In this document: positions 1 through 64,000 of the stretch, one piece after another
Numbering within the stretch: position 1 is the first letter of the stretch
How the letters are laid out: every line of letters begins with the position of its first letter
NCBI GenBank assembly: GCA_964036195.1
Contig: OZ038459.1
Span: 3,593,206 to 3,657,205, forward strand
DNA: 64,000 nt
DNA from: Sphaerolaimus hirsutus
Lineage: Eukaryota; Nematoda; Chromadorea; Monhysterida; Sphaerolaimidae
Direction of reading: 5' to 3'
Notes under the pieces: generated by a model
What the model was told of the DNA's origin: nothing
What the model saw: the letters and a program-made list of their open reading frames with translations, nothing else
Databases searched by the model: none
Made by a program: the position numbers and the translations under genes

Positions 1-588
1 CAAAACAAAAAATCTACCTTTCCAACTTTCTCAAAATGCTCCCTCAACTGGGCCTCGTCGAAATCGCTTGGCAAGCCGCCAATGAACCACTTTGTTTGCC
101 GCGACTGTTTGATTTAAGTCGCACTGCATGTTTTGTATGGATACATTAGTGATTTTGAAGGTTATGGCGGTGGCGGGTGGGGACATTATGAAAACAGCAA
201 CCAATTTTGTTCATTTGATATGTTGCAAATAATTTTGGCTTGTTGCCAAAAAACCCATCTCAACGTTATCAGGATGCAGGAGCTTCAAAATGTTGTAAAA
301 TCAATCAAAATTCATTCAAACTAACAAAAATATTATGTCCAGTAGATGCATGTCGCTTGGCATAGGGAATGTTCAAACGGAATAAAACATTAGTGCAAAA
401 ATTTCCTTTTTTGTTAGTCGCTCCTTTTCGCAGTATTTTTGAAAAACCGGTTTTCAATTTGCCCGGTATTTATGTCACTGTGAAATTGTCTTATCTGCTG
501 CGAACAGATGGTGACATTGTGGGCGTTGTTGTGCTGTCGTTTTTTTAGCATTGTTGTGTTGTGCTGTCGTCGTTTTGCAGTGTCTGGA
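1..588. other. Left flank without recognisable gene
   Basis: AT-rich sequence with only short open frames. I see no conserved domain, splice-consistent exon or strong repeat structure. It ends at the foldback repeat that starts near 590. Confidence 0.5.
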
Positions 589-589
589 A

Positions 590-764
590 GTCCTGTAAAA
601 GGCCCTGTAAAATGTCAAATGTCATGCAAAGTGTCAAAAGTCGTGGAAAATGCCTGCAAAATGGTGACTCGGTTGCCATTTTGCAGGGAATTTTACATGA
701 CTTTTGACACTTTGCATGACATTTGACATTATACAGGGCATTTTACAGTGTCTGGAAGTCCTTG
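590..764. repeat. Foldback (inverted) repeat of the TGTCATGCAAAGTGTCA family
   Basis: The left arm (about 590-664: CCTGTAAAATGTCAAATGTC, then GCAAAGTGTCA and TGCAAAATGG) is matched in reverse complement by the right arm (about 673-745: CCATTTTGCAGG, TGACACTTTGCATGAC, ATTTGACAT). The loop is about ten bases. AGTGTCTGGAAGTCCT occurs on both outer sides, near 579 and 749. The same words recur near 42,520, 46,680 and 63,490, so this belongs to a dispersed family. It looks like a non-autonomous element; no coding capacity is evident. Confidence 0.7.
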
Positions 765-1002
765 GAAAAATAAAAAGCGACTTTGGAAACCATTTTCACT
801 TTCAAAACGGAAAAGTGTCAGAAATTTGAAGCAAAACCTGAAACCTGAAATCTTAACAAAAACGGACGAAAATCAAAGTAATCGAGCATTTTAATATCAG
901 AGCATCAAACATTCCGCGGAACCCCAAAATTATTCAAAAATCGTTAACGCGGTTCCCGGCTGCAAACACGCAATGCATCTAATGCAAAAGCGTTTATGAT
1001 AT

Positions 1003-1112
1003 GGGAACCGCGCGCACTAAAGGGTTTCCCCCCCGCAAGCGCGCAGGTGGCACATGCGCTGCGCGACTCCCGCCCGGGAACCACGCGCACTAAAGCGACT
1101 CCCCCCCGCAAA
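1003..1112. repeat. Local GC-rich direct duplication
   Basis: GGGAACCGCGCGCACTAAAG followed by a C-rich run at 1003 recurs with few changes at 1076, an offset of 73 bp. A further CACTTTAGTGCGCGG word follows. The base composition contrasts with the AT-rich flanks. It lies upstream of the gag-pol frame and could be part of that element's leader or a degraded LTR, but no second copy was found downstream of pol. Confidence 0.55.
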
Positions 1113-1318
1113 CACTTTAGTGCGCGGCCGTTAAAGCGCTTGTGATTTTGGCGAGCGCGCAGCGATAAACGCGCTGGAAACACTACGCGTTTCCGGCGCG
1201 GACAGCCTGCCTGTCGCCAGACCCCCACATTTCATCAGGTTCGACCCCCGACGATTCGAACCGCACCAGGTATTTCCTGCGCAGTTCTTGGGAGTCGAAC
1301 GACGTCAGAATCGCGTCT

Positions 1319-1335
1319 GGTGCCGGGACACATTC
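1319..1335 (+). promoter_or_regulatory. Candidate primer-binding site of the first gypsy element
   Basis: TGGTGCCGGGAC resembles the complement of a tRNA-His 3' end (11 of the first 12 positions, judged from general knowledge of that tRNA). It lies about 160 bp before the Gag ATG, a plausible place for a primer site. There is no convincing LTR end next to it, so the call is weak. Confidence 0.22.
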
Positions 1336-1480
1336 CCATAATCAACGCTTAGTTTTACCTGGGTATGGATCGGTGCCGTATGTTTCTCATCAAATTAGGC
1401 ATGTCGATTTGTGCCTGTTCACTGCACCCATTCAACCGGTCTGTATTTTAGAGGTGGGTGCATATTTGAGCCGCACAAGT

Positions 1481-4400
1481 ATGACGGTGCCACCGCCGAA
1501 TGTAGAAGTTCCACCGCCACTGGGCAACCCATATGAAAAAACAGAATCAAACCTGTTGACGGAGTTGCAGAAAACTGTGCAAAGTTTGTCAACACAGATG
1601 AGTTTATTGGCAACTTCCGTCAACAAAATCTCTTCTCGCGATGAAATTTCTCATTCTCCAGTGGTGGGTACGCCCCAGCCGGCGGTGGAACCCCTAGTTT
1701 CGGGGGTGCAGCCAGTGGTGGGTACACCCCAGCCGGCATCGGAACCCCTAGTTTCGGGGGTGCAGCAGCCACAAGAGTGGCTAGTGAAACATTTATCCGC
1801 ATTGCCAAATGCGGCACAGGCACCCACAGTGGGTGATCGTTTGCAACATTGGATGTTAATAAGGCCCCATATTCTTGACAAAATACCGATGTTTAGGGGC
1901 AAAGGCGATGTGTTGTCGTTTTCTGAGTGGCGCCGCTTGGTGCGCAGCGCCGCAATTTCGGTGCCATCTGTTGATTTACTGCCACAGTTTTGGCAGGACA
2001 TTTTTGCTTCAAAATTTGGTGGCGATGCGTTTCGAGTCATTTCTAACTTTTTCGAACCCGACATGTTGTTGAATCACGAAAAAGTGATGAGCGATTTAGC
2101 TGAATTTTACCGAGACCCGACCAAATCATATACTCATTTGGAATGGGATCAGGCGGCCATGGGGCGCACCGAGAGTTTTGTTGATTTTTACATGCGCCTC
2201 ATGTCCAAAATGCCGCCTGACCTCAAGTTGAGCGTCAGGGGGGATCGGGTTTTGATCGACAATTTGATCGCGTTCAAAATTTGGTCACGATTTAATGAAC
2301 TCCGTTTTGATAAATTTGTTGTTGCGAATTTCCATTCAAAATTCCAAAGTGAAGGCATTCCGGTAAGTGCCGTGGTTAAACAGCTGGATGACTTTTTTCA
2401 TCGCGTTAAAAAATCGATTGGAGCTCGCACAGAGCCCTACAGTTTCCGAGGTCCCATGGCGAGGGCGCCAGGGGTGCGTTCTACCATGCGCAACATGTTG
2501 CGCGAATCAAATTCTGACCCCCCGTGTCCACGCCCTGGTCACGTGGGCCATCGGGCTAGTGACTGTCGAGTTGCTAGGCGCGAGGCTTTCGGCGGCCAGG
2601 GGCCGCTCCCAAATTTGCCGATTGGGAACCCGACTGTCAAATCTGATGGGTATGGGCAAGTCAAGCGGTTTGGCCCAGCCACTACCCATGATGTATCATT
2701 GCCTCACAAAGCGGCGGCAAAAGCTGCCATAAATTTTTCGCCAACAGACCCCCCCACAGATTTTCAACCAGCACCCGAACAGCCTGTGGACGAGGGCGGG
2801 GATTGGCAACAAGCCAACGGCGACGACGGGCAAGACGACAGTACAGACGACATTTCCGAGCGTCATGATGCATATTCGGCAGAATTCCGGCACCGGCTAG
2901 TGCAGATGTATGACCAGAGCCCTGGTTTGTTTCAAAAGTGGGAATCATCAAACTTTGCACAAGAACATTTCCCAACCACTCAGAGAGCTATGATGCTAGG
3001 GTCGCAAATTTGTTCCATGAAGCATTTGAAAACGAAAATGATTTTGAATGATCAGTCTGATATTATTTCGCCCACTAATCATACTGATTCAAATATCGCT
3101 TTGACCGCTTATTCTGTAATTGGTAAAGATCAAAAACTTTGCATTCGAGTGGCACCCTCAAATGGACCAGTAGTTTACGCCAACGTGAAAATTGAAAACA
3201 TTCCATGCAAAGTACTTTTAGACTCTGGCTGCACACGTTCTATCATGCCGTTGAAATTTTTCCAACAACTGTCGAAACAGAGAGAAGCTTTAGATCAACA
3301 ATTAACTGAATCCAAAGTAATTTTGCAAATGGTAAGCGGCGAAACTCATCAAGGTGCTTTGAAACAAATTGTGTTGAAAGTAGAACATGTTTCACCGATT
3401 GACCATATAGCTCGCCGAGTTGAGAGTACATTTTTGGTTAATACGGTTGAAGGTGCCCTGGACGAAGTGTTGATAGGCACTGATATCATGCCCTTCTTAA
3501 AATTGACATGGCTCATACCGCTATCTATCAAAAAGCAATCTGAGGCATGCCTTCCCAATGACGAAAAGTTTGCTTCAGACATTTCTGACAATGAGAAATG
3601 TTTTCAATCATTGATTTCACAGATTATTTTGGCTTCAAAATCTATCTTCATACCTGCGAAGTCAATGATTTCAATCACTGTTCCATTGCCATCAAAGCCT
3701 TTACAAATGTCACCTCAGATCTGGGGTGGTGCTTTCGCTGTTTTTAGTAATGTAGACATACATTGTGATTTTTCAATGTATAACACCGCCATTTCATTGT
3801 TTGAACAGAAAAAAATTCCATTAGCATTGTTTAATTCTCATGACTTTCCGATTATAATCCACAAGGGAGAAAAAATAGCGGTTTGCGATGTTTATCCTTG
3901 CGAATCTTCTTTCAAGAATGGTAATGCTTTCCATCGTCTGTTGCAAAATGAGTCAGCTTCTGCCATGTTTGGGATTTTTCGAAATAAATCCCTCCATGGT
4001 ACAGCTGGTTCTAACGCTGTGGGCGCAAAAGCAATAGTTCTGCCCACTCCTCCGAAATCTGAGTTTGACGCGCCTTTATTGGAGGAAATTAAAGTACCAT
4101 CAACACAACAGGAGCGTTTTGAGTATATCATGGCTAATTTGCCAGAAAAAAATCGTTTTTCATTGAACCCCGAACAATTAAAAAAGTTTAGACAGTTAAT
4201 TTTTGATTTTCATGACGTATTTTCGTGTCATGAATACGATGTGGGGAAAACCCCACTTGTAAAACATAAAATAATCACCGACCCAAATCATCCTCCGATA
4301 AAACAGTCTGTACGTTATGAAGCTGGCAAAAAGCGCGAATTTATTCATAAAACAATTCCTGCAATGTTGAAGGAAGGAATTATTGAACCTTCTGACGGGC

Positions 4401-6886
4401 CATGGGCGAGCCCAATCACCATAGCACCGAAGGGAACTGACAATTTCCGATTTTGTGTCGATTTTAAACTTGTTAATTTAATAACGAAAATTGACAGTTA
4501 TCCCTTACCTCGCATTACCGAATTATTGGCTGAGTTGTCAGGTACCAGTGTTTTTTCCGCTATTGATATTCGACACGGATATTACAATGTCGAATTGGCG
4601 GACGAGGAAACTCGTGAACGCACCTCGTTTGTGTGTAGTTTAGGACAATATAGGTATACAAGGCTTCCATTTGGTACCGTGAACGCAGGCGCTACTTTCC
4701 AGAGAATGATGTCATTAATGATCGCAGGTTTGAACGAGGATGTTTCGAGACCGTGGTGCAAAACATATATTGACGACGTACTCTGTTGTAGTCATTCTAT
4801 TGCGGAACATCTCATACATTTAACACGACTTTTTGAACGTTTACGTTGGGCCAATTTAAAAATGCAACCCGCCAAGTGTAATCTATTGACATCCGAGCTA
4901 AAATACTTGGGCCATCAAATAAGCGCTTCTGGCATTTTGCCAGCCCCAAGTAGAGTTGCAGCGATGACTGATCAACCCAAAGTTCACACCAAGCAAGATT
5001 TGCGCCGTTTCTTGGGTAAATGTGTATACTACAGTCATTTCATTTCTAATTTCAGTACAGTGGCTGCGCCACTGTATGGCGTACTTTCAGGGAGCTTCCC
5101 AAAGCATGGAAATACACCGTTTCAGTGGACTGATGAAATGTTGACATCTTGGGATCTCCTCAAACATTTAGTCTCGAATCCGCCAGTTTTGCGCCACCCA
5201 ACATACCACGATGATCGTGGTTTTGTTTTAGAATGTGACGCGAGTGCGGTGGGTTTGGGCGCCGTTTTGTCACAAATGGGCGATGACAATAAATTACACC
5301 CTGTTTCATTTATTTCTAAGCGCTTGACCCACCCACATACTAAGTTTTCTGCTGCTGAATTGGAAAGTTTATGTATTTGTTGGGCGGTCAGACGCCTGGC
5401 CGATTATGTTGAGGGCCAACGACTCACCGTGTATACTGATAATAGTGGCATACAGCAGATTTTGAAAAGCCCGTCGCACAGTAAACTTGAACGTTGGGCG
5501 ATCTTCCTGCAGGATCGCGTAACCCGTTTTATTCACAAGTCGGGACTGAATAACAAAGTTGCGGATGCATTATCCCGTAATCCGATAGAGCAGTCGGAAT
5601 TCGGTGACGAACTTGTGGAACCAACCAATATTGTACGTGATATTGGCGCAGTGGCACAGTCTGCAGTTTCGCCATTGAGTACTGAAACACCAGCGTCACC
5701 AGTTTCACCTGAAACCACACCTTCAATGTTGTCCTGGGTTTCAATTCAATCCGCTGACCCGGAATTAGCTGACATTATAAGAAAACTGCGTGAGGATCCC
5801 AATTTTATCTCTGATGCGATGCTTATAAATGATGTATTATATTTTAAAGCTCCGATTTCGCCCGTACATTATGCTATTTGGCCACCACGCCCTTGGCAAC
5901 AAGCTTGTTTAGTGCAAGCACACATGGGCGTATACGCCAGTCATGGTGGCCAAGAGCGAACCTTACATCTGTTGTGCCAATATTTCGCCTGGCCAAATAT
6001 GAAAAATGACATTTTACAATATTGCCAGCAGTGTGCACATTGCTTGCAAACTAAGTCGCATAGACTTCATCCAGCGCCACTGGGTGAAGTAACTACACCT
6101 TCTCAGCCATTTGAGGTGGTTCATTTAGATACTATGCAAGTATTCTCTGGCAACGTGAAAACAAAGATTTTGGTAATAGTTGATGCACTCACACGTTATA
6201 CGATTTCAGCGCCAGTCAATTCTCTTCGCGCGACAGCCATCGCAAAATCATTTTTAAAAAATTTTATCATGATTTATGGTGCCCCTAGAATGGTTATTTC
6301 CGACAGAGGCACAGAATTCTGTAATTCAGAGTTTTCGATTTTGTGTTCAAAATTTGGTATTTCGCACTCACCAGTGTTGCCTCGAAATCCCGAGGCAAAT
6401 GGTTTGGTAGAGCGCACGAATAGACAGATTCGTGCCATGATGTCTGCGTGTTTAGTTGACTTTCCTCATTTTCATTGGAAGGAACTTTTGCCTATGGCTA
6501 TTTTACGGCATAATCTGGCCATGAATAAAAATACAGGATGTTGCCCTTTTTTCCTCATTTTTGGCTATTTACCACATTGGAATTTATTTTTTGTAGCAGC
6601 CAAAAATTTAGATCCACAATTGGCTCGCTCTGTGGCACAATCGAATAGTGACCGCAACAGGCAAAAATATAAAAGGTATTTTGATTCAAAACATTCTATT
6701 ATAATTTCACTTGGGGACATGGTTATGGTGAAAAATCAATCTTTAGACAAAATGGCACCAAAGTTTTCAGGGCCCTTTGTCGTGTTAGATGTTGTGGGTC
6801 CGAATTTGGTATTAAAAGATACTACTGGTGAAAAACAGTTGGTGGTGCCGCAGCGCCACACTTGGAAGTTGTCCCATATGCCCTAA
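1481..6886 (+). CDS. Ty3/gypsy Gag-Pol polyprotein, single open frame
   Basis: A retrotransposon polyprotein that would build particles and copy and integrate the element. The frame is open from 1373, but the first ATG is at 1481, giving 1,801 residues. In order: a Gag N-terminus with a Leu-rich coiled-coil-like stretch and a duplicated VVGTPQPA/EPLVSG block; a degenerate zinc knuckle near residue 350 (C-x2-P-x4-H-x4-C, second Cys replaced by Pro); an aspartic protease with DSG near 581; reverse transcriptase with YIDD at 1096; RNase H with ECDAS near 1253 and TDNS; integrase with an H-x5-H/C-x2-C zinc finger near 1481 and catalytic D near 1550, D near 1608 and E near 1644; and a C-terminal GPF-containing domain. 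Gag and Pol share one frame with no internal stop. I found no LTR pair around it, so it may be an old copy with diverged ends or may depend on flanks I cannot recognise. Confidence 0.92.
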   Translation: MTVPPPNVEVPPPLGNPYEKTESNLLTELQKTVQSLSTQMSLLATSVNKISSRDEISHSPVVGTPQPAVEPLVSGVQPVVGTPQPASEPLVSGVQQPQEWLVKHLSALPNAAQAPTVGDRLQHWMLIRPHILDKIPMFRGKGDVLSFSEWRRLVRSAAISVPSVDLLPQFWQDIFASKFGGDAFRVISNFFEPDMLLNHEKVMSDLAEFYRDPTKSYTHLEWDQAAMGRTESFVDFYMRLMSKMPPDLKLSVRGDRVLIDNLIAFKIWSRFNELRFDKFVVANFHSKFQSEGIPVSAVVKQLDDFFHRVKKSIGARTEPYSFRGPMARAPGVRSTMRNMLRESNSDPPCPRPGHVGHRASDCRVARREAFGGQGPLPNLPIGNPTVKSDGYGQVKRFGPATTHDVSLPHKAAAKAAINFSPTDPPTDFQPAPEQPVDEGGDWQQANGDDGQDDSTDDISERHDAYSAEFRHRLVQMYDQSPGLFQKWESSNFAQEHFPTTQRAMMLGSQICSMKHLKTKMILNDQSDIISPTNHTDSNIALTAYSVIGKDQKLCIRVAPSNGPVVYANVKIENIPCKVLLDSGCTRSIMPLKFFQQLSKQREALDQQLTESKVILQMVSGETHQGALKQIVLKVEHVSPIDHIARRVESTFLVNTVEGALDEVLIGTDIMPFLKLTWLIPLSIKKQSEACLPNDEKFASDISDNEKCFQSLISQIILASKSIFIPAKSMISITVPLPSKPLQMSPQIWGGAFAVFSNVDIHCDFSMYNTAISLFEQKKIPLALFNSHDFPIIIHKGEKIAVCDVYPCESSFKNGNAFHRLLQNESASAMFGIFRNKSLHGTAGSNAVGAKAIVLPTPPKSEFDAPLLEEIKVPSTQQERFEYIMANLPEKNRFSLNPEQLKKFRQLIFDFHDVFSCHEYDVGKTPLVKHKIITDPNHPPIKQSVRYEAGKKREFIHKTIPAMLKEGIIEPSDGPWASPITIAPKGTDNFRFCVDFKLVNLITKIDSYPLPRITELLAELSGTSVFSAIDIRHGYYNVELADEETRERTSFVCSLGQYRYTRLPFGTVNAGATFQRMMSLMIAGLNEDVSRPWCKTYIDDVLCCSHSIAEHLIHLTRLFERLRWANLKMQPAKCNLLTSELKYLGHQISASGILPAPSRVAAMTDQPKVHTKQDLRRFLGKCVYYSHFISNFSTVAAPLYGVLSGSFPKHGNTPFQWTDEMLTSWDLLKHLVSNPPVLRHPTYHDDRGFVLECDASAVGLGAVLSQMGDDNKLHPVSFISKRLTHPHTKFSAAELESLCICWAVRRLADYVEGQRLTVYTDNSGIQQILKSPSHSKLERWAIFLQDRVTRFIHKSGLNNKVADALSRNPIEQSEFGDELVEPTNIVRDIGAVAQSAVSPLSTETPASPVSPETTPSMLSWVSIQSADPELADIIRKLREDPNFISDAMLINDVLYFKAPISPVHYAIWPPRPWQQACLVQAHMGVYASHGGQERTLHLLCQYFAWPNMKNDILQYCQQCAHCLQTKSHRLHPAPLGEVTTPSQPFEVVHLDTMQVFSGNVKTKILVIVDALTRYTISAPVNSLRATAIAKSFLKNFIMIYGAPRMVISDRGTEFCNSEFSILCSKFGISHSPVLPRNPEANGLVERTNRQIRAMMSACLVDFPHFHWKELLPMAILRHNLAMNKNTGCCPFFLIFGYLPHWNLFFVAAKNLDPQLARSVAQSNSDRNRQKYKRYFDSKHSIIISLGDMVMVKNQSLDKMAPKFSGPFVVLDVVGPNLVLKDTTGEKQLVVPQRHTWKLSHMP

Positions 6887-7137
6887 TCATTACACTTCTC
6901 ATTTTTTCTAGAAATTCCGTTTGCGTGTATTCACTTCTCATTTCCATTTTTCTCCGATAAAAATAGACATTTTCAACGCTTACATTCAAAAAAAAAAAAC
7001 AGAGCCAGCCGCAATTCCAACCACCTCACCATGTTGAATCAACGCTTCTCAAAACTTTCAGTAGGTTAACGTGGCATTATTTTAACACTTTACAAAATTA
7101 TCACAACACTCACAAATGGTGTTGATTTTTACAACAG

Positions 7138-8092
7138 TCTGTCAACACCACACCGTTGGGTGCGCGCCGCACGCCTGGTGCCAGTCCGGTACCGGTTCCG
7201 GTCACCCAGCCCATGCCGGTCTTTATGTGCACGGCCGTCGTCAGGGCGCGTGACGGCACCCCCGAGACGCGCGTGTTGCCCTGTGACATTCGTGTCACGG
7301 CCGCCGAAAAGGTCGTTCCGGCGCCGCAAATTGCCGTGCCACCGCAAAACTACACTTCGCCGCCACCACAATACAAGACACCGCAACCGGCACCGCGCAA
7401 AGTGGCACCTCCACCGCCACCGCAGTGGCCCAGTGTCAGTTTCACATGCCACCGGTAAAGTTGTCACCAAACCATACACGTTTTTAGCCATTGTTTCAAC
7501 ACTTTAGGTGAACCAAATGGTGACAACTCCACCGGTGTTTGACGTGGTAGAACCTAGCATTGTGGTGCCGGGCTCGGTGGAGTCGGCGCCGGTGGTGCCC
7601 GAGACCGGTGGGGCACCGGAGTCTGGCGTGGACGAACCACCCACTGTTGAGGTATAGCATTGGGAAAATGTTGTTCATAGTAGATTTTTTTCTCTAAAAA
7701 ATAAAGTTGATTTGCATTTTTTCATTTTTAAGCTGGTCAACTCGCTAAAAGCCCGAGTCAAGAAACTCGAGGCGCACATTCGCTGGTCGCACCGCAACAA
7801 TTTACTTGCCACTCAATCCACGGCAATTACAAAATTGACCGCCACCTGTGACGGTTTGGCAAAAAGATGTGCCGCGCTTGAAAATGAAAATATCGTCATA
7901 TTTGAGCACGTTTACTCTGCCCTTACAAAAATGGACGAGATTGACGACCGTGTCGACCGCGTCGAGAACGGAGCGTCGGCTACCAGTTCCGCAGTCGACA
8001 ACACAGCCGCGGCACCGGTACCGGAACCGGAACGTCCTAATGGGGAAGGGGGAATGGAGTGTGAAGACGATCCGAATGATTTGTTGTGCTGA
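7138..8092 (+). CDS. Probable three-exon gene: Pro/Val-rich N-terminus, coiled-coil C-terminus
   Basis: I do not recognise this gene. Three open stretches in one direction are joined by plausible introns: about 7138-7434 (after a TTTTTACAACAG acceptor), 7508-7651 (after CACTTTAG, ending GAG before GTATAG) and 7733-8092 (after TTTTTAAG, ending in TGA). All junctions are phase 0. The weak point is the first donor: GTCAGT at 7435 keeps frame, while the better-looking GTAAAG at 7455 does not. Exon 1 is rich in Pro and Val (PVPVPVTQP, PPPPPQWP). Exon 2 is acidic and Pro/Val-rich. Exon 3 encodes a heptad-like helix (VNSLKARVKKLEAHI to DRVDRVENG) and an acidic tail. AATAAA at 8262 could serve polyadenylation. 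The gene starts 250 bp after the gag-pol stop in the same orientation, so a third ORF of that element is an alternative to a host gene. The true 5' end is unknown. Confidence 0.45.
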
Positions 8093-8530
8093 GTCGGACG
8101 TGAATGTACCCCTGTAAAATTCAAAATTTTCAAAAATTTCCAAATTTATCTCTTTAAAAAGGGGGATCATGTTGGATTTGAGCCATGATTTCTGATGTGG
8201 CTTCTTGATTGAGTGTTATTTAAGCTTCTAAATGCCAACAAACGGGACTGATCGATGCACCAATAAACTTCTACGAAAATCCTCCAACTCGACTGCACCG
8301 CTTGGCAGCCCCAAACTTTCAGCAACCCATCCTGTAGCGGGTCGCCGTGGCCTCCCCCATTGATGCAGCGTAGAGGGGGGTTGCAAGTATATACCCCCCC
8401 ATTTTCAGCTTTATACTCTGCCCGCAGCGGGAGTTAGGGCACTCGGAGTGAAATCAAAAATAGGGTGCCGGACCTGACCGGGAAGGTGTTTACATTGCAT
8501 ACATGACGTATTTATTATGTACATGACGTA
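8093..8530. other. 3' flank of the 7.1-8.1 kb gene
   Basis: Contains AATAAA at 8262-8267, a candidate polyadenylation signal 170 bp after the stop codon, then a moderately GC-rich stretch (8300-8490) with no open frame of note. No repeat ends were seen before the G-rich TIR remnant. Confidence 0.4.
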
Positions 8531-8650
8531 CATCATTCCGAAGGGGGGTATTTCGAGGGGGGGTTATTAGTTCCCCAGCCCATTTTGAGGGGGGGTTAAT
8601 TCGAGGGGGGGGTTAATTCAAGGGGGGATAATTCGAGGTAATACGGTAAG
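8530..8650. repeat. Partial TIR element, TATTTCGAGGGGG family
   Basis: Tandem G-rich words (GGGGGGTATTTCGAGGGG, GGGGTTAATTCGAGGGG) end at 8647 with ATAATTCGAGGTAATACGGTA, the right terminus typical of this family. No clear left terminus is present, so this is a truncated copy. Confidence 0.6.
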
Positions 8651-8995
8651 TCGTTTTTGATTGTTTCGAACATTCAAATAATAAGCACACTGAGCAGTTG
8701 GCTTCCGGATTAAAATTAACTCTCCTCAAATTATCACAATAAGCATGCAGAAAAGCGATAGACTTTCGAACATGTCTCTCCCAAACTTCAACTCCCAACC
8801 AGAGATGTGAAAATTCCAATGAAAATTTTGCCAATGGCGCCATTTTTATGTGGCGCCATTGATGCTTGGCGCTAGTGTAAATATCTATTGCAGTGGCACC
8901 CGCGACAAGATTATTCACAAGTGAAGCACAGCCTTCGAAATCAATTGGAGCAATTCATCTTATAAAAAGGCATTGGAGAGAGTTCATATCCATGT

Positions 8996-9880
8996 ATGGT
9001 ATTTTGTATAATAACGGCATACCTCCAATAGAATGGAACCTCCTATAGAACGGCGGGTTTTGTCACATTTTTTCACCCATAAAAAATTAGAACGGCAGCC
9101 TCCAATAGAAGGACGCCTCAAATAGAACGGCATGTAGAAATTAAGTTGGAAGACAGCCAAAACACGAAAAAATTGAAAAATGCGTGGTGAGAACTATGAT
9201 GTTCAAGTGAACAGATGAACAAGATGTTCATAACTAGGTATTGTTTATGCTGCGATTACAGCTCGGGCGTAAAATTGATTTTTGGGTGTAAAAATTAATC
9301 ACAGGTGAATGGATAAAGATATGGCATGTAATTTCAGACAAAGAAAGCGCACACGCAGATGTTTTTTTGTGTCCAAAGCTCATCAGTTTATTTTAATTGT
9401 ACTAGAAGTTATGAATTTTGGTGCTAATTTTTTTTATTTTACGCCCTAATTTTACGCAACTTACAGCGCATAATTGGAAAAATTGTGCTAAAATTCATAA
9501 CTTCCAGTACGATTGAAATAAACTCATGAGCTTTGGACACAATAAACGTCTGCATCTAAGCTTTCTTTGACTGAAATAACAATGTCATATCTTTATCCAT
9601 TCATCTGTAATTAATTTTATGCCCAAAATCAATTTTACGCCCGAGCTGTAATCGCAGCATTAGAGCTTGTTTTCACATTTGGTTTTGTTCGAATTGATAG
9701 GCTGATTTTTGAATGTTTCTCATGTTTCATAATAAAATGCTATATTCAAAAGAAAAATGTGTGAAAAACTTGGTTAAAAAATAGAACGGCAGCCTCGAAT
9801 ACAACGGCACCTCCAATAAACGGCAGCTAAAAAGATGATGAAAAAATGAACGGCGCTCTTATATTAGAAGAAACATGGTA
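8996..9880. mobile_element. TIR element of the CCAATAGAACGGC family, interrupted
   Basis: The left part carries repeated words CTCCAATAGAA and TAGAACGGC (9000-9140). The right part carries AGAACGGCAGCCTC and ends with CTTATATTAGAAGAAACATGGTA (to 9880), a diverged form of the family end TTCTATTAGAAGAAATACGGTA. A foldback element (9247-9660) sits inside it. No transposase frame was seen, so it is non-autonomous. Confidence 0.6.
9247..9660. repeat. Foldback element with about 190-bp arms
   Basis: ATGCTGCGATTACAGCTCGG at the left is matched by CCGAGCTGTAATCGCAGCAT at the right end. The arms stay complementary inward (GGATAAAGATATGGCAT against ATGTCATATCTTTATCC; CCAAAGCTCATCAGTTTATT against AATAAACTCATGAGCTTTGG). 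The centre is AT-rich. It has no coding capacity and lies inside the 8996-9880 element. Confidence 0.75.
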
Positions 9881-9955
9881 TTAACATATGGCTATGCACA
9901 CTAGTTTTTTACCGACATTTTCAAAAGTGGGAAAACTCATAAATCAGCTTTGAAC

Positions 9956-10522
9956 TAGGGTGTCAACAAAAACTTTTTGGCGGAAAACGGAAACGGAAAC
10001 GGAAAATTTTTTGAACTTGCCGGAAAACGGAAACGGAAACGGAAAAATTTTTGCACTTGCCGGAAAACGGAAAACGGAAAAATGAAAGGCCGGAAAACGG
10101 AAACGGAAACGGAAACGGAAAAATTTGCTGCAATTATGCCGGAAACGGAAAAAACTTGCTGAAATTTTGCCGGAAATGGGAAAAATTTGCAGAAATTTAT
10201 CTGTAAATAAAAAAAATTTGCTGAAATCTTGCTAGAAATGTATAAAATTCACATAATTATGAATTTTCATGCATGTTTACCAGTTCGGCAACAGAAAATT
10301 GAGCTGGAAAATGAAAAAAGTTGGAAAAACAGACAATTGAGCCGGAAAACGGAAAAAAGACGGAAAAACTGAAAATTTAGCCGGAAAACGGAAAATGGGC
10401 CGGAAAAACGGAAACGGAAACGGAAAAAAAATTTAGCAGCCGGAAAACGGAAACGGAAACGGAAAAAATTTTGCCTGCGGAAAGCGGAAACGGAAAACGG
10501 AAAACGGAAAGTTGACACCCTA
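9956..10522. mobile_element. hAT-like non-autonomous element (TAGGGTGTCAAC ends, GGAAACGG arrays)
   Basis: Termini TAGGGTGTCAAC and GTTGACACCCTA are inverted repeats flanked by an exact 8-bp duplication, CTTTGAAC (9948-9955 and 10523-10530). Eight-base duplications and YAGGG-type ends are characteristic of the hAT superfamily. The interior consists largely of GGAAAACGGAAACGG words in one orientation on the plus strand, unusual for a TIR element. Apparent frames through it are low-complexity and not genes. A larger relative lies at 51,017-52,539. Confidence 0.85.
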
Positions 10523-10737
10523 CTTTGAACGCACTTAAGTTAAACGGTATGAGTTTTTTATTCGGCCAACAGTAATTGACAGATACATCATTCTGCTAAA
10601 CTCAAATGATTAATGAGTTTCCCAAATTTTTCCAAACTGCGATGGAAATCTAATTGTGCGTGACGCCTGTATGACCATTGCATGGATAAGGCTGAATCCA
10701 ATATTACATACTGCCAATATTACAGTCTGTATCCCTA

Positions 10738-11413
10738 TACATACACAGTGGCAATATCACAGTCTGTTGCCCTATACATACACACATGCGCTCTTACCAG
10801 TCAAGGAGGTGCGCTATACATACATGTGGGCGGTGTTGCGACATTCCGTGCGCAGAAATTAAGTCAACCAACCTTGTAGAGTTTCACGTCTGCCGAGTTT
10901 ACTCAGTTGGGCAAATGCATGCAGTGCATTGTTCTAATGGATTGTGAAATTGAATTTGAGCATTCACAATAAGATGTTTGAAGTTTCAAATAAACATCCA
11001 AAAAAATTGAACTCAATGTGAGCTGAGTTTTTATATCTACTGTATTTCCTTGAATTACCCTCTGGGGGTTTATTTTTTCAGAGTGGAAATTTTGAGAGGG
11101 AGGGTTAAACGAGGGGGGGGGGTTATTATATGGCCAGAAATTTTTTGAAATCCCAGTACTAAATTGTTGTCTGTAAGGTATGCAGCGTAACCCCATTTTG
11201 AGGGGGGTATTTCGAGGAAATATTGTATGTATTTACAATTTTGCTGCCATGAAAAACTCTCTGGGAGTGTCCTGAAAGACTGTCCGCATGCGCACAGAAT
11301 GTCGCAACACAGCCCGCATGTATGTATAGCGCACCTCCTTGACTGGTAAGAGCGCAGGTAAGGTGTGTGTATGTCTAGGGTAACAGACTGTGATATTGCC
11401 ACCTGTGTATGTA
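10738..11413. repeat. Foldback element with about 120-bp arms and a nested TIR element
   Basis: The left arm (TACACAGTGGCAATATCACAG, then TCTTACCAGTCAAGGAGGTG and GCGCTATACATACATG) is matched in reverse complement at 11,286-11,413 (GCGCACCTCCTTGACTGG, CTGTGATATTGCCAC). The interior holds a TATTTCGAGG-type TIR element at 11,038-11,228. Confidence 0.65.
11038..11228. mobile_element. TIR element, TATTTCGAGG family (short copy)
   Basis: Left end TACTGTATTTCCTTGAATTACC; right end GGTATTTCGAGGAAATATTGTA. The interior has the family words TTTTTCAGAGTGGAAATTTTGAG and GGGGGGTTATTATATGGCC. It is nested between the arms of the surrounding foldback. Confidence 0.65.
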
Positions 11414-11565
11414 AGGCCGGAATTAGAGCTCAGCGTCGATTCGACGTGAAATGATGACGTGAAATGTTGTCGTGAAATTAATTACACGAGTGTGGATCAT
11501 GCTACGGGTCTACAATTTTCTAAGGATAATATATGAATCAATACCTTAATCGTGTCCAATACTGA

Positions 11566-11799
11566 GTGTTATCAGCCACAACTAGAGCGAATTGAAAAAT
11601 TCAATTTTTATCATTTCACGTCATCATCATTTCACGTCAGAGTGTCAGGGAACAACTTGACATTTCACGTCAGACTTTTGCAAGCAATAGTCTGACGTGA
11701 AATGTCGAGTTGTTCCCTGACACTGTGACGTGAAATGATGATGACGTGAAATGATAAAAATTGAATTTTTCAATTCGCTCTAGTTGTGGCTGATAACAC
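11566..11799. repeat. Near-perfect 234-bp palindrome containing ACGTGAAATG motifs
   Basis: GTGTTATCAGCCACAACTAG at the left is matched by CTAGTTGTGGCTGATAACAC at the right. Complementarity continues almost without mismatch through TTTCACGTCATCATCATTTC and GGGAACAACT to an 11-base loop near 11,683. The word ACGTGAAATG occurs repeatedly inside, and again in direct orientation just upstream at 11,441-11,475. There is no coding capacity. It could be a small foldback transposon or a structured regulatory or dsRNA-forming site. Confidence 0.85.
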
Positions 11800-11971
11800 T
11801 CTCAAAATACGGTAACACTCATTGCAGAGTGTTCACTTCGATTCGCATAATGAAAATGGGCCGCGGCGGCGGCTTTCCTCAGTTGGAAAAATAATGCATG
11901 TTCTTGTAAATTTGCAACTGTGAGCGAGCGGCGAATGATAGCTTCATTACATTCGGATGCTAGCTGACGTT

Positions 11972-12913
11972 TAGTGATGTAAAGGCACCGGGGCACCGGT
12001 GTCCCGGTGCTGGGCACCGAAGGGCACCAGCACCGGTGCTGGTGCGGTGCCATTGCAATCTTCAGGGGTGCCCTGCCGGTGCCGGTGCCATTTTTTTCAG
12101 AATAGCACCGGTGCCGGTGCGGTGCGGTGCAATTTTTTTCCTGGTGCCAAAGGTGCTAGCACCAGGCCAAAGTAAAAGGCACCGGGAAAAGCACCGGCGA
12201 AGGCTTCATGTGCTGTGCAATTCTGTCCATAGTAAATATGTGCTTATTCATATTTTAAAAAACAGCAATATATTTACCCAACCGTTTTTTGGCTTATTTT
12301 GTAAACATCCCATCAAATAAATATACCTACTGTGAAATCCATTATACCCGATAAGTCATCTGATGAGCGAATCTAAAATTTTGTTGAATTTTAAATCATT
12401 TTTATATTTTATATTTGTTTTACTTTTTTGTTCAAAATTTGTTGTCTGTTTATGACAGCCATTTGTCCGTTCTCTGTACAGCAACAACTCTGATCAGTAG
12501 ACAATAGTGGCTATGGGCAATGTAGTGTATTAAATATTATATCTTTCATTTGTAATCACTGTAATTGCTTCATAAAAGTGATCGCCACATCATTCTGATC
12601 ATTTTAAGTGCTTAACCATCAAAATCGGTAGAAAATTCATGGAAATATGCACTTCCGAAGGTGTCGCCACTGAGAAACTGCCCGATATTTACTTCGGAAA
12701 TTCCAGCCCGGTGCGGTGCCTTTTGGTGCTAGCACCGGCAACCCGCCGGTACCCTTCGGTGCCGGTGCCATTTTTTCCTAATGGCACCGGTGCCGGTGCG
12801 GTGCGGTGCCATTTTCTGGCCGGTGCCCCAGGGTGCCAGGTGCCCTTTGCATGCGTTGGCAAAGGTGCCGGTGCGGTGCGGTGCCATTTTTCCCGGTGCC
12901 TTTAACATCACTA
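11972..12913. mobile_element. hAT-like element with GGTGCC arrays
   Basis: Left end TAGTGATGTAAAGGCACCGG; right end CCGGTGCCTTTAACATCACTA. The flanks are CTGACGTT (11,964-11,971) and CTGACGAT (12,914-12,921), an 8-bp duplication with one mismatch. Subterminal regions are arrays of CACCGGTGC/GGTGCCGGTGC. The centre (about 12,200-12,700) is AT-rich and non-coding. Confidence 0.78.
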
Positions 12914-12955
12914 CTGACGATGACATACGGAAATTGTCGAAAATACTAGAATGTC

Positions 12956-13367
12956 TACCGTATTTCCTCGAAATACGCCCCCTCGAAATACCCCCCTCAA
13001 AATGGGCACTATGAATTAATCGCAATTGAGTGTAACGAGAACGTCAATGGCAAAAGCTGCGGTTTATGACTCAGGCAATGCATAGCACACGTTAAAAACA
13101 ATGATTGTGTTAAGTTAGAGCATCGTTTATACCATCTACATACATATATAAGCCTGTAGACTCTTATACATAGTGGTTTTTGTTGCATACGATAATATTT
13201 ACGATATTAGTACTGGGAGTTCAAAAAAATTTTGGCGAAATAATTACCATCTAAAATTACCCCCCCCCCCCCCCCTCGAAATACCCCCCTCCCCCTCGAC
13301 TTATCCCGCTCAAAATTCTCACTCTGAAAAAATAAACCCCCTGGGGGTATTTCGAGGAGATACGGTA
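12956..13367. mobile_element. TIR element, TATTTCGAGG family
   Basis: Left end TACCGTATTTCCTCGAAATA; right end TATTTCGAGGAGATACGGTA. Subterminal C-rich or G-rich words repeat inward (CCCCCTCGAAATACCCCC). Ends of this type are bounded by TA, the expected duplication (see the empty site discussed under 41,560). Confidence 0.75.
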
Positions 13368-13699
13368 TGCATATTTCACGGTGGACGTCGGATAAAGAAT
13401 ATAGAAGAATGTAGTCGGAACAAATTTTAAAACTAAGTCGATTTTTTAAAGAAAAAAAAATTGAAATTCGAAGAAAATTTGTTGATAAAATCTAATAGTT
13501 TGATGGACTTTCAGAAATTAAATAAAAATACATGTTGATTCCTTACCATATACCATATTTCATGTCATAATTTTGCAACCATGGACAACTAAATACATAG
13601 ACATCAAGTCAGTAGAACAAAATAAATATCCAATTCACCATCTCAATATTTGTCAACTGGGCGACATGCAAAGCCTGGTCTATGTTTTCCACATGTTTC

Positions 13700-14650
13700 C
13701 AGAGTTGCTAAAAGGTACTCGAAAAACTAACTCGTTTACTCGAAAAATACGCGTACGCGAGTACGCGGTAAATACGTTAACATATACTTTAAAAAAAGTA
13801 ACGTACTCACATGTACGCGTACATTTTTACAGCATACGCATAAAGAAAATGTATTTTAAAACATTTAATATGGGATAAATTTATGAAGTATACCCGGCGG
13901 ACAGCACAGCTAGTATGAAAACCTACCATAATTTTATGAATAAAATCTTGTGATAACTTTCGTAATTGATTATTCCATAGTAAAAACGAAATATTATGAT
14001 GAAAAAATTGCATAATTTTTGGTCCATTATTCAGATGGGTTATGGTATGTTTCCATACTTAGTGTGATGTTCGCCGAGTATAAATACACTTATATGTGCA
14101 ATATTTTGCCAAAATACCCCCTCCCCCTGGCGGGGATTTGTTGAGTTGTTTCAAAGTGGAAATTTTGCGGGGAGTTAAAACGAGGGGGAGTATTTCAAGG
14201 AGAGGGGTTATTTTTCCGCCAGTATTTTTTGGAACTCCCAGTTTACACAGAACACAAACGACAGTTTTTGTCATGTACGTGCACTTTACACTCAATTTGG
14301 GGGTATTTCAAGGGGGTACTTACAGAAGTGAATGTACACCACTCGCACCACTTTTCGTCCATTTTTTCCGGCGAATTTTGAATCTCTGCGGACGCGCTTT
14401 TTTATTTACTTTTTTTATCTCATTTACGCAGGATTCATCTTGAAACCACGCTGGCGCCATTTTGGTGCCCCTTTAGGGTAGGACGCTGGGCGCCAAGGGC
14501 GCCGAGCGAAAAAATTTGTACTCACATTTACGCGTACGTATGAGTAAAAAAATGAGTATTTTACGTTTTCTATACTTTGCGGTGAGTAAAAAATAAATAC
14601 TTTATGTTTACGTATACTTTCAAAAAAGTTCAGTAATTCTAACAACTCTG
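13700..14650. mobile_element. hAT-like element, CAGAGTTGCTA ends, with nested fragments
   Basis: Left end CAGAGTTGCTAAAAGTAC-like; right end CAGTAATTCTAACAACTCTG. An exact 8-bp duplication, CATGTTTC, flanks it (13,692-13,699 and 14,651-14,658). Subterminal regions carry ACGCGTACGCGAGTACGCG-like words. The interior includes a fragment of the TATTTCGAGG family (about 14,100-14,335) and a GGCGCC fragment (about 14,447-14,515). A shorter relative lies at 55,248-55,716. Confidence 0.82.
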
Positions 14651-14963
14651 CATGTTTCCTGTTTTGACAAAGCTGAATGGCATCGCTGAAAGACATTCAT
14701 AAATATATATTGTGGCTGAAACGTCAAACGACAGCCACAAAATACAAATCTGAGGCTTCGTTTAAAGCCATCTCTAAACAGTATGGATGTGGCGCCTATC
14801 AAAAGCCCTGTGCTCATTTTACATCATGTCTATTTAACATTTTACTATAGAAGTAGTGTATCATGCTTTGAAGACAGTGTTTACATGGCCATGAAAAAAC
14901 ATTTGGGCTTTCAACATTCTGTTTGTCATGAAAATTTGAGTGATTTTTTGTTGGATACATTGG

Positions 14964-15203
14964 CCCTACACACACTAGTTTTCACATAATCCGATGTGAA
15001 AACAGAAATGGCAACATGGCGACATCCAACCTACTCTTTTTGTATGCTATATGTGTTTTACTTTTAAAATTTTAAAATTATAACTTTCATAAATGTAAAT
15101 TCCAATTCAAATAAAATAAAATCATTCAACCATGTTCATTTATTTCCATTTGAAAAAATTTCAGTTTTCACACGAAGTCATAGTGAAAACTAGTGTGTGT
15201 AGG
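14964..15203. repeat. Short TIR element with 21-bp perfect ends
   Basis: CCTACACACACTAGTTTTCAC at the left is exactly complementary to GTGAAAACTAGTGTGTGTAGG at the right. The interior is AT-rich and non-coding. The CACACTAGTTT word also occurs near 9,898, 33,842 and 52,612, so it belongs to a dispersed family. Confidence 0.7.
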
Positions 15204-15681
15204 CACATCGATCTCTACCCTTCTAGTTTAGAACAAACATAAATTTTCATAAATATCATAATCATACACAATAAGATAACATTGTTTTGTTTTCTGTGGT
15301 TGTCAGTTTTACTTGTTCTATGCAGCCACATTAATGAGGCAGTCTAGAACATTAAGCCCAAAAATGACCAACAACAAGAAAAATGTAATCAAATTGTGTA
15401 TGATTACATCATTTATGAAATTTTACATTAATCTTCCTCAGGCAAGAAGGTGATTGAGATCAAGGTGTATCACACAACATATCATTAATTTTCATGAGAA
15501 AAGGTTATTGTCCAATATTTTTGTTATCACATGTATATCACACTGCTTTTCAAAACACACTCATCACACTGCTTTATAAAAATATTGATCTCAATCAACC
15601 ACAGCAAAAAATGGGTGTGTGGATGCTTGGTGAAGCATTGGGAAGTGTCTTCATGCTGACACTTCCTGGTGCCTCACCAAG
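15204..15681. other. Left flank of the giant retrotransposon insertion
   Basis: AT-rich with no supported gene. Its last part (15,600-15,681: GGAAGTGTCTTCATG, ACACTTCCTGGTGCCTCACC) resembles the sequence resuming at 33,356, where GGCACTTCCACAC and GGAAGCATGCGGAAGC words recur. The retrotransposon therefore inserted into a pre-existing low-complexity repeat. Confidence 0.5.
15678..15681. other. Target-site duplication CAAG (left copy)
   Basis: CAAG directly abuts the TG of the LTR and is repeated after the CA of the other LTR at 33,352-33,355. Four bases fits a Ty3/gypsy-type integrase. Confidence 0.8.
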
Positions 15682-18330
15682 TGTCATGAATTTTCACCGG
15701 CTGCTTTTTTACTCAACCAAATTCCACTATGGCAAACTGCCAAGTTTTACCGATCTCACACCTACTCGTTGGATGAGCGACAAAGTAAGGCAACGGAAAA
15801 GCGACTACCGATTGAATTCGCAACGCACAATGGTGAATTCACCGAAGTGAATATCACAGGTGTACGCTACGTCAATTAAGTTAGCTTTTTAGCGAATGGC
15901 GTTTTTTATCAACGCACTAGCAATTAGTTGAATGTCTAATTTACACCAAGGGGTCCGAAGTTTTTAGAAGAGATTTTATTTTAGGTGATTTTTAGACTCA
16001 GAATTCACACATTCAGATAGAACACAGGGAACACACTGAGAGCGAGTTTCTAACCAGCGGCACAAAACCTTCGAAAAAACTCCAAGAAATGAAACCGAAG
16101 CAATTTCGACTGAATCGACCCCTACTCTAAATTACGGTACGCTTTTATACGCAACAACATAAGCCAAGTCCAGACAACACTTCCACATACCACGAGAAGC
16201 ATGCTTACAAACGATTTTACGGACACACGGAATTTTAAAACGGGCATACCTAAAATTATTCACGGCGTCAGTTTACAGGATACGTCGATCAACTACACAA
16301 AAACACAAAGAATTCACGCGCCAAAAATCGGGTTGGGAACAAGAGCGAGGATAAAAATAGAAGAATGAGAAAATGAACGAATGCGACAAGAATAAAAAGA
16401 ACAGGAAAAACACACGAGATACTGTAAAAACTTGTTTTAGCGCGAAAAAAATGGCGGGCGATTCAAATTTTACTCAGCGAACTCTACCGAAATCCCAAAA
16501 CCACCTCCACGAACGGGGAAACACACGGCGATAAGCGAAACAAATAAGCACGCGAACAATAATCCCATCAGCAAAAAGAGCGTATAGTAAAGGAAAATGA
16601 CGTTGATATCCAAAGCGTAAGAAGCACACATATTATTAATGCACAACGAAAAAATGTCGTAAGTGGGATAATCCATGATGAGATTAGGATACCGGTAAGG
16701 CGAACGAAATTAACTTTCACACTGACTGTCAAGGAAAAAATGAATTACGGTACCGTTTTAAAGACGCTTAGCGGAAATTCCACCAGAGTGATAAAATAAA
16801 TACGCACTCAAATCAGATCACATTTCCACTTATCAAAATATTCGGGGAAAAAACAGGAAAAACAAGCGGCTTATTATTTCATCTCTTTGTATAATAAAGA
16901 TCAACCACAACATTTGCATAAATTCCTAAATATCCAAATGTCAAGTTATCAGTTTTCTAGGGGAAAGGGAAATACAAAAAAAAATCAATCTAGGATTAGG
17001 TAGATAAAAAAAATAGCGAAGTTGCAAACGTAAAATCAAATAAAAATTAACATACTCGAGTTTTACCTATTCCCTACCAAACCTAAAGTTAAAATGAATA
17101 TGAAGTCGGTATAACGCTTAATAAAAATACGAACGCAAATGATTGGCAACTTGAAAGTTTATAAATTTCAATCTTTTTAGCTCAAGTGCATGTTTAGATT
17201 GCATGACTTTTTTAGAAGTTCGAAACTGAACAACCTCTAAGTGAATCCACTGCCACATGCCAAAACGCAACAGCCATTAACTACCGAAGACACTTATCTC
17301 TAGAAAATGACCACTCTCGCTGCTACACCACTCATTCTGCTACCAGAATGTTAATTAGTTAGCCACGGCTTTTTGATCCCATACGCACTGTGCAAAAACC
17401 ACACCCCGAAAATACCGAACTACTCAATTCACTCAAAAATAAGTACACTTGTCACTGTATGGGTGCTTGTTTCGATGAGATCGGCGGACTGGGCTGTTCT
17501 CACAACAAGCCAAGGGAGTAGGCATTTAGACATGAGATCATGCCTGTCGAGTTAGACTCGATTCTTTTAATTACCTCTCATTTTCAACACCAATCATCAC
17601 CGCACCTCTATAATCAGTGTACTTTTGTAAAATCGCTTGTAAGTTAACTTTTGTTTCTCAATTCGGAAATGCAGAAATGCACAGTACATACTAGATCAAT
17701 AGCCACGGCCGTCACTTCAAAAAATGCAGCGAAAGTTGGCCAAAATTCAACCTATGTGCCCTCAGTTATCACTGACCATTCACGCACTACGACACGTAAC
17801 TGCAGCGTCACTCTTTTTACTTAGAAAAAATAAATGAAACTTTGTTATGCAATCTAAACTGCTAATAGAAATAGAAAAAATACTTTTAAATTAAACTGTC
17901 ACAATTAAAATTGTTGCCAATTCACTTGTCTCACTTTCTTAAAAAAAAACTACCTAATTAACTAAAAAAAATTCTAAACAAATAAAAACAATTATTTACA
18001 TCACAGCGTCAACTTTGTGTCAGATCCTCAATACCTCCAATCCTTTCCTTGGCCAAAAAGACACACATAACACAATGGGGCACCGGAAAAACGGAAATGC
18101 ACGTTGCCACGTTGCCAACGTAGCGCAGCGACGTAGCCGAAAACGTCAACGCCACGTTCGCCCACCGAATCGCCCAAAACCAACGTCGAAGTAGAACTGA
18201 AATGTTTAAATTATTGTAAGCTCGGAAGTGTAAACAACCCTCTACATAAATTCGTTAAGTGAACTATATATACATTTACGCTTAAAATTTTTGAAATTTT
18301 ACAATTTTTGGACACCCACTTTTGCTCACA
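15682..18330 (-). repeat. 3' LTR (2,649 bp)
   Basis: Begins TG and ends CA on both strands. It is essentially identical to 30,703-33,351. Differences seen by eye lie at about 16,006, 16,592, 16,630, 16,648, 16,775 and 17,282. In the element's orientation it contains a TATATATA-type box near 18,268, a TTTTTCCGGTGCCCCA motif near 18,082, a 68-codon hydrophobic frame (16,676-16,470) and an AATAAA near 15,978. Confidence 0.93.
16470..16676 (-). CDS. Small hydrophobic ORF inside the LTR (3' copy)
   Basis: An ATG-initiated 68-codon frame on the element's sense strand, with a long hydrophobic centre (VIFLYYTLFLLMGLLFACLF and beyond) that would form one or two membrane helices, then a short Gly-rich tail. 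The ATG is preceded by TTACCGGTATCCTA, close to the CCGGTATCCTA before the Gag ATG. Three of the six LTR substitutions fall in this 207-bp frame and all change residues, so there is no sign of purifying selection. It may encode an accessory peptide or be chance. Confidence 0.35.
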   Translation of the reverse strand: MDYPTYDIFSLCINNMCASYALDINVIFLYYTLFLLMGLLFACLFVSLIAVCFPVRGGGFGISVEFAE

Positions 18331-18631
18331 AACTCCACCAGCCATACATTTTACCTTCCGGCTAAAATCGAAACACAGCAAAACTATTAAAGAAACGAAT
18401 TGAAATAAATTCCCGTTTTTTAAAAACTATTTAAACCAATTTTAAATTTATTAACAACCATTACGCATTTTTCCACACTTTGTTGAAAACACAAAAAACT
18501 TTTGAACCGGTAAAACTCAATGAAAATTCAATTTTCAATTCAACAAAAGCTCAATTCTACTGGTAAAACGTTTCCTCAACAAAAACGACTAAAAACAAAA
18601 ACAAAAAAATTCCTGTACACCTAAATTACCA
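18331..18631 (-). other. Untranslated stretch between helicase stop and 3' LTR
   Basis: About 300 bp, AT-rich, without a frame. A polypurine tract would be expected just before the LTR. Only a short purine stretch (GGTGGAG on the minus strand) is visible, which is weak for a Ty3/gypsy element. Confidence 0.45.
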
Positions 18632-20701
18632 TTACTCCGCTTCCATCTCCTCCTCTGGCTCCAAACCTGCCAAAGTTGGAGTCACTGGCGGGGGCGGACT
18701 CTGTTCCTCTTGCGGTGGCGGTGACGCGCCAACTACAACAACCTGAACAGGTTGCTGCAGCTGCTGTGCGGCCACTTCCTCAGGCTGCTCCTGTTCCTGC
18801 TCATCTTCCTGCATGGGCTCAACTTCATTGGCCTCTTCCTGGATGGCGTCCATTTGTCTTAGCATCTGCCGGTCTGGATTCGTGGACTGTTGTTGTCGCT
18901 CGGCGTCCAGCTCGGTGTTCAACTCGCCCGCCATTTGAATTAACTCATCCAATTTTTCTCCAATGATTGCATTGTTGGCCTCTTCAGTATCTGGCTCTGG
19001 TTCTTGCTCTTGCCGTTGACCTTCCATTGCCGGTTCCTGCTGTTGAGCACCTTGTTCACTCTGCTCTTGTTCCACCTCCATCACCTCCTCCTCCGGGAGC
19101 GTTTTCTGTTGATGTGCTGGCACGGGCGGCGCGCGTTCCGACTCCGAAGCCGAATCGGTTTCACTCGAACCCGACGAAGAACTAGAGGAAGAGGAAGAAC
19201 TCGACGAGGGAGAACGACGGCGACCGCGATGTCGACGCCGAGACCGAGAACAACTCGCCTTTTCCTCCGCGCGCGGCTGCACTTCCTCTGGCTCCGCCTC
19301 CTGCTCTTCTTCCGGCGGTAACATTTGCACGTCTGGGGAATCGGGAGCGGCAACGCTAGCATCGGGCTGAGGGGACGCTCGCTGTTCGCTCACATCCACC
19401 TCCTGGACTTCTTCCGGCGGAGGAACCTCGTTTTCTTCTTCTTCTTGCACTGGCGGCGCGGGTTCTTGCAGATCGACCGGGGCACGTCTCCAGTGCCTCA
19501 AAAAACTAGCCAACGGGTCACTTTCCCACAAATGCCGCTCATGGTACGCAAAAACGCGTCCCTTTCCTAATTCCACTGCCACAAAACGCCAGAAAAACTC
19601 GGAGTGCAGCACGGTAGCGGCGTTCATGATCACGACTCTGGCCGTTTTGGCGCGAGACGTGGCCACGTTGCACCGCTCCGGCATCGCCAAAAAGCCAATT
19701 CTGTCCATCACATCGCGCTCGCGCTGCGACGGGTGCCCAGTAGCGTCCACTCGCGGCACGCTACCCCTCACACATGACACAATCACCACGTGCGCTTCAC
19801 GAGCTTGCGCTCGATCAGCAGTGATGACTTTTTTCCGCCAAAACGCTGGGGTCGCTAAATAGCCAGGGAACCCCTCTCCCCCTAACAACTGCGCCCAGCT
19901 CAATCGCACCAATTCGTCAATCACTCTTCTCTCCTGCGCTGAATAGAAACACACAACCAGCAGCGAATCGGCGCTTTCTAAATCACTCCACGGAACGACA
20001 TTCTCGCCCTCGCTGTTCAGCGCCAAAATGACAAATTGCTGCACAACGCGCACCACAATGTCCACTTCCGCCAAATTTTTAACAGACACGCCCTTGCTCA
20101 TTTCGAAACCCATGTGCACGATCACAGAAGACAAAGGCACCTGATCGGCACCGCAAGCCATGAGCGGCAAAGTATCTCGCCACTGACTGTATTCGTGGAA
20201 CGATCGGCCATCGTACGCAGCGATTTGGCCATTGTACGCAGCGACAGAATTCGCTTGAATCAGCGCGTCGTGGCCGCGGAAAACAGTCTCGAGCTTCAGA
20301 ATTGGGCACAGCACACCTTCCACCAACCTGTTGATCAGCGATGGATCAGGTTTCAGGATCGGGGCGATCCATGAATGCGGCCTGACCATTCGGGTCAACT
20401 GTTTGCTATCGCCAAACAAAAGCACCAAGCCATTGTGGGGGAGTCGAGCGTTTGAAACAGCGCCAAAAATGGCAGTTTCATCCGCCAGTGACGCCTCGTC
20501 CACAAACACCGCGGCATATTTCAAAACTTGCAGTCGCTTATCGCGCGATGAATCCAAGGTCACATGGACTTGGCCGGGCTGCAGCACATTCAACACCACC
20601 TTATGCAACCTAGTAGCCACCCTTACGAGGCGTCGCATTTCGCGCTTGTAAATTTTACCCCACACCTGATTGTCATCGACAAAGCCAGCCGCGGCCCCCA
20701 C
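18632..20701 (-). CDS. Helicase, C-terminal segment: SF1 motifs II-VI plus acidic Ser/Arg-rich tail
   Basis: The C-terminal two thirds of an Upf1/Mov10-like superfamily 1 helicase. Numbered from the start of this open segment: motif II VFVDEAS (DEAS, 68-71); motif III LLFGDSKQL (97-102); ETVFRGHDALI (about 138-148), equivalent to the QYRM region; an LLVVCFYSAQ segment (about 247-256); motif V region ITADRAQAREAHVVIVSCVR (about 293-312); and motif VI RCNVATSRAK. Spacing and wording (SCVR, GFL, NVA-SRAK) match the AAA_11/AAA_12 type that unwinds RNA or RNA-DNA duplexes. After about residue 400 comes a 290-residue tail rich in Glu, Pro and Gln with an SRSRRRHRGRRR patch and a run of 12 serines. 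Walker A lies in the preceding segment in another frame. This segment's first codon is GTG within a G5 run, so it is not an independent start. Confidence 0.9.
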   Translation of the reverse strand: MGAAAGFVDDNQVWGKIYKREMRRLVRVATRLHKVVLNVLQPGQVHVTLDSSRDKRLQVLKYAAVFVDEASLADETAIFGAVSNARLPHNGLVLLFGDSKQLTRMVRPHSWIAPILKPDPSLINRLVEGVLCPILKLETVFRGHDALIQANSVAAYNGQIAAYDGRSFHEYSQWRDTLPLMACGADQVPLSSVIVHMGFEMSKGVSVKNLAEVDIVVRVVQQFVILALNSEGENVVPWSDLESADSLLVVCFYSAQERRVIDELVRLSWAQLLGGEGFPGYLATPAFWRKKVITADRAQAREAHVVIVSCVRGSVPRVDATGHPSQRERDVMDRIGFLAMPERCNVATSRAKTARVVIMNAATVLHSEFFWRFVAVELGKGRVFAYHERHLWESDPLASFLRHWRRAPVDLQEPAPPVQEEEENEVPPPEEVQEVDVSEQRASPQPDASVAAPDSPDVQMLPPEEEQEAEPEEVQPRAEEKASCSRSRRRHRGRRRSPSSSSSSSSSSSSGSSETDSASESERAPPVPAHQQKTLPEEEVMEVEQEQSEQGAQQQEPAMEGQRQEQEPEPDTEEANNAIIGEKLDELIQMAGELNTELDAERQQQSTNPDRQMLRQMDAIQEEANEVEPMQEDEQEQEQPEEVAAQQLQQPVQVVVVGASPPPQEEQSPPPPVTPTLAGLEPEEEMEAE

Positions 20702-22086
20702 GCCTGCACGCCTTCCTCTTGACCATCGTCCAGTGGCACCAAATCATCCTCGTCGTCTTTGTCGATGGACAAACGAACCAAAGGCAACTGCGACCGAATG
20801 GCTTCGAAAATGTCGGCGGGATGCTGATTGTTCGCGATGATCTCGTTCAAAGTGTCACAAATATGGCGTTGAGCGGTAAAGCGTTCATAAGCAGTTAGCC
20901 AGTGGTCATTCAATCGAATCACATGCATGGGCATATTTTGCGCGATCAAGTTCAACAGCGGCAATTGCTGGAGCGTCATATCGACGTAGCGATCGTCAAC
21001 TTCCAACAACGGACTCAGCACGCGAATCGCGAAAGCAGCGCGCACTTGACAAAAACGCGCATAGCCAGGTGTTTCAAAATTCGGTTTGTTATCCATCGCA
21101 GTCCACGTCTCCCTACTGCGCAGCAAAACTTCCACGACCCTTTCCAAAGTAGGCAGACCGATGTCCGCCAAACTTTGCAACGATCGTCTAGCAGACTCAT
21201 CAGCGGCCGAATTCACACTGCAAGTAATCATTGTGGAGTGGTAAAGCGCATTTTTGTTTGCATCAGAGGGCAATTCCCTCTTCAGCGGGTTCGGCGGGTC
21301 ATTTTTCTCAGTAAATTTGAACGCAACCGCGTACGCACACTGACTTTGCACAGTCGTTTTACCAGAACCGAATGGTGAATCACACATCAACAATAGCGGC
21401 GCAGTTTTTCGCACAGACTTGATAACTGACGCAATCACACGCCCCTGGCCCTCCTGCGGCCGAAAATCACCCTGATGCGCTTGCAATAAGTCTTCGCATG
21501 TGCCTCTGCGCACCTCAGCATACAACCCGTCAGCCTCAATTTTTTCGAGCGTGCGCTGCCAATCAGTCTCAACTTGGTTCAACTGCTTGTGCAGCACTAC
21601 CGCCATTTTGACCTGGTCTTCCACAGCGAGCATTCCGGTGTTGCTCTCGGTTGGCCGGTAACCACTAGGCCCCATTATGCACAACCGCTCCAAAATTTCC
21701 ATGCAGCCATTGTAGCTAGGCGACAAAGCGGAACCGCGCACCATGTAATCGCAATTGGGCAGCAAATGCGGCGACAGCGCCTGCGGCACCAACACATCCG
21801 GTTTGGCGACCAGCTGCACCGCCTCGGCAGTGATGTCGGCGCTGACCGTGCGTAAATTTATTTGCGGGCGGCCAGTCAGAGCACGCTCTTCCCCCCGGGG
21901 ATCAGCTTCGACGATTTGTAGCGACGACATGGGCGAAGTAAAATTCAACATGTAGCCCTGCGCCTTATTCCTGTGCCACTCGGCCGTGTCGCGCATCGCA
22001 GCAGCTGGATTCAAATGCACGCGCTCCCACCTAATTATCGCAATTAATCCCCGCGGCCCATTTTGCCAAGTCACCTGCGCGCGCAC
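20623..22086 (-). CDS. Helicase, central segment with Walker A
   Basis: A 487-codon open segment between, and overlapping, the N- and C-terminal helicase segments but in a different frame. Residues about 235-245 read CDSPFGSGKTT, a Walker A (motif I) loop. QEGQGRVIASVIKS just before it resembles the Q-motif helix of Upf1-like helicases. The sequence then continues toward motif II, which is found only in the next segment. The split lies between motifs I and II, so neither segment alone would be an active ATPase. The overlap with the next segment (20,701-20,623) contains a five-G run at 20,695-20,699; one base difference there would join the frames. The overlap with the previous segment contains a GCGCGCGC run at about 22,075-22,084. 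Confidence 0.85.
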   Translation of the reverse strand: MRAQVTWQNGPRGLIAIIRWERVHLNPAAAMRDTAEWHRNKAQGYMLNFTSPMSSLQIVEADPRGEERALTGRPQINLRTVSADITAEAVQLVAKPDVLVPQALSPHLLPNCDYMVRGSALSPSYNGCMEILERLCIMGPSGYRPTESNTGMLAVEDQVKMAVVLHKQLNQVETDWQRTLEKIEADGLYAEVRRGTCEDLLQAHQGDFRPQEGQGRVIASVIKSVRKTAPLLLMCDSPFGSGKTTVQSQCAYAVAFKFTEKNDPPNPLKRELPSDANKNALYHSTMITCSVNSAADESARRSLQSLADIGLPTLERVVEVLLRSRETWTAMDNKPNFETPGYARFCQVRAAFAIRVLSPLLEVDDRYVDMTLQQLPLLNLIAQNMPMHVIRLNDHWLTAYERFTAQRHICDTLNEIIANNQHPADIFEAIRSQLPLVRLSIDKDDEDDLVPLDDGQEEGVQAWGPRLALSMTIRCGVKFTSAKCDAS

Positions 22087-22909
22087 TTTTCATGACATTT
22101 TCGCTGTGCGCAAAAATCAACTTTTCAGGGCCCGGATCCCGCTCGTCGGCGCCTTTGAAGGGGGGTGCACTAATATACCGCGAAGGGGTGAACGCCGCTC
22201 TCAAACGCAAATATCTCCACTTGGCCGGATAAGGATGATATCCTTCGCGATTTTCCTGTCCTCTCTGTGAGATTTCCGACGCTGGCTCATCGACGGAGAG
22301 GTCAACCTGTCCTTGCGAAACAATGACAACAGGGCGGCCCAGAAACAATGGCATTTGAGTGTCATTTTTCATAATGGTGACGCCTCGCAATTCCCAATAT
22401 TTTGGATTGGCGCTAACCCTACTGATACCAGTCACGACAAAATGCATGCCGTGGCGGACCAGTGGCAAAAACATGTCGTAGGCTTCGTTAGCCTCGCGAT
22501 ATTCCCTCAAAGTTTTCTGCACCGACCGCTCACGAGCGCGCTCCGCTTTGTTGACCGAATAGGTGAAAAATGGATAAGCCGTTTCCGCTTCCGACCACTC
22601 CGGATAACTTTCCAAGAGCGCCTGCGCATCGCCGTCGAAACGAATGTGGCATTGATAACTGGTAGGACGCTGCTCGTTACCGACGTGAACTCGATCCACT
22701 ATTCCCGACAACTTTTGGTTGATGACAATTTCAGGACAAATCGATCGGGCGTTTCGAGGAGGATTGTAGGGCAGCGGCGGAATAGTGTCACCGCCCTGTT
22801 TTCCATGAGAAGTCCACGACTTGAGCGGCGCTTTGGCTATGCGCCCGCCACGGTACGAACTGGAACTCGCTCCATACCCACCCATGGGTACGCCACCCGA
22901 ACTAGTCAT
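22031..22909 (-). CDS. Helicase ORF, N-terminal segment
   Basis: Starts with ATG at 22,909 and runs 292 codons. It opens with a Gly/Ser-rich stretch (GGVPMGGYGASSSSYRGG), typical of disordered RNA-binding tails, then a folded-looking region of unknown family. It is in the same frame as the C-terminal segment and one base off the central one. I recognise no domain here. By position it corresponds to the N-terminal and 1B-like regions before the RecA core of Upf1-type helicases, but that is inference. The upstream sequence shares CCGGT and CTACTTTGA words with the region before the Gag ATG. The 538 bp between the integrase stop and this ATG are non-coding, so this is a separate cistron, not a readthrough of pol. 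Confidence 0.7.
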   Translation of the reverse strand: MTSSGGVPMGGYGASSSSYRGGRIAKAPLKSWTSHGKQGGDTIPPLPYNPPRNARSICPEIVINQKLSGIVDRVHVGNEQRPTSYQCHIRFDGDAQALLESYPEWSEAETAYPFFTYSVNKAERARERSVQKTLREYREANEAYDMFLPLVRHGMHFVVTGISRVSANPKYWELRGVTIMKNDTQMPLFLGRPVVIVSQGQVDLSVDEPASEISQRGQENREGYHPYPAKWRYLRLRAAFTPSRYISAPPFKGADERDPGPEKLIFAHSENVMKSARAGDLAKWAAGINCDN

Positions 22910-22945
22910 ATTTCACACTTCAAAGTAGAGCACCGGAAAACACAA
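22910..22945 (-). promoter_or_regulatory. Shared signal upstream of helicase ATG
   Basis: On the minus strand TTGTGTTTTCCGGTGCTC is followed by TACTTTGAAG and, 10 bases later, the ATG. The Gag ATG is preceded by TGTGTTTTTCCGGTATCC then TACTTTGAG. Both end in AG (TTTGAAG, TTTGAG), so splice acceptors for LTR-initiated RNAs are one reading; duplicated initiator-type promoters are another. Confidence 0.5.
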
Positions 22946-23447
22946 CTTATTGCTACTTAAAATGCGCCACCCAGAATGTCGGCACCGAAATGCACGAAGG
23001 TCTGAGCGACACCCTAATCGAAAAGTTGCGAATTATTTTCAACGCACTACGTTGAACGTATTGCGCCAAAAATAATTTTTATTTTGTTGCGAAATGGGCG
23101 AAAATGAGAATGAAATTAAAGAACGAATTTAGAACGAAATAAATGCGATGGTATGAATAACTAACGAATTAAACTTGCGACGATAATTAGAAACGGACAA
23201 TTAATAACACTGATAAAATTTTCGCGCTTTACCTTTACCTTTTACATAAAAGACAACTTTTTACCTCAAAATTACCTTGCGCACAATCAAAAATACCAAA
23301 TTTGCAACCCCAAACTCACCACGAATTAACGGTCAGAATTAAACGCGAATAATCCAAATAAAAATGAAAATAAATTTTAATTGAATTTCCGAACGGAATA
23401 ATTGACTTGAAGCACTTTAGGTTGAAGAGCGGAAAATCTCAGGGTTT
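22946..23447 (-). other. Non-coding spacer between integrase and helicase
   Basis: About 500 bp of AT-rich sequence with no frame. It would hold the regulatory or splice signals of the downstream helicase cistron. Confidence 0.5.
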
Positions 23448-26256
23448 TTAACCGAAAATCTGCGAATAAGTGGGATTAACTGGCTCATTTGTTAATTTAA
23501 CGCGATCAGCATGAACGGTATAAGTTTTCTTAGACAACCTATTAAACACGGTCACAATGGGATGCACATAATCTAAACATTCATACGGGCCAATATAATG
23601 ATGCGTGAATTTCTTAACGCGGCCTAACTTTCGAAGAATTCGGGGCGAATAAACACGAACTGATTGACCGGGCTTCAAATTCAAGCGGCGCGCACTGCGA
23701 TTTGCATAAAAACACTCTTTTTCTTGCGCGCGTTGTAAAGCCGAATGCGCGGCCGTGCGGACGTCCGAAAGTCGCGCGTCTAAATTTGACACAAAAGGAC
23801 TGTACGCCATCGGCTTATCGGTCTTATCGGTGCCATTTCCCGTCGGCTCGATCATACACTCCCAAAGTGACGGAGAATTTGATCCAAATAGCAACGCATA
23901 TGGCGTCACTTTCATAGAGGGGTGCATAGACGTATTATACGCATAGACAGCGGCGCCTAAGTGTTTGTCCCAATCCGAGTGCGAACTATTCACATAATGC
24001 GAAATTATTTCCATTAAGACGCCATTCCTACGCTCAACCAAACCATTCCCCTTTGGCGTATAATTGAAACACTTATGCTGCACTGTATTTAGATAACGCA
24101 GCAATTCCGCAAAAATGCCGCCAATGAAGCTTGGTGCATTGTCGGATAAGATTACAGCGGGCACACCAAAAATCGGTAACACATGTTGCAAGAACGCAAT
24201 AGCCACAGTATCTTGTTTCAAATTAGGAACGGGCACTGCTAAACCAAAACGCGTACATTGATCCACAAATACCAATACATGCACATTCCTTTTTTCGGTA
24301 ATTGGCAATGGCCCTACTGCATCAATCGCAATAAAATCACCAGGAAACTTAGCGATTTTCCGGCTCTGAATTTGAGTTTTCATCGAGCGGCGCAATCCTT
24401 TCTTCGCGTTGCACGAAGGGCAAGTAGAAACCCATCTAGCACATTCTGGACGCATATTTGTAAACCAAGCAAATTCGCGCAATCTTTCAAACGTTTTCAT
24501 CACACCTAAATGTCCAGCAGTGGGATGATTATGAGCCAATTCTAACACAGTGACAACTAGTGACTGGGGAATGCACGCAGGGTCGTATTTCATTTCACCC
24601 ACTAATATTGACGGGTCTGCATCACGCCTAACCACATCAAATTGATCAATGAAAAACGGTGGGGCCCTACGCAAAGTAGATTCCTCGCACATGCGACGAA
24701 TTGTAATTATATACGGTTCTTCTTTTTGCAAACGCGACAACTCTTCAATTGTAGTAATGGGAGGAGGTAAAGCATCGAGTTTTTCCGGTTTCTTAATTAA
24801 TTGAACAGAACGGCGGCCACCAGCCATTAATTTAGACGCATCGTCACTTTTGGGCGGCGATTTCAAAGCACTTTCAGAATTGGACTCCACCTTCGGTTTA
24901 CTTCGCACACGCATTGTCATTGGATGCGGCGCCCGCACAGTAGCAACGCTTGCCACTGGCGGTTCAGCAGCTACCGTAACTGACGGTTCCAAAGACTTCA
25001 TTTTCGCATGTTTCAGCCAATTTTGAGCAGCAGCCAATCGCGCCATGGCCTTAGCTACCGCTTGACAAGCTAAATGTTCCTCAGATGTTAACAACGCCAT
25101 TTCCTCAGTCAAAATTCTCGCCAATTCATCAACAGGTATATCAAACGCATATTCTTCAAACGCTTCGTCCAAATTAACACGCTCATCAAATTCAACGGGT
25201 GCATCACGCCGGCGCGACAAAGCATCAGCCAATTCGTTACTTTTCCCACGCAAATGCTTAAAAGTAACTTGATATGATTGAATAGCAAGCGCAAATCGGT
25301 GCAAACCCGTATGGGGATGGGTTTCCAAATTGGGATTTTTTACCCATGAAATACTTTTCGCATCAGTCCACACTTCAAACGGCCGGCCCGCTAAAAAACA
25401 ATGCCAATTGCGTATGCTCTCAAAAATAGCACATGCTTCTTGCGTAATTGCAGGCCATCGGGATTGCGCTTCAGAAAGTTTTCGGCTATAAAATGAACAC
25501 GCATGCAAAGCGGCGGCAGGTTCAGCGCGCTGTACTAAAATGCCAGCTAATGCAACTTTAGAAGCATCGGTAATAATTATGAACGGTTTACTGGGATCAG
25601 GATACTGTATACAGGGACTCTCAGCCACCATCACTTTCAACTTATTAAAAGCTTCCAAAGCGGCGGGGTTCGCATTTAAATCTACGGGAGTACTTCCGCT
25701 ATACTTTTCAGTTCCTAATTCAGTTTTTGTTCGAGTTAAATTAGACAAGGGAGCGGCATATTCAGCACATTTATGAATTAACCTCCGGAAAAACCCAACA
25801 GCGCCTAAAAACGCTTTAACTTCACGCACACATACAGGTAGCGGCCAATCGCTCAAATACTTTCGCTTGTCATCTGGTATACAAATCCCTTCACGCCCTA
25901 CCATATAACCCAGGAATTTAACAGCAGTTGTGCGCGCGAAAAAACACTTTTTTGGGTGTATTTTAAAACTGCTACTTATCAAACGCGACAAAACCTGACT
26001 TATATCACTAAAATGATCTTCCCATGATCTACTGTAAATGAGCAAATCATCTATATATACCAACACATTTCGGTGCAATAATCCAGCCATTGTAACTTCA
26101 AAACAGCGCTGCGCTAAAGCCGGGGAACACTTTAATCCCATCGGCAAGCGTTTCATCTGAAATTGGCCAAAACAATTACGAAACGACGTAATATGTCTAT
26201 CATCTGGATGCAGTGCAATGTTGTAAAACGCTTGATTGATATCGACACTGCTAAAA
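23448..26256 (-). CDS. Pol, second open segment: RT (from palm), RNase H, integrase
   Basis: Continues pol after a one-base frame break. From its first internal Met (26,156): YIDD of reverse transcriptase at 34-37; the RT thumb and connection; RNase H with ITDASKVALAG near 196, the WTDAKS block and RGKSNELADALSR; a linker rich in Pro and Lys; integrase with an HHCC finger (HNHPTAGHLG near 541, then CPSC), catalytic D near 612 (IAIDAVGPL), D near 671 (LSDNAPS) and E near 708 (GLVERRNG); and a C-terminal domain ending near 23,448. The catalytic residues I can locate are all present. The frame joins the upstream polyprotein at an A5 run on the plus strand (26,253-26,257). Confidence 0.92.
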
Positions 26257-29200
26257 ATACTTGCAACTGTGCAATGACTCTATTGTATCGTCTAATCTGG
26301 GCAGCGGAAATTGGGGAGCGTGAACTACTGCATTTAATCGCCGATAATCTATCACCATGCGCTTGGCACCATCCGGCTTAGTAACAACTAATGTCGGCGC
26401 GCAGTACAGACTCGTACTGTGTTCGATGACATCATGCTCAAGCAAGCAACTTAGATGCTTTTCTAAGTACTGCTGGTCATCCAAACTCAACCTATACATT
26501 CGACACGCGACCGGAATTTTACTGGTCAATTGAAGTCGATAATCAACCAATTCACTGTATCCCAAATCATACTTATCCCTGGCGAAAGCATCCTGATGAG
26601 TCAAAATCAACTCTTTTAATTGCTGGCGCTTAATTTCGTCCAATTCAACCGGTACCTCAAAATCCATTTCCCTCCCATCAGCACAAACCACTTTCATAGT
26701 TGTATTCGCTGCTTTAGAAGGTACAGTGCCCTCCGTCGGTACTTTTTCCTCACTAGTTTCAAGTATAGTATCGGTAAAACTCATATCACGCTCGCGGCAT
26801 TCTCGCACCCACTCAGCAGGCGGATCACCTCGACGCACTTGTAAAACACACTCCACTGGCTCTACGATGGCAATTTTCTGGCCCACCTGCAACTTTACCG
26901 GCACCTCAGTCACATTAACACACCTCACCGGAAACAATTCACTTGCGCTTTCATAAACAGCATTAGCTGCAAACACACCCGTTTTCACATGAAATTCATT
27001 CAAAGGCTCAATCGCAAACGTCAATTCATCAATTGGTTCAGATAATTTTGCACTAATTATCGTTTCATGCCGCGGCTTAATTTCAGTCGGTTCAGTCACA
27101 ATTGCATAGACATGCCGTTCTTGCACTACAGGCGGTGGGTTGTCAAAAGGCACGATCAACTTTTTACGCGCATCGCCACTCTCAATTCGCAACTCACGCG
27201 CAGGCATATCAATAACCATATGCCTCAACACATCAGCGCCCAATAAAATATCGTCCGACAAACCGCTAATCACCTGAAACACAATAGAAAACGCTTTCCC
27301 GGTAATCATCACTTGAAGTTCCAACTGACCCTCAATTTGCAATTTGCATTGAGACGCGCTTTGCAATCCCCCCACAGGCGTGACTTCATCAAACGCTATG
27401 CAATTATTTCGATGCCTAGCCAACACCAACGGGCTGCACAATGACCTCATCGCACCTGTGTCCAACAGACACCTTTTGTATTCATTCCCCTCAATTTCTA
27501 CCGTAATCGACGGACTATAGTAAATTGGCACGAGTTCTTTACGCTTAGCCGTAATACTTTTGATGTTCGCAATTTCTTCACTGGTCAGCGTGACTACATT
27601 CACCTTTTCCATGACGGCAGAACCTTTAGGAACGCGCAGCGGCGGCAAACGCTTAAATCTACTCACTGGCGTTTCTTCAACATCAGCGCTATACCCTGAA
27701 CTGTCAACGCTAACTGGATTTAACTTTTGCGGCGGTGTCACGGGGGTCGCACCCCTTGCAGGATTGCGCCTATTTTCTATCGCTTGCATGCGATTCAATT
27801 GAAACCGCAACACTCTTAATTTTATCCAATCACACACTACGCACACCAAATACAACACCAGTTCACACAAAGCGGGCAGAATATATCTCAGAAACACGGA
27901 AGTACACATTCCAGCGATAAATCCCTCAAGAAAATTTCGCACAGTCAAAATCCACTCATCTGACACTCCTTTTTTCTTAACAACGCCACCACTTGGAACA
28001 CCCAGGGCGTCAGCACTTGCAAAAAACGTAAATAGACAGCACAGGAAAAACACACGGTTCAACACACTGGGCAACATACTCGGTTCCGACCACGTTCGGT
28101 ACAAAGTTGGCACGCTCGCTTCACAATAATCGGACAACACATACAACTCAGAGTCAGATGACGTTCGCGACAAACTAATATCCGGCGGTTCACACCTAAA
28201 CGTATGCATGGTCAATTCTAACAGCGCTGCTAACTTAACATACGTCAACGTGTCCTCAGGGTCGTCATGCGGATGCTCATCAGCATGCTCACAAAACCCG
28301 CTAATGTTTAACCCCTGCAAACCCATGTGTTGCAATTGAGCCCACCACTTAGTTCGAAATATCATGCTATCTAACGAACGCGCATAAACCCAAGGCATAA
28401 TCCAAGCCTCTCTTTCGAGCATGAATTGATGTTCTTGCGGCATTATTTCAGGCGGATTGCATGGATCCTCTGCTTCCTCATCCGAACTTTCAAGACCTGG
28501 TAAAACCCTAATCATGCGCACATATTCCTTACTTTCTTGCACGCTGCGTGCATGATTCACTGAGTTCGCAGACACGCGCGTCGGATTTAACGCAGTCAAT
28601 TCAGTTGACGGAGGGGCCGCAATGGCCATTTGCGATGATTGAACTTGTTGCACTGGAGACCAACTAGTAGTTGACACTTGCGCGGGAGGGGGATAATACA
28701 GGTAAGGCGCCGCTTGCATAGGATATACAGGTTGCTGTGCAGAGCGCATCATGTTCGCTGGACCTCTAAAGTTATTCATTGGTCGCTGCGGCGGCCCACG
28801 CCGAAAATTTCTAAAGCGCGCTCTTTCCTCTTCTGTCAATTTAGGACAATCAGAGCGAAAGTGATCATCTGCCCCACATTCATAACAGCCCTCATCAAAT
28901 TTACGCAGCCTAAATTTGGAAACTGGTTTCGCAGCATTGTTACCTATCAATTGTTTTTCCAAGTCAACTAAACGCTTATCCTTATCCTCTAATTGCCTAG
29001 AAAGTTCTTCCAATTTCACTCGCTGTTCCTCAAACTTTGGATTTTCCGCCGCCGCTGGAACGGGCGGGGAATTTCCGAAAGCTCCCGCACCCCCTAAAGC
29101 AAAAATTTGCTCGATTACCGAATTGGTGGCTTCTGAAACTAATTCAGCGTTGGATTTTGACTTTTTCTTACCACCCACTTTGTCCTTATCAATTTCCAGA

Positions 29201-30177
29201 AAACTTTCTTGCGTGCGCGCATTATTAACTACGTCTTGAAACTTAGCCCCAGCAGTAATAGATACATTCCTACGAATGTCAGGATACAATCCACTAACAA
29301 ATTTCGCCACTGCCATCTTTTCGCGTTCAAGTTTTGAAAGTTTCGGAAAAGCGCGTTTTATAATCTTCTCCAGCCGCACCGACCAATTTAACACATCTTC
29401 ATCTTCGCCCTGCTCACTACTAATTACTTCCCTTTGCGCATGATGCTCCGAAATGGGGTTAGTATAATAACGTTCCAAAGCATCCATGAACTCCTCATAA
29501 TCCAAATTGACCAATTCACTCTTATGCGACATGTAAATCGAACGCGCGCTGTCACGCAAATAAACCGGAAGCAGCGATTTTCGCTCATCCGTCGGAATTT
29601 GCAACGCCTCACAAACTGCATCCCAATTTTTACGCCAATCAGCAAATTTATCATCAGCGCGCCCCTTAAATGGTATCACCTGTCCAGTAAGCGCGGTCAT
29701 GGCAGCAGCATAACCCTCCCTACTAGTAGCAATCATACTCACGGCAGGTATAGGTGGTGTGGTAGCGGTAGAGCACCCTCCCGAATTAGAAACAGCGCTA
29801 ATTATGGAATTAATCACTTGCATGTCAGGCTTTTCTAAATGAATATACTCGGCAAATGCATTAATCGCGTCCGCAATTTGACTCACATCATTTCGCAAAT
29901 TATAGCAGTCAACACCTAACTTTACTAATGACACTAATTTTTCGTCATTATCACTCATGTTCCCATTTTCCAAAGAACTCATGGGTCGCTGATTATACAA
30001 ATAAGCGGCAATGCTCACCGTTTGAGTCACAACCTGACTAAGGTTCCATTCTGACCCCTGAACCGAATTTCCCACTATCGACGAATTAATTTGATTCAAA
30101 GTCAAATTTTTCGCTTGAATCAACAATTGCACTACATCTGGACCCGTATTCACACCACTACCGCTCGCATGCGCCAT
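26251..30177 (-). CDS. Gag-protease-RT (first segment) of the giant retrotransposon
   Basis: The first ATG of this frame is at 30,177, giving 1,308 residues, though the frame is open without an ATG from about 30,662. Order: Gag/capsid-like region; CX2CX4HX4C zinc knuckle (CYECGADDHFRSDC, about 430-443); a linker with an acidic stretch; a signal-peptide-like hydrophobic stretch (VFFLCCLFTFFASA, about 709-722); a second long hydrophobic helix (about 753-782); a basic linker; aspartic protease with DTG (about 904); and the beginning of RT (MVIDYRRLN, about 1277). It ends at TAG inside RT fingers/palm because of a one-base shift at a T5 run. The membrane-like insert between nucleocapsid and protease is not usual in Ty3/gypsy polyproteins. 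Confidence 0.9.
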   Translation of the reverse strand: MAHASGSGVNTGPDVVQLLIQAKNLTLNQINSSIVGNSVQGSEWNLSQVVTQTVSIAAYLYNQRPMSSLENGNMSDNDEKLVSLVKLGVDCYNLRNDVSQIADAINAFAEYIHLEKPDMQVINSIISAVSNSGGCSTATTPPIPAVSMIATSREGYAAAMTALTGQVIPFKGRADDKFADWRKNWDAVCEALQIPTDERKSLLPVYLRDSARSIYMSHKSELVNLDYEEFMDALERYYTNPISEHHAQREVISSEQGEDEDVLNWSVRLEKIIKRAFPKLSKLEREKMAVAKFVSGLYPDIRRNVSITAGAKFQDVVNNARTQESFLEIDKDKVGGKKKSKSNAELVSEATNSVIEQIFALGGAGAFGNSPPVPAAAENPKFEEQRVKLEELSRQLEDKDKRLVDLEKQLIGNNAAKPVSKFRLRKFDEGCYECGADDHFRSDCPKLTEEERARFRNFRRGPPQRPMNNFRGPANMMRSAQQPVYPMQAAPYLYYPPPAQVSTTSWSPVQQVQSSQMAIAAPPSTELTALNPTRVSANSVNHARSVQESKEYVRMIRVLPGLESSDEEAEDPCNPPEIMPQEHQFMLEREAWIMPWVYARSLDSMIFRTKWWAQLQHMGLQGLNISGFCEHADEHPHDDPEDTLTYVKLAALLELTMHTFRCEPPDISLSRTSSDSELYVLSDYCEASVPTLYRTWSEPSMLPSVLNRVFFLCCLFTFFASADALGVPSGGVVKKKGVSDEWILTVRNFLEGFIAGMCTSVFLRYILPALCELVLYLVCVVCDWIKLRVLRFQLNRMQAIENRRNPARGATPVTPPQKLNPVSVDSSGYSADVEETPVSRFKRLPPLRVPKGSAVMEKVNVVTLTSEEIANIKSITAKRKELVPIYYSPSITVEIEGNEYKRCLLDTGAMRSLCSPLVLARHRNNCIAFDEVTPVGGLQSASQCKLQIEGQLELQVMITGKAFSIVFQVISGLSDDILLGADVLRHMVIDMPARELRIESGDARKKLIVPFDNPPPVVQERHVYAIVTEPTEIKPRHETIISAKLSEPIDELTFAIEPLNEFHVKTGVFAANAVYESASELFPVRCVNVTEVPVKLQVGQKIAIVEPVECVLQVRRGDPPAEWVRECRERDMSFTDTILETSEEKVPTEGTVPSKAANTTMKVVCADGREMDFEVPVELDEIKRQQLKELILTHQDAFARDKYDLGYSELVDYRLQLTSKIPVACRMYRLSLDDQQYLEKHLSCLLEHDVIEHSTSLYCAPTLVVTKPDGAKRMVIDYRRLNAVVHAPQFPLPRLDDTIESLHSCKYF

Positions 30178-30206
30178 ACTCAAAGTAGGATACCGGAAAA
30201 ACACAC
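30178..30206 (-). promoter_or_regulatory. Shared signal upstream of Gag ATG
   Basis: On the minus strand TGTGTTTTTCCGGTATCC, TACTTTGAG, T, then ATG. It is nearly the same as the sequence before the helicase ATG at 22,945-22,910. A donor-like GTGAGA lies near 30,628, just after the primer-binding site. This would allow a leader of LTR origin to be joined to either AG, as in retroviral splicing; that is an inference. Confidence 0.5.
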
Positions 30207-30662
30207 ACTCACTTGACGACTGGGTACTCGCGCTTCGGTACCCGGCACTCGCGCTTCGGTGCCCTAACTTACTTTGCCCTGCGGTCGGGAATGGCACCTC
30301 CGCACCCGCACGTGGCTTGCCTTGCTCAAAGGTCGGGAATGGCTCCTCCGCACCTCTTTCAGGGACCGGTCCTTCCGCGTCCACCCAGCAGTTGACGTCA
30401 AAGTCGTTAGGTTCGTCACTCAACTCAGCGGTTCCCGGTTCAGAACAGTGCGCGTCCGTACTGAACTGAACCGATTTCGATTTTTTCTTACTTTTCCGCT
30501 TTTCCCTTTTTTGCCCACTAATAATTTCGTCAGTTTCACGTCCCAAAACAAAAATATCCGTGCTTATCGGTTGCGTCGATCGGGTAGCCTTCCGTTCCTC
30601 CAGCCGGGCGGTGGTTCGTTTGTTCTCACCAGCGATTGTCAAACGGTGATCAGTCGCCTGAA
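30207..30662 (-). other. ATG-less open extension upstream of Gag
   Basis: The Gag frame stays open for about 160 codons upstream of its first ATG, with no stop and no Met. Its composition is unusual: Lys/Arg-rich (KREKRKSKKKSK), then imperfect repeats of an EPFPT/EVPFPT plus GK motif. It could be translated if a spliced leader or non-ATG start supplies the start codon, or be removed as an intron (GTGAGA donor near 30,628). Confidence 0.4.
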
Positions 30663-30682
30663 CTCACTGGGAATATTAAACA

Positions 30683-30700
30683 AACCACTCGCTGCTACCA
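30683..30700 (-). promoter_or_regulatory. Primer-binding site of the giant retrotransposon
   Basis: Two bases after the 5' LTR the minus strand reads TGGTAGCAGCGAGTGGTTT. TGGTAGCAG is complementary to a tRNA 3' end CTGCTACCA, as in animal initiator tRNA-Met. The next bases match that tRNA only in part (TGGTTT shared, three mismatches between). Position and the TGG start make this a good primer site; the tRNA identity is less certain. Confidence 0.7.
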
Positions 30701-30702
30701 GT

Positions 30703-33351
30703 TGTCATGAATTTTCACCGGCTGCTTTTTTACTCAACCAAATTCCACTATGGCAAACTGCCAAGTTTTACCGATCTCACACCTACTCGTTGGATGAGCG
30801 ACAAAGTAAGGCAACGGAAAAGCGACTACCGATTGAATTCGCAACGCACAATGGTGAATTCACCGAAGTGAATATCACAGGTGTACGCTACGTCAATTAA
30901 GTTAGCTTTTTAGCGAATGGCGTTTTTTATCAACGCACTAGCAATTAGTTGAATGTCTAATTTACACCAAGGGGTCCGAAGTTTTTAGAAGAGATTTTAT
31001 TTTAGGCGATTTTTAGACTCAGAATTCACACATTCAGATAGAACACAGGGAACACACTGAGAGCGAGTTTCTAACCAGCGGCACAAAACCTTCGAAAAAA
31101 CTCCAAGAAATGAAACCGAAGCAATTTCGACTGAATCGACCCCTACTCTAAATTACGGTACGCTTTTATACGCAACAACATAAGCCAAGTCCAGACAACA
31201 CTTCCACATACCACGAGAAGCATGCTTACAAACGATTTTACGGACACACGGAATTTTAAAACGGGCATACCTAAAATTATTCACGGCGTCAGTTTACAGG
31301 ATACGTCGATCAACTACACAAAAACACAAAGAATTCACGCGCCAAAAATCGGGTTGGGAACAAGAGCGAGGATAAAAATAGAAGAATGAGAAAATGAACG
31401 AATGCGACAAGAATAAAAAGAACAGGAAAAACACACGAGATACTGTAAAAACTTGTTTTAGCGCGAAAAAAATGGCGGGCGATTCAAATTTTACTCAGCG
31501 AACTCTACCGAAATCCCAAAACCACCTCCACGAACGGGGAAACACACGGCGATAAGCGAAACAAATAAGCACGCGAACAATAATCCCATCAGCAAAAAGA
31601 GCGTATAGTAAACGAAAATGACGTTGATATCCAAAGCGTAAGAAGCACACGTATTATTAATGCACAACAAAAAAATGTCGTAAGTGGGATAATCCATGAT
31701 GAGATTAGGATACCGGTAAGGCGAACGAAATTAACTTTCACACTGACTGTCAAGGAAAAAATGAATTACGGTACCGTTTTAAAGATGCTTAGCGGAAATT
31801 CCACCAGAGTGATAAAATAAATACGCACTCAAATCAGATCACATTTCCACTTATCAAAATATTCGGGGAAAAAACAGGAAAAACAAGCGGCTTATTATTT
31901 CATCTCTTTGTATAATAAAGATCAACCACAACATTTGCATAAATTCCTAAATATCCAAATGTCAAGTTATCAGTTTTCTAGGGGAAAGGGAAATACAAAA
32001 AAAAATCAATCTAGGATTAGGTAGATAAAAAAAATAGCGAAGTTGCAAACGTAAAATCAAATAAAAATTAACATACTCGAGTTTTACCTATTCCCTACCA
32101 AACCTAAAGTTAAAATGAATATGAAGTCGGTATAACGCTTAATAAAAATACGAACGCAAATGATTGGCAACTTGAAAGTTTATAAATTTCAATCTTTTTA
32201 GCTCAAGTGCATGTTTAGATTGCATGACTTTTTTAGAAGTTCGAAACTGAACAACCTCTAAGTGAATCCACTGCCACATGCCGAAACGCAACAGCCATTA
32301 ACTACCGAAGACACTTATCTCTAGAAAATGACCACTCTCGCTGCTACACCACTCATTCTGCTACCAGAATGTTAATTAGTTAGCCACGGCTTTTTGATCC
32401 CATACGCACTGTGCAAAAACCACACCCCGAAAATACCGAACTACTCAATTCACTCAAAAATAAGTACACTTGTCACTGTATGGGTGCTTGTTTCGATGAG
32501 ATCGGCGGACTGGGCTGTTCTCACAACAAGCCAAGGGAGTAGGCATTTAGACATGAGATCATGCCTGTCGAGTTAGACTCGATTCTTTTAATTACCTCTC
32601 ATTTTCAACACCAATCATCACCGCACCTCTATAATCAGTGTACTTTTGTAAAATCGCTTGTAAGTTAACTTTTGTTTCTCAATTCGGAAATGCAGAAATG
32701 CACAGTACATACTAGATCAATAGCCACGGCCGTCACTTCAAAAAATGCAGCGAAAGTTGGCCAAAATTCAACCTATGTGCCCTCAGTTATCACTGACCAT
32801 TCACGCACTACGACACGTAACTGCAGCGTCACTCTTTTTACTTAGAAAAAATAAATGAAACTTTGTTATGCAATCTAAACTGCTAATAGAAATAGAAAAA
32901 ATACTTTTAAATTAAACTGTCACAATTAAAATTGTTGCCAATTCACTTGTCTCACTTTCTTAAAAAAAAACTACCTAATTAACTAAAAAAAATTCTAAAC
33001 AAATAAAAACAATTATTTACATCACAGCGTCAACTTTGTGTCAGATCCTCAATACCTCCAATCCTTTCCTTGGCCAAAAAGACACACATAACACAATGGG
33101 GCACCGGAAAAACGGAAATGCACGTTGCCACGTTGCCAACGTAGCGCAGCGACGTAGCCGAAAACGTCAACGCCACGTTCGCCCACCGAATCGCCCAAAA
33201 CCAACGTCGAAGTAGAACTGAAATGTTTAAATTATTGTAAGCTCGGAAGTGTAAACAACCCTCTACATAAATTCGTTAAGTGAACTATATATACATTTAC
33301 GCTTAAAATTTTTGAAATTTTACAATTTTTGGACACCCACTTTTGCTCACA
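30703..33351 (-). repeat. 5' LTR (2,649 bp)
   Basis: The sense-strand upstream LTR of the element, same length as the other copy and with about 0.2% divergence. In the element's orientation it shows a TATATATA-type box near 33,289 and TTTTTCCGGTGCCCCA near 33,103, where the promoter would be expected, and a 68-codon hydrophobic frame at 31,697-31,491. Confidence 0.93.
31491..31697 (-). CDS. Small hydrophobic ORF inside the LTR (5' copy)
   Basis: The same 68-codon frame as in the 3' LTR, with three residue differences (Leu for Ser, Thr for Met, Val for Leu). ATG follows TTACCGGTATCCTAATCTCATC. In this copy it would lie in the 5' leader of the genomic RNA, upstream of Gag, where a translated membrane peptide or upstream ORF could affect expression. 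Confidence 0.35.
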   Translation of the reverse strand: MDYPTYDIFLLCINNTCASYALDINVIFVYYTLFLLMGLLFACLFVSLIAVCFPVRGGGFGISVEFAE

Positions 33352-33660
33352 CAAGCATGCTGGCACTTCCACACACATTTTGAATATCAGTGTGAAGGCA
33401 CTTCATGCATCTTAATTTGGCAGTCACACCCAAATACAATGTAGGGGAAGCGTGTGGGGAAGCACCAGTGCCATGAAATGTTTTCACAATTTTGGATGCA
33501 TGTGAAGTGCATGGTGAAGCTAGGTGAAGCATGTGGAAGACACTTCACTGAGATTTTTGTGTCGCTGGTGGAAGCATGCGGAAGCAAGCTGCTTCACATG
33601 CATCCAGGCTGCTTCCACACACTTCATGGATCCATTTTTTGCTGTGAGCAAGACTATGAA
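33352..33660. repeat. Low-complexity GGAAGC/CACTTCC repeat hosting the insertion
   Basis: Starts with the right CAAG duplication, then many variants of CTTCCACACACTTC, GGAAGCATG and TGAAGCATG in both orientations. It continues the sequence broken at 15,681. Apparent frames through it are low-complexity shadows. Confidence 0.5.
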
Positions 33661-34506
33661 AAAGGCTTCCTTCATGCACATTATGATGACAAATAAACAA
33701 ATCATGATGTGTTTCTGTATGGTCAGTTAACATTTGCTTGATGCCTTGCATGATTGGCCAGTCAACACATAGGATGCCTTGCAAATATACTTTCAAATTG
33801 ACCAGCATGCAAATCAGTTTTTTACCATAAGCATTGGCACCACACACTAGTTTACTGCTGATAAATAAAAAATGTGGTAAACTCATAAATCAAATTTGAA
33901 TGGAAATAACAGTTTCCTGGACAATGCATTCCTCAACTGGAAAATAGAAGAAACTCATTCCAGTAAACTCAAATGCATGCAATGCTAATTTATGAGTTTA
34001 CTAATATTCTAATTATGCTACTAAACTATTTTGTGCAGTGACATTTTGTACATCCCATATAAAATCGAGAAATGGAAGCATGTTAATTGAACTCGGATGA
34101 AACGTGACCACTCTGTCACATCCACTACGCATGATTTGCTATCAGATTTTAGTACCTTTACGCGACAGTTTCGCGTTTACTCTTCCTACTACAAGCACCG
34201 GGACGCATCATTCGATGTCTCGGTTGGATATAATGTATCTTGGCGCAATGATAAGACAAAACTGATAAGGGGGGGGGGGGGGTTACGGCTTAGCAAAAAA
34301 TGGTGCCGGAACGAAAAATTGCACTTCATTGTAGAATTTATTATTATGGAACGGATAAAGGAATGATAGTGAAATTTGTTATAAAGGAACTAAAAACCGA
34401 AGTCTTCATCTTGGAAAAAATCAGCGAAATCAGCGAATAGTCGACATTTCGCTGTAAATTAATTTAATTGAAATCACTGAAATTTCTATCTCCGCCAAAT
34501 GTGGAC
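33661..34506. other. AT-rich region without supported gene
   Basis: Contains a CACACTAGTTTACTGC-type repeat fragment (33,840-34,030) and a G12 run at 34,269. No coding signal seen. Confidence 0.4.
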
Positions 34507-34899
34507 TACCCTAAATCCTCGAATAAGACCCCAGGGGAGTTATTTTTTCCTCAGACGTTTTGGAGGGGGGAGTTATTCAAGGGGGGGAGTTATTCGAGGG
34601 GGGGAGTTATTTTTTCCTCAGAAAAAATGGACTTTATTCATTGCGTGGATGGAGTCTGTAACTCATGTGATTCATATATTTCACTGTCCAACAACAACCA
34701 AAAGAGTGTATACATTGCATACACATAATGTATCTGCTTTCGCTGCTGTAGTTTCATTTTTTTTGTATTGTATTGTTTTCATCCAAAGGGGGGAGTTATT
34801 CGAGGGGGGGAGTTATTTTTTCCTCGCCTCGCCAACAGGGGGGAGTTATTCAAGGGGGGGAGTTATTCGAGGGGGGGTCTTATTCGAGGATTTGCGGTA
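34507..34899. mobile_element. TIR element, GTTATTCGAGGGGG family
   Basis: Left end TACCCTAAATCCTCGAATAAG; right end CTTATTCGAGGATTTGCGGTA. Repeated words GGGGGGAGTTATTCGAGG and GTTATTTTTTCCTC occur at both sides. The interior (34,630-34,780) is non-coding. Confidence 0.7.
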
Positions 34900-34997
34900 T
34901 TTATGCTTATTTCTTACACGATGAAAATGATGGTAGCTAAAATGTAACCACTTCCATAATTACAAATTTCAGCGTGATACCTTTATCCATTTTTTGT

Positions 34998-35278
34998 TAC
35001 CGTATTTCCTCGAAATACCCCCCGGGTGTGATAGTTTCAGAGTGACAATTTTGAGGGGGGTTTAACTAGAGGGTATTTCAAGGAGAGCTTTTTACTTCGC
35101 GTTCTGCATTACACTATCACAAACCGCAGCTTTTGTCATACACGTTCTCTTTACACTGAATTTGGGGAGGGGGTATTTCGGGGGGGGGGGCTAAAAAATT
35201 CATAGTGCCCATGGTCAGGGGAGGGGTATTTCGAGGGGAGGGGTATTTCCAGGGGGGGTATTTCGAGGAAATAAAGTA
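34998..35278. mobile_element. TIR element, TATTTCGAGG family
   Basis: Left end TACCGTATTTCCTCGAAATA; right end TATTTCGAGGAAATAAAGTA, slightly diverged. The interior has the family words CAGAGTGACAATTTTGAG and GGGTATTTCGGGG. Confidence 0.65.
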
Positions 35279-35355
35279 TAAATTTTTCTGCCAACTTCAA
35301 TTTTTCGTTTCAGCCTAATTTTTCGTCAGGCTATTACTCCGATTTTATTTTAATG

Positions 35356-35702
35356 TACCGTATTTCCTCGAATTACCCCCCTCGAAATACCCCCCTCAAA
35401 ATGGGCACCATGAATTTATAACCCCCCTCGCAATACCCCCCCCCCCAATTGTGTGTAAAGAGAACGTCAATGACAAAAGTACAAAAGTTTATGACCCGGG
35501 CAATGCATCAGAGTTGTTAAAAGTACTGAACTTTTTTCAAAGTATACGTAAACGTAAAGTATTTATTTTTTACTCACCCCCTGAGTACAGAAAACGTGAA
35601 GTAATTTCTGGTGAAACAATAACCCCCCCTCGAAATACCCCCCTCAAAATTCTCACTCTGACAAAAATAAACACCCTGGGGGTATTTCGAGGAAATACGG
35701 TA
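35356..35702. mobile_element. TIR element, TATTTCGAGG family, with CAGAGTTGTTA fragment
   Basis: Left end TACCGTATTTCCTCGAATTA; right end TATTTCGAGGAAATACGGTA. Inside is a truncated piece of the CAGAGTTGTTA hAT-like family (35,510-35,610). Confidence 0.7.
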
Positions 35703-35965
35703 TGTGTTGGCCACAATTCGCTGTTACTGATGCGAGAACGGCGTTACAACAAATGGATTAACGATTTCTTGGCAATGAATTGATGAAAACATTGCGCGGG
35801 ATTTGCGGCGGCGCGTTTCTACGGGTGCAAGGCGCTTCTGTCTGAGATGGAGCTGTGGATAATGATTAGCGATGGAAAATCGCCACGGCGCTCAAGTTCT
35901 GTTGTGGCTAGGTAAACGCCGTATTTACTTGAATAATCCCCCATTGAGTAACTCCTCCCCTTGAA

Positions 35966-36215
35966 TACCGTATTAACCTCGAAATACACCAGGGTTTTTT
36001 TTTTCAGAGTGGAAATTTTGAGAGAAAAACGTGAAAAATGCAACAGTAACCACCATTTATAAGTTGTTACAGCCTTATATAAGGATGTAGATGGTATAAA
36101 CGATGTTCAAACGTAACACAGTAAGTGTTTTGAACGTCTGTTATGCATTTCCCGGACCACAAATACGTAGTGCCCATTTTGAGGGGGGGGGGGGGTATTT
36201 CGAGGAAATACGGTA
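35966..36215. mobile_element. TIR element, TATTTCGAGG family
   Basis: Left end TACCGTATTAACCTCGAAAT; right end TATTTCGAGGAAATACGGTA. The interior AAAACGTGAAAAATGCAACA is shared with the copy at 41,560-41,827. Confidence 0.65.
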
Positions 36216-36634
36216 GTTCCCCCTTGTTAGACGAGTGAGTGAGAAAAGATTCCCACTAGAATAATTCCCCGCCCCCCATTCGGTGTCTAATAATTTTTTA
36301 TTCGTCAAATTTTGACAGAAATTATATTTTATATTGTTAATAAAACATATTCGGGATTGATTTGATGGAAATTTTCTTTAAAATTGTGACTAAATAATAT
36401 TCCCCCTTTAGATAGTTCTCCCTAAAAAGTCTGACGAAAAATAATCCCCCATGGATTTTAATAATTCCCTTCACTGATAATACCCCGATAATTCCACAGC
36501 AATGGATTTTAAAGCTTCGTTGGCATGGATTAATATGACTAAAGCACAAATAATAAACAATTTGTCTAATGACTGCGGTTATCACTTTCACACCCGAACG
36601 TAGATAAACAAGTTGTATAATATGAGAAAACAAT

Positions 36635-37052
36635 ACAGCGTATTTTTTCCTGTAGAAAGGCGGGTCTCCAATAGAAGGGCGTCTCCAATAGAAGGTGCAC
36701 TTTTTCTACTTAATTTGAGCCACAGAAAAATAGAAGGGCAGTCTCCAATAGAAGGTACACAAAGTTCTGTAATTGCGCCAAATGCAGTAAAAATAAGAAT
36801 GGACGCTGCGATTTAGTGGCTTTGGTCAATTAATTTTGTGCTAGCTGAACATCAAATGTTGTATGAATGAACTCTTTGTATCGTTATTCTACGAACTGTA
36901 TCTGTGACGTGACACTTTGAAAAACCTTGGCAGAACTTGAAAGAGGTTGGCTGAGAGTGGTGAAAAAATAGAAGGGCGTCTCCAATAGAAGGGCAGGTAA
37001 AAAAGCTGACGAAAAAATAGAAGGGCGCCCTTCTATTAGAAGAAATACGGTA
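36635..37052. mobile_element. TIR element, CTCCAATAGAAGGGC family
   Basis: Words AGGGCGTCTCCAATAGAAGG repeat near both ends. The right end TTCTATTAGAAGAAATACGG with TA is clear; the left (CAGCGTATTTTTTCCTGTAG) is diverged. Non-coding interior. Confidence 0.6.
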
Positions 37053-37159
37053 TCAATGGTTATTCTTGGTTTCAAAGTCTAATGTATTGTTAGCTAAGTG
37101 GGAACGCCAAAGATTGTGAAATAATGTATAAAAGCAACAAGTCCCTGGCACGTGGTGCG

Positions 37160-37262
37160 ATAGAAAAAACACCAGAAAAAGGCGCCAAGCGCCAATAGAA
37201 CTTTGGCGCGGCCGCCTTTGACGCCCTCAAATGGCGCAAGCGCCTTGGCGCTATTCCATCCC
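37160..37262. repeat. GGCGCC-rich fragment of the hAT-like family
   Basis: GCGCCAAGCGCCAATAG to CTTGGCGCTATTCCATC resembles the ends of elements such as 49,750-50,680, but the termini are degraded and no target duplication was found. Confidence 0.4.
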
Positions 37263-37489
37263 TGCTCACACACACGGCTGACATCGTGTGGGACCGGCCG
37301 CAAAGAAAAGGCACCATGCAGTGATTTTTCTAGCACATAATTCATATTTATCACTATCCACATAGAGCCATCACTTTAGGTGCTACAAAAGATGAGCTAT
37401 AAGGTAAAAAGTAAATGTGGTATTTCCCAAGAAAGGTAAAACAGGTTGGCTGAACTTGAAAAAATTGTCTGAAAAAATGCCGAAAAAAG

Positions 37490-37585
37490 CAATCTCCAAT
37501 AGAAAGGCTTCTCCAAAAAGAAGGGCAAGTAAAAAAGTTGATGAAAAAAATAAAAGGGCACCCTTCTATTAGAAGAAATACGGTA
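37490..37585. repeat. Truncated TIR element, CTCCAATAGAA family
   Basis: Ends with CCCTTCTATTAGAAGAAATA and CGGTA. Only the right terminus is well formed. Confidence 0.5.
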
Positions 37586-37842
37586 TCAACTTTTCTTATG
37601 ACAGGTGGTTGAATGAATATTACCTATCTATGTAATGGGAAATACTCCAAGTCTAGCGTCGTCTACTGCACCTGTGCTGCTTTTGACAGAGTAGTACTAG
37701 TTTACTCGAAATACTCCCCGTCCCCGGGGGTAATTTTTCAGAGTGGAAATTTTGAGGGGTGAAACAAAGGGGGTTTATGAGGGGGTTATTATTTCGTCAG
37801 AAATATTTGCGGAATACATAATGAAGTATATGCTTTTGAGTA

Positions 37843-38280
37843 CGCACAAATGCCTGGTACGCACAAACGCCCAGTACGCACAAAATTGTGCCCGCCACGC
37901 ACATCTGCCGGTAACTTACATGGCTGATGATCTTTGCGTACCGGACAGATGGTCACTAATGTTATTGCACAGCTTTTTTCACTTCACTGATATCTGAAAA
38001 TCACTTGAAAAAGTGTCAAGTGAAAAAAACAGTCAAAAATAGCCATTATTCACCGTTTTTTCACTTGACACTTTTTCAAGTGGTGTTCAAATATGTGTGA
38101 AGTGACAAGAAGTTAACTAATGTCATTGCGCAACTTTTTTTCACTTCACTCGACAAGTGTGATGTGAAAAACATGGTCAAAATGTAATGTAATGTCATTT
38201 CGTACCGGGCAGATGTGCGTGGCGGGCACAATTTTGTGCGTACCGGGCATTTGTGCGTACCAGGCATTTGTGCGTACAAG
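37843..38280. repeat. Foldback element with GTACGCACAAATGCC arms, nested
   Basis: The left arm (GTACGCACAAATGCCTGGTA to CCGCCACGCACATCTGCCGG, 37,841-37,913) is inverted at 38,203-38,280. The interior holds a second inverted pair (CACTTGAAAAAGTGTCAAGTG-type, 38,001-38,165). It interrupts a TATTTCGAGG-type element: sequences either side (AGTATATGCTTTT and AACCAGTAATAAATGTGTCC) are contiguous in the copy at 44,413-44,450. Confidence 0.65.
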
Positions 38281-38326
38281 TGTGCCGCCTACCGAAAACC
38301 AGTAATAAATGTGTCCAAATAAAATA

Positions 38327-38792
38327 TACCGTATTTCCTCGAAATACCCCCCCCCCCTTGAAATACCGCCCCCCCTCGTTTGACCCCCCCCCCTCTCGAG
38401 ACCACTATGAAACAATCACCCCCCCCCCCCTCGAAATACCCCCCCCCCCAAATTGAGTGTAAAGAGAACGTACATGACAAATACGGCAGTTTATGTTCTG
38501 CGTAGTGCAGAACACACGTTAAAACAATGTCGGAATCACGTTAGAACAGTGTTTATACCATCTACGTACTAATATTAGTCTACAGAACCTTATAAATGGC
38601 AGTTTTTGTTGCATTTTTCGACGTCTGCGTACGTTTCAGACGACAATTTCGTACTTGGTTTTCAAAAATTTTCTTGTGAAATAATAACCCCCCCTCGAAA
38701 TACCCCCCCCCCCCCTCGTTTAACCCCCCCCCCCCTCTCGGGACTACTATGAAACAATCACCCCCCGGGGGGTATTGCGAGGAAATACGGTA
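38327..38792. mobile_element. TIR element, TATTTCGAGG family
   Basis: Left end TACCGTATTTCCTCGAAATA; right end TATTGCGAGGAAATACGGTA. C-rich subterminal repeats at both ends; non-coding interior. Confidence 0.7.
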
Positions 38793-38871
38793 TTCATATG
38801 ATTTTCAATTCAAGTGGGGGGATAATTTGAGGAAATATGGTACATTTAAAAGTAAGCCTTAGCTAAAAGTG

Positions 38872-39267
38872 TACCGTATTTCTCCGTGTTAAGGACCCCC
38901 CCCCAGTGCACAACACCCGGGGTGTTATACAGCTGCATAGCACCCCGGGGTGCTATGCTAGGTTTCAAAAACTCACTGATTTGAATTGCTTAACTATCGC
39001 TTAAATGGCGCGCGCCACTCATTGTAATTCCGTGGCGCGCATTTTTCCATTGGATTGCTGCACGCTGGGAACCGAAAAAGCCTAAATATGTTGTGACGTG
39101 TATCATAAAATTTAAAACGAAAGCACACTTTTTTAGTTTAGTCCAGTTTCCGTGTATAACACCCCCCGACCTAACACCCGGGTGTTATACAAGTTTTAAA
39201 AAAAAGTTGCTGGAAAGGGTCTCGATTTTGTATAGCACCAGGGTGCTTTACACGGAGAAATACGGTA
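38872..39267. mobile_element. TIR element, CCGTATTTCTCCGTGTTA family
   Basis: Left end TACCGTATTTCTCCGTGTTA; right end GCTTTACACGGAGAAATACGGTA (last 20 match). Subterminal words ACACCCGGGGTGTTATACA and AGCACCCCGGGGTGC repeat. It shares only CCGTATTT with the other TIR families. Confidence 0.7.
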
Positions 39268-39399
39268 CATAGATGATTGAAGGTAAGCAAATTTTATTAA
39301 ACAGGATGTAATAATTGTCTGGCCAAAGGCAGGCGTAAATATAATGGCACTCGCACAGTAATTAACTTTACCTATTATAACAGTGGGCCGGCTGTCAAC

Positions 39400-40467
39400 T
39401 AGTGAAAAAGGCAGAAAAAATGGCGCCAGAGAAATTGGCGCCAGGCGCCAATGGCGCCACGGTGTCATCTGAAAAAATGGCGCCAAGCAAAAAAAATCAC
39501 TTTTTCAGCGTATATAACCTGACACAGAGGCATTTATAGAACACTACACAGTGTTGTTACATTTTGCTAGTTCCAGAATGCCATCAACACTAACAAACTT
39601 GATCTGCCTCTTGAATAGTTGATGAGATTAACTTTTCATCCTCAAATAAGAATCTTAGAAGATATGTCTTCCATTACTGCATTCAAAAAACCTTCGAATG
39701 CATAACTCAAAATTACGTTACATTATTATAGTAGATAGCGTATTTTTCTAGTAGATGAGCACAGTTCTACACCACTTATTTCGTTAACTTTGTTACCTGC
39801 CATTGTGTTGGAGATGCAGTTCTATTGGAGGTACGCCGTTCTACTAGAAGAAATACGGTATGCATTTAGTGTTTGTTTCACAGAATGATTCGATAGAAAT
39901 ATGCTTGGAATTTTGACATCTAAATACAGAATACTATGAGTCAATTTACCCTCTTTGAATAACACCTTTCATTGAACATAGTATTTTGGCATCCACTTCA
40001 AAAAGGAGATATCCCCAGATTCCATAAATTCGGTTGAGCATGGAAGTAGTTTCACCCTTTTAAAATTTTTCAACATCATTTGCCCCTTTTTTAAATTATC
40101 AGACAATGACAAATTTGGGAAAAAAGAACGATGATCAAAAAATCCCCACAAAGAAGTCGATAACTCCATGCTGTACCCAGCAAAAAATCCAGTTCGGACA
40201 CTCTTTTTGAAAATACATTTACAACATAAAGTAAATAAACTACAAAGTAAATATTCTATATTTAAATTGATAACATTATGCAGTTTGGACATGGCAAGAA
40301 TGCTATTTTTCCCACATCTTGGCGCCTTTTTTGGCGCCATTTGAAACAATGGCGCCAGGCGCCAGATGGCGCCAGAGAAAAGGGCGCCAAGCGTCAATGG
40401 CGCCATGGCGCTGGCGCCCTTTGGCGCCATTAAAGGGCGCCAGCGCCATGGCGCCATTCCATCACTA
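39400..40467. mobile_element. hAT-like element with GGCGCC ends
   Basis: Left end TAGTGAAAAAGGCAGAAAAA; right end GGCGCCATTCCATCACTA. An exact 8-bp duplication, CTGTCAAC, flanks it (39,392-39,399 and 40,468-40,475). Subterminal GGCGCC words; AT-rich non-coding centre. The left end has lost the TGGAATGGC part of the usual TAGTGATGGAATGGC. Confidence 0.8.
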
Positions 40468-40475
40468 CTGTCAAC

Positions 40476-40930
40476 TATTTTCAATATTGCTGCAGGCTTT
40501 AGTTGATCCATACAAAACTATGTTCATATAAACATGAAATATCGCAATTTTTTATATCAATATTGCGGATGGCATTGAAAAATCGCCGATAATCAGAAAA
40601 CAAAATTAAACATTATCTCAGAGAATCTATTGAGAGAAAATTACAATAGCATAAACGTCATTTATAATAATAAAAAATCAACTCTCTTTTTTGTAAAATT
40701 TAACAAATGTATTAATAAAATACGAAACTGACAAAAGCAGTTTTGAGTGCACTGGGTTACTTGGTATCCAATCCTAACCCCCGTATGTAATTCCGATTTT
40801 TGTGCGATTTAAAAAAAATAAAATGTCAAAAATGACACCGTCCCGAATGCCTCCAAATAAAGGGCAATCTGATGGCTGTGCAAGGCTGTGGATCGATTAC
40901 TGAGCTATTTTGGTTCAGTTTCACTATCTT
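40476..40930. other. AT-rich region without supported gene
   Basis: No open frame, repeat end or exon signal that I can support. Confidence 0.4.
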
Positions 40931-41089
40931 TTACCGCGACAAGTTTTGGGGGATAAATTTTTGGTTTTGGGGTGTTTTGGCCAAGTGCCAAGTACCTATG
41001 TGAAATGACGCTGTTTCACTCGCTTTGCATGACTCGTTTTTCTCATGACAAATGCGAAGTGAATTGAGAAAAAAATCGGCAAAAGCGAC

Positions 41090-41280
41090 ATGAAATGGCA
41101 GGTAAATTGGCAAAAGCGAAGTGAAATGGCAAGTAAATTAGCAAAAGCGAAGTAAAAAAAACTAAAAAAGTAATTTCCCTTCGCTTTTGCCAATTTCCTT
41201 CTCAATGCACTTATCACTTCTTATTTTACTTCGCATTTGCCATTTTACTTCTCACTTCTCAATTTGCGGAACTGGCGCCT
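41090..41280. repeat. Low-complexity hairpin, GCAAAAGCGAAGTGAAATGG family
   Basis: Tandem GGCAAAAGCGAAGTGAAAT words are followed by the complement (CTTCGCTTTTGCCAATTTCC) and end at CGGAACTGGCGCC. A better-formed relative is at 57,945-58,142. Confidence 0.5.
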
Positions 41281-41559
41281 GATGGACCGTTGGATGAATG
41301 ATTTTTGCGAATCAATCCACCCGCGGCGAATTTAGTTTATCAATGAATGCTATAGAATTTTTATTTTTCATTTACGCCGTACATAGCTTGATACCCTGCT
41401 GGTGCCATTTTTGGGCAATGCGCCGATGGCGCCTTGGCGCGGTGCCTTTTGGCACCATGGCGCTACTCCATCACTAGTCGCCAGGTCTGTCGTGTATAAA
41501 TACCTAGTTATGGGGGGTTTTGAGTGTTAAAACAGTATATTCCCGAAAAATTTGGAGTT

Positions 41560-41827
41560 TACCGTATTTCCTCGAATTACCCCCCGGGGGGGGGGTATTT
41601 TTTCAGAGTCAAAATTTTGAGAGAAAAACGTGAAAAATGCAACAATAACTACCATTTATAAGTTTTTACAGCCTTATATAAGGATGTAGATGGTATAAAC
41701 GATGTTTTAACGTAACACAGTAAGTGTTTTGAACGTCTGTTATGCATTTCCTGGACCACAAATTCATGGTGCCAATTTTGAGGGGGGGGGGATTTCGAGG
41801 GGGGAGGTATTTCGAGGAAATACGGTA
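41560..41827. mobile_element. TIR element, TATTTCGAGG family, with a demonstrable empty site
   Basis: Left end TACCGTATTTCCTCGAATTA; right end TATTTCGAGGAAATACGGTA. The flanks TTTGGAGTT and TGCATCTCGCAC are contiguous, with a single TA, in the duplicated copy (TTTGGAGTTTATGTATCTCGC at 57,228). The insertion therefore duplicated TA, as Tc1/mariner-type elements do. Confidence 0.82.
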
Positions 41828-42142
41828 TGCATCTCGCACAACTGGGGATATGCGGTTCGGTACTAATAAAGCAGCTGCCGAACCTGGCGTGGACGGTGTT
41901 TACATCATCACGATCACAAAATCACTCGATGCAAAGGTCACGCTTAGGGCAGCCTGTGATAGGTGATCGCCCCAGGCTGTGCTCGCTGCATGGCTCCAGC
42001 ATCATGCACGTCGGCGGCGGTGGCGCACAGCGGCGGGGCGACAGAGAAACCTGGGGCCAGTCCCGCAAGTTGACAAGTACTTTACTGTTGACCCGTGACT
42101 TTACTCTTGAGTTTGCTCTAGACTTTCAACTTGACTCTTGAC
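41828..42142. repeat. Segmental duplication, copy 1 (first part)
   Basis: Closely matches 57,238-57,556 (ATCTCGCACAACTGGGGATA, GATAGGTGATCGCCCCAGGC, CACGTCGGCGGCGGTGGCGC). It ends in low-complexity TTGACTCTTGAC words. Frames through it are not obviously real. Confidence 0.75.
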
Positions 42143-43159
42143 CAGGGTTGGTTTTATAAAAATTCATTTTATTTAAAATTGTATAAAAATTTTATTTTAT
42201 TTTAATTTTATTCTTGTTTCATTTTATTTTATTTTATTTTATTCCCAAAAGTCATTAATAAAATAAAATGACACATTTTACAAAAATTTTACAAAAATTT
42301 TACAAAAAATCAGAAATATGCATGCAAGGCCAGAAAAATGTTATAATTTGACCTATACATGAAAAACCTGTGACAAATTTTTCCCTTACTTTTCAAAAGT
42401 TGCATGCAGTATGTATTGTTAGCTAGCTGCAAGTGTAAAGTTACAATTATTGATAAGAATGGTTTGCATTTTCAATAGAAGGACTACTGGAGTGTGCTTG
42501 GCACATTTGTAAAATGTCATGCAAAGTATCAATTGTCATGCAAAATGTCAAGTGTCAGGTAAAATTTCAAGCAAAGTGGCAATTGTCATGACAAATGTCA
42601 TGCAAAGTGTGAATTGTGTATCCAAATCTTGTGTTTTTGTATCCATAGTATGTTTTAGATCCAAATCTTGTGTTTTTGTATCCAAATGTTAACATAAAAT
42701 TTGGAGTCAACAACAACATAATTTGGATACAAAACATAAGATTTTGAAATTAAACATGAGATTTGAGCACAATTTGCTTGACAATTGATACTTTAATTTT
42801 TACATGTAATGACGATTTACACTTTACTTTACATTTGTCATGACAATTGACACTTTGCATGTCATTTTACATGACATTTGACACTTTACAATGCTTGAGA
42901 CTGCCCCCAGATCCATGAATAAACAGGTAGAGACTCAAGCAATGAAACAAAATTTTACAAAAAATATGAATTTTTATACAATTTTACAAAAATATGAATT
43001 TTTATACAATTTTACAAAATTTTTACAAAAATTCGAATTTTTATACAATTTTTATTTTTATTCTTAAATTTTCCATTTTATTTTATTTTATTTTATTCTT
43101 GAATATTCCATTTTATTTTTATTTTATTTTTATTTTTTTCTGAGATTTTGCCAACCCTG
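42143..43159. mobile_element. hAT-like element, CAGGGTTGG ends
   Basis: Left end CAGGGTTGGTTTTATAAAAA; right end GAGATTTTGCCAACCCTG. An exact 8-bp duplication, CTCTTGAC, flanks it (42,135-42,142 and 43,160-43,167). Outer interior is ATTTTATTTT-rich; the centre contains TGTCATGCAAAGTGTCA words and TTTGGATACAAAACATAAGA palindromic words. No transposase. Relatives: 47,275-47,430 (partial), 59,290-59,458 (cut by the gap) and 63,240-64,000. Confidence 0.85.
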
Positions 43160-43167
43160 CTCTTGAC

Positions 43168-43650
43168 TTTGCCACTTGCGGAACTGGCACCAGGGGATGT
43201 CCCAAAGCGTAGATTTCGATAGGTTTTCGTATCCAAATCTTTTTGTTGAAAATACAATTTGGATATGAAAACATAAGATTTGGATACAGAATTGGCACTT
43301 TTGGACCGTCCACTGGTGCCGGTAAAGGTGCCAGTGGTAAAGTCAAGAGTAAAGTGAAAACTCAAGAACAAAGTCGAGAATAAAGTGAGGAGTGAAGAGT
43401 AAAGTCAACTTGTCAACTTGTGGGTCTGGCACCAGCGCAGCGGTAGTCCTCGCTGCAGCGCCGCCCACAAGCCTCCACAGCTTTTGGCAACATGCCAGAA
43501 ACTGTCATGTTTTGTAGTTGGGCATCGGCAACCTGCAGCTTGCTGTTTTTATGTGAATGCTTGTTTTTTTTTGTGGAAAATGAAAGGTGAATTGACTCAC
43601 TGGCCACATGTTATTCAGGTGTGACAGTTTTTTGTATTTTTCTGGGTTGG
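43168..43650. repeat. Segmental duplication, copy 1 (second part)
   Basis: TTTGCCACTTGCGGAACTGG resumes after the hAT-like insertion. 43,425-43,650 (CTGGCACCAGCGCAGCGGTA, CCGCCCACAAGCCTCCACAG) matches 58,340-58,570. Confidence 0.7.
43425..43530 (-). pseudogene. Cys-rich exon-like fragment (copy 1)
   Basis: The minus strand reads NMTVSGMLPKAVEACGRRCS then EDYRCAGA before a GGTGCCAG border. The Cys spacing (C-x3-C-x5-C) is reminiscent of PAN/apple-type domains, but the piece is too short to call. The same stretch is conserved at 58,340-58,440 with Leu for Met. Conserved protein-like sequence inside a duplicated repeat suggests a captured or duplicated exon. Confidence 0.3.
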
Positions 43651-44285
43651 TGTAATCTGGATGTATTTTTTCTTGTTAAAATGATAAGTTGGTTCTGGAT
43701 AATAAGAAATAAGAAAAAAAATATTTTCTGGTGCAACGTTTTGAAAAGAATGGAAAATGGGATTTTGTGAAAATTCAGTTCTTAGATAGCAGAAAATCTC
43801 TCAAAAAGAAAAATATAATTAAACTTTTCTAAATATAATTAGGAAACAATGAGAAAACATAATTAAGTATTTAGAAGAGTTTTTTTATATTTTCTGAAAT
43901 TTTTATATTTTTTGAAAAATATAAATCTATGGAGAGGAGATTTTTCCAATCTTATCAAGGATTTTGTGTGTCAGGTAGACATTAACTCGATAACACACAT
44001 TTTTTTAATTGAAACATTATACCCAAACAGGGTTCTACTACTTGAACCCGAACCTGATACCCAACATCAATACCCAAAGTTGCACTCAATAGCTGGAAAT
44101 ACCCACAAAAATTTCTAATAGTTCAATCATTCAAGCAGTTCAGAAGTGTTGCGAATACAATTTACAGTTCACAATTCAATGGTTATGCATTTTACGAGAA
44201 ATAAGATTTTTAATGAAAAACTGCTGCCTCCAATAAAAATGCCAAATGCCTAATTGTGTTAACAAATCGAATTCTGCATTTTTCA
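43651..44285. other. AT-rich region without supported gene
   Basis: Contains AAATATAATTAAA/TCTCAAAAAG words shared with 53,700-53,880 and 54,830-54,970, probably a degraded AT-rich repeat. No gene. Confidence 0.4.
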
Positions 44286-45052
44286 TACCGTATTTCCTCG
44301 AAATACCCCCAGTCCCAGGGGGTTTATTTTTTCAGAGTGGAAGTTTTGAGGGGGGTATTTCGAGGGGGGTTATTATTTCATCAGAAATTTTCACGAAATT
44401 CATAGTAAAGAGTATGCTTTTATATACCCAAAACCGGTAATCAACGTGTCCAAGTAGGATATATTTGGACATAAATATCAACGTGCATCCTTTTTACACA
44501 AACTAGTATGTGTAGCTGCGATGCAAACTGCGACCAATATACCATATTTCTTCTAATAGAACGGCAGCCTCCAATTGAACGGCACCTCCAATAGAATGGC
44601 AGGTAGAAATTATGTTGGGAGTGTGCCAAAACACAAAAATAAGTAAAAAATGAATGGTGAGAATGTTCAAAGCATTCAAATGGATGTTAAATTTCAGATT
44701 GATGCTCTGATAGTAAAATATTGCCTAAGTTTTATTAACAATAAGGCTATGTTCAAATGAAAAATGTGTGGAAAAAATTGGTGAAAAAAATAGAATGGTA
44801 GTCTCCAATAGAACGGCACCTCCAATAGAATGGCAGGTAAAAAAAGTTGACGAAAAAAATAGAATGGCACTCTTCTATTAGAAGAAATACGGTATACGTC
44901 ATGTACATTGCATACATGATGTACACAATTCCAAATGGGGGCTATTTCGAGGGGGGGGAAGGTTATTTCTTCCACAGCTCAAAAACACCTGGGGGTATTT
45001 CGAGGGAGGGGGGTTAATTCAAGCAGGGGGGGTATTTTGAGGAAATACGGTA
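44286..45052. mobile_element. TIR element, TATTTCGAGG family, interrupted by a second element
   Basis: Left end TACCGTATTTCCTCGAAATA; right end TATTTTGAGGAAATACGGTA. It is split by a CTCCAATAGAACGGC-type element at 44,540-44,894. The inner segment contains the palindromic ACATTGCATACATGATGTAC found also at 50,840 and, diverged, at 8,490. Confidence 0.7.
44540..44894. mobile_element. TIR element, CTCCAATAGAACGGC family, nested
   Basis: Left end TACCATATTTCTTCTAATAG; right end CTATTAGAAGAAATACGGTA. Words CCTCCAATAGAACGGC repeat near both ends. Confidence 0.72.
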
Positions 45053-45900
45053 ATTGTTTACATTTTTCACCACTTCTTACAGGGTCTTGGGGATGGAGTT
45101 CCCCCTGTACATGCAAAAACAAATTTGTAATGCGAAAACCACTGTTTTTGCATTGAAATCACTGCTTGGGTAAAAATTGCATTTTTATGGCAAAAAGAAC
45201 TCTTCACCAAAAACACAGAAATAAAAACAGAAAGTGTTTTTTTAAAGAAAGCATAAACACTTAATTAACAGTGTAATTGATTGCTCAAATAAAGTACCTA
45301 AGTGTACCTTCTATTGGAGACTCTCTTTTATTATTGGAGACCTACAATCTAAAAGAAGAAATACATGAGCCCTGGTTCATATAATTTTAGATTTCTTACA
45401 TAGAATTTTACATTACGCCTGAATGCGCTCAAAGTGGACAGGGGGATTATAAAAATCAAGATGTATTATAAATACTTTTACCTAACTCAGCTGATACTGG
45501 GAAGTCATTTTTTGCATTTGTCAAGTGCAGGCTATTTGAAAAAATTGAACAAAAATTAAAACAAAAACGTACTATAGCGTATCTCGCATATCCACCTTGC
45601 ATGACTTTGCTGTTCCTTGGTGACAATTCCTTCGCCACTTGCTGTAGGTTTTCATGGTGGCCAAAATATATCTAAATATACGTAATCTGGTCCAATTTCA
45701 ATTAACATTTACCTCCAAAAGCCCCATACATGTGCAAATTGCCGGGGTATCCACTTGCCCAAGGTGTTCCTGGAGGCACTCCCAGACCCTGTAAAAGACC
45801 CTGTAAACTGTCATGTGAATCCAAATCTTTTTTATAGTATCCAAATCTTATGTTTTTGTATGCAAATATTTTGCCAAATGTAAGATTTGGATTAAAAAAC

Positions 45901-46626
45901 AGGCTATTTACACAGGCCCCGGCCGGGGACCAGTCCCCGGCAAAAAATAAAATTATTCAAAAGTCTATAATTGGCGTGTATAGGTTGTTTGCATGTTTAT
46001 TAGGTGAATTATCACCAAATGAGCATGCACAAAATTTTTGCAAGATGGTTACACGCGCTGATGCATTTTCTTTGGGGGAGTGTATAATTTTTTTCATTTA
46101 GTGAGTACGCATGCCAAATTTCAGCTCAGCGCGGTTACCGGTTGTTATTTTATTTATACTTTTATTTCTGTTGATCACAGTCGGGGACCAAAATTCTTTG
46201 TTTACTGAAAAAAAAAATTTTCTCACCGGGGACATTTGACCCCGGTCGGGGCCATTTCGACATTGCCGGGGACTGGGCCCTGGCAGGATTTCGATCACTA
46301 TACAAAAATACAGTGATCGAAAAAAATTAAAGTATAAATAAAATAAAAACCGGTTACTGTGCTGAGCTGAAATTTGGCATACATACTCACTAAACAAAGG
46401 AGTACTCACATGCTAAAATTCAGACAAATCCAAACAAATTTATACACTCCCCCAAAGAAAATGCATCAGCGCGTGTAACCATCTCAAAACAATTTTGTGC
46501 ATGCTAATTTGGTGATAATTCACCTTATTAACATGCAAACAACCCATACACGCCAATTATTCACTTTTGAAAAAAATTATTTTTTGCCAGGTCCCTGTCC
46601 CTGGCCAGGGCCTGTGTAAATAGCCT
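45901..46626. repeat. Full-length foldback (726 bp), AGGCTATTTACACAGGCCC ends
   Basis: AGGCTATTTACACAGGCCC at the left matches GGGCCTGTGTAAATAGCCT at the right. Arms remain complementary almost to the centre (GATGCATTTTCTTTGGGGGA against TCCCCCAAAGAAAATGCATC). The centre near 46,250-46,300 is rich in CCGGGGAC. AAAAAC on both sides may be the target duplication. Non-coding. Confidence 0.75.
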
Positions 46627-46679
46627 AAAAACAGAAGATTTGGATACGATACAATAAGATCTGGATACACATGATACAT

Positions 46680-46830
46680 TACAGGGTCTTTCACATGTCA
46701 TTTGACACTTTACAGGGTCTTTTACATAACAGGGTCTTTTACATGACATTTGACACTTTACAGGCTCTTTTACATAACACGGCAGGGTCTTTTACACTTT
46801 ACAGGGCCTTTTACATGGTCTAGGAGTGGC
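46680..46830. repeat. CAGGGTCTTTTACATG tandem words
   Basis: Repeated TTACAGGGTCTTTTACATG and ACATTTGACACTTTACAGG, related to the foldback at 590-764. It abuts the lectin-like exon at its donor side. Confidence 0.55.
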
Positions 46831-46832
46831 AC

Positions 46833-47104
46833 CTGGAAATTTCTCCACAGGCATGTTCCATTGTGGTTTCTTATCAGTTATGTCACTCAGTCCCTGGTGA
46901 TACCAGCCTGGCTCAACATTATTTGTGTCATTTTTATAAATCAGCCCAATCCACAGAGTTTCGTCGGGAGTAAAGCTTGAGTTGAATCTGTTGAACAATT
47001 TGTTGTACACCCATGGCAGGGTCACTGTAGCTAGCTGGCCATATACATTTTCTGGTCGAGTTTCATTGTGATGAGCACATGCCCTTGCTGCCCAGGTTGG
47101 ACGC
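46833..47104 (-). pseudogene. C-type lectin-like domain exon (isolated)
   Basis: The minus strand after a good acceptor (TATTCATTTAG) encodes a partial C-type lectin-like domain: PTWAARACAHHNET, then GQLATVTLPWVYNKL and ETLWIGLIYKND, ending near QWNMPVEKFPG. This matches the family pattern W-x2-A-x2-C, LA-x-V/I, WIGL and later W. Such domains bind carbohydrate or other ligands and are usually secreted or at the cell surface. A donor-like CCAG/GTGCCA lies at the other end, directly against repeat sequence. No second lectin exon with the rest of the domain was found nearby, so it is either part of a gene whose other exons I cannot identify or an orphaned fragment. Confidence 0.55.
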
Positions 47105-47274
47105 CTAAATGAATATTTGTATTGTGGATTTTTAAAATGATATTGTTAGCAAGCAGTTTTATGGCGAGCAGAAAGAATGCTCAAACAAGTATGGTTTTGC
47201 TATTCTGCTTTTGGTTGCCCCACCACACCACTGAAAATTAGCATTTGTCTATTGACTAGTGATCCGGGTTGGCA

Positions 47275-47430
47275 AAATCTCAGAAAAAAAAATAAAATGG
47301 AAAATTGAAGAATAAAATAAAAATAAGATAGAAAATTGAAGAATACAATTAAAAAAAAATACAATTTTTTACACTTTTACAACAATTTTAGTAAAAAGAA
47401 TGAAAAAAATACCAATCGCTTTACCTTTAT
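47275..47430. repeat. Truncated hAT-like element (CAGGGTTGG family)
   Basis: GGGTTGGCAAAATCTCAGAA followed by AATAAAATGG words matches the reverse complement of the right end of 42,143-43,159. Confidence 0.6.
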
Positions 47431-47489
47431 ATGGGTCTAACACTGATTTCTTAGTTATATCTTCATGTGCTTTTTGAAATCAAATCTGA

Positions 47490-48422
47490 TACCATATTTC
47501 TTCTAATAGAATGGCAGGTCTCCAATAGAAATGTGTCTCCAATAGAAGCTACACAAAGTGCTGGAATTGTGCCAAATGCAAAACAAATGAAAATATCAGC
47601 GGACACTGTGATTTAGTGGCTTTGGTCCATCGATTTAGTGCTATTTTAACATCAAATCTTGAATGAACTCAATGTATTGTCATTGTATGTATACTCGGCA
47701 GACATTATGCGAGTCAATGGTCTAACGAATTTTTGTACAAGTGCCATTCTAACCCAATTTCATTGTTATTGACACTCGTATTTCATGCGTAGGGATGACC
47801 ATCAACAAATTTTTCAATTAGATAAGTGAACGTCACCGTCGAAATTTGAATTTAAGATCTACACTTGATAAATATACGATAATTTCTTATTATTACGAAC
47901 ATAGTGAGCATTTTATGTTCTTCAGAGCAATTTTTAGATTTTCAAAACGATCCAGATTTAGCTAGTGGTGTACAGTGTACAGGGTCGTTCTTCCCTTGTT
48001 CTATCGCACGCACACATACGTACTTTTTTGTTGGAATTTGTCCGGGCTGTTACAATAAAATACCTTGTTATCTGCTTTCATATGACAATATGCGTGTTCA
48101 GTTTATCCTGTTCTCGCATAAAACGTCGGATTGAATAAGATTTACCATGAATCGATTGGAATGCATTCATTCAAATTCAAAATTAACTTAACAATTTTAA
48201 CGAAATTTAAAATTGGTACGTAAGGGCCGAATCACTGATTCCTTTCATGTCTGCCGAGTTTACTGCCTGTGATGTAAAACTTTGAAAAAGCTTGGCAGAA
48301 TTTAACAAAAAATTGGCTGAAAAGTTGACAACAAATGACAAAAGGTCGGTCTTCAATAGAAGGGCAGATAAAAAGTTGACGAAAATAATAGAAGGGTGCC
48401 CTTCTATTAGAAGAAATACGGT
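47490..48422. mobile_element. TIR element, CTCCAATAGAAGGGC family (long copy)
   Basis: Left end TACCATATTTCTTCTAATAG; right end CTATTAGAAGAAATACGGT. Family words occur near both ends (TCTCCAATAGAA, TCAATAGAAGGGC). The 750-bp interior is AT-rich with no supported gene. Confidence 0.6.
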
Positions 48423-48990
48423 GAATAACTCTCACTCAAATGTTTCTGATCACAAATGGATCCACAAATTCACAAATTTCATGATCCTGTTCCAAATTTC
48501 ACAAGCACAGCATGGCTAAATAAAAGTGTGTCGTAGTCAGATCAGAATCCGTTTCTAAAAATATTCCGTTTCCAAAAATAACAGTACAGCAAAAACAGTC
48601 TAGTTCACATGCTTGACATATGAACACATAAATGCATATTTTTGTAGCCCATATTCTGTGTATGACTACATACGTGCAGTCACCTTTTATTTATATTTAC
48701 ACCCTTTTTCCTTTTTGTATACATCTTACGTTTTTTGCAAAAATGTGAGAATTTTGTTTGCTGCGCATAGTTCGGGGTGCGGCCATTTTAACCACATGAA
48801 CGTGTCAACAATGGTAATTTTTTACGTTTTTGCCAGTACCCGGGTATTTCGGTCAGGAATACGTAACAATACGTAATGGTATTTTTCAAATATGTAAAGT
48901 AAACGTAAATATAAATACCAAAATACCCGGGTATTTCGGGTAAATGTAAATACGTTTTTGCAACACTGTGTTACAAACTACAAACCGGTA
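48423..48990. other. Non-coding region with a TACCCGGGTATTTCGG repeat
   Basis: Around 48,835-48,970 TACCCGGGTATTTCGG occurs twice between CAGTACCC and GCAACACTGTG, resembling a small hAT-like element. The remainder shows no gene. Confidence 0.4.
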
Positions 48991-49239
48991 CTGGGAGTTC
49001 AATAATTTTTTGGCGAAATAATAAACCCACCCTCGAAATGCCCCCCTCGAAATTCCCGTCGTTTAACCCCCTCAAAATCTCCACTCTGAAAAAATAAAGC
49101 CTCCAGGTCCGGGGGTAATTCAAGTAAAAACAGAATGTGGATGTCAAATCAATGCTTCATACACTTTTTTCTGGATTTGACACTTATGCACTTTGGAATC
49201 AAGCTCATAAATTATCAGCCCATCAAATCTACACTTTAC

Positions 49240-49480
49240 CTTCCATTATCTGCTCCAGTTTTACCCACCAGCCACCAACATGCACCCATTGCATACAATC
49301 TGTGGTCAATCCTGCTCTTTTGTGTGTCTGTTCCAGTATGGAACAATGCAGCTGCATCAAAACACCAATCTTCCAGTTTATCCACTGCACTGTGCACACT
49401 GGTCATCATTGCAATTGCCACAAATGATGAAATTGTTGGATTTGTGCCAATCATTATATTGATAATTAGATGATAAATAA
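49240..49480 (-). pseudogene. Orphan exon-like open segment, minus strand
   Basis: The minus strand reads NPTISSFVAIAMMTSVHSAV, then DKLEDWCFDAAALFHTG and RLYAMGACWWLVGKTGADNG before a GTAAAG donor near 49,240. Composition looks protein-like (Trp, Cys and Gly in a plausible mix), and it could be an upstream exon of the gene containing the lectin-like exon 2.1 kb downstream on the same strand. I recognise no family. The plus-strand frame over the same bases is probably its shadow. Confidence 0.28.
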
Positions 49481-49749
49481 TTGAGAGTGGCACCAGCACA
49501 GAGGGTCATCAGCCGCATTTGCTGAAGTGATTAGCGGCTGAGTTTTTCAGGGTGCCGCATTCGAGTCCATATTTCAGAAATTTTTGATTTGATGTTTGAG
49601 CACTTAATTTTTTACAAAATATGTAAATTTGTAAACTCATTTTTAGGCAATTTTTCTGTCCAAGCCAGGTTCGGCACCAGACAGTGAAAAAATGGTTGTG
49701 ATTCCAGTTATGGTGGGGGGGGGGGGTGGCAGGGTGTGCAGGTTCTGAT

Positions 49750-50680
49750 TAGTGATGGAATGGCGCCATGGCGCTGGCGCCATTTGAGGGCGCCAAAGGG
49801 CGCCGCGCCATGGCGCCATTGGCGCTTGGCGCCCTTTTTCTGTGGCGCCCTTGGCGCCTGGCGCCCACTTTCTGAAAGGCGCCATGGCGCCCTTGGCGCT
49901 TGGCGCCCTTTCTCCGTGGCGCCCTTGGCGCCTGGCGCCCTGCCCTAAAAGGGCGCCAAAATGGCGCCAGCATGGTTTCAAGGTGAGTGCTGCGTGTATG
50001 AATAAAAAAGGAAAAACGGGTCTGTGAATGATCAAAATTCACTGGAAAATAGACAAAGTGGTGTGAGTGGATGTATATGTTTCATCCAATTTTTATCAGA
50101 TGCGTGTAACGGATCAGAAGCTGAGCATGATAGACCGGTGAACTTGCAAACTCGTAAATCAACGGATTGAAATTATCGGAATTCCGTTGTCGTCCGCTTC
50201 AAGAAAACATAAATTGGAAAATCTATTTGATGTGCATTCATTGTTTTGTCGAATGAGAATTTTCAAAGTGTTTGAATTGAATTTCACGTGTGAGTGCGGT
50301 TTTTGCACAAAAGTTTGTTGCTAGTCTCATTTTTGCTGATTACATCCTGGAGAACATGAATAAAGAATTGAATGTGTGCACTACAGTGCTGGAGAAGCAT
50401 TTTTAGCACACGGAGGGTATTCTACTCGCTTTTTTATCCTGGCGCCATTGGCGCCTGGCGCCCTTCTTTTCAATTGGCGCCATGGCGCCCTTGGCGCTTG
50501 GCGCCATCTTTCCGTGGCGCCCTTGGCGCCTGGCGCCCACTTTCCGAATGGCGCCATGGCGCCCTTGGCGCTTGGCGCCCTTTTTCTGTGGCGCCCTTGG
50601 CGCTTGGCGCCCAGTTTCCGAATGGCGCCATGGCGCCATTGGCGCCTGGCGCCCTTTTTTCTGGCGCTTTTCCATCACTA
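49750..50680. mobile_element. hAT-like element with GGCGCC arrays at both ends
   Basis: Left end TAGTGATGGAATGGCGCCAT; right end TGGCGCTTTTCCATCACTA. An exact 8-bp duplication, GTTCTGAT, flanks it (49,742-49,749 and 50,681-50,688). Both subterminal regions are about 200-bp arrays of GGCGCC(A/T) words; the centre is AT-rich. Repetitive Trp/Arg/Ala/Pro frames through the arrays are artefacts. Confidence 0.87.
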
Positions 50681-51016
50681 GTTCTGATGCAAAGCTGATG
50701 CAAAGACGGTGAAACAAAGAAAACATAACAAATGAAACATCTCCATTTCCAATTCTGGACACTTTTTCACACACACATTAAAGTTATCAATACGTTAAAA
50801 CATACCCTAAACCGGTAATAAATGTGATGATACATCATGTACATTGCATACATGATGTACGGCAAATTACCCCTGGACGTCAAACACCCCTGGACATCCG
50901 CGCTCGTAGCACATTGACATGCCCGCAGAGGGCTGTAAAAACCCATGGGCGCCACTGCCCATGGTTCACCGATGCACAGGCTTGGTTTTGTTATCGCCGT
51001 TTGACATGGCGCACAC

Positions 51017-52539
51017 TAGGGTGTCAAAAAAATTTTTACGGAAAACGGAAAACGGAAAGGTAAAAAAATTTCACTTTACGTAAAACGGAAAACGGAAAGG
51101 TAAAAAAAAAATTTCTACCGGAAAACGGAAAACAGAAAGGTAAAAAAATTTCACTCAGCGGAAAACGGAAAACGGAAAGGTAAAAAAAATTTATCAGCTG
51201 GAAAACGGAAAACAGAAAAATGAAATGCTGGAAAACGGAAAATGGAAAGCAAAATTTTCACGGAAATGGAAAAAATAAAGTGAAATTTGCACGGAAATGG
51301 ACAAATTTGCATGCAGGTTTGCCTGTTTGGCTTTGATTGTGGTAGCTGTACATTCTGCAACTATGGATCATGCCAGTAACTTCACTTGTAGTTCAAGCTT
51401 AACTGAACCAACAAAAAATCATCAAAAGGTAGCAAAAATACACTACAACAACAATAAAGTTGGAGTAGATCTGGGTCGACACGGGGCCCACAACCCCAAG
51501 ACACGGTTGGGAGAGCAAGTTTATTGCACAGTGCTGAACTGAACATGCATCACAAATGGTCACATGTGGTGTGCACTTGAAACATAACAATCGCGGGTTT
51601 GGTAATAACCCCATCTACACTACTACTCAACTCCTCAGGGGGGTAACCGGATTATATGACCTCGGATAATCATAAAAAGCTAAGTGATACAACAGAGTTT
51701 ACAAGTTTCATGTATCTGAAGTTACAAGAACCAATTGAACAATGTTTGCATGGGAAAACAGACAAGCATATATTTACACAAAAGAGTTTCCTCAATCAAA
51801 TGAACAAATTTCACATCTTGCATTGACAGCAGGTCTTTTATCCAACATCCATCGACTTGGACTTCTGCTGCACTTTCCTTGATGTGTTGCATGAGGGTTT
51901 GACCATTCGGCAACATTTGCAAAATCAGCAGTCTGCCCAAATCGATAGGCGGGTGGTTGTAACTTGATGTCGCATGTTGACAAATCAGTCAAATCAGTTT
52001 GTGTGGTGATGTTGCGCAGACTGGCCAGGTAGTTGGGATTTCCAAGCAGAATCGAGCCATCGGCAGCAAACATCTTGACTTCAAGTTTTGTGAGCAGGTC
52101 TCTCTGTCTCTGAGCATGTCTTCACGTCTTTGTGAGCACGTCCAATACAGATTTGGATAAAGATAAAAATCATGAATGACACAAGAACCTGGTAGAAAAA
52201 AACACCATAGTGGAAAAAGATAAATACAGATTGGAAAAATAATGGAAAAATGCCAGAAAACTGAAAATCAAGCCAGAAAATGGAAAAATGGCCTGGAAAA
52301 ATGGAAACGGAAAAGTAAAAAATTTTCAGCCGGAAAATGGAAAAATGGAAACGGAAAGGTAAAAAAATTTCAGCTGCCGGAAAACGGAAAACGGAAAGGT
52401 AAAATTTTTTCAGCTGGTGGAAAATGGAAAACGGAAAGGTAAAAAAATTTCAGCTGCCGGAAAACGGAAAACGGAAAGGTAAAAAATTTTTCTGCAGAAA
52501 GGCGGAAATGGAAAACGGAAACGGAAATTTGACACCCTA
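51017..52539. mobile_element. hAT-like element, TAGGGTGTCAAA ends, with captured coding fragment
   Basis: Left end TAGGGTGTCAAA; right end TTTGACACCCTA. An exact 8-bp duplication, GCGCACAC, flanks it (51,009-51,016 and 52,540-52,547). Subterminal GGAAAACGG arrays occupy about 51,040-51,300 and 52,240-52,525. Between them lie about 900 bp of ordinary-looking sequence, including a broken protein-like stretch on the minus strand. Confidence 0.87.
51780..52085 (-). pseudogene. Coding fragment carried inside the hAT-like element
   Basis: The minus strand reads EVKMFAADGSILLGNPNYLA, then TDLTDLSTCDIKLQPPAYRF in one frame, and after a one-base shift near 51,925 IKESAAEVQVDGCWIKDLL and VKFVHLIEETLL in the next. 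I do not recognise the family and see no hAT transposase signature. Protein-like composition across a single frame break suggests a host gene fragment picked up by the element and since decayed. Confidence 0.35.
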
Positions 52540-52886
52540 GCGCACACTTTATCGCTGTGCACAGAGCACTTTTTGTCATTGCCGCATGGCACACCCAATG
52601 GCGCTGTGCACACTAGTTTACTGCCTGTAAACTTCAATTTTAGTAAACTAGTAAGCTTTGAACGCATTCGAGGTTAAACAGTATGCGGTGTCTGTGAACG
52701 GTGGTGTTTGCGGCTCTCTGTGTGCCTGTAGATGTGCTATGAGCGCTGATGTCCAGGGGTGTTTGATGTCCAGGGCTGCTGACCCATGATGTACATCATT
52801 TCAGACGGGTGTATTTCGAGGAAGAGTACGGTAAATAAAAAAATTACTTATCAAATTATCAGATTTTTATATTTATATTTTTTCCA

Positions 52887-53111
52887 GGTGCCGGTTCTGC
52901 AAGTGGAAAAGTTAAGAGTAAAGAGTAAAGAGTTGAGTAAAATGGTAAACGATAAGTTAAGAGTAAAGTTAAAAGTTAAGAGTTGAGTAAAATGATTTGT
53001 CGTTTTACTCAACTCTTAACTCTTAACTTTACTCATAACTTGTCATTTGTCATTTGACTCAACTCTTAAGTTTTAACTCTTAACTTTTCCACTTGCGGAA
53101 CTGGCCCCAGA
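52887..53111. repeat. Low-complexity hairpin, CAGGTGCCGGTTCTGCAAGTGG family
   Basis: Arms: GCAAGTGGAAAAGTTAAGAG and CTCTTAACTTTTCCACTTGC, with GTAAAGAGTTGAGTAAAATG words between. The ends resemble CTGGTGCCAGTTCCGC, seen also near 43,185, 57,900, 58,136 and 58,246. Confidence 0.65.
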
Positions 53112-53172
53112 GAGATTTTATGATATTTTTGTTTTGATGGTACTGAGATTTTTTAAAATATCTGAAAATTTG

Positions 53173-53577
53173 TACCGTATTTCCTCGAATTACCCCCCGG
53201 GGGGTTTATTTTCAGAGTTGAAATTTGGTGGGGGGTTAAACGAGGGGGGGGGGGGGTATTTCGAGGGGGTGTTAATTATTTCGCAAATTTTTTTATTAAA
53301 TCCGAGTACTAAATGGCTGCTTGTAACGTACACAGACGTCGAAAAATGCAAAAAACCCGCCATTTATAAGACTATCTAAGTACTTAAACAGCATAAACCC
53401 TGTTCTAACATAACAACGTCATTGTTTTAACGTGTGCTCTGCGTTTCCCGGATCACAGAACGCAGCTTTTGTCATCTACATTCTGTACACTGAATTGTAC
53501 AGTACACTGAATTGTAGGTACACTGAATTGTGGGGGGGGTTATTTCGAGGGAGGGGGTGTTTCGAGAAAATACGGTA
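53173..53577. mobile_element. TIR element, TATTTCGAGG family
   Basis: Left end TACCGTATTTCCTCGAATTA; right end GTTTCGAGAAAATACGGTA. The interior GACGTCGAAAAATGCA is shared with the copy after the N gap. Confidence 0.7.
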
Positions 53578-54328
53578 AGATACCGATAAAAAATATTATT
53601 TTTGAGGGAATTTCTGAGATTATATTGCATTATATTTTCGCAAAATCACCCATTTCCAGTGCGTATGTTGGATTAAGAGAATTTTCTTTGTTGTGATTAG
53701 CATTGAAAAAAACGACCGATTTTGAGAAAATATAATTAAATATTATCTCAGAAAATCTCCCAAGCAAAAAATATAATTAAATCTCTTGGGTCATTTTTGA
53801 AAATATAATTAAATCTCTGAGAAAATCTCTTGCAGTTCAAAAAAATCTCATAAAATCTCTCAACTTAAAGTATGATTTAATCAATATTTCAAGGTGCTTG
53901 AACCATTGATAGTAGAAATTAAGCACATTATGTGTTGTTTGACTTTTTCATTCACAATTTCATATGATAATAGCATATTGTCTTCTGATGGCTAACTTTG
54001 TACTATCATGTATTTAGTATCTGAAAAATGAACAAAAATATGGTTTAGGCACATTTTTCCTCATAGTAGAATAAATTACTTTCACATGTGATGATCCGCA
54101 CAGAATTTATCAGATGACTTTTTCACCAAAATTTGATAACTATATTTCCAAAACATGCTGTCAACTCTTTAGTTGTTAAAACGGCTAGAACCCAGTGCAT
54201 AAGTTTACCCGTTGCACAAGTAGCAACACCCAGCGCCAATTCAGACTCAGCGCTTAAATACAGCCCCATACTTGAGCACTGGGTTTTCAGGGGACTGCAG
54301 GGGTTCAGTATGGTCCAGGGGTTAAACA
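53578..54328. other. AT-rich region without supported gene
   Basis: 53,700-53,880 contains repeated AAATATAATTAAATCTC words. A 71-codon frame at 54,133-54,348 has no recognisable domain and is not called. Confidence 0.4.
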
Positions 54329-54517
54329 TACCACATTTGCTTGAATAATCCCCCTGGGGGATTATTATTTCGTCAGACTTTTTTGAGGGGGGGGGGATTA
54401 TTCGAGGGGGAATTATTCAAGGGGGGAATTATTTTTTCCTCATGTGTCTAACAGGGGGGATTATTCGAGGGGGGAATTATTCAAGGGGGGGGGGGAACTA
54501 TTCAAGCAAATACGGTA
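54329..54517. mobile_element. TIR element, GAATTATTCAAGGGGG family
   Basis: Left end TACCACATTTGCTTGAATAA; right end TATTCAAGCAAATACGGTA. Words GGGGGGATTATTCGAGG repeat internally. Confidence 0.65.
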
Positions 54518-55247
54518 TTTACGTTTACTCAAAAATACAAATACTTGAGTACTTAGTAAATACATCTAAATTTCCTCTGAAAACGTACCAGTACTCTCTT
54601 TTATGTATACTTCCTGAAAGTACTTAAGTACAGAAAATGTATTTCAGATAACTTTTTTATTGGCTCTTTCATGCCATAGAACAGAAAAAGGAAGGAAAAA
54701 CTACAAATGGAGGGAAAATAGCCAAAAATTGGTACATGAGAAAATATACAGATAGTTAAAAATAGATCAAAATTGGCAAAAACCACATGAACTAGTGAAT
54801 TTGAAGGTGAAAATGGGCCAATATAGAGAGATTTTCTAGAGAGATTTTCTCAATCAGGAGAAAATATAATTAAATCTCTCTGGAAAATCATGGAAAAAAT
54901 ATAAATCTCAGAAAATCTTATATTTTCTGAGATTTTCTGAGATTTTTTAAATATAAATCTCCCGGAGATTTTTTCAATGCTAGTTGTGATTCGGAATATT
55001 CAACGATTCAGCTAGTTTTTCCCAGTGTGTCTAGGCAACTGAAACAATGCCGGCTGTCAATCGACTAGTTTTTACCAATCGCTCTTATCAATTTCTGTCC
55101 AAATAAAAAGACCTATCTATCAAATGCGGTCTTAGTCAATGCCGATTGTCGACGAATGTCCATGTCGCTCAGGGAAACAAAATAGAATAACTTTTGTGAA
55201 CATGGAAAGTGTCGTGAACAGTGTCGTTATCGGAACCGCGGTACTAC
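54518..55247. other. Repeat-rich non-coding region
   Basis: 54,530-54,650 carries degraded TACTTGAGTACTTAGTAAAT words of the CAGAGTTGT family. 54,820-54,980 carries GAGATTTTCTGAGATTT words. No gene supported. Confidence 0.4.
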
Positions 55248-55716
55248 CAGAGTTGTGTGAATTACTGAACTTTTTTCAAAAGTATATGTAAATGTAAGTA
55301 TTTTATTTTTACTCACTACAAAGTATAGAAAATGTAAAATACTTTTTTTACTCATACTCATGTGTAAAATACTTTTCCCCAGGAAAATGTAAAAGCGGGT
55401 ATTTTTCCCCTGGGAAATGTATTTTTACACTACTTTTTACATTCGAGAGTGAGTTTTACACTGAAAGACATAATATATGTCATTTTTAATGATGATTGAG
55501 TATTTTTTTTATTAAATGATATGATTTCTTCAAAACTGTCTTATTTTAGCAACAGAAAATTGTGATTTTAGCAACAAAAATACATTTTGTCTGTACGCGT
55601 GTACTTTTAAAATGTACGCGTAAAGGTAAGTACGTTATTTTTTGAAAAAAGTTTATGTGAGCGTACTCGTGTACGCGTACTTTTCGAGTAAATGCACGTA
55701 CATGTTAACAACTGTG
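55248..55716. mobile_element. hAT-like element, CAGAGTTGTG ends
   Basis: Left end CAGAGTTGTGTGAATTACTG; right end ACATGTTAACAACTGTG. An exact 8-bp duplication, GGTACTAC, flanks it (55,240-55,247 and 55,717-55,724). Subterminal GTACGCGTAAAGGTAAGTAC words. Same family as 13,700-14,650. Confidence 0.83.
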
Positions 55717-56150
55717 GGTACTACTAATGCGATGTTCTTTGATCGTGGTGTTTAAGTGTTTGTCTGAATGCTTTGAACAGGTTGTCAAAGATCCAGAAAC
55801 TGGATGTCAACTAGAGATTAAGTATGGCAAACCCCCTGGAAAGAGACTTGTTCAATTTTTTTGGTATTTTTTTGTAAAAATTTAAAACAATACTAATATA
55901 GTTTTAGAGTTTAAAGAATAATTTTCGAGTTTTTATTGCTAAATAACAGCATTTTCAAATTGCTTTTGTTCTACAGCTATGAATAGATTCAAGCGAAGTT
56001 TAGGTTTTGAATGGTGTTTCTACATTATATATATGTGCGTTGTCAGCCAAAAATACAAACAAACAAAAAATCGAAAATTTTAAAATGTTTTTGAATGTTT
56101 GATTTTTGTTTGCCACCATTACTAGTGGCAAAGTCTGGCAACAAAATTCC

Positions 56151-56787
56151 CTGGGGCCAGATTTAATTCTCCCTACAGATTTGTAGGGTAGGGCGTACAC
56201 CCGATAGATTTTTTAAAGTTCAGCCGCATCGACGCACATGCACCGAGAGCAAGGCGGTTTGTAAAATATACGAAACCATCCCTTAAGGTCGTAGATATTG
56301 CAATATGACGTATATCACTTCGATTTTGGCACGGAAATCATGATTTCATCATTTCTTGGCCGTCGGCCAATTCGTTTTTTATTTTATTTTGTCGGGCGGG
56401 TTACTCGCATAAGTCGTGCTTTTGTGTAGTCACGTGGTCACTTTTTTAGTGTTCACTGTCTGCAACCGAAACCATGAGGGCAGCGACAAGAAAGAAATGC
56501 ATGCACGAGCGTACAAAAGCGCGACTTATGCTAGTAACCCGCCCGACAAAATAGAATAAAAAGCGAATTGGCAGACGGCCAAGAACTGACGAAATAGTGA
56601 TTTCCGGGCCAAAATCGAAGTGATATACGTCATATTGCAATATCGGCGACCTTAAGGGATGGTTTCGTATATTTTACAAACCGCCTTGCTCTCGGTGCGT
56701 GTGCGTCGATGCGGCTGAACTTCAAAAAATCTATCGGGCGTACGCCCTACCCTACAAATCTGAAGGGAGAATTAAATCTGACCCCTG
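56151..56787. repeat. Long foldback element, about 255-bp inner arms
   Basis: CTGGGGCCAGATTTAATTCT at the left is matched by AGAATTAAATCTGACCCCTG at the right. Arms run inward through TAGGGTAGGGCG, GAAACCATCCCTTAAGGTCG and TTATTTTATTTTGTCGGGCG to a loop of about 86 bases at 56,426-56,511. Only scattered mismatches. Non-coding. Confidence 0.83.
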
Positions 56788-57215
56788 GATGAATTTATTT
56801 ATGATATTGGTAGTTTGCCAAAATTTGTATCTACAAAGTCACTTTGAGTTGATTTGAATATTGTTCACACAATAATTCACTGCAAAAATTCATTTTATAA
56901 CCTTGTTTGATCACTATTCCATGCCAAACTTCACTTGGAAGTCACGAACATTCGACTATAAGGCGATATACAAACATGTTGACAAAAAATGGATATTTTT
57001 GACACAAATCACCACTTATAATGCTATCCGATGGCTCCACAGCCATTTTATGGTCATATATAACATCACAGAGTATTGCCACTGTCTTATATACCTACCG
57101 TATATATGTTGACACAAGGTCATATCTGGGAGCTTTAAAAAAAACGTTTTTTATTAACAAAAACATCGAGTTAAAAAAAAAACGTTTTTTTCAACTCTAT
57201 TTAAGACTATTTATA
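56788..57215. other. AT-rich region without supported gene
   Basis: No exon or repeat end that I can support. AAAAACGTTTTTT-like words near 57,140 and 57,175. Confidence 0.4.
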
Positions 57216-57556
57216 TTCCCGAAAAATTTGGAGTTTATGTATCTCGCACAACTGGGGATATGCGGTTCGGCACTAATTCATAAAGCAGGTGCCGAACCTG
57301 GAGTGGACGGTGTTTACATCATAACGATCACAAAATCACTCAACGCAAAGGTCACGCTTAGGGCAGCCTGTGATAGGTGATCGCCCCAGGCTGTGCTCGC
57401 TGCATGGCTCCAGCATCATGCACGTCGGCGGCGGTGGCGCACAGCGGCGGGGCGACAGAGAAACCTGGGGCCAGTCCCGCAAGTTGACAAGTACTTTACT
57501 GTTGACCCGTGACTTTACTTTTGAGTTTACTCTAGACATTCAACTTGACTCTTGGC
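57216..57556. repeat. Segmental duplication, copy 2 (first part)
   Basis: Matches the flank and body of copy 1: TATTCCCGAAAAATTTGGAG then, without the 41,560-41,827 insertion, ATCTCGCACAACTGGGGATA and onward to TTGACTCTTGGC. Confidence 0.78.
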
Positions 57557-57884
57557 TAGTGATGGAAAAAGCGCCAGGACTTTGGCGCCAAGCGCCATGG
57601 CGCATTTCCGAACCCCAGCGCCAAATGCCAATGGCGTCAAGCGCCGGAAGCGCCATGGCGCTGTTTGCTTTGGTGCTAGCGCCAAGCACCAGCACCAGGC
57701 ATTTTTTCCTGGCGCCCGGGCCAGGCGAAAATAGAGCCAAGCGCCAAAAGCGTCATGGCGCTTGTTATAGGTGTGGCGCCAAGCGCCAATGGCGCCACAG
57801 CAAAATTGCGCAAAAAGCGCCATTGGCGCCTTTTTCTTTGGCGCTAGCGCCAAGCGCCAGCGCCATGGCGCTTTTCTATCACTA
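57557..57884. mobile_element. hAT-like element with GGCGCT/GGCGCC words
   Basis: Left end TAGTGATGGAAAAAGCGCCA; right end TGGCGCTTTTCTATCACTA. Flanks CTCTTGGC (57,549-57,556) and CTCTTGAC (57,885-57,892) form an 8-bp duplication with one mismatch. It sits at the same position of the duplicated segment as the unrelated CAGGGTTGG element in copy 1. Confidence 0.8.
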
Positions 57885-57944
57885 CTCTTGACTTTGCGGA
57901 ACCGGCACCAGGGGCAGTCCTACAGGGGCCAGTTCCACAAAATG

Positions 57945-58142
57945 AGAAGTGAGAAGTGAAATGGCAAAGGCGAAGTGAAACGGCAAGTGAATTGGCAAAA
58001 GCGAAGTAAAAAAATAAAAAAAATAAATAGTTTCTCTTCGCTTTTGCCATTAACGTGCCAATTCACTTGCCATTTCACTTCGCCTTTGCGCTTTTACTTC
58101 GCCTTTGCCATTTCACTTCTCACTTCTCATTTTGCGGAACTG
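57945..58142. repeat. Low-complexity hairpin, AAGCGAAGTGAAATGGCAA family
   Basis: GAAGTGAAATGGCAAAGGCG words on one side and CACTTCGCCTTTGCCATTTC on the other, bounded by GCCAGTTCCACAAAATGAG and CATTTTGCGGAACTGGCACC. Forms a strong inverted repeat. Confidence 0.7.
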
Positions 58143-58245
58143 GCACCAGGTTTTTGTATCCAAATATTTTGTTGTAAATACAATTTGGACACCAAAACAT
58201 AATATTTGGATACACAATTGACACTTTTACACTGCCCCCTGCCCC

Positions 58246-58570
58246 TGGTGCCGGTTCCGCAAGTGGCAAAGTCAAGTGTAAAGTTAAAACTCAAGAGCAA
58301 AGTCAGGAGTGAAGAGTAGAGTATTTGTAAAAATGTGGGACTGGCACCAGCGCAGCGGTAGTCCTCGCTGCAGCGCCGCCCACAAGCCTCCACAGCTTTT
58401 GGCAACATGCCAGAAACCGTCAAGTTTTGTAGTTGGGCGTCAGAAACCTGCCGTGTTTTTTGTGAATGCTTGTTTTTTCGGTGAAAATGCAGAGTGAATT
58501 GACTCACTGGCCACATGTTATCCAGATGGGATAGTTTTTTAAATTTTTCCGGGTTGGTGTAATCTGAAAA
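58246..58570. repeat. Segmental duplication, copy 2 (second part)
   Basis: CTGGTGCCGGTTCCGCAAGT, then CTGGCACCAGCGCAGCGGTA and CCGCCCACAAGCCTCCACAG, matching 43,400-43,650 with a few differences. Confidence 0.7.
58335..58450 (-). pseudogene. Cys-rich exon-like fragment (copy 2)
   Basis: The minus strand reads NLTVSGMLPKAVEACGRRCS then EDYRCAGASPT. It is nearly the same as the fragment at 43,425-43,530, so the protein-like reading is preserved between copies. No further exons identified. See copy 1 for the possible PAN-like interpretation. Confidence 0.3.
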
Positions 58571-58659
58571 CATTTTTATTGTTGGTATGTAGGGGTCTCC
58601 AAGGTTTTGGCCCTCACAAGGACTGGATAGGTAGCAAATTGCTCCTCTGGAGATATAGA

Positions 58660-59014
58660 TACCGTATATCCTCGAAAAAGTCCCCCGGGGAGCTATTTTT
58701 CGTCAGAGATTTTGAGGGGGGAGTTATTCAAGGGGGGCTTTATTTTTTCCTCATAACTTGCAGGTAGGTAGGTGTGTATACACTGCGTAAAATACACACT
58801 GTGTATCTCTGCTTTCACTGCTTTAGGCTAACATTCTTTTGTATTTTTTGTCTCACACACTGCACTGCATTTGCATTTCGTTTTTTTCGCTTGTTGCAGT
58901 ATCTTCTCCACCCATCACAGAGGGGGGAGTTATTCAAGGGGGAGTTATTTTTTCGCCAGAGCTTTTGAGGGGGAGTTATTCAAGGGGGGGTGTCTTATTC
59001 GAGGATATACGGTA
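58660..59014. mobile_element. TIR element, GTTATTCAAGGGGG family
   Basis: Left end TACCGTATATCCTCGAAAAA; right end CTTATTCGAGGATATACGGTA. Same interior word set (GGGGGGAGTTATTCAAGGGG, TTATTTTTTCCTCA) as 34,507-34,899. Confidence 0.72.
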
Positions 59015-59289
59015 GCTGGAAAAATTTTCTGGGGGGGGTCGTGGGGGCAGAATATACAGGCTTTACAGTGCATAAAACGCAGAAAGGGGAAATATCGCTA
59101 AAAACAGATTAAAAGTAGCTAAAACTGGCTAAAAAAATGTATATAAACATGTGTATAGGCGACAGCCATGATTTTGAAGGTGAAAAACTATAAATTGATA
59201 TGAAAATTAATGATTTTGAGCAAAAATTGGGTCAAATTTTTTCGAAAATCGCTCCAGATTGGTAGGTAGCTGAGCGATTTGAACTCAGG

Positions 59290-59458
59290 GGCAGGGTTGG
59301 ATTTATGAAAAAAAATTGTGATCAAATTGTAAAAAATGTATTTTATTTTAATTTTATTCTTGTTTTATTTTATTCCTAAAAGTTGTTAATAAAATAAAAT
59401 GACACCACCAATATTGAGACTTTACTTTACATTTTTCATGACAATTGACACTTTGCAT
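59290..59458. repeat. hAT-like element of the CAGGGTTGG family, cut by assembly gap
   Basis: Begins CAGGGTTGGATTTATGAAAA and continues with ATTTTATTTT words and GACAATTGACACTTTGCAT up to the gap. Confidence 0.6.
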
Positions 59459-59658
59459 NNNNNNNNNNNNNNNNNNNNNNNNNNNNNNNNNNNNNNNNNN
59501 NNNNNNNNNNNNNNNNNNNNNNNNNNNNNNNNNNNNNNNNNNNNNNNNNNNNNNNNNNNNNNNNNNNNNNNNNNNNNNNNNNNNNNNNNNNNNNNNNNNN
59601 NNNNNNNNNNNNNNNNNNNNNNNNNNNNNNNNNNNNNNNNNNNNNNNNNNNNNNNNNN
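59459..59658. other. Assembly gap (200 N)
   Basis: Exactly 200 unresolved bases, a conventional placeholder length. Frames spanning it are meaningless. Confidence 0.99.
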
Positions 59659-59955
59659 GCAGACGTCGAAAAATGCAACAAAAACCGCAATTTAAAAGGT
59701 TCTGTAGACTAATATTAGTATGTAGATGGTATGTACACTGTTCTAACGTGACACCGACAGTGTTTTAACGTGTGTTCTGCAGTACACTGAACACAAACTA
59801 CAGTTATTGTCATGTACGTTCCCTTTACACTCAATTTGGGGGGGGGGTATTTCGAGGGGGGGGGTGATTGTTTCATAGTGGTCTCGAGAGGGGGGGGTCA
59901 AACGAGGGGGGGGGGTATTTCAAGGGGGGGGGGGGTATTTCGAGGAAATACGGTA
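59659..59955. mobile_element. Right part of a TIR element, TATTTCGAGG family
   Basis: GCAGACGTCGAAAAATGCAA as in 53,330, then G-rich words and the right end TATTTCGAGGAAATACGGTA. The left end is in the gap. Confidence 0.65.
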
Positions 59956-60105
59956 AGCTGTGCCTTCATCGAGTACTTTTGCACAAGAAATTTATTGTTG
60001 TCAACCAACTTTGTATTTAGACCTATTCTTTAGTGAACAAGATGTTTTGCACAAGATATTTGAATGAATGTATTCATAATGAGTAATTCTAATTACATTG
60101 CGCAG

Positions 60106-61317
60106 CTCCATTGCTCAAATCGGACGCCCCCGCCCCCGCCCCCGCCCCATCTGTACCACGCAACGTCACCGATGACGCCAGTCGATCCCGCAGGGCGCTG
60201 GTCAATGTTACAGACCAAATTTTGGACAATGACGGTCAGTTACACTACATAAAATGCGTAATTTGTTCATTAATTAATTACATTTCCTTCATTAACACTT
60301 CATTTTTCCGTATAATTGTGTAACACCTTTAAGACATTTTTAAACATGTAAATATTTACGATGTTTTATACAAAATATGACTAGTGCACAAGTATTATGT
60401 GTTGTGCACAAGTTATTTTTACTTGAAGCTGAAAAATATGTAAATTTGTTTTGCTTTTGAATTTAAACGTAAGTAAAATCCAAACTTTTGTCAAAAATGA
60501 GAATGCAATCCTTACGTATCAATTAAAATACAATTTTGCAATGTCTTTTCCGTTTCGAGTCAAAATGACTTGTGCACAACACATTCGACTTGTGCAAGAG
60601 TAATATTTTCTATAATATAATGCATGCAAATAGAAGTTAATACACTGTCACATACGCATCAGTCCAGTCTCATTTCGAACTGCAGGTGCACTGCGTGTGC
60701 AGCGTTCCCATAACAACAACGACGGGATGGAAGACGCTATGGGTGAACAGAATGACACGAAGCCATGTCGCACTAACCTGTGCAAGCTGTACACCAAGCT
60801 GTTCACCACGATTGGCGAAATGGACACCGTCACTATTGAGGATGTTGTGAGTTCGCTTTTTTATAACTTCCAGTCATGTGCGTGCGTGCGTGTGTGCGTG
60901 TCTGTGCGTGTGTGTGTCTGTGCGTGTGTGTGTCTGCGTGTGTGTGCGGATGCGTATGCGTGTGCGTGTGCGTGTGCGTGTGCGTGTGCGTGTGCGTGTG
61001 CGTGTGTGTGTGCGTGTGCGTGTGCGTGTGCGTGTGTGTGTGTGTGTGCGTGTGCGTGTGCGTGTGTGTGTGCGTGTGCGTGTGCGTGTGCGTGTGTGTG
61101 TGCGTGTGTGTAATGTTTAATTCAATGCTATTTCCCAAAAAGTTCAATCACACTCTGTTCATTCTCCCAGAATCCGTCGTCCAGACACATTGCCGCCACG
61201 GATGTACTGCTGGTGGTCCAAGTGACAATCATCGTTTTTGTAATTGTTTCCGCTTTAATTTTTCTAATTAACAAGAAGAAAGCGGCTCATGTTCCAAATA
61301 TTGTTCAACATGTGTAA
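60106..61317 (+). CDS. Spliced gene for a single-pass membrane protein (5' end missing)
   Basis: Three exons fit together by splice site and phase: 60,106-60,234 (acceptor ATTGCGCAG, donor GTCAGT), 60,686-60,846 (acceptor AACTGCAG, donor GTGAGT) and 61,171-61,317 (acceptor TTCTCCCAG, stop TAA). The order is an Ala/Pro repeat (DAPAPAPAPSVP); two N-glycosylation sequons (NVT twice) around a dibasic SRSRR that looks like a proprotein-convertase site; a third sequon (NDT) with two cysteines; then a 21-24-residue hydrophobic helix (VVQVTIIVFVIVSALIFLI) followed by NKKK and a short tail. This predicts a type I surface protein with a small cytoplasmic end. The first exon and any signal peptide lie upstream, possibly in the N gap. 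Family unknown. The second intron holds a TGTGCG microsatellite. Confidence 0.6.
60876..61113. repeat. (TGTGCG)/(TG) microsatellite in an intron
   Basis: About 235 bp of alternating TG with frequent CG steps, between the GTGAGT donor at 60,847 and the acceptor before 61,171. Long Val/Cys or His/Thr frames through it are artefacts. Confidence 0.95.
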
Positions 61318-61442
61318 ATACCTCGTTCCTCGTTATTTTGCCCATTATTTTGACCGTATATTTTGCGCAGTTGGTGAAAATGACTTATATTGACATTAGC
61401 AGAAATCAGAAATTGACATCAGAAAAATTAGCTGGGCATTAG

Positions 61443-61534
61443 TCACCTCCAACGAGGTGTCCGATCTGAGCGACGGGGACGCTCCCAGCGTGTCAGATCA
61501 TGTACAGATTGCATGGACGTGTTTCTGTTATTGA
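61443..61534 (+). CDS. Possible alternative 3' exon
   Basis: After GGGCATTAG the plus strand reads TSNEVSDLSDGDAPSVSD then HVQIAWTCFCY and TGA. Acidic, Ser-rich and protein-like. It lies 125 bp after the TAA of the membrane-protein gene and could be an alternative last exon or the start of another gene. No phase-compatible donor was established, so this is weak. Confidence 0.25.
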
Positions 61535-61539
61535 TCTCC

Positions 61540-61988
61540 TCGGCTTCAAGTCAAAGCAACTTGTGCACGACACACGTGACTTGTGCACAAGTCTAATTGT
61601 TGACAAAATGATTTAATTTGATTGATTTGAACAAAAACGTATCACCTCTGCTTCAAGTCATGGCGACTTGTGCACGACACACGTGACTTGTGCACTAGTC
61701 TAATTGTTGACAAAATGATTTAATTTGATTGATTTGAACAAAAACGTATCATCTCTGCTTCAAGTCATGGCGACTTGTGCACGACACACGTGACTTGTGC
61801 ACTAGTCTAATTGTTGACAAAATGATTTAATTTGATTGATTTGAACAAAAACGTATCACCTCTGCTTCAAGTCATGGCGACTTGTGCACGACACACGTGA
61901 CTTGTGCACAAGTTTAATTGTTGACAAAATGATTTAATTTGATTGATTTGAACGAAAACATATCTCCTCTGCTTCAAGTCAAAGCGAT
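61540..61988. repeat. Tandem array, 107-bp unit, about four copies
   Basis: TTGTGCACGAC recurs at 61,561, 61,668, 61,775 and 61,882, an exact 107-bp period. Each unit contains CACACGTGACTTGTGCAC, then AATTGTTGACAAAATG, ATTTAATTTGATTGATTTGA and CTCTGCTTCAAGTCA. Units are almost identical, so the array is young. Confidence 0.92.
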
Positions 61989-63060
61989 TGATGTTGATTA
62001 TGGAAAATTGACTTCTGCACTAGTAACATGTGTTGTGCACAAGTCTCTTTGACTTGAAATATGAAAAATGTTTTCAAAAAGGTGTAAAACGTTCACCAAT
62101 GTCCTACTAATTAATTCTCTAATGTTTTTTTTATTTATGTCTATTTGAATTAGAAATGTGTCACCTGTACTTCCAATAAACACTTCACACATTCCAGTTG
62201 CAACACAAATTTATACTTGCACAATCCGCATTTGATGCAGTCAATAATTCTCTGCACCAAATGTCCCCAATCACTACATCTGCTTATTTCACATTGCTAC
62301 AATTGACTGCATATATTCATCGATAAATGCATCGAGTGAGTAATTAAAGTGGGTTGGGTGCGCTGGAACACTTATCGATTGCTCTATTTATATATGCAAG
62401 TGCATTTTAAGTACAACGTGTGTTCTATTTCCAGTTCACACGCATTAATCTGCTTAATTTACGTAACTTGCTACTTAGTGGTTTACATTTGCAAATTTAT
62501 TCATTTGCGGCACCTAAGTGTGTTACATTCAACGATTCCTGAACTTGTACTTATGTTTTCATCTATTTATGACCTCTTTTTTGCATTTCTATCAGTAGCC
62601 AAATCGAACTTGAGATGCGCGATATGAGTTACTAGTGCACAACACAATGTCTCTTTAATTACACCCCTAAGTTTGCCGATGCGCAACACACTTCACTTGC
62701 GGATCAGGCCAAATCTGCTTAAATACATTCCACAATTAATCTCTCCGCAACACACTTCACTGGCGGACCGGAAAATTTCATTTAATTACAGTTCCGGTAC
62801 TCCGGTCCGGTAGTCACGTGGATTTGTGCACAAGTGCATTTTGCTTTGTATACGAAACAAAAAAGCTGTCTCCGCAAATGCAGTTACTTGTGCACAAGTG
62901 ATATTCTTATTCCACTTGTGCACAAGTTGAAATAGCCCGGTGTCATAACTATTGACACAGATGACCTGGGAATGTGATTTTTTGCATGCGGTATCAGGAA
63001 ATGTTTTCAAATGCGCATGGCAAATTGAAGAGCGATCGCACAACATTTAAAAAAATTATA
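61989..63060. other. Non-coding region rich in GTGCACAAGT palindromes
   Basis: ACTTGTGCACAAGT and close variants occur near 62,034, 62,824, 62,885 and 62,917. Several further GCGCAACACACTTCACTTGC/GG-type words lie at 62,680-62,770. No exon supported; a 92-codon frame at 62,349 is not called. Confidence 0.5.
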
Positions 63061-63239
63061 TATTATGAGACAATATAGTGTCATGCGCTAGTAAGTCATC
63101 TTCCATAAATTTTTGTTATTTGGAATTCTAAGCGGATCCATAATCAGTGAGTCGTGCTGTATAAGGAACACACCATTTAACATCGATATAACACGTTTGA
63201 AATCTGCGCGACACACCGACTCCTGCAGTAGAACATGGT

Positions 63240-64000
63240 GCGCCCCCAGAATTTTTACAAAATTTGTGCAAATGTTTTTTTTACAAAAAAAATCTGAATC
63301 TGCCATGCAAGGCCTGAAAATTGTTATCATTAGACCTAAATATGAAAAGCAGATGTAGTGACAAATTTTTCCATCACTTAAAAAAGTTGCATGCAGTAGG
63401 TATTGCTACCTAGTTGCAATTGTAAAGTTACAGTTATTGATAACAATAATTTGCATTTCAGTAGATGGACTACTGGGTGCATTTTTTAAATGTCATGCAA
63501 AGTGTCAATTGTCATGAAAAATGTAACTCAAGTGTCAATTGTCATTCAAAATGTCAAGTGTCATGTCAAATGTGACGTAAAGTGTCAATTGTCATACAAA
63601 ATATCAGGTGTCATGTCAAATGTCATGCAAAGTGGCAATTGTCATGAAAAATGTAACTTAAGTGTCAAATGTAAAGCAAAGTGTCAATTGTCATGAAAAA
63701 TGTAACTAAAGTGTCAATTGTCATTCAAAATGTCAAGTGTCATGTCAAATGTGAAGTAAAGTGTCAATTGTCATGACAAATCTCAATGTAAATTGTGTAT
63801 CCAAATCTTATCTTTTTGTAACCAAAAGTTATGTTTTGTATACAATTTGGATACAAAACATAAGATCAAAATACAAAACATAAAATTAGGTTTTATATGC
63901 AAAACATAAAATTAGGAAAACATAAAATTTGCTTGACTATTGCCACTTTACATCACATTTTTCATGACAATTGACACATTGCATGACATTTTACATGCTA
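63240..64000. mobile_element. hAT-like element of the CAGGGTTGG family, truncated by window end
   Basis: Matches the interior of 42,143-43,159: TGCATGCAGTAGGTATTG, AAGTTACAGTTATTGATAAC, AGATGGACTACTGG, then TGTCATGCAAAGTGTCAATT words and AAAACATAAGATC-like words. The left terminus is not clear; the right end is beyond the window. Confidence 0.65.

What the first reader, a model, noticed from the sequence alone, without database searches (positions are those of the whole stretch)
15682..33351. A 17.7-kb Ty3/gypsy retrotransposon with an Upf1/Mov10-like helicase in the env position
Seen: paired 2,649-bp LTRs, CAAG duplication, primer site, gag-pol, then about 4.3 kb of coding sequence with Walker A, DEAS, GDSKQL, SCVR and NVATSRAK, all on one strand and all inside the LTRs. 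Known: Mov10/Armitage/ERI-6/7-type SF1 helicases restrict retroelements or act in small-RNA silencing. Inference: the element may have captured a host helicase to unwind its own RNA, or to block or decoy the silencing pathway. I know of no standard gypsy architecture with an SF1 helicase after integrase.
Basis: partly seen in the sequence, partly recalled or inferred. Interest (0 to 1): 0.95.

Follow-up and report, generated by a model that had tools for sequence, protein, structure and literature searches.

The report
Retrotransposon carrying an Upf1-like helicase gene
A young LTR retrotransposon from an unidentified eukaryote carries, where a virus-like relative would keep its envelope gene, a large RNA-helicase gene of the Upf1 kind; only one copy could be examined, so whether this is a lineage or a one-off is open.

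Summary
Window 15682-33351 is a Ty3/gypsy-type element on the minus strand: two 2,649-bp LTRs with 6 mismatches and CAAG on both sides, gag, protease motif, RT, RNase H, integrase. Between integrase and the 3' LTR lies about 4.3 kb of coding sequence with Upf1-type SF1 helicase motifs: Pfam AAA_12 3.7e-19; nearest solved structures Upf1/NAM7 and IGHMBP2. The helicase pieces differ from gag-pol in third-position GC (0.59 against 0.42) and show no sign of a nested insertion. This copy has three frame breaks, one in RT and two in the helicase gene. Virus-type helicases in insect retrotransposons are in print; a Upf1-type helicase in the env position of a Ty3/gypsy element was not seen in the listings of our paper searches. 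The decisive test, other copies in the same genome, could not be run: 14 identical requests did not complete. Best reading: an accessory gene acting on the element's own RNA, perhaps against decay or for export. Mechanism is inferred.

The parts
33352..33355 (.). target-site duplication CAAG (other copy 15678-15681)
30703..33351 (-). 5' LTR (in element sense), 2649 bp; TATAAAA at LTR position 2182 and AATAAA at 2351 (pattern matches, chance not assessed)
30685..30700 (-). primer-binding-site-like stretch starting TGG, 2 bases inside the LTR; tRNA not identified by any search (initiator-Met-like from recall only)
26251..30663 (-). gag (PNMA; CCHC below cut-off), protease motif, 5' part of RT: one stop-to-stop frame of 1470 codons, first ATG at codon 163
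27832..28053 (-). strongly hydrophobic segments between the CCHC knuckle and the protease motif, inside the gag-pol frame
23448..26279 (-). rest of RT (YIDD), RNase H, integrase; frame break against the preceding frame within 26251-26279
22910..23447 (-). AT-rich (65%) gap between integrase stop and helicase ATG; two acceptor-like motifs near 23210 and 23161 (pattern only)
22031..22912 (-). helicase gene, N-terminal frame (ATG at 22909); no family match
20623..22089 (-). helicase gene, middle frame with Walker A GSGKT at 21355-21369; only sub-threshold P-loop family matches, no PDB match
18632..20743 (-). helicase gene, C-terminal frame: DEAS 20489-20506, GDSKQL 20396-20413, FRG 20273-20293, SCVRG 19763-19786, NVATSRAK 19646-19669, AAA_12; then a 303-residue tail rich in E, Q, P, S with an RS-like stretch
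18331..18344 (-). short purine-rich stretch next to the 3' LTR (candidate polypurine tract, weak)
15682..18330 (-). 3' LTR (in element sense), 2649 bp, 6 mismatches to the 5' LTR

Best explanation
A recently inserted Ty3/gypsy-type LTR retrotransposon that carries, as a third gene behind integrase, a cellular-type (Upf1/IGHMBP2-like) superfamily-1 helicase. Shown: the element's anatomy and the helicase motifs. Inferred: the gene is a resident accessory gene made from a separate, probably spliced, mRNA, and the protein binds and remodels the element's own RNA. The step I think most likely is protection or export of the unspliced genomic RNA. If that RNA is translated as gag-pol, 5.1 kb follow the pol stop before the 3' LTR even begins, which is the long-3'UTR signature that host UPF1/NMD recognises; an element-borne relative of UPF1 could compete with, or stand in for, host UPF1 on that RNA. 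I put the identification at about 0.9, resident gene rather than one-off at about 0.65, and the decay/export mechanism at about 0.35.
For: LTRs with 6 differences in 2,649 and matching CAAG duplications point to one recent insertion of the whole block. AAA_12 3.7e-19, TIGR00376 5.1e-11, Upf1 and IGHMBP2 as the best PDB rows. The helicase motifs that I sought (I, II, III, the R of IV, V, VI) are present. Same strand, between integrase and 3' LTR; no A-run of 7 or more in the 301 bases behind the gene or the 539 before it, and the longest word shared by the two flanks is 10 bases, while the ten highest of 200 shuffles reach 12-13, so no sign of a nested retrocopy. Third-position GC 797 of 1355 codons in the helicase pieces against 947 of 2272 in gag-pol (chi-square 99); each of the three helicase pieces is higher (0.55-0.61) than both gag-pol pieces (0.39, 0.44), as expected of a gene with another history. 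Long-3'UTR retroviral RNAs and UPF1: titles and starts of abstracts of PMC5580461, PMC4693258, PMC5789848 (listing). A non-env extra protein of a Ty3-related element required for genomic RNA export is known: CERV of Cer1 (PMC10309623, passages).
Against: One copy only; no second copy, relative or transcript was seen. Protein database, two helicase searches, nothing; but the first admitted only candidates of about 387-1230 residues, so full-length relatives of about 1,425 residues were outside it. Viral contigs: nothing (few exact 8-residue patterns, close relatives only). The single genome contigs row proved a chance match. The helicase gene has two frame breaks and RT one, so this copy as read makes neither protein whole. 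The Walker A half has no PDB match at E <= 10 and only sub-threshold P-loop family matches. No N-terminal zinc domain of Upf1 was matched. A simple splice-donor pattern found nothing in the leader 29801-30702, so a spliced helicase mRNA has no direct support. The composition contrast fits capture but does not prove it. Nothing here tests decay, export or silencing.
Confidence: 0.5

Rival explanations
1. One-off transduction: a host Upf1-like mRNA was copied into this single element during reverse transcription and has no role in it; sister copies lack it.
For: Only one copy was seen; composition differs from gag-pol; two frame breaks already in the gene.
Against: About 1,425 codons with only two breaks and the sought motifs kept; no flanking duplication or poly-A; RT, essential for the element, also has a break, so breaks do not single out the helicase. 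That transduction usually leaves fragments is general knowledge, not from a call.
Confidence: 0.25
2. Silencing suppressor: the helicase unwinds or sequesters double-stranded RNA of the element, or is a decoy for a small-RNA helicase of the host.
For: Precedent: a virus-type helicase carried by an insect LINE weakly suppressed RNA silencing in Nicotiana leaves (PMC5563155, PMC6338049, passages).
Against: That helicase is of the virus replicase type, this one of the Upf1 type; no Mov10 or ERI-6/7 row was obtained; no functional data.
Confidence: 0.2
3. Reverse-transcription aid: the helicase is packaged and helps RT through a very long RNA.
For: The element is 17.7 kb with 2.65-kb LTRs; length limits by RT and packaging are discussed in PMC6431247 (passages).
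Against: The gene has its own ATG behind a non-coding gap, so it would need its own route into particles; none is visible.
Confidence: 0.15
4. Assembly chimera joining a retrotransposon and a host gene.
For: GC is higher in 18-22 kb than around it; no reads could be examined; an N run at 59459-59658 shows scaffolding elsewhere in the window.
Against: No N run in the element; both ends are matching LTRs with matching duplications, and the gene has the same strand and lies between integrase and the LTR.
Confidence: 0.07

Closest known systems
Insect retrotransposons with virus-type SF1 helicase domains (TRAS and Jockey LINEs; Ty1/Copia fusions in Aedes aegypti and Leptopilina boulardi): PMC5563155 (abstract and passages), PMC6338049 (passages)
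   Same: A retrotransposon carries a superfamily-1 helicase with its motifs kept.
   Different: There: plus-strand RNA virus type, in or beside LINE ORFs or fused to Copia domains. Here: Upf1/IGHMBP2 type, separate gene after integrase of a full Ty3/gypsy-type element.
Bdelloid rotifer LTR retrotransposons with enzymatic ORF3 (DEDDy exonuclease, GDSL esterase): PMC5408684 (12 of 20 passages)
   Same: An enzyme, not an envelope, occupies the gene slot after pol.
   Different: No helicase ORF3 in the passages seen; the paper's single use of the word helicase was not among them.
Cer1 of C. elegans with CERV: PMC10309623 (12 of 68 passages)
   Same: Ty3-related element with an extra, non-env protein from a spliced mRNA, required for genomic RNA export.
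   Different: CERV is 517 residues; the word helicase does not occur in the paper; its G domain lacks critical P-loop residues; exons 1-3 share gag's frame.
Burro and Ogre giant gypsy elements: PMC6431247 (passages)
   Same: Very long gypsy elements with extra coding capacity.
   Different: The three helicase mentions there concern Helitrons, giant viruses and Teratorn, not gypsy elements.
Host UPF1/NAM7 and IGHMBP2 (SMUBP-2)
   Same: AAA_12 half and matching motifs II, III, IV (R), V, VI.
   Different: Weak sequence similarity (best E 0.00035), no Upf1 zinc domain matched, an added acidic/RS-like tail of 303 residues.

Membership tests
Ty3/gypsy (Metaviridae) LTR retrotransposon | Two LTRs with short target duplication | tested here: met
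   2649 bp, 6 mismatches; CAAG on both sides
Ty3/gypsy (Metaviridae) LTR retrotransposon | gag, then PR-RT-RNase H-integrase in this order | tested here: met
   Pfam and motif order; protease by DTGA motif and sub-threshold matches, CCHC below cut-off
Ty3/gypsy (Metaviridae) LTR retrotransposon | RT places inside the Ty3/gypsy clade in a tree | not tested
   318 pol relatives found (120 listed); no clade-labelled reference set and no tree
Ty3/gypsy (Metaviridae) LTR retrotransposon | Primer-binding site and polypurine tract | tested here: inconclusive
   TGG-initial stretch at 30685-30700, tRNA not matched by a call; tract at 18331-18344 is short
Env-bearing gypsy element (errantivirus-like) | Envelope-like protein after pol | tested here: not met
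   Helicase there instead; no env family in the three pieces up to E 10; one marginal hydrophobic segment
Upf1-like SF1 helicase | C-terminal RecA half (AAA_12) | tested here: met
   3.7e-19, 69.5 bits against cut-off 27
Upf1-like SF1 helicase | N-terminal RecA half with Walker A and DEA(S/T) | tested here: inconclusive
   Motifs present; no AAA_11 match, sub-threshold P-loop matches, no PDB row for the Walker A frame; fold prediction never ran
UPF1 proper (orthologue) | N-terminal zinc (CH) domain | tested here: not met
   No family in the 293-residue N-terminal frame up to E 10
Mov10 / Armitage / ERI-6/7 | Closer to Mov10-type than to other SF1 helicases | not testable with these tools
   No Mov10 row among 13 PDB rows; whether that library holds one was not checked; no tree
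Virus-type SF1 helicase as in insect LINEs | Match to viral helicase families | tested here: not met
   No viral helicase family among Pfam rows up to E 10 for the three helicase pieces (HMMER drops most matches above about 0.1)

The most novel reading that the evidence does not exclude
A lineage of Ty3/gypsy retrotransposons has domesticated a cellular Upf1-family helicase in place of an envelope gene and uses it to shield its long genomic RNA from, or divert, the host's own Upf1-dependent decay: an element that carries its own version of the host's RNA-surveillance motor.
Probability: 0.25. Interest if true: 0.85.

Novelty: new variant of a known kind. Interest (0 to 1): 0.62.

Why it matters
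Retroviruses counter or borrow host UPF1 with RNA elements or other proteins (titles); an element with its own Upf1-like motor would be a genetically separable way to ask how long-3'UTR retroelement RNAs survive. It would also add an RNA-remodelling enzyme to the short list of enzymes found in the gene slot after pol, and a route by which helicase genes could move between genomes.

Tried and rejected
Close relatives. Helicase C-terminal frame, residues 1-400, in the protein database: 7,999 candidates scored, none at E <= 0.001 (lengths of about 387-1230 only). Its residues 295-400: 134 candidates, none at E <= 10. Viral contigs: helicase, 7 pattern stretches, none confirmed; pol, 1 stretch, none confirmed. 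Genome contigs: 18 stretches, one row from a gammaproteobacterial MAG; the match rests on one shared octapeptide-like stretch, 32 bits, with no helicase context in the ORFs listed, so it was dropped as chance. Pol: 318 proteins, 120 listed; all 120 were compared; the five alignments that span the whole frame are about 25% identical, too distant to name host or clade. Among them P0041 carries PNMA and pol on a 27.7-kb contig; its contig was not examined.

Nested insertion of a retrocopy: flanking duplication and poly-A looked for, none. Introns were considered for the frame changes; neighbouring frames overlap by 29, 59 and 121 bases and each overlap holds a run of four or more equal bases, so mutation or sequencing error is the simpler reading; not decided. 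A splice-donor pattern found nothing in 29801-30702. Host: no tRNA gene and no Rfam match; ten of the 45 further frames printed were scanned and none passed a Pfam cut-off.

Not run: the genome search 'own' with one kilobase of gag-pol, 14 identical requests unanswered; structure prediction full in six tries. A paper search with a slash in a term was rejected and rephrased. Ten paper searches ran (one search asked about UPF1 and retroviruses, the others about elements and helicases). I saw listings with abstract starts, several of them capped (for example 12 of 134, 20 of 35, 12 of 44), and opened parts of five papers. None shown there describes a Ty3/gypsy element with a Upf1-type helicase; most subscription journals are missing from that library.
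Full report
What is there. The window holds one LTR element on the minus strand, 15682-33351. Its LTRs are 2,649 bp and differ at 6 positions; CAAG stands on both outer sides; a repeat search of 14000-35000 showed no other long repeat pair. In element order: LTR 33351-30703, a TGG-initial primer-site-like stretch at 30700-30685, a frame of 1,470 codons (30663-26251) with PNMA-type gag (at its Pfam cut-off), a CCHC knuckle (below cut-off), hydrophobic segments, a DTGA protease motif and the first part of RT, then a frame (26279-23448) with the rest of RT (YIDD), RNase H and integrase. After a 65% AT gap an ATG at 22909 opens the third gene, which ends at 18632, 301 bases before the 3' LTR (18330-15682).

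The third gene. It spans about 1,425 codons in three overlapping frames. The last frame matches Pfam AAA_12 at 3.7e-19 and TIGR00376, the IGHMBP2 helicase model, at 5.1e-11 (41.7 bits against a whole-protein cut-off of 348.9). A first PDB search with the whole frame gave two rows, both NAM7, at E 0.0045 and 0.0088; the stretch 20671-19541 (377 residues) gave 13 rows at E <= 10: eight Upf1/NAM7, two SMUBP-2, one SEN1, two designed proteins. Motifs stand in order: GSGKT 21355, DEAS 20489, GDSKQL 20396, the R of VFRG 20273, SCVRG 19763, NVATSRAK 19646. That these residues bind and split ATP in this superfamily is recalled, not from a call. The Walker A frame has only sub-threshold family matches and no PDB row at E <= 10; the N-terminal 293 residues match no family. 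The tail of 303 residues is rich in E, P, Q and S (61, 37, 37, 31). No tree was made, so Upf1/IGHMBP2-like is the finest label I give; Mov10-like is not supported.

Is it part of the element? For: strand, position, one pair of near-identical LTRs with matching duplications around everything, no duplication or poly-A at the gene's edges. The gene differs in third-position GC (797 of 1355 codons against 947 of 2272; all three pieces above both gag-pol pieces), which fits an acquired gene. Against: only one copy was examined. Within the window there is no other copy: no BLAST match of LTR or inner part to the rest at E <= 1e-3, and no helicase match outside the element below E 0.6. The gypsy pol at 1373-6886 is another family (28.6% identity over 370 residues).

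State of this copy. RT is broken once (26251-26279) and the helicase gene twice (22031-22089 and 20623-20743); each overlap contains a run of four or more equal bases. Mutation and assembly error are both possible; reads would decide. As read, this copy would not make whole RT or whole helicase.

How it may work. If gag and pol are read from the full RNA, 5.1 kb (23447 to 18331) follow the pol stop before the 3' LTR; if the TATA-like and poly-A-like patterns at LTR positions 2182 and 2351 are real, more than 2 kb of LTR come on top. Such long tails are what UPF1-dependent decay acts on; RSV carries a stability element, HIV-1 recruits UPF1 for genomic RNA export, HTLV-1 Tax blocks UPF1 (titles and abstract starts of PMC5580461, PMC4693258, PMC5789848). 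Cer1 of C. elegans shows that a Ty3-related element can devote an extra spliced gene to genomic RNA export (PMC10309623, passages). I therefore rank 'acts on its own RNA, for survival or export' first, silencing block second, help to RT third. None is tested, and the splice-donor pattern search of the leader found nothing.

What is known. Helicases in retrotransposons are in print: virus-type SF1 domains in insect LINEs and two Ty1/Copia fusions, with weak silencing suppression by one (PMC5563155, PMC6338049, passages). Enzymes in the slot after pol are in print for rotifers (PMC5408684, passages). The listings of ten searches of an open-access library, some of them capped, showed no Upf1-type helicase gene in a Ty3/gypsy element. 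Hence 'new variant of a known kind'.

What is missing. The score is held down for that reason.

Noticed in passing
1373-6886 (+): A second gypsy-type gag-pol frame of 1,837 codons of another family, uninterrupted; no repeat pair between 1-1600 and 6501-15000 that could be its LTRs.
   Followed up: partly
27832-28053 (-): Strongly hydrophobic segments between the zinc knuckle and the protease motif inside the element's gag-pol frame, an odd place for membrane-like segments.
   Followed up: partly
34547-34901: Repeated 17-base G-rich units, with two overlapping weaker relatives (63%) at 14165-14229 on the other side of the element.
   Followed up: no
61534-61987: Head-to-tail copies about 107 bases apart, near a long CA/TG run around 60836-61147.
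   Followed up: no
59459-59658: A run of 200 N, so the window is a scaffold with a gap.
   Followed up: no
7658-8089 (+): Coiled-coil-like open frame behind the left pol; only weak, sub-threshold family matches. Could be that element's own extra gene.
   Followed up: no
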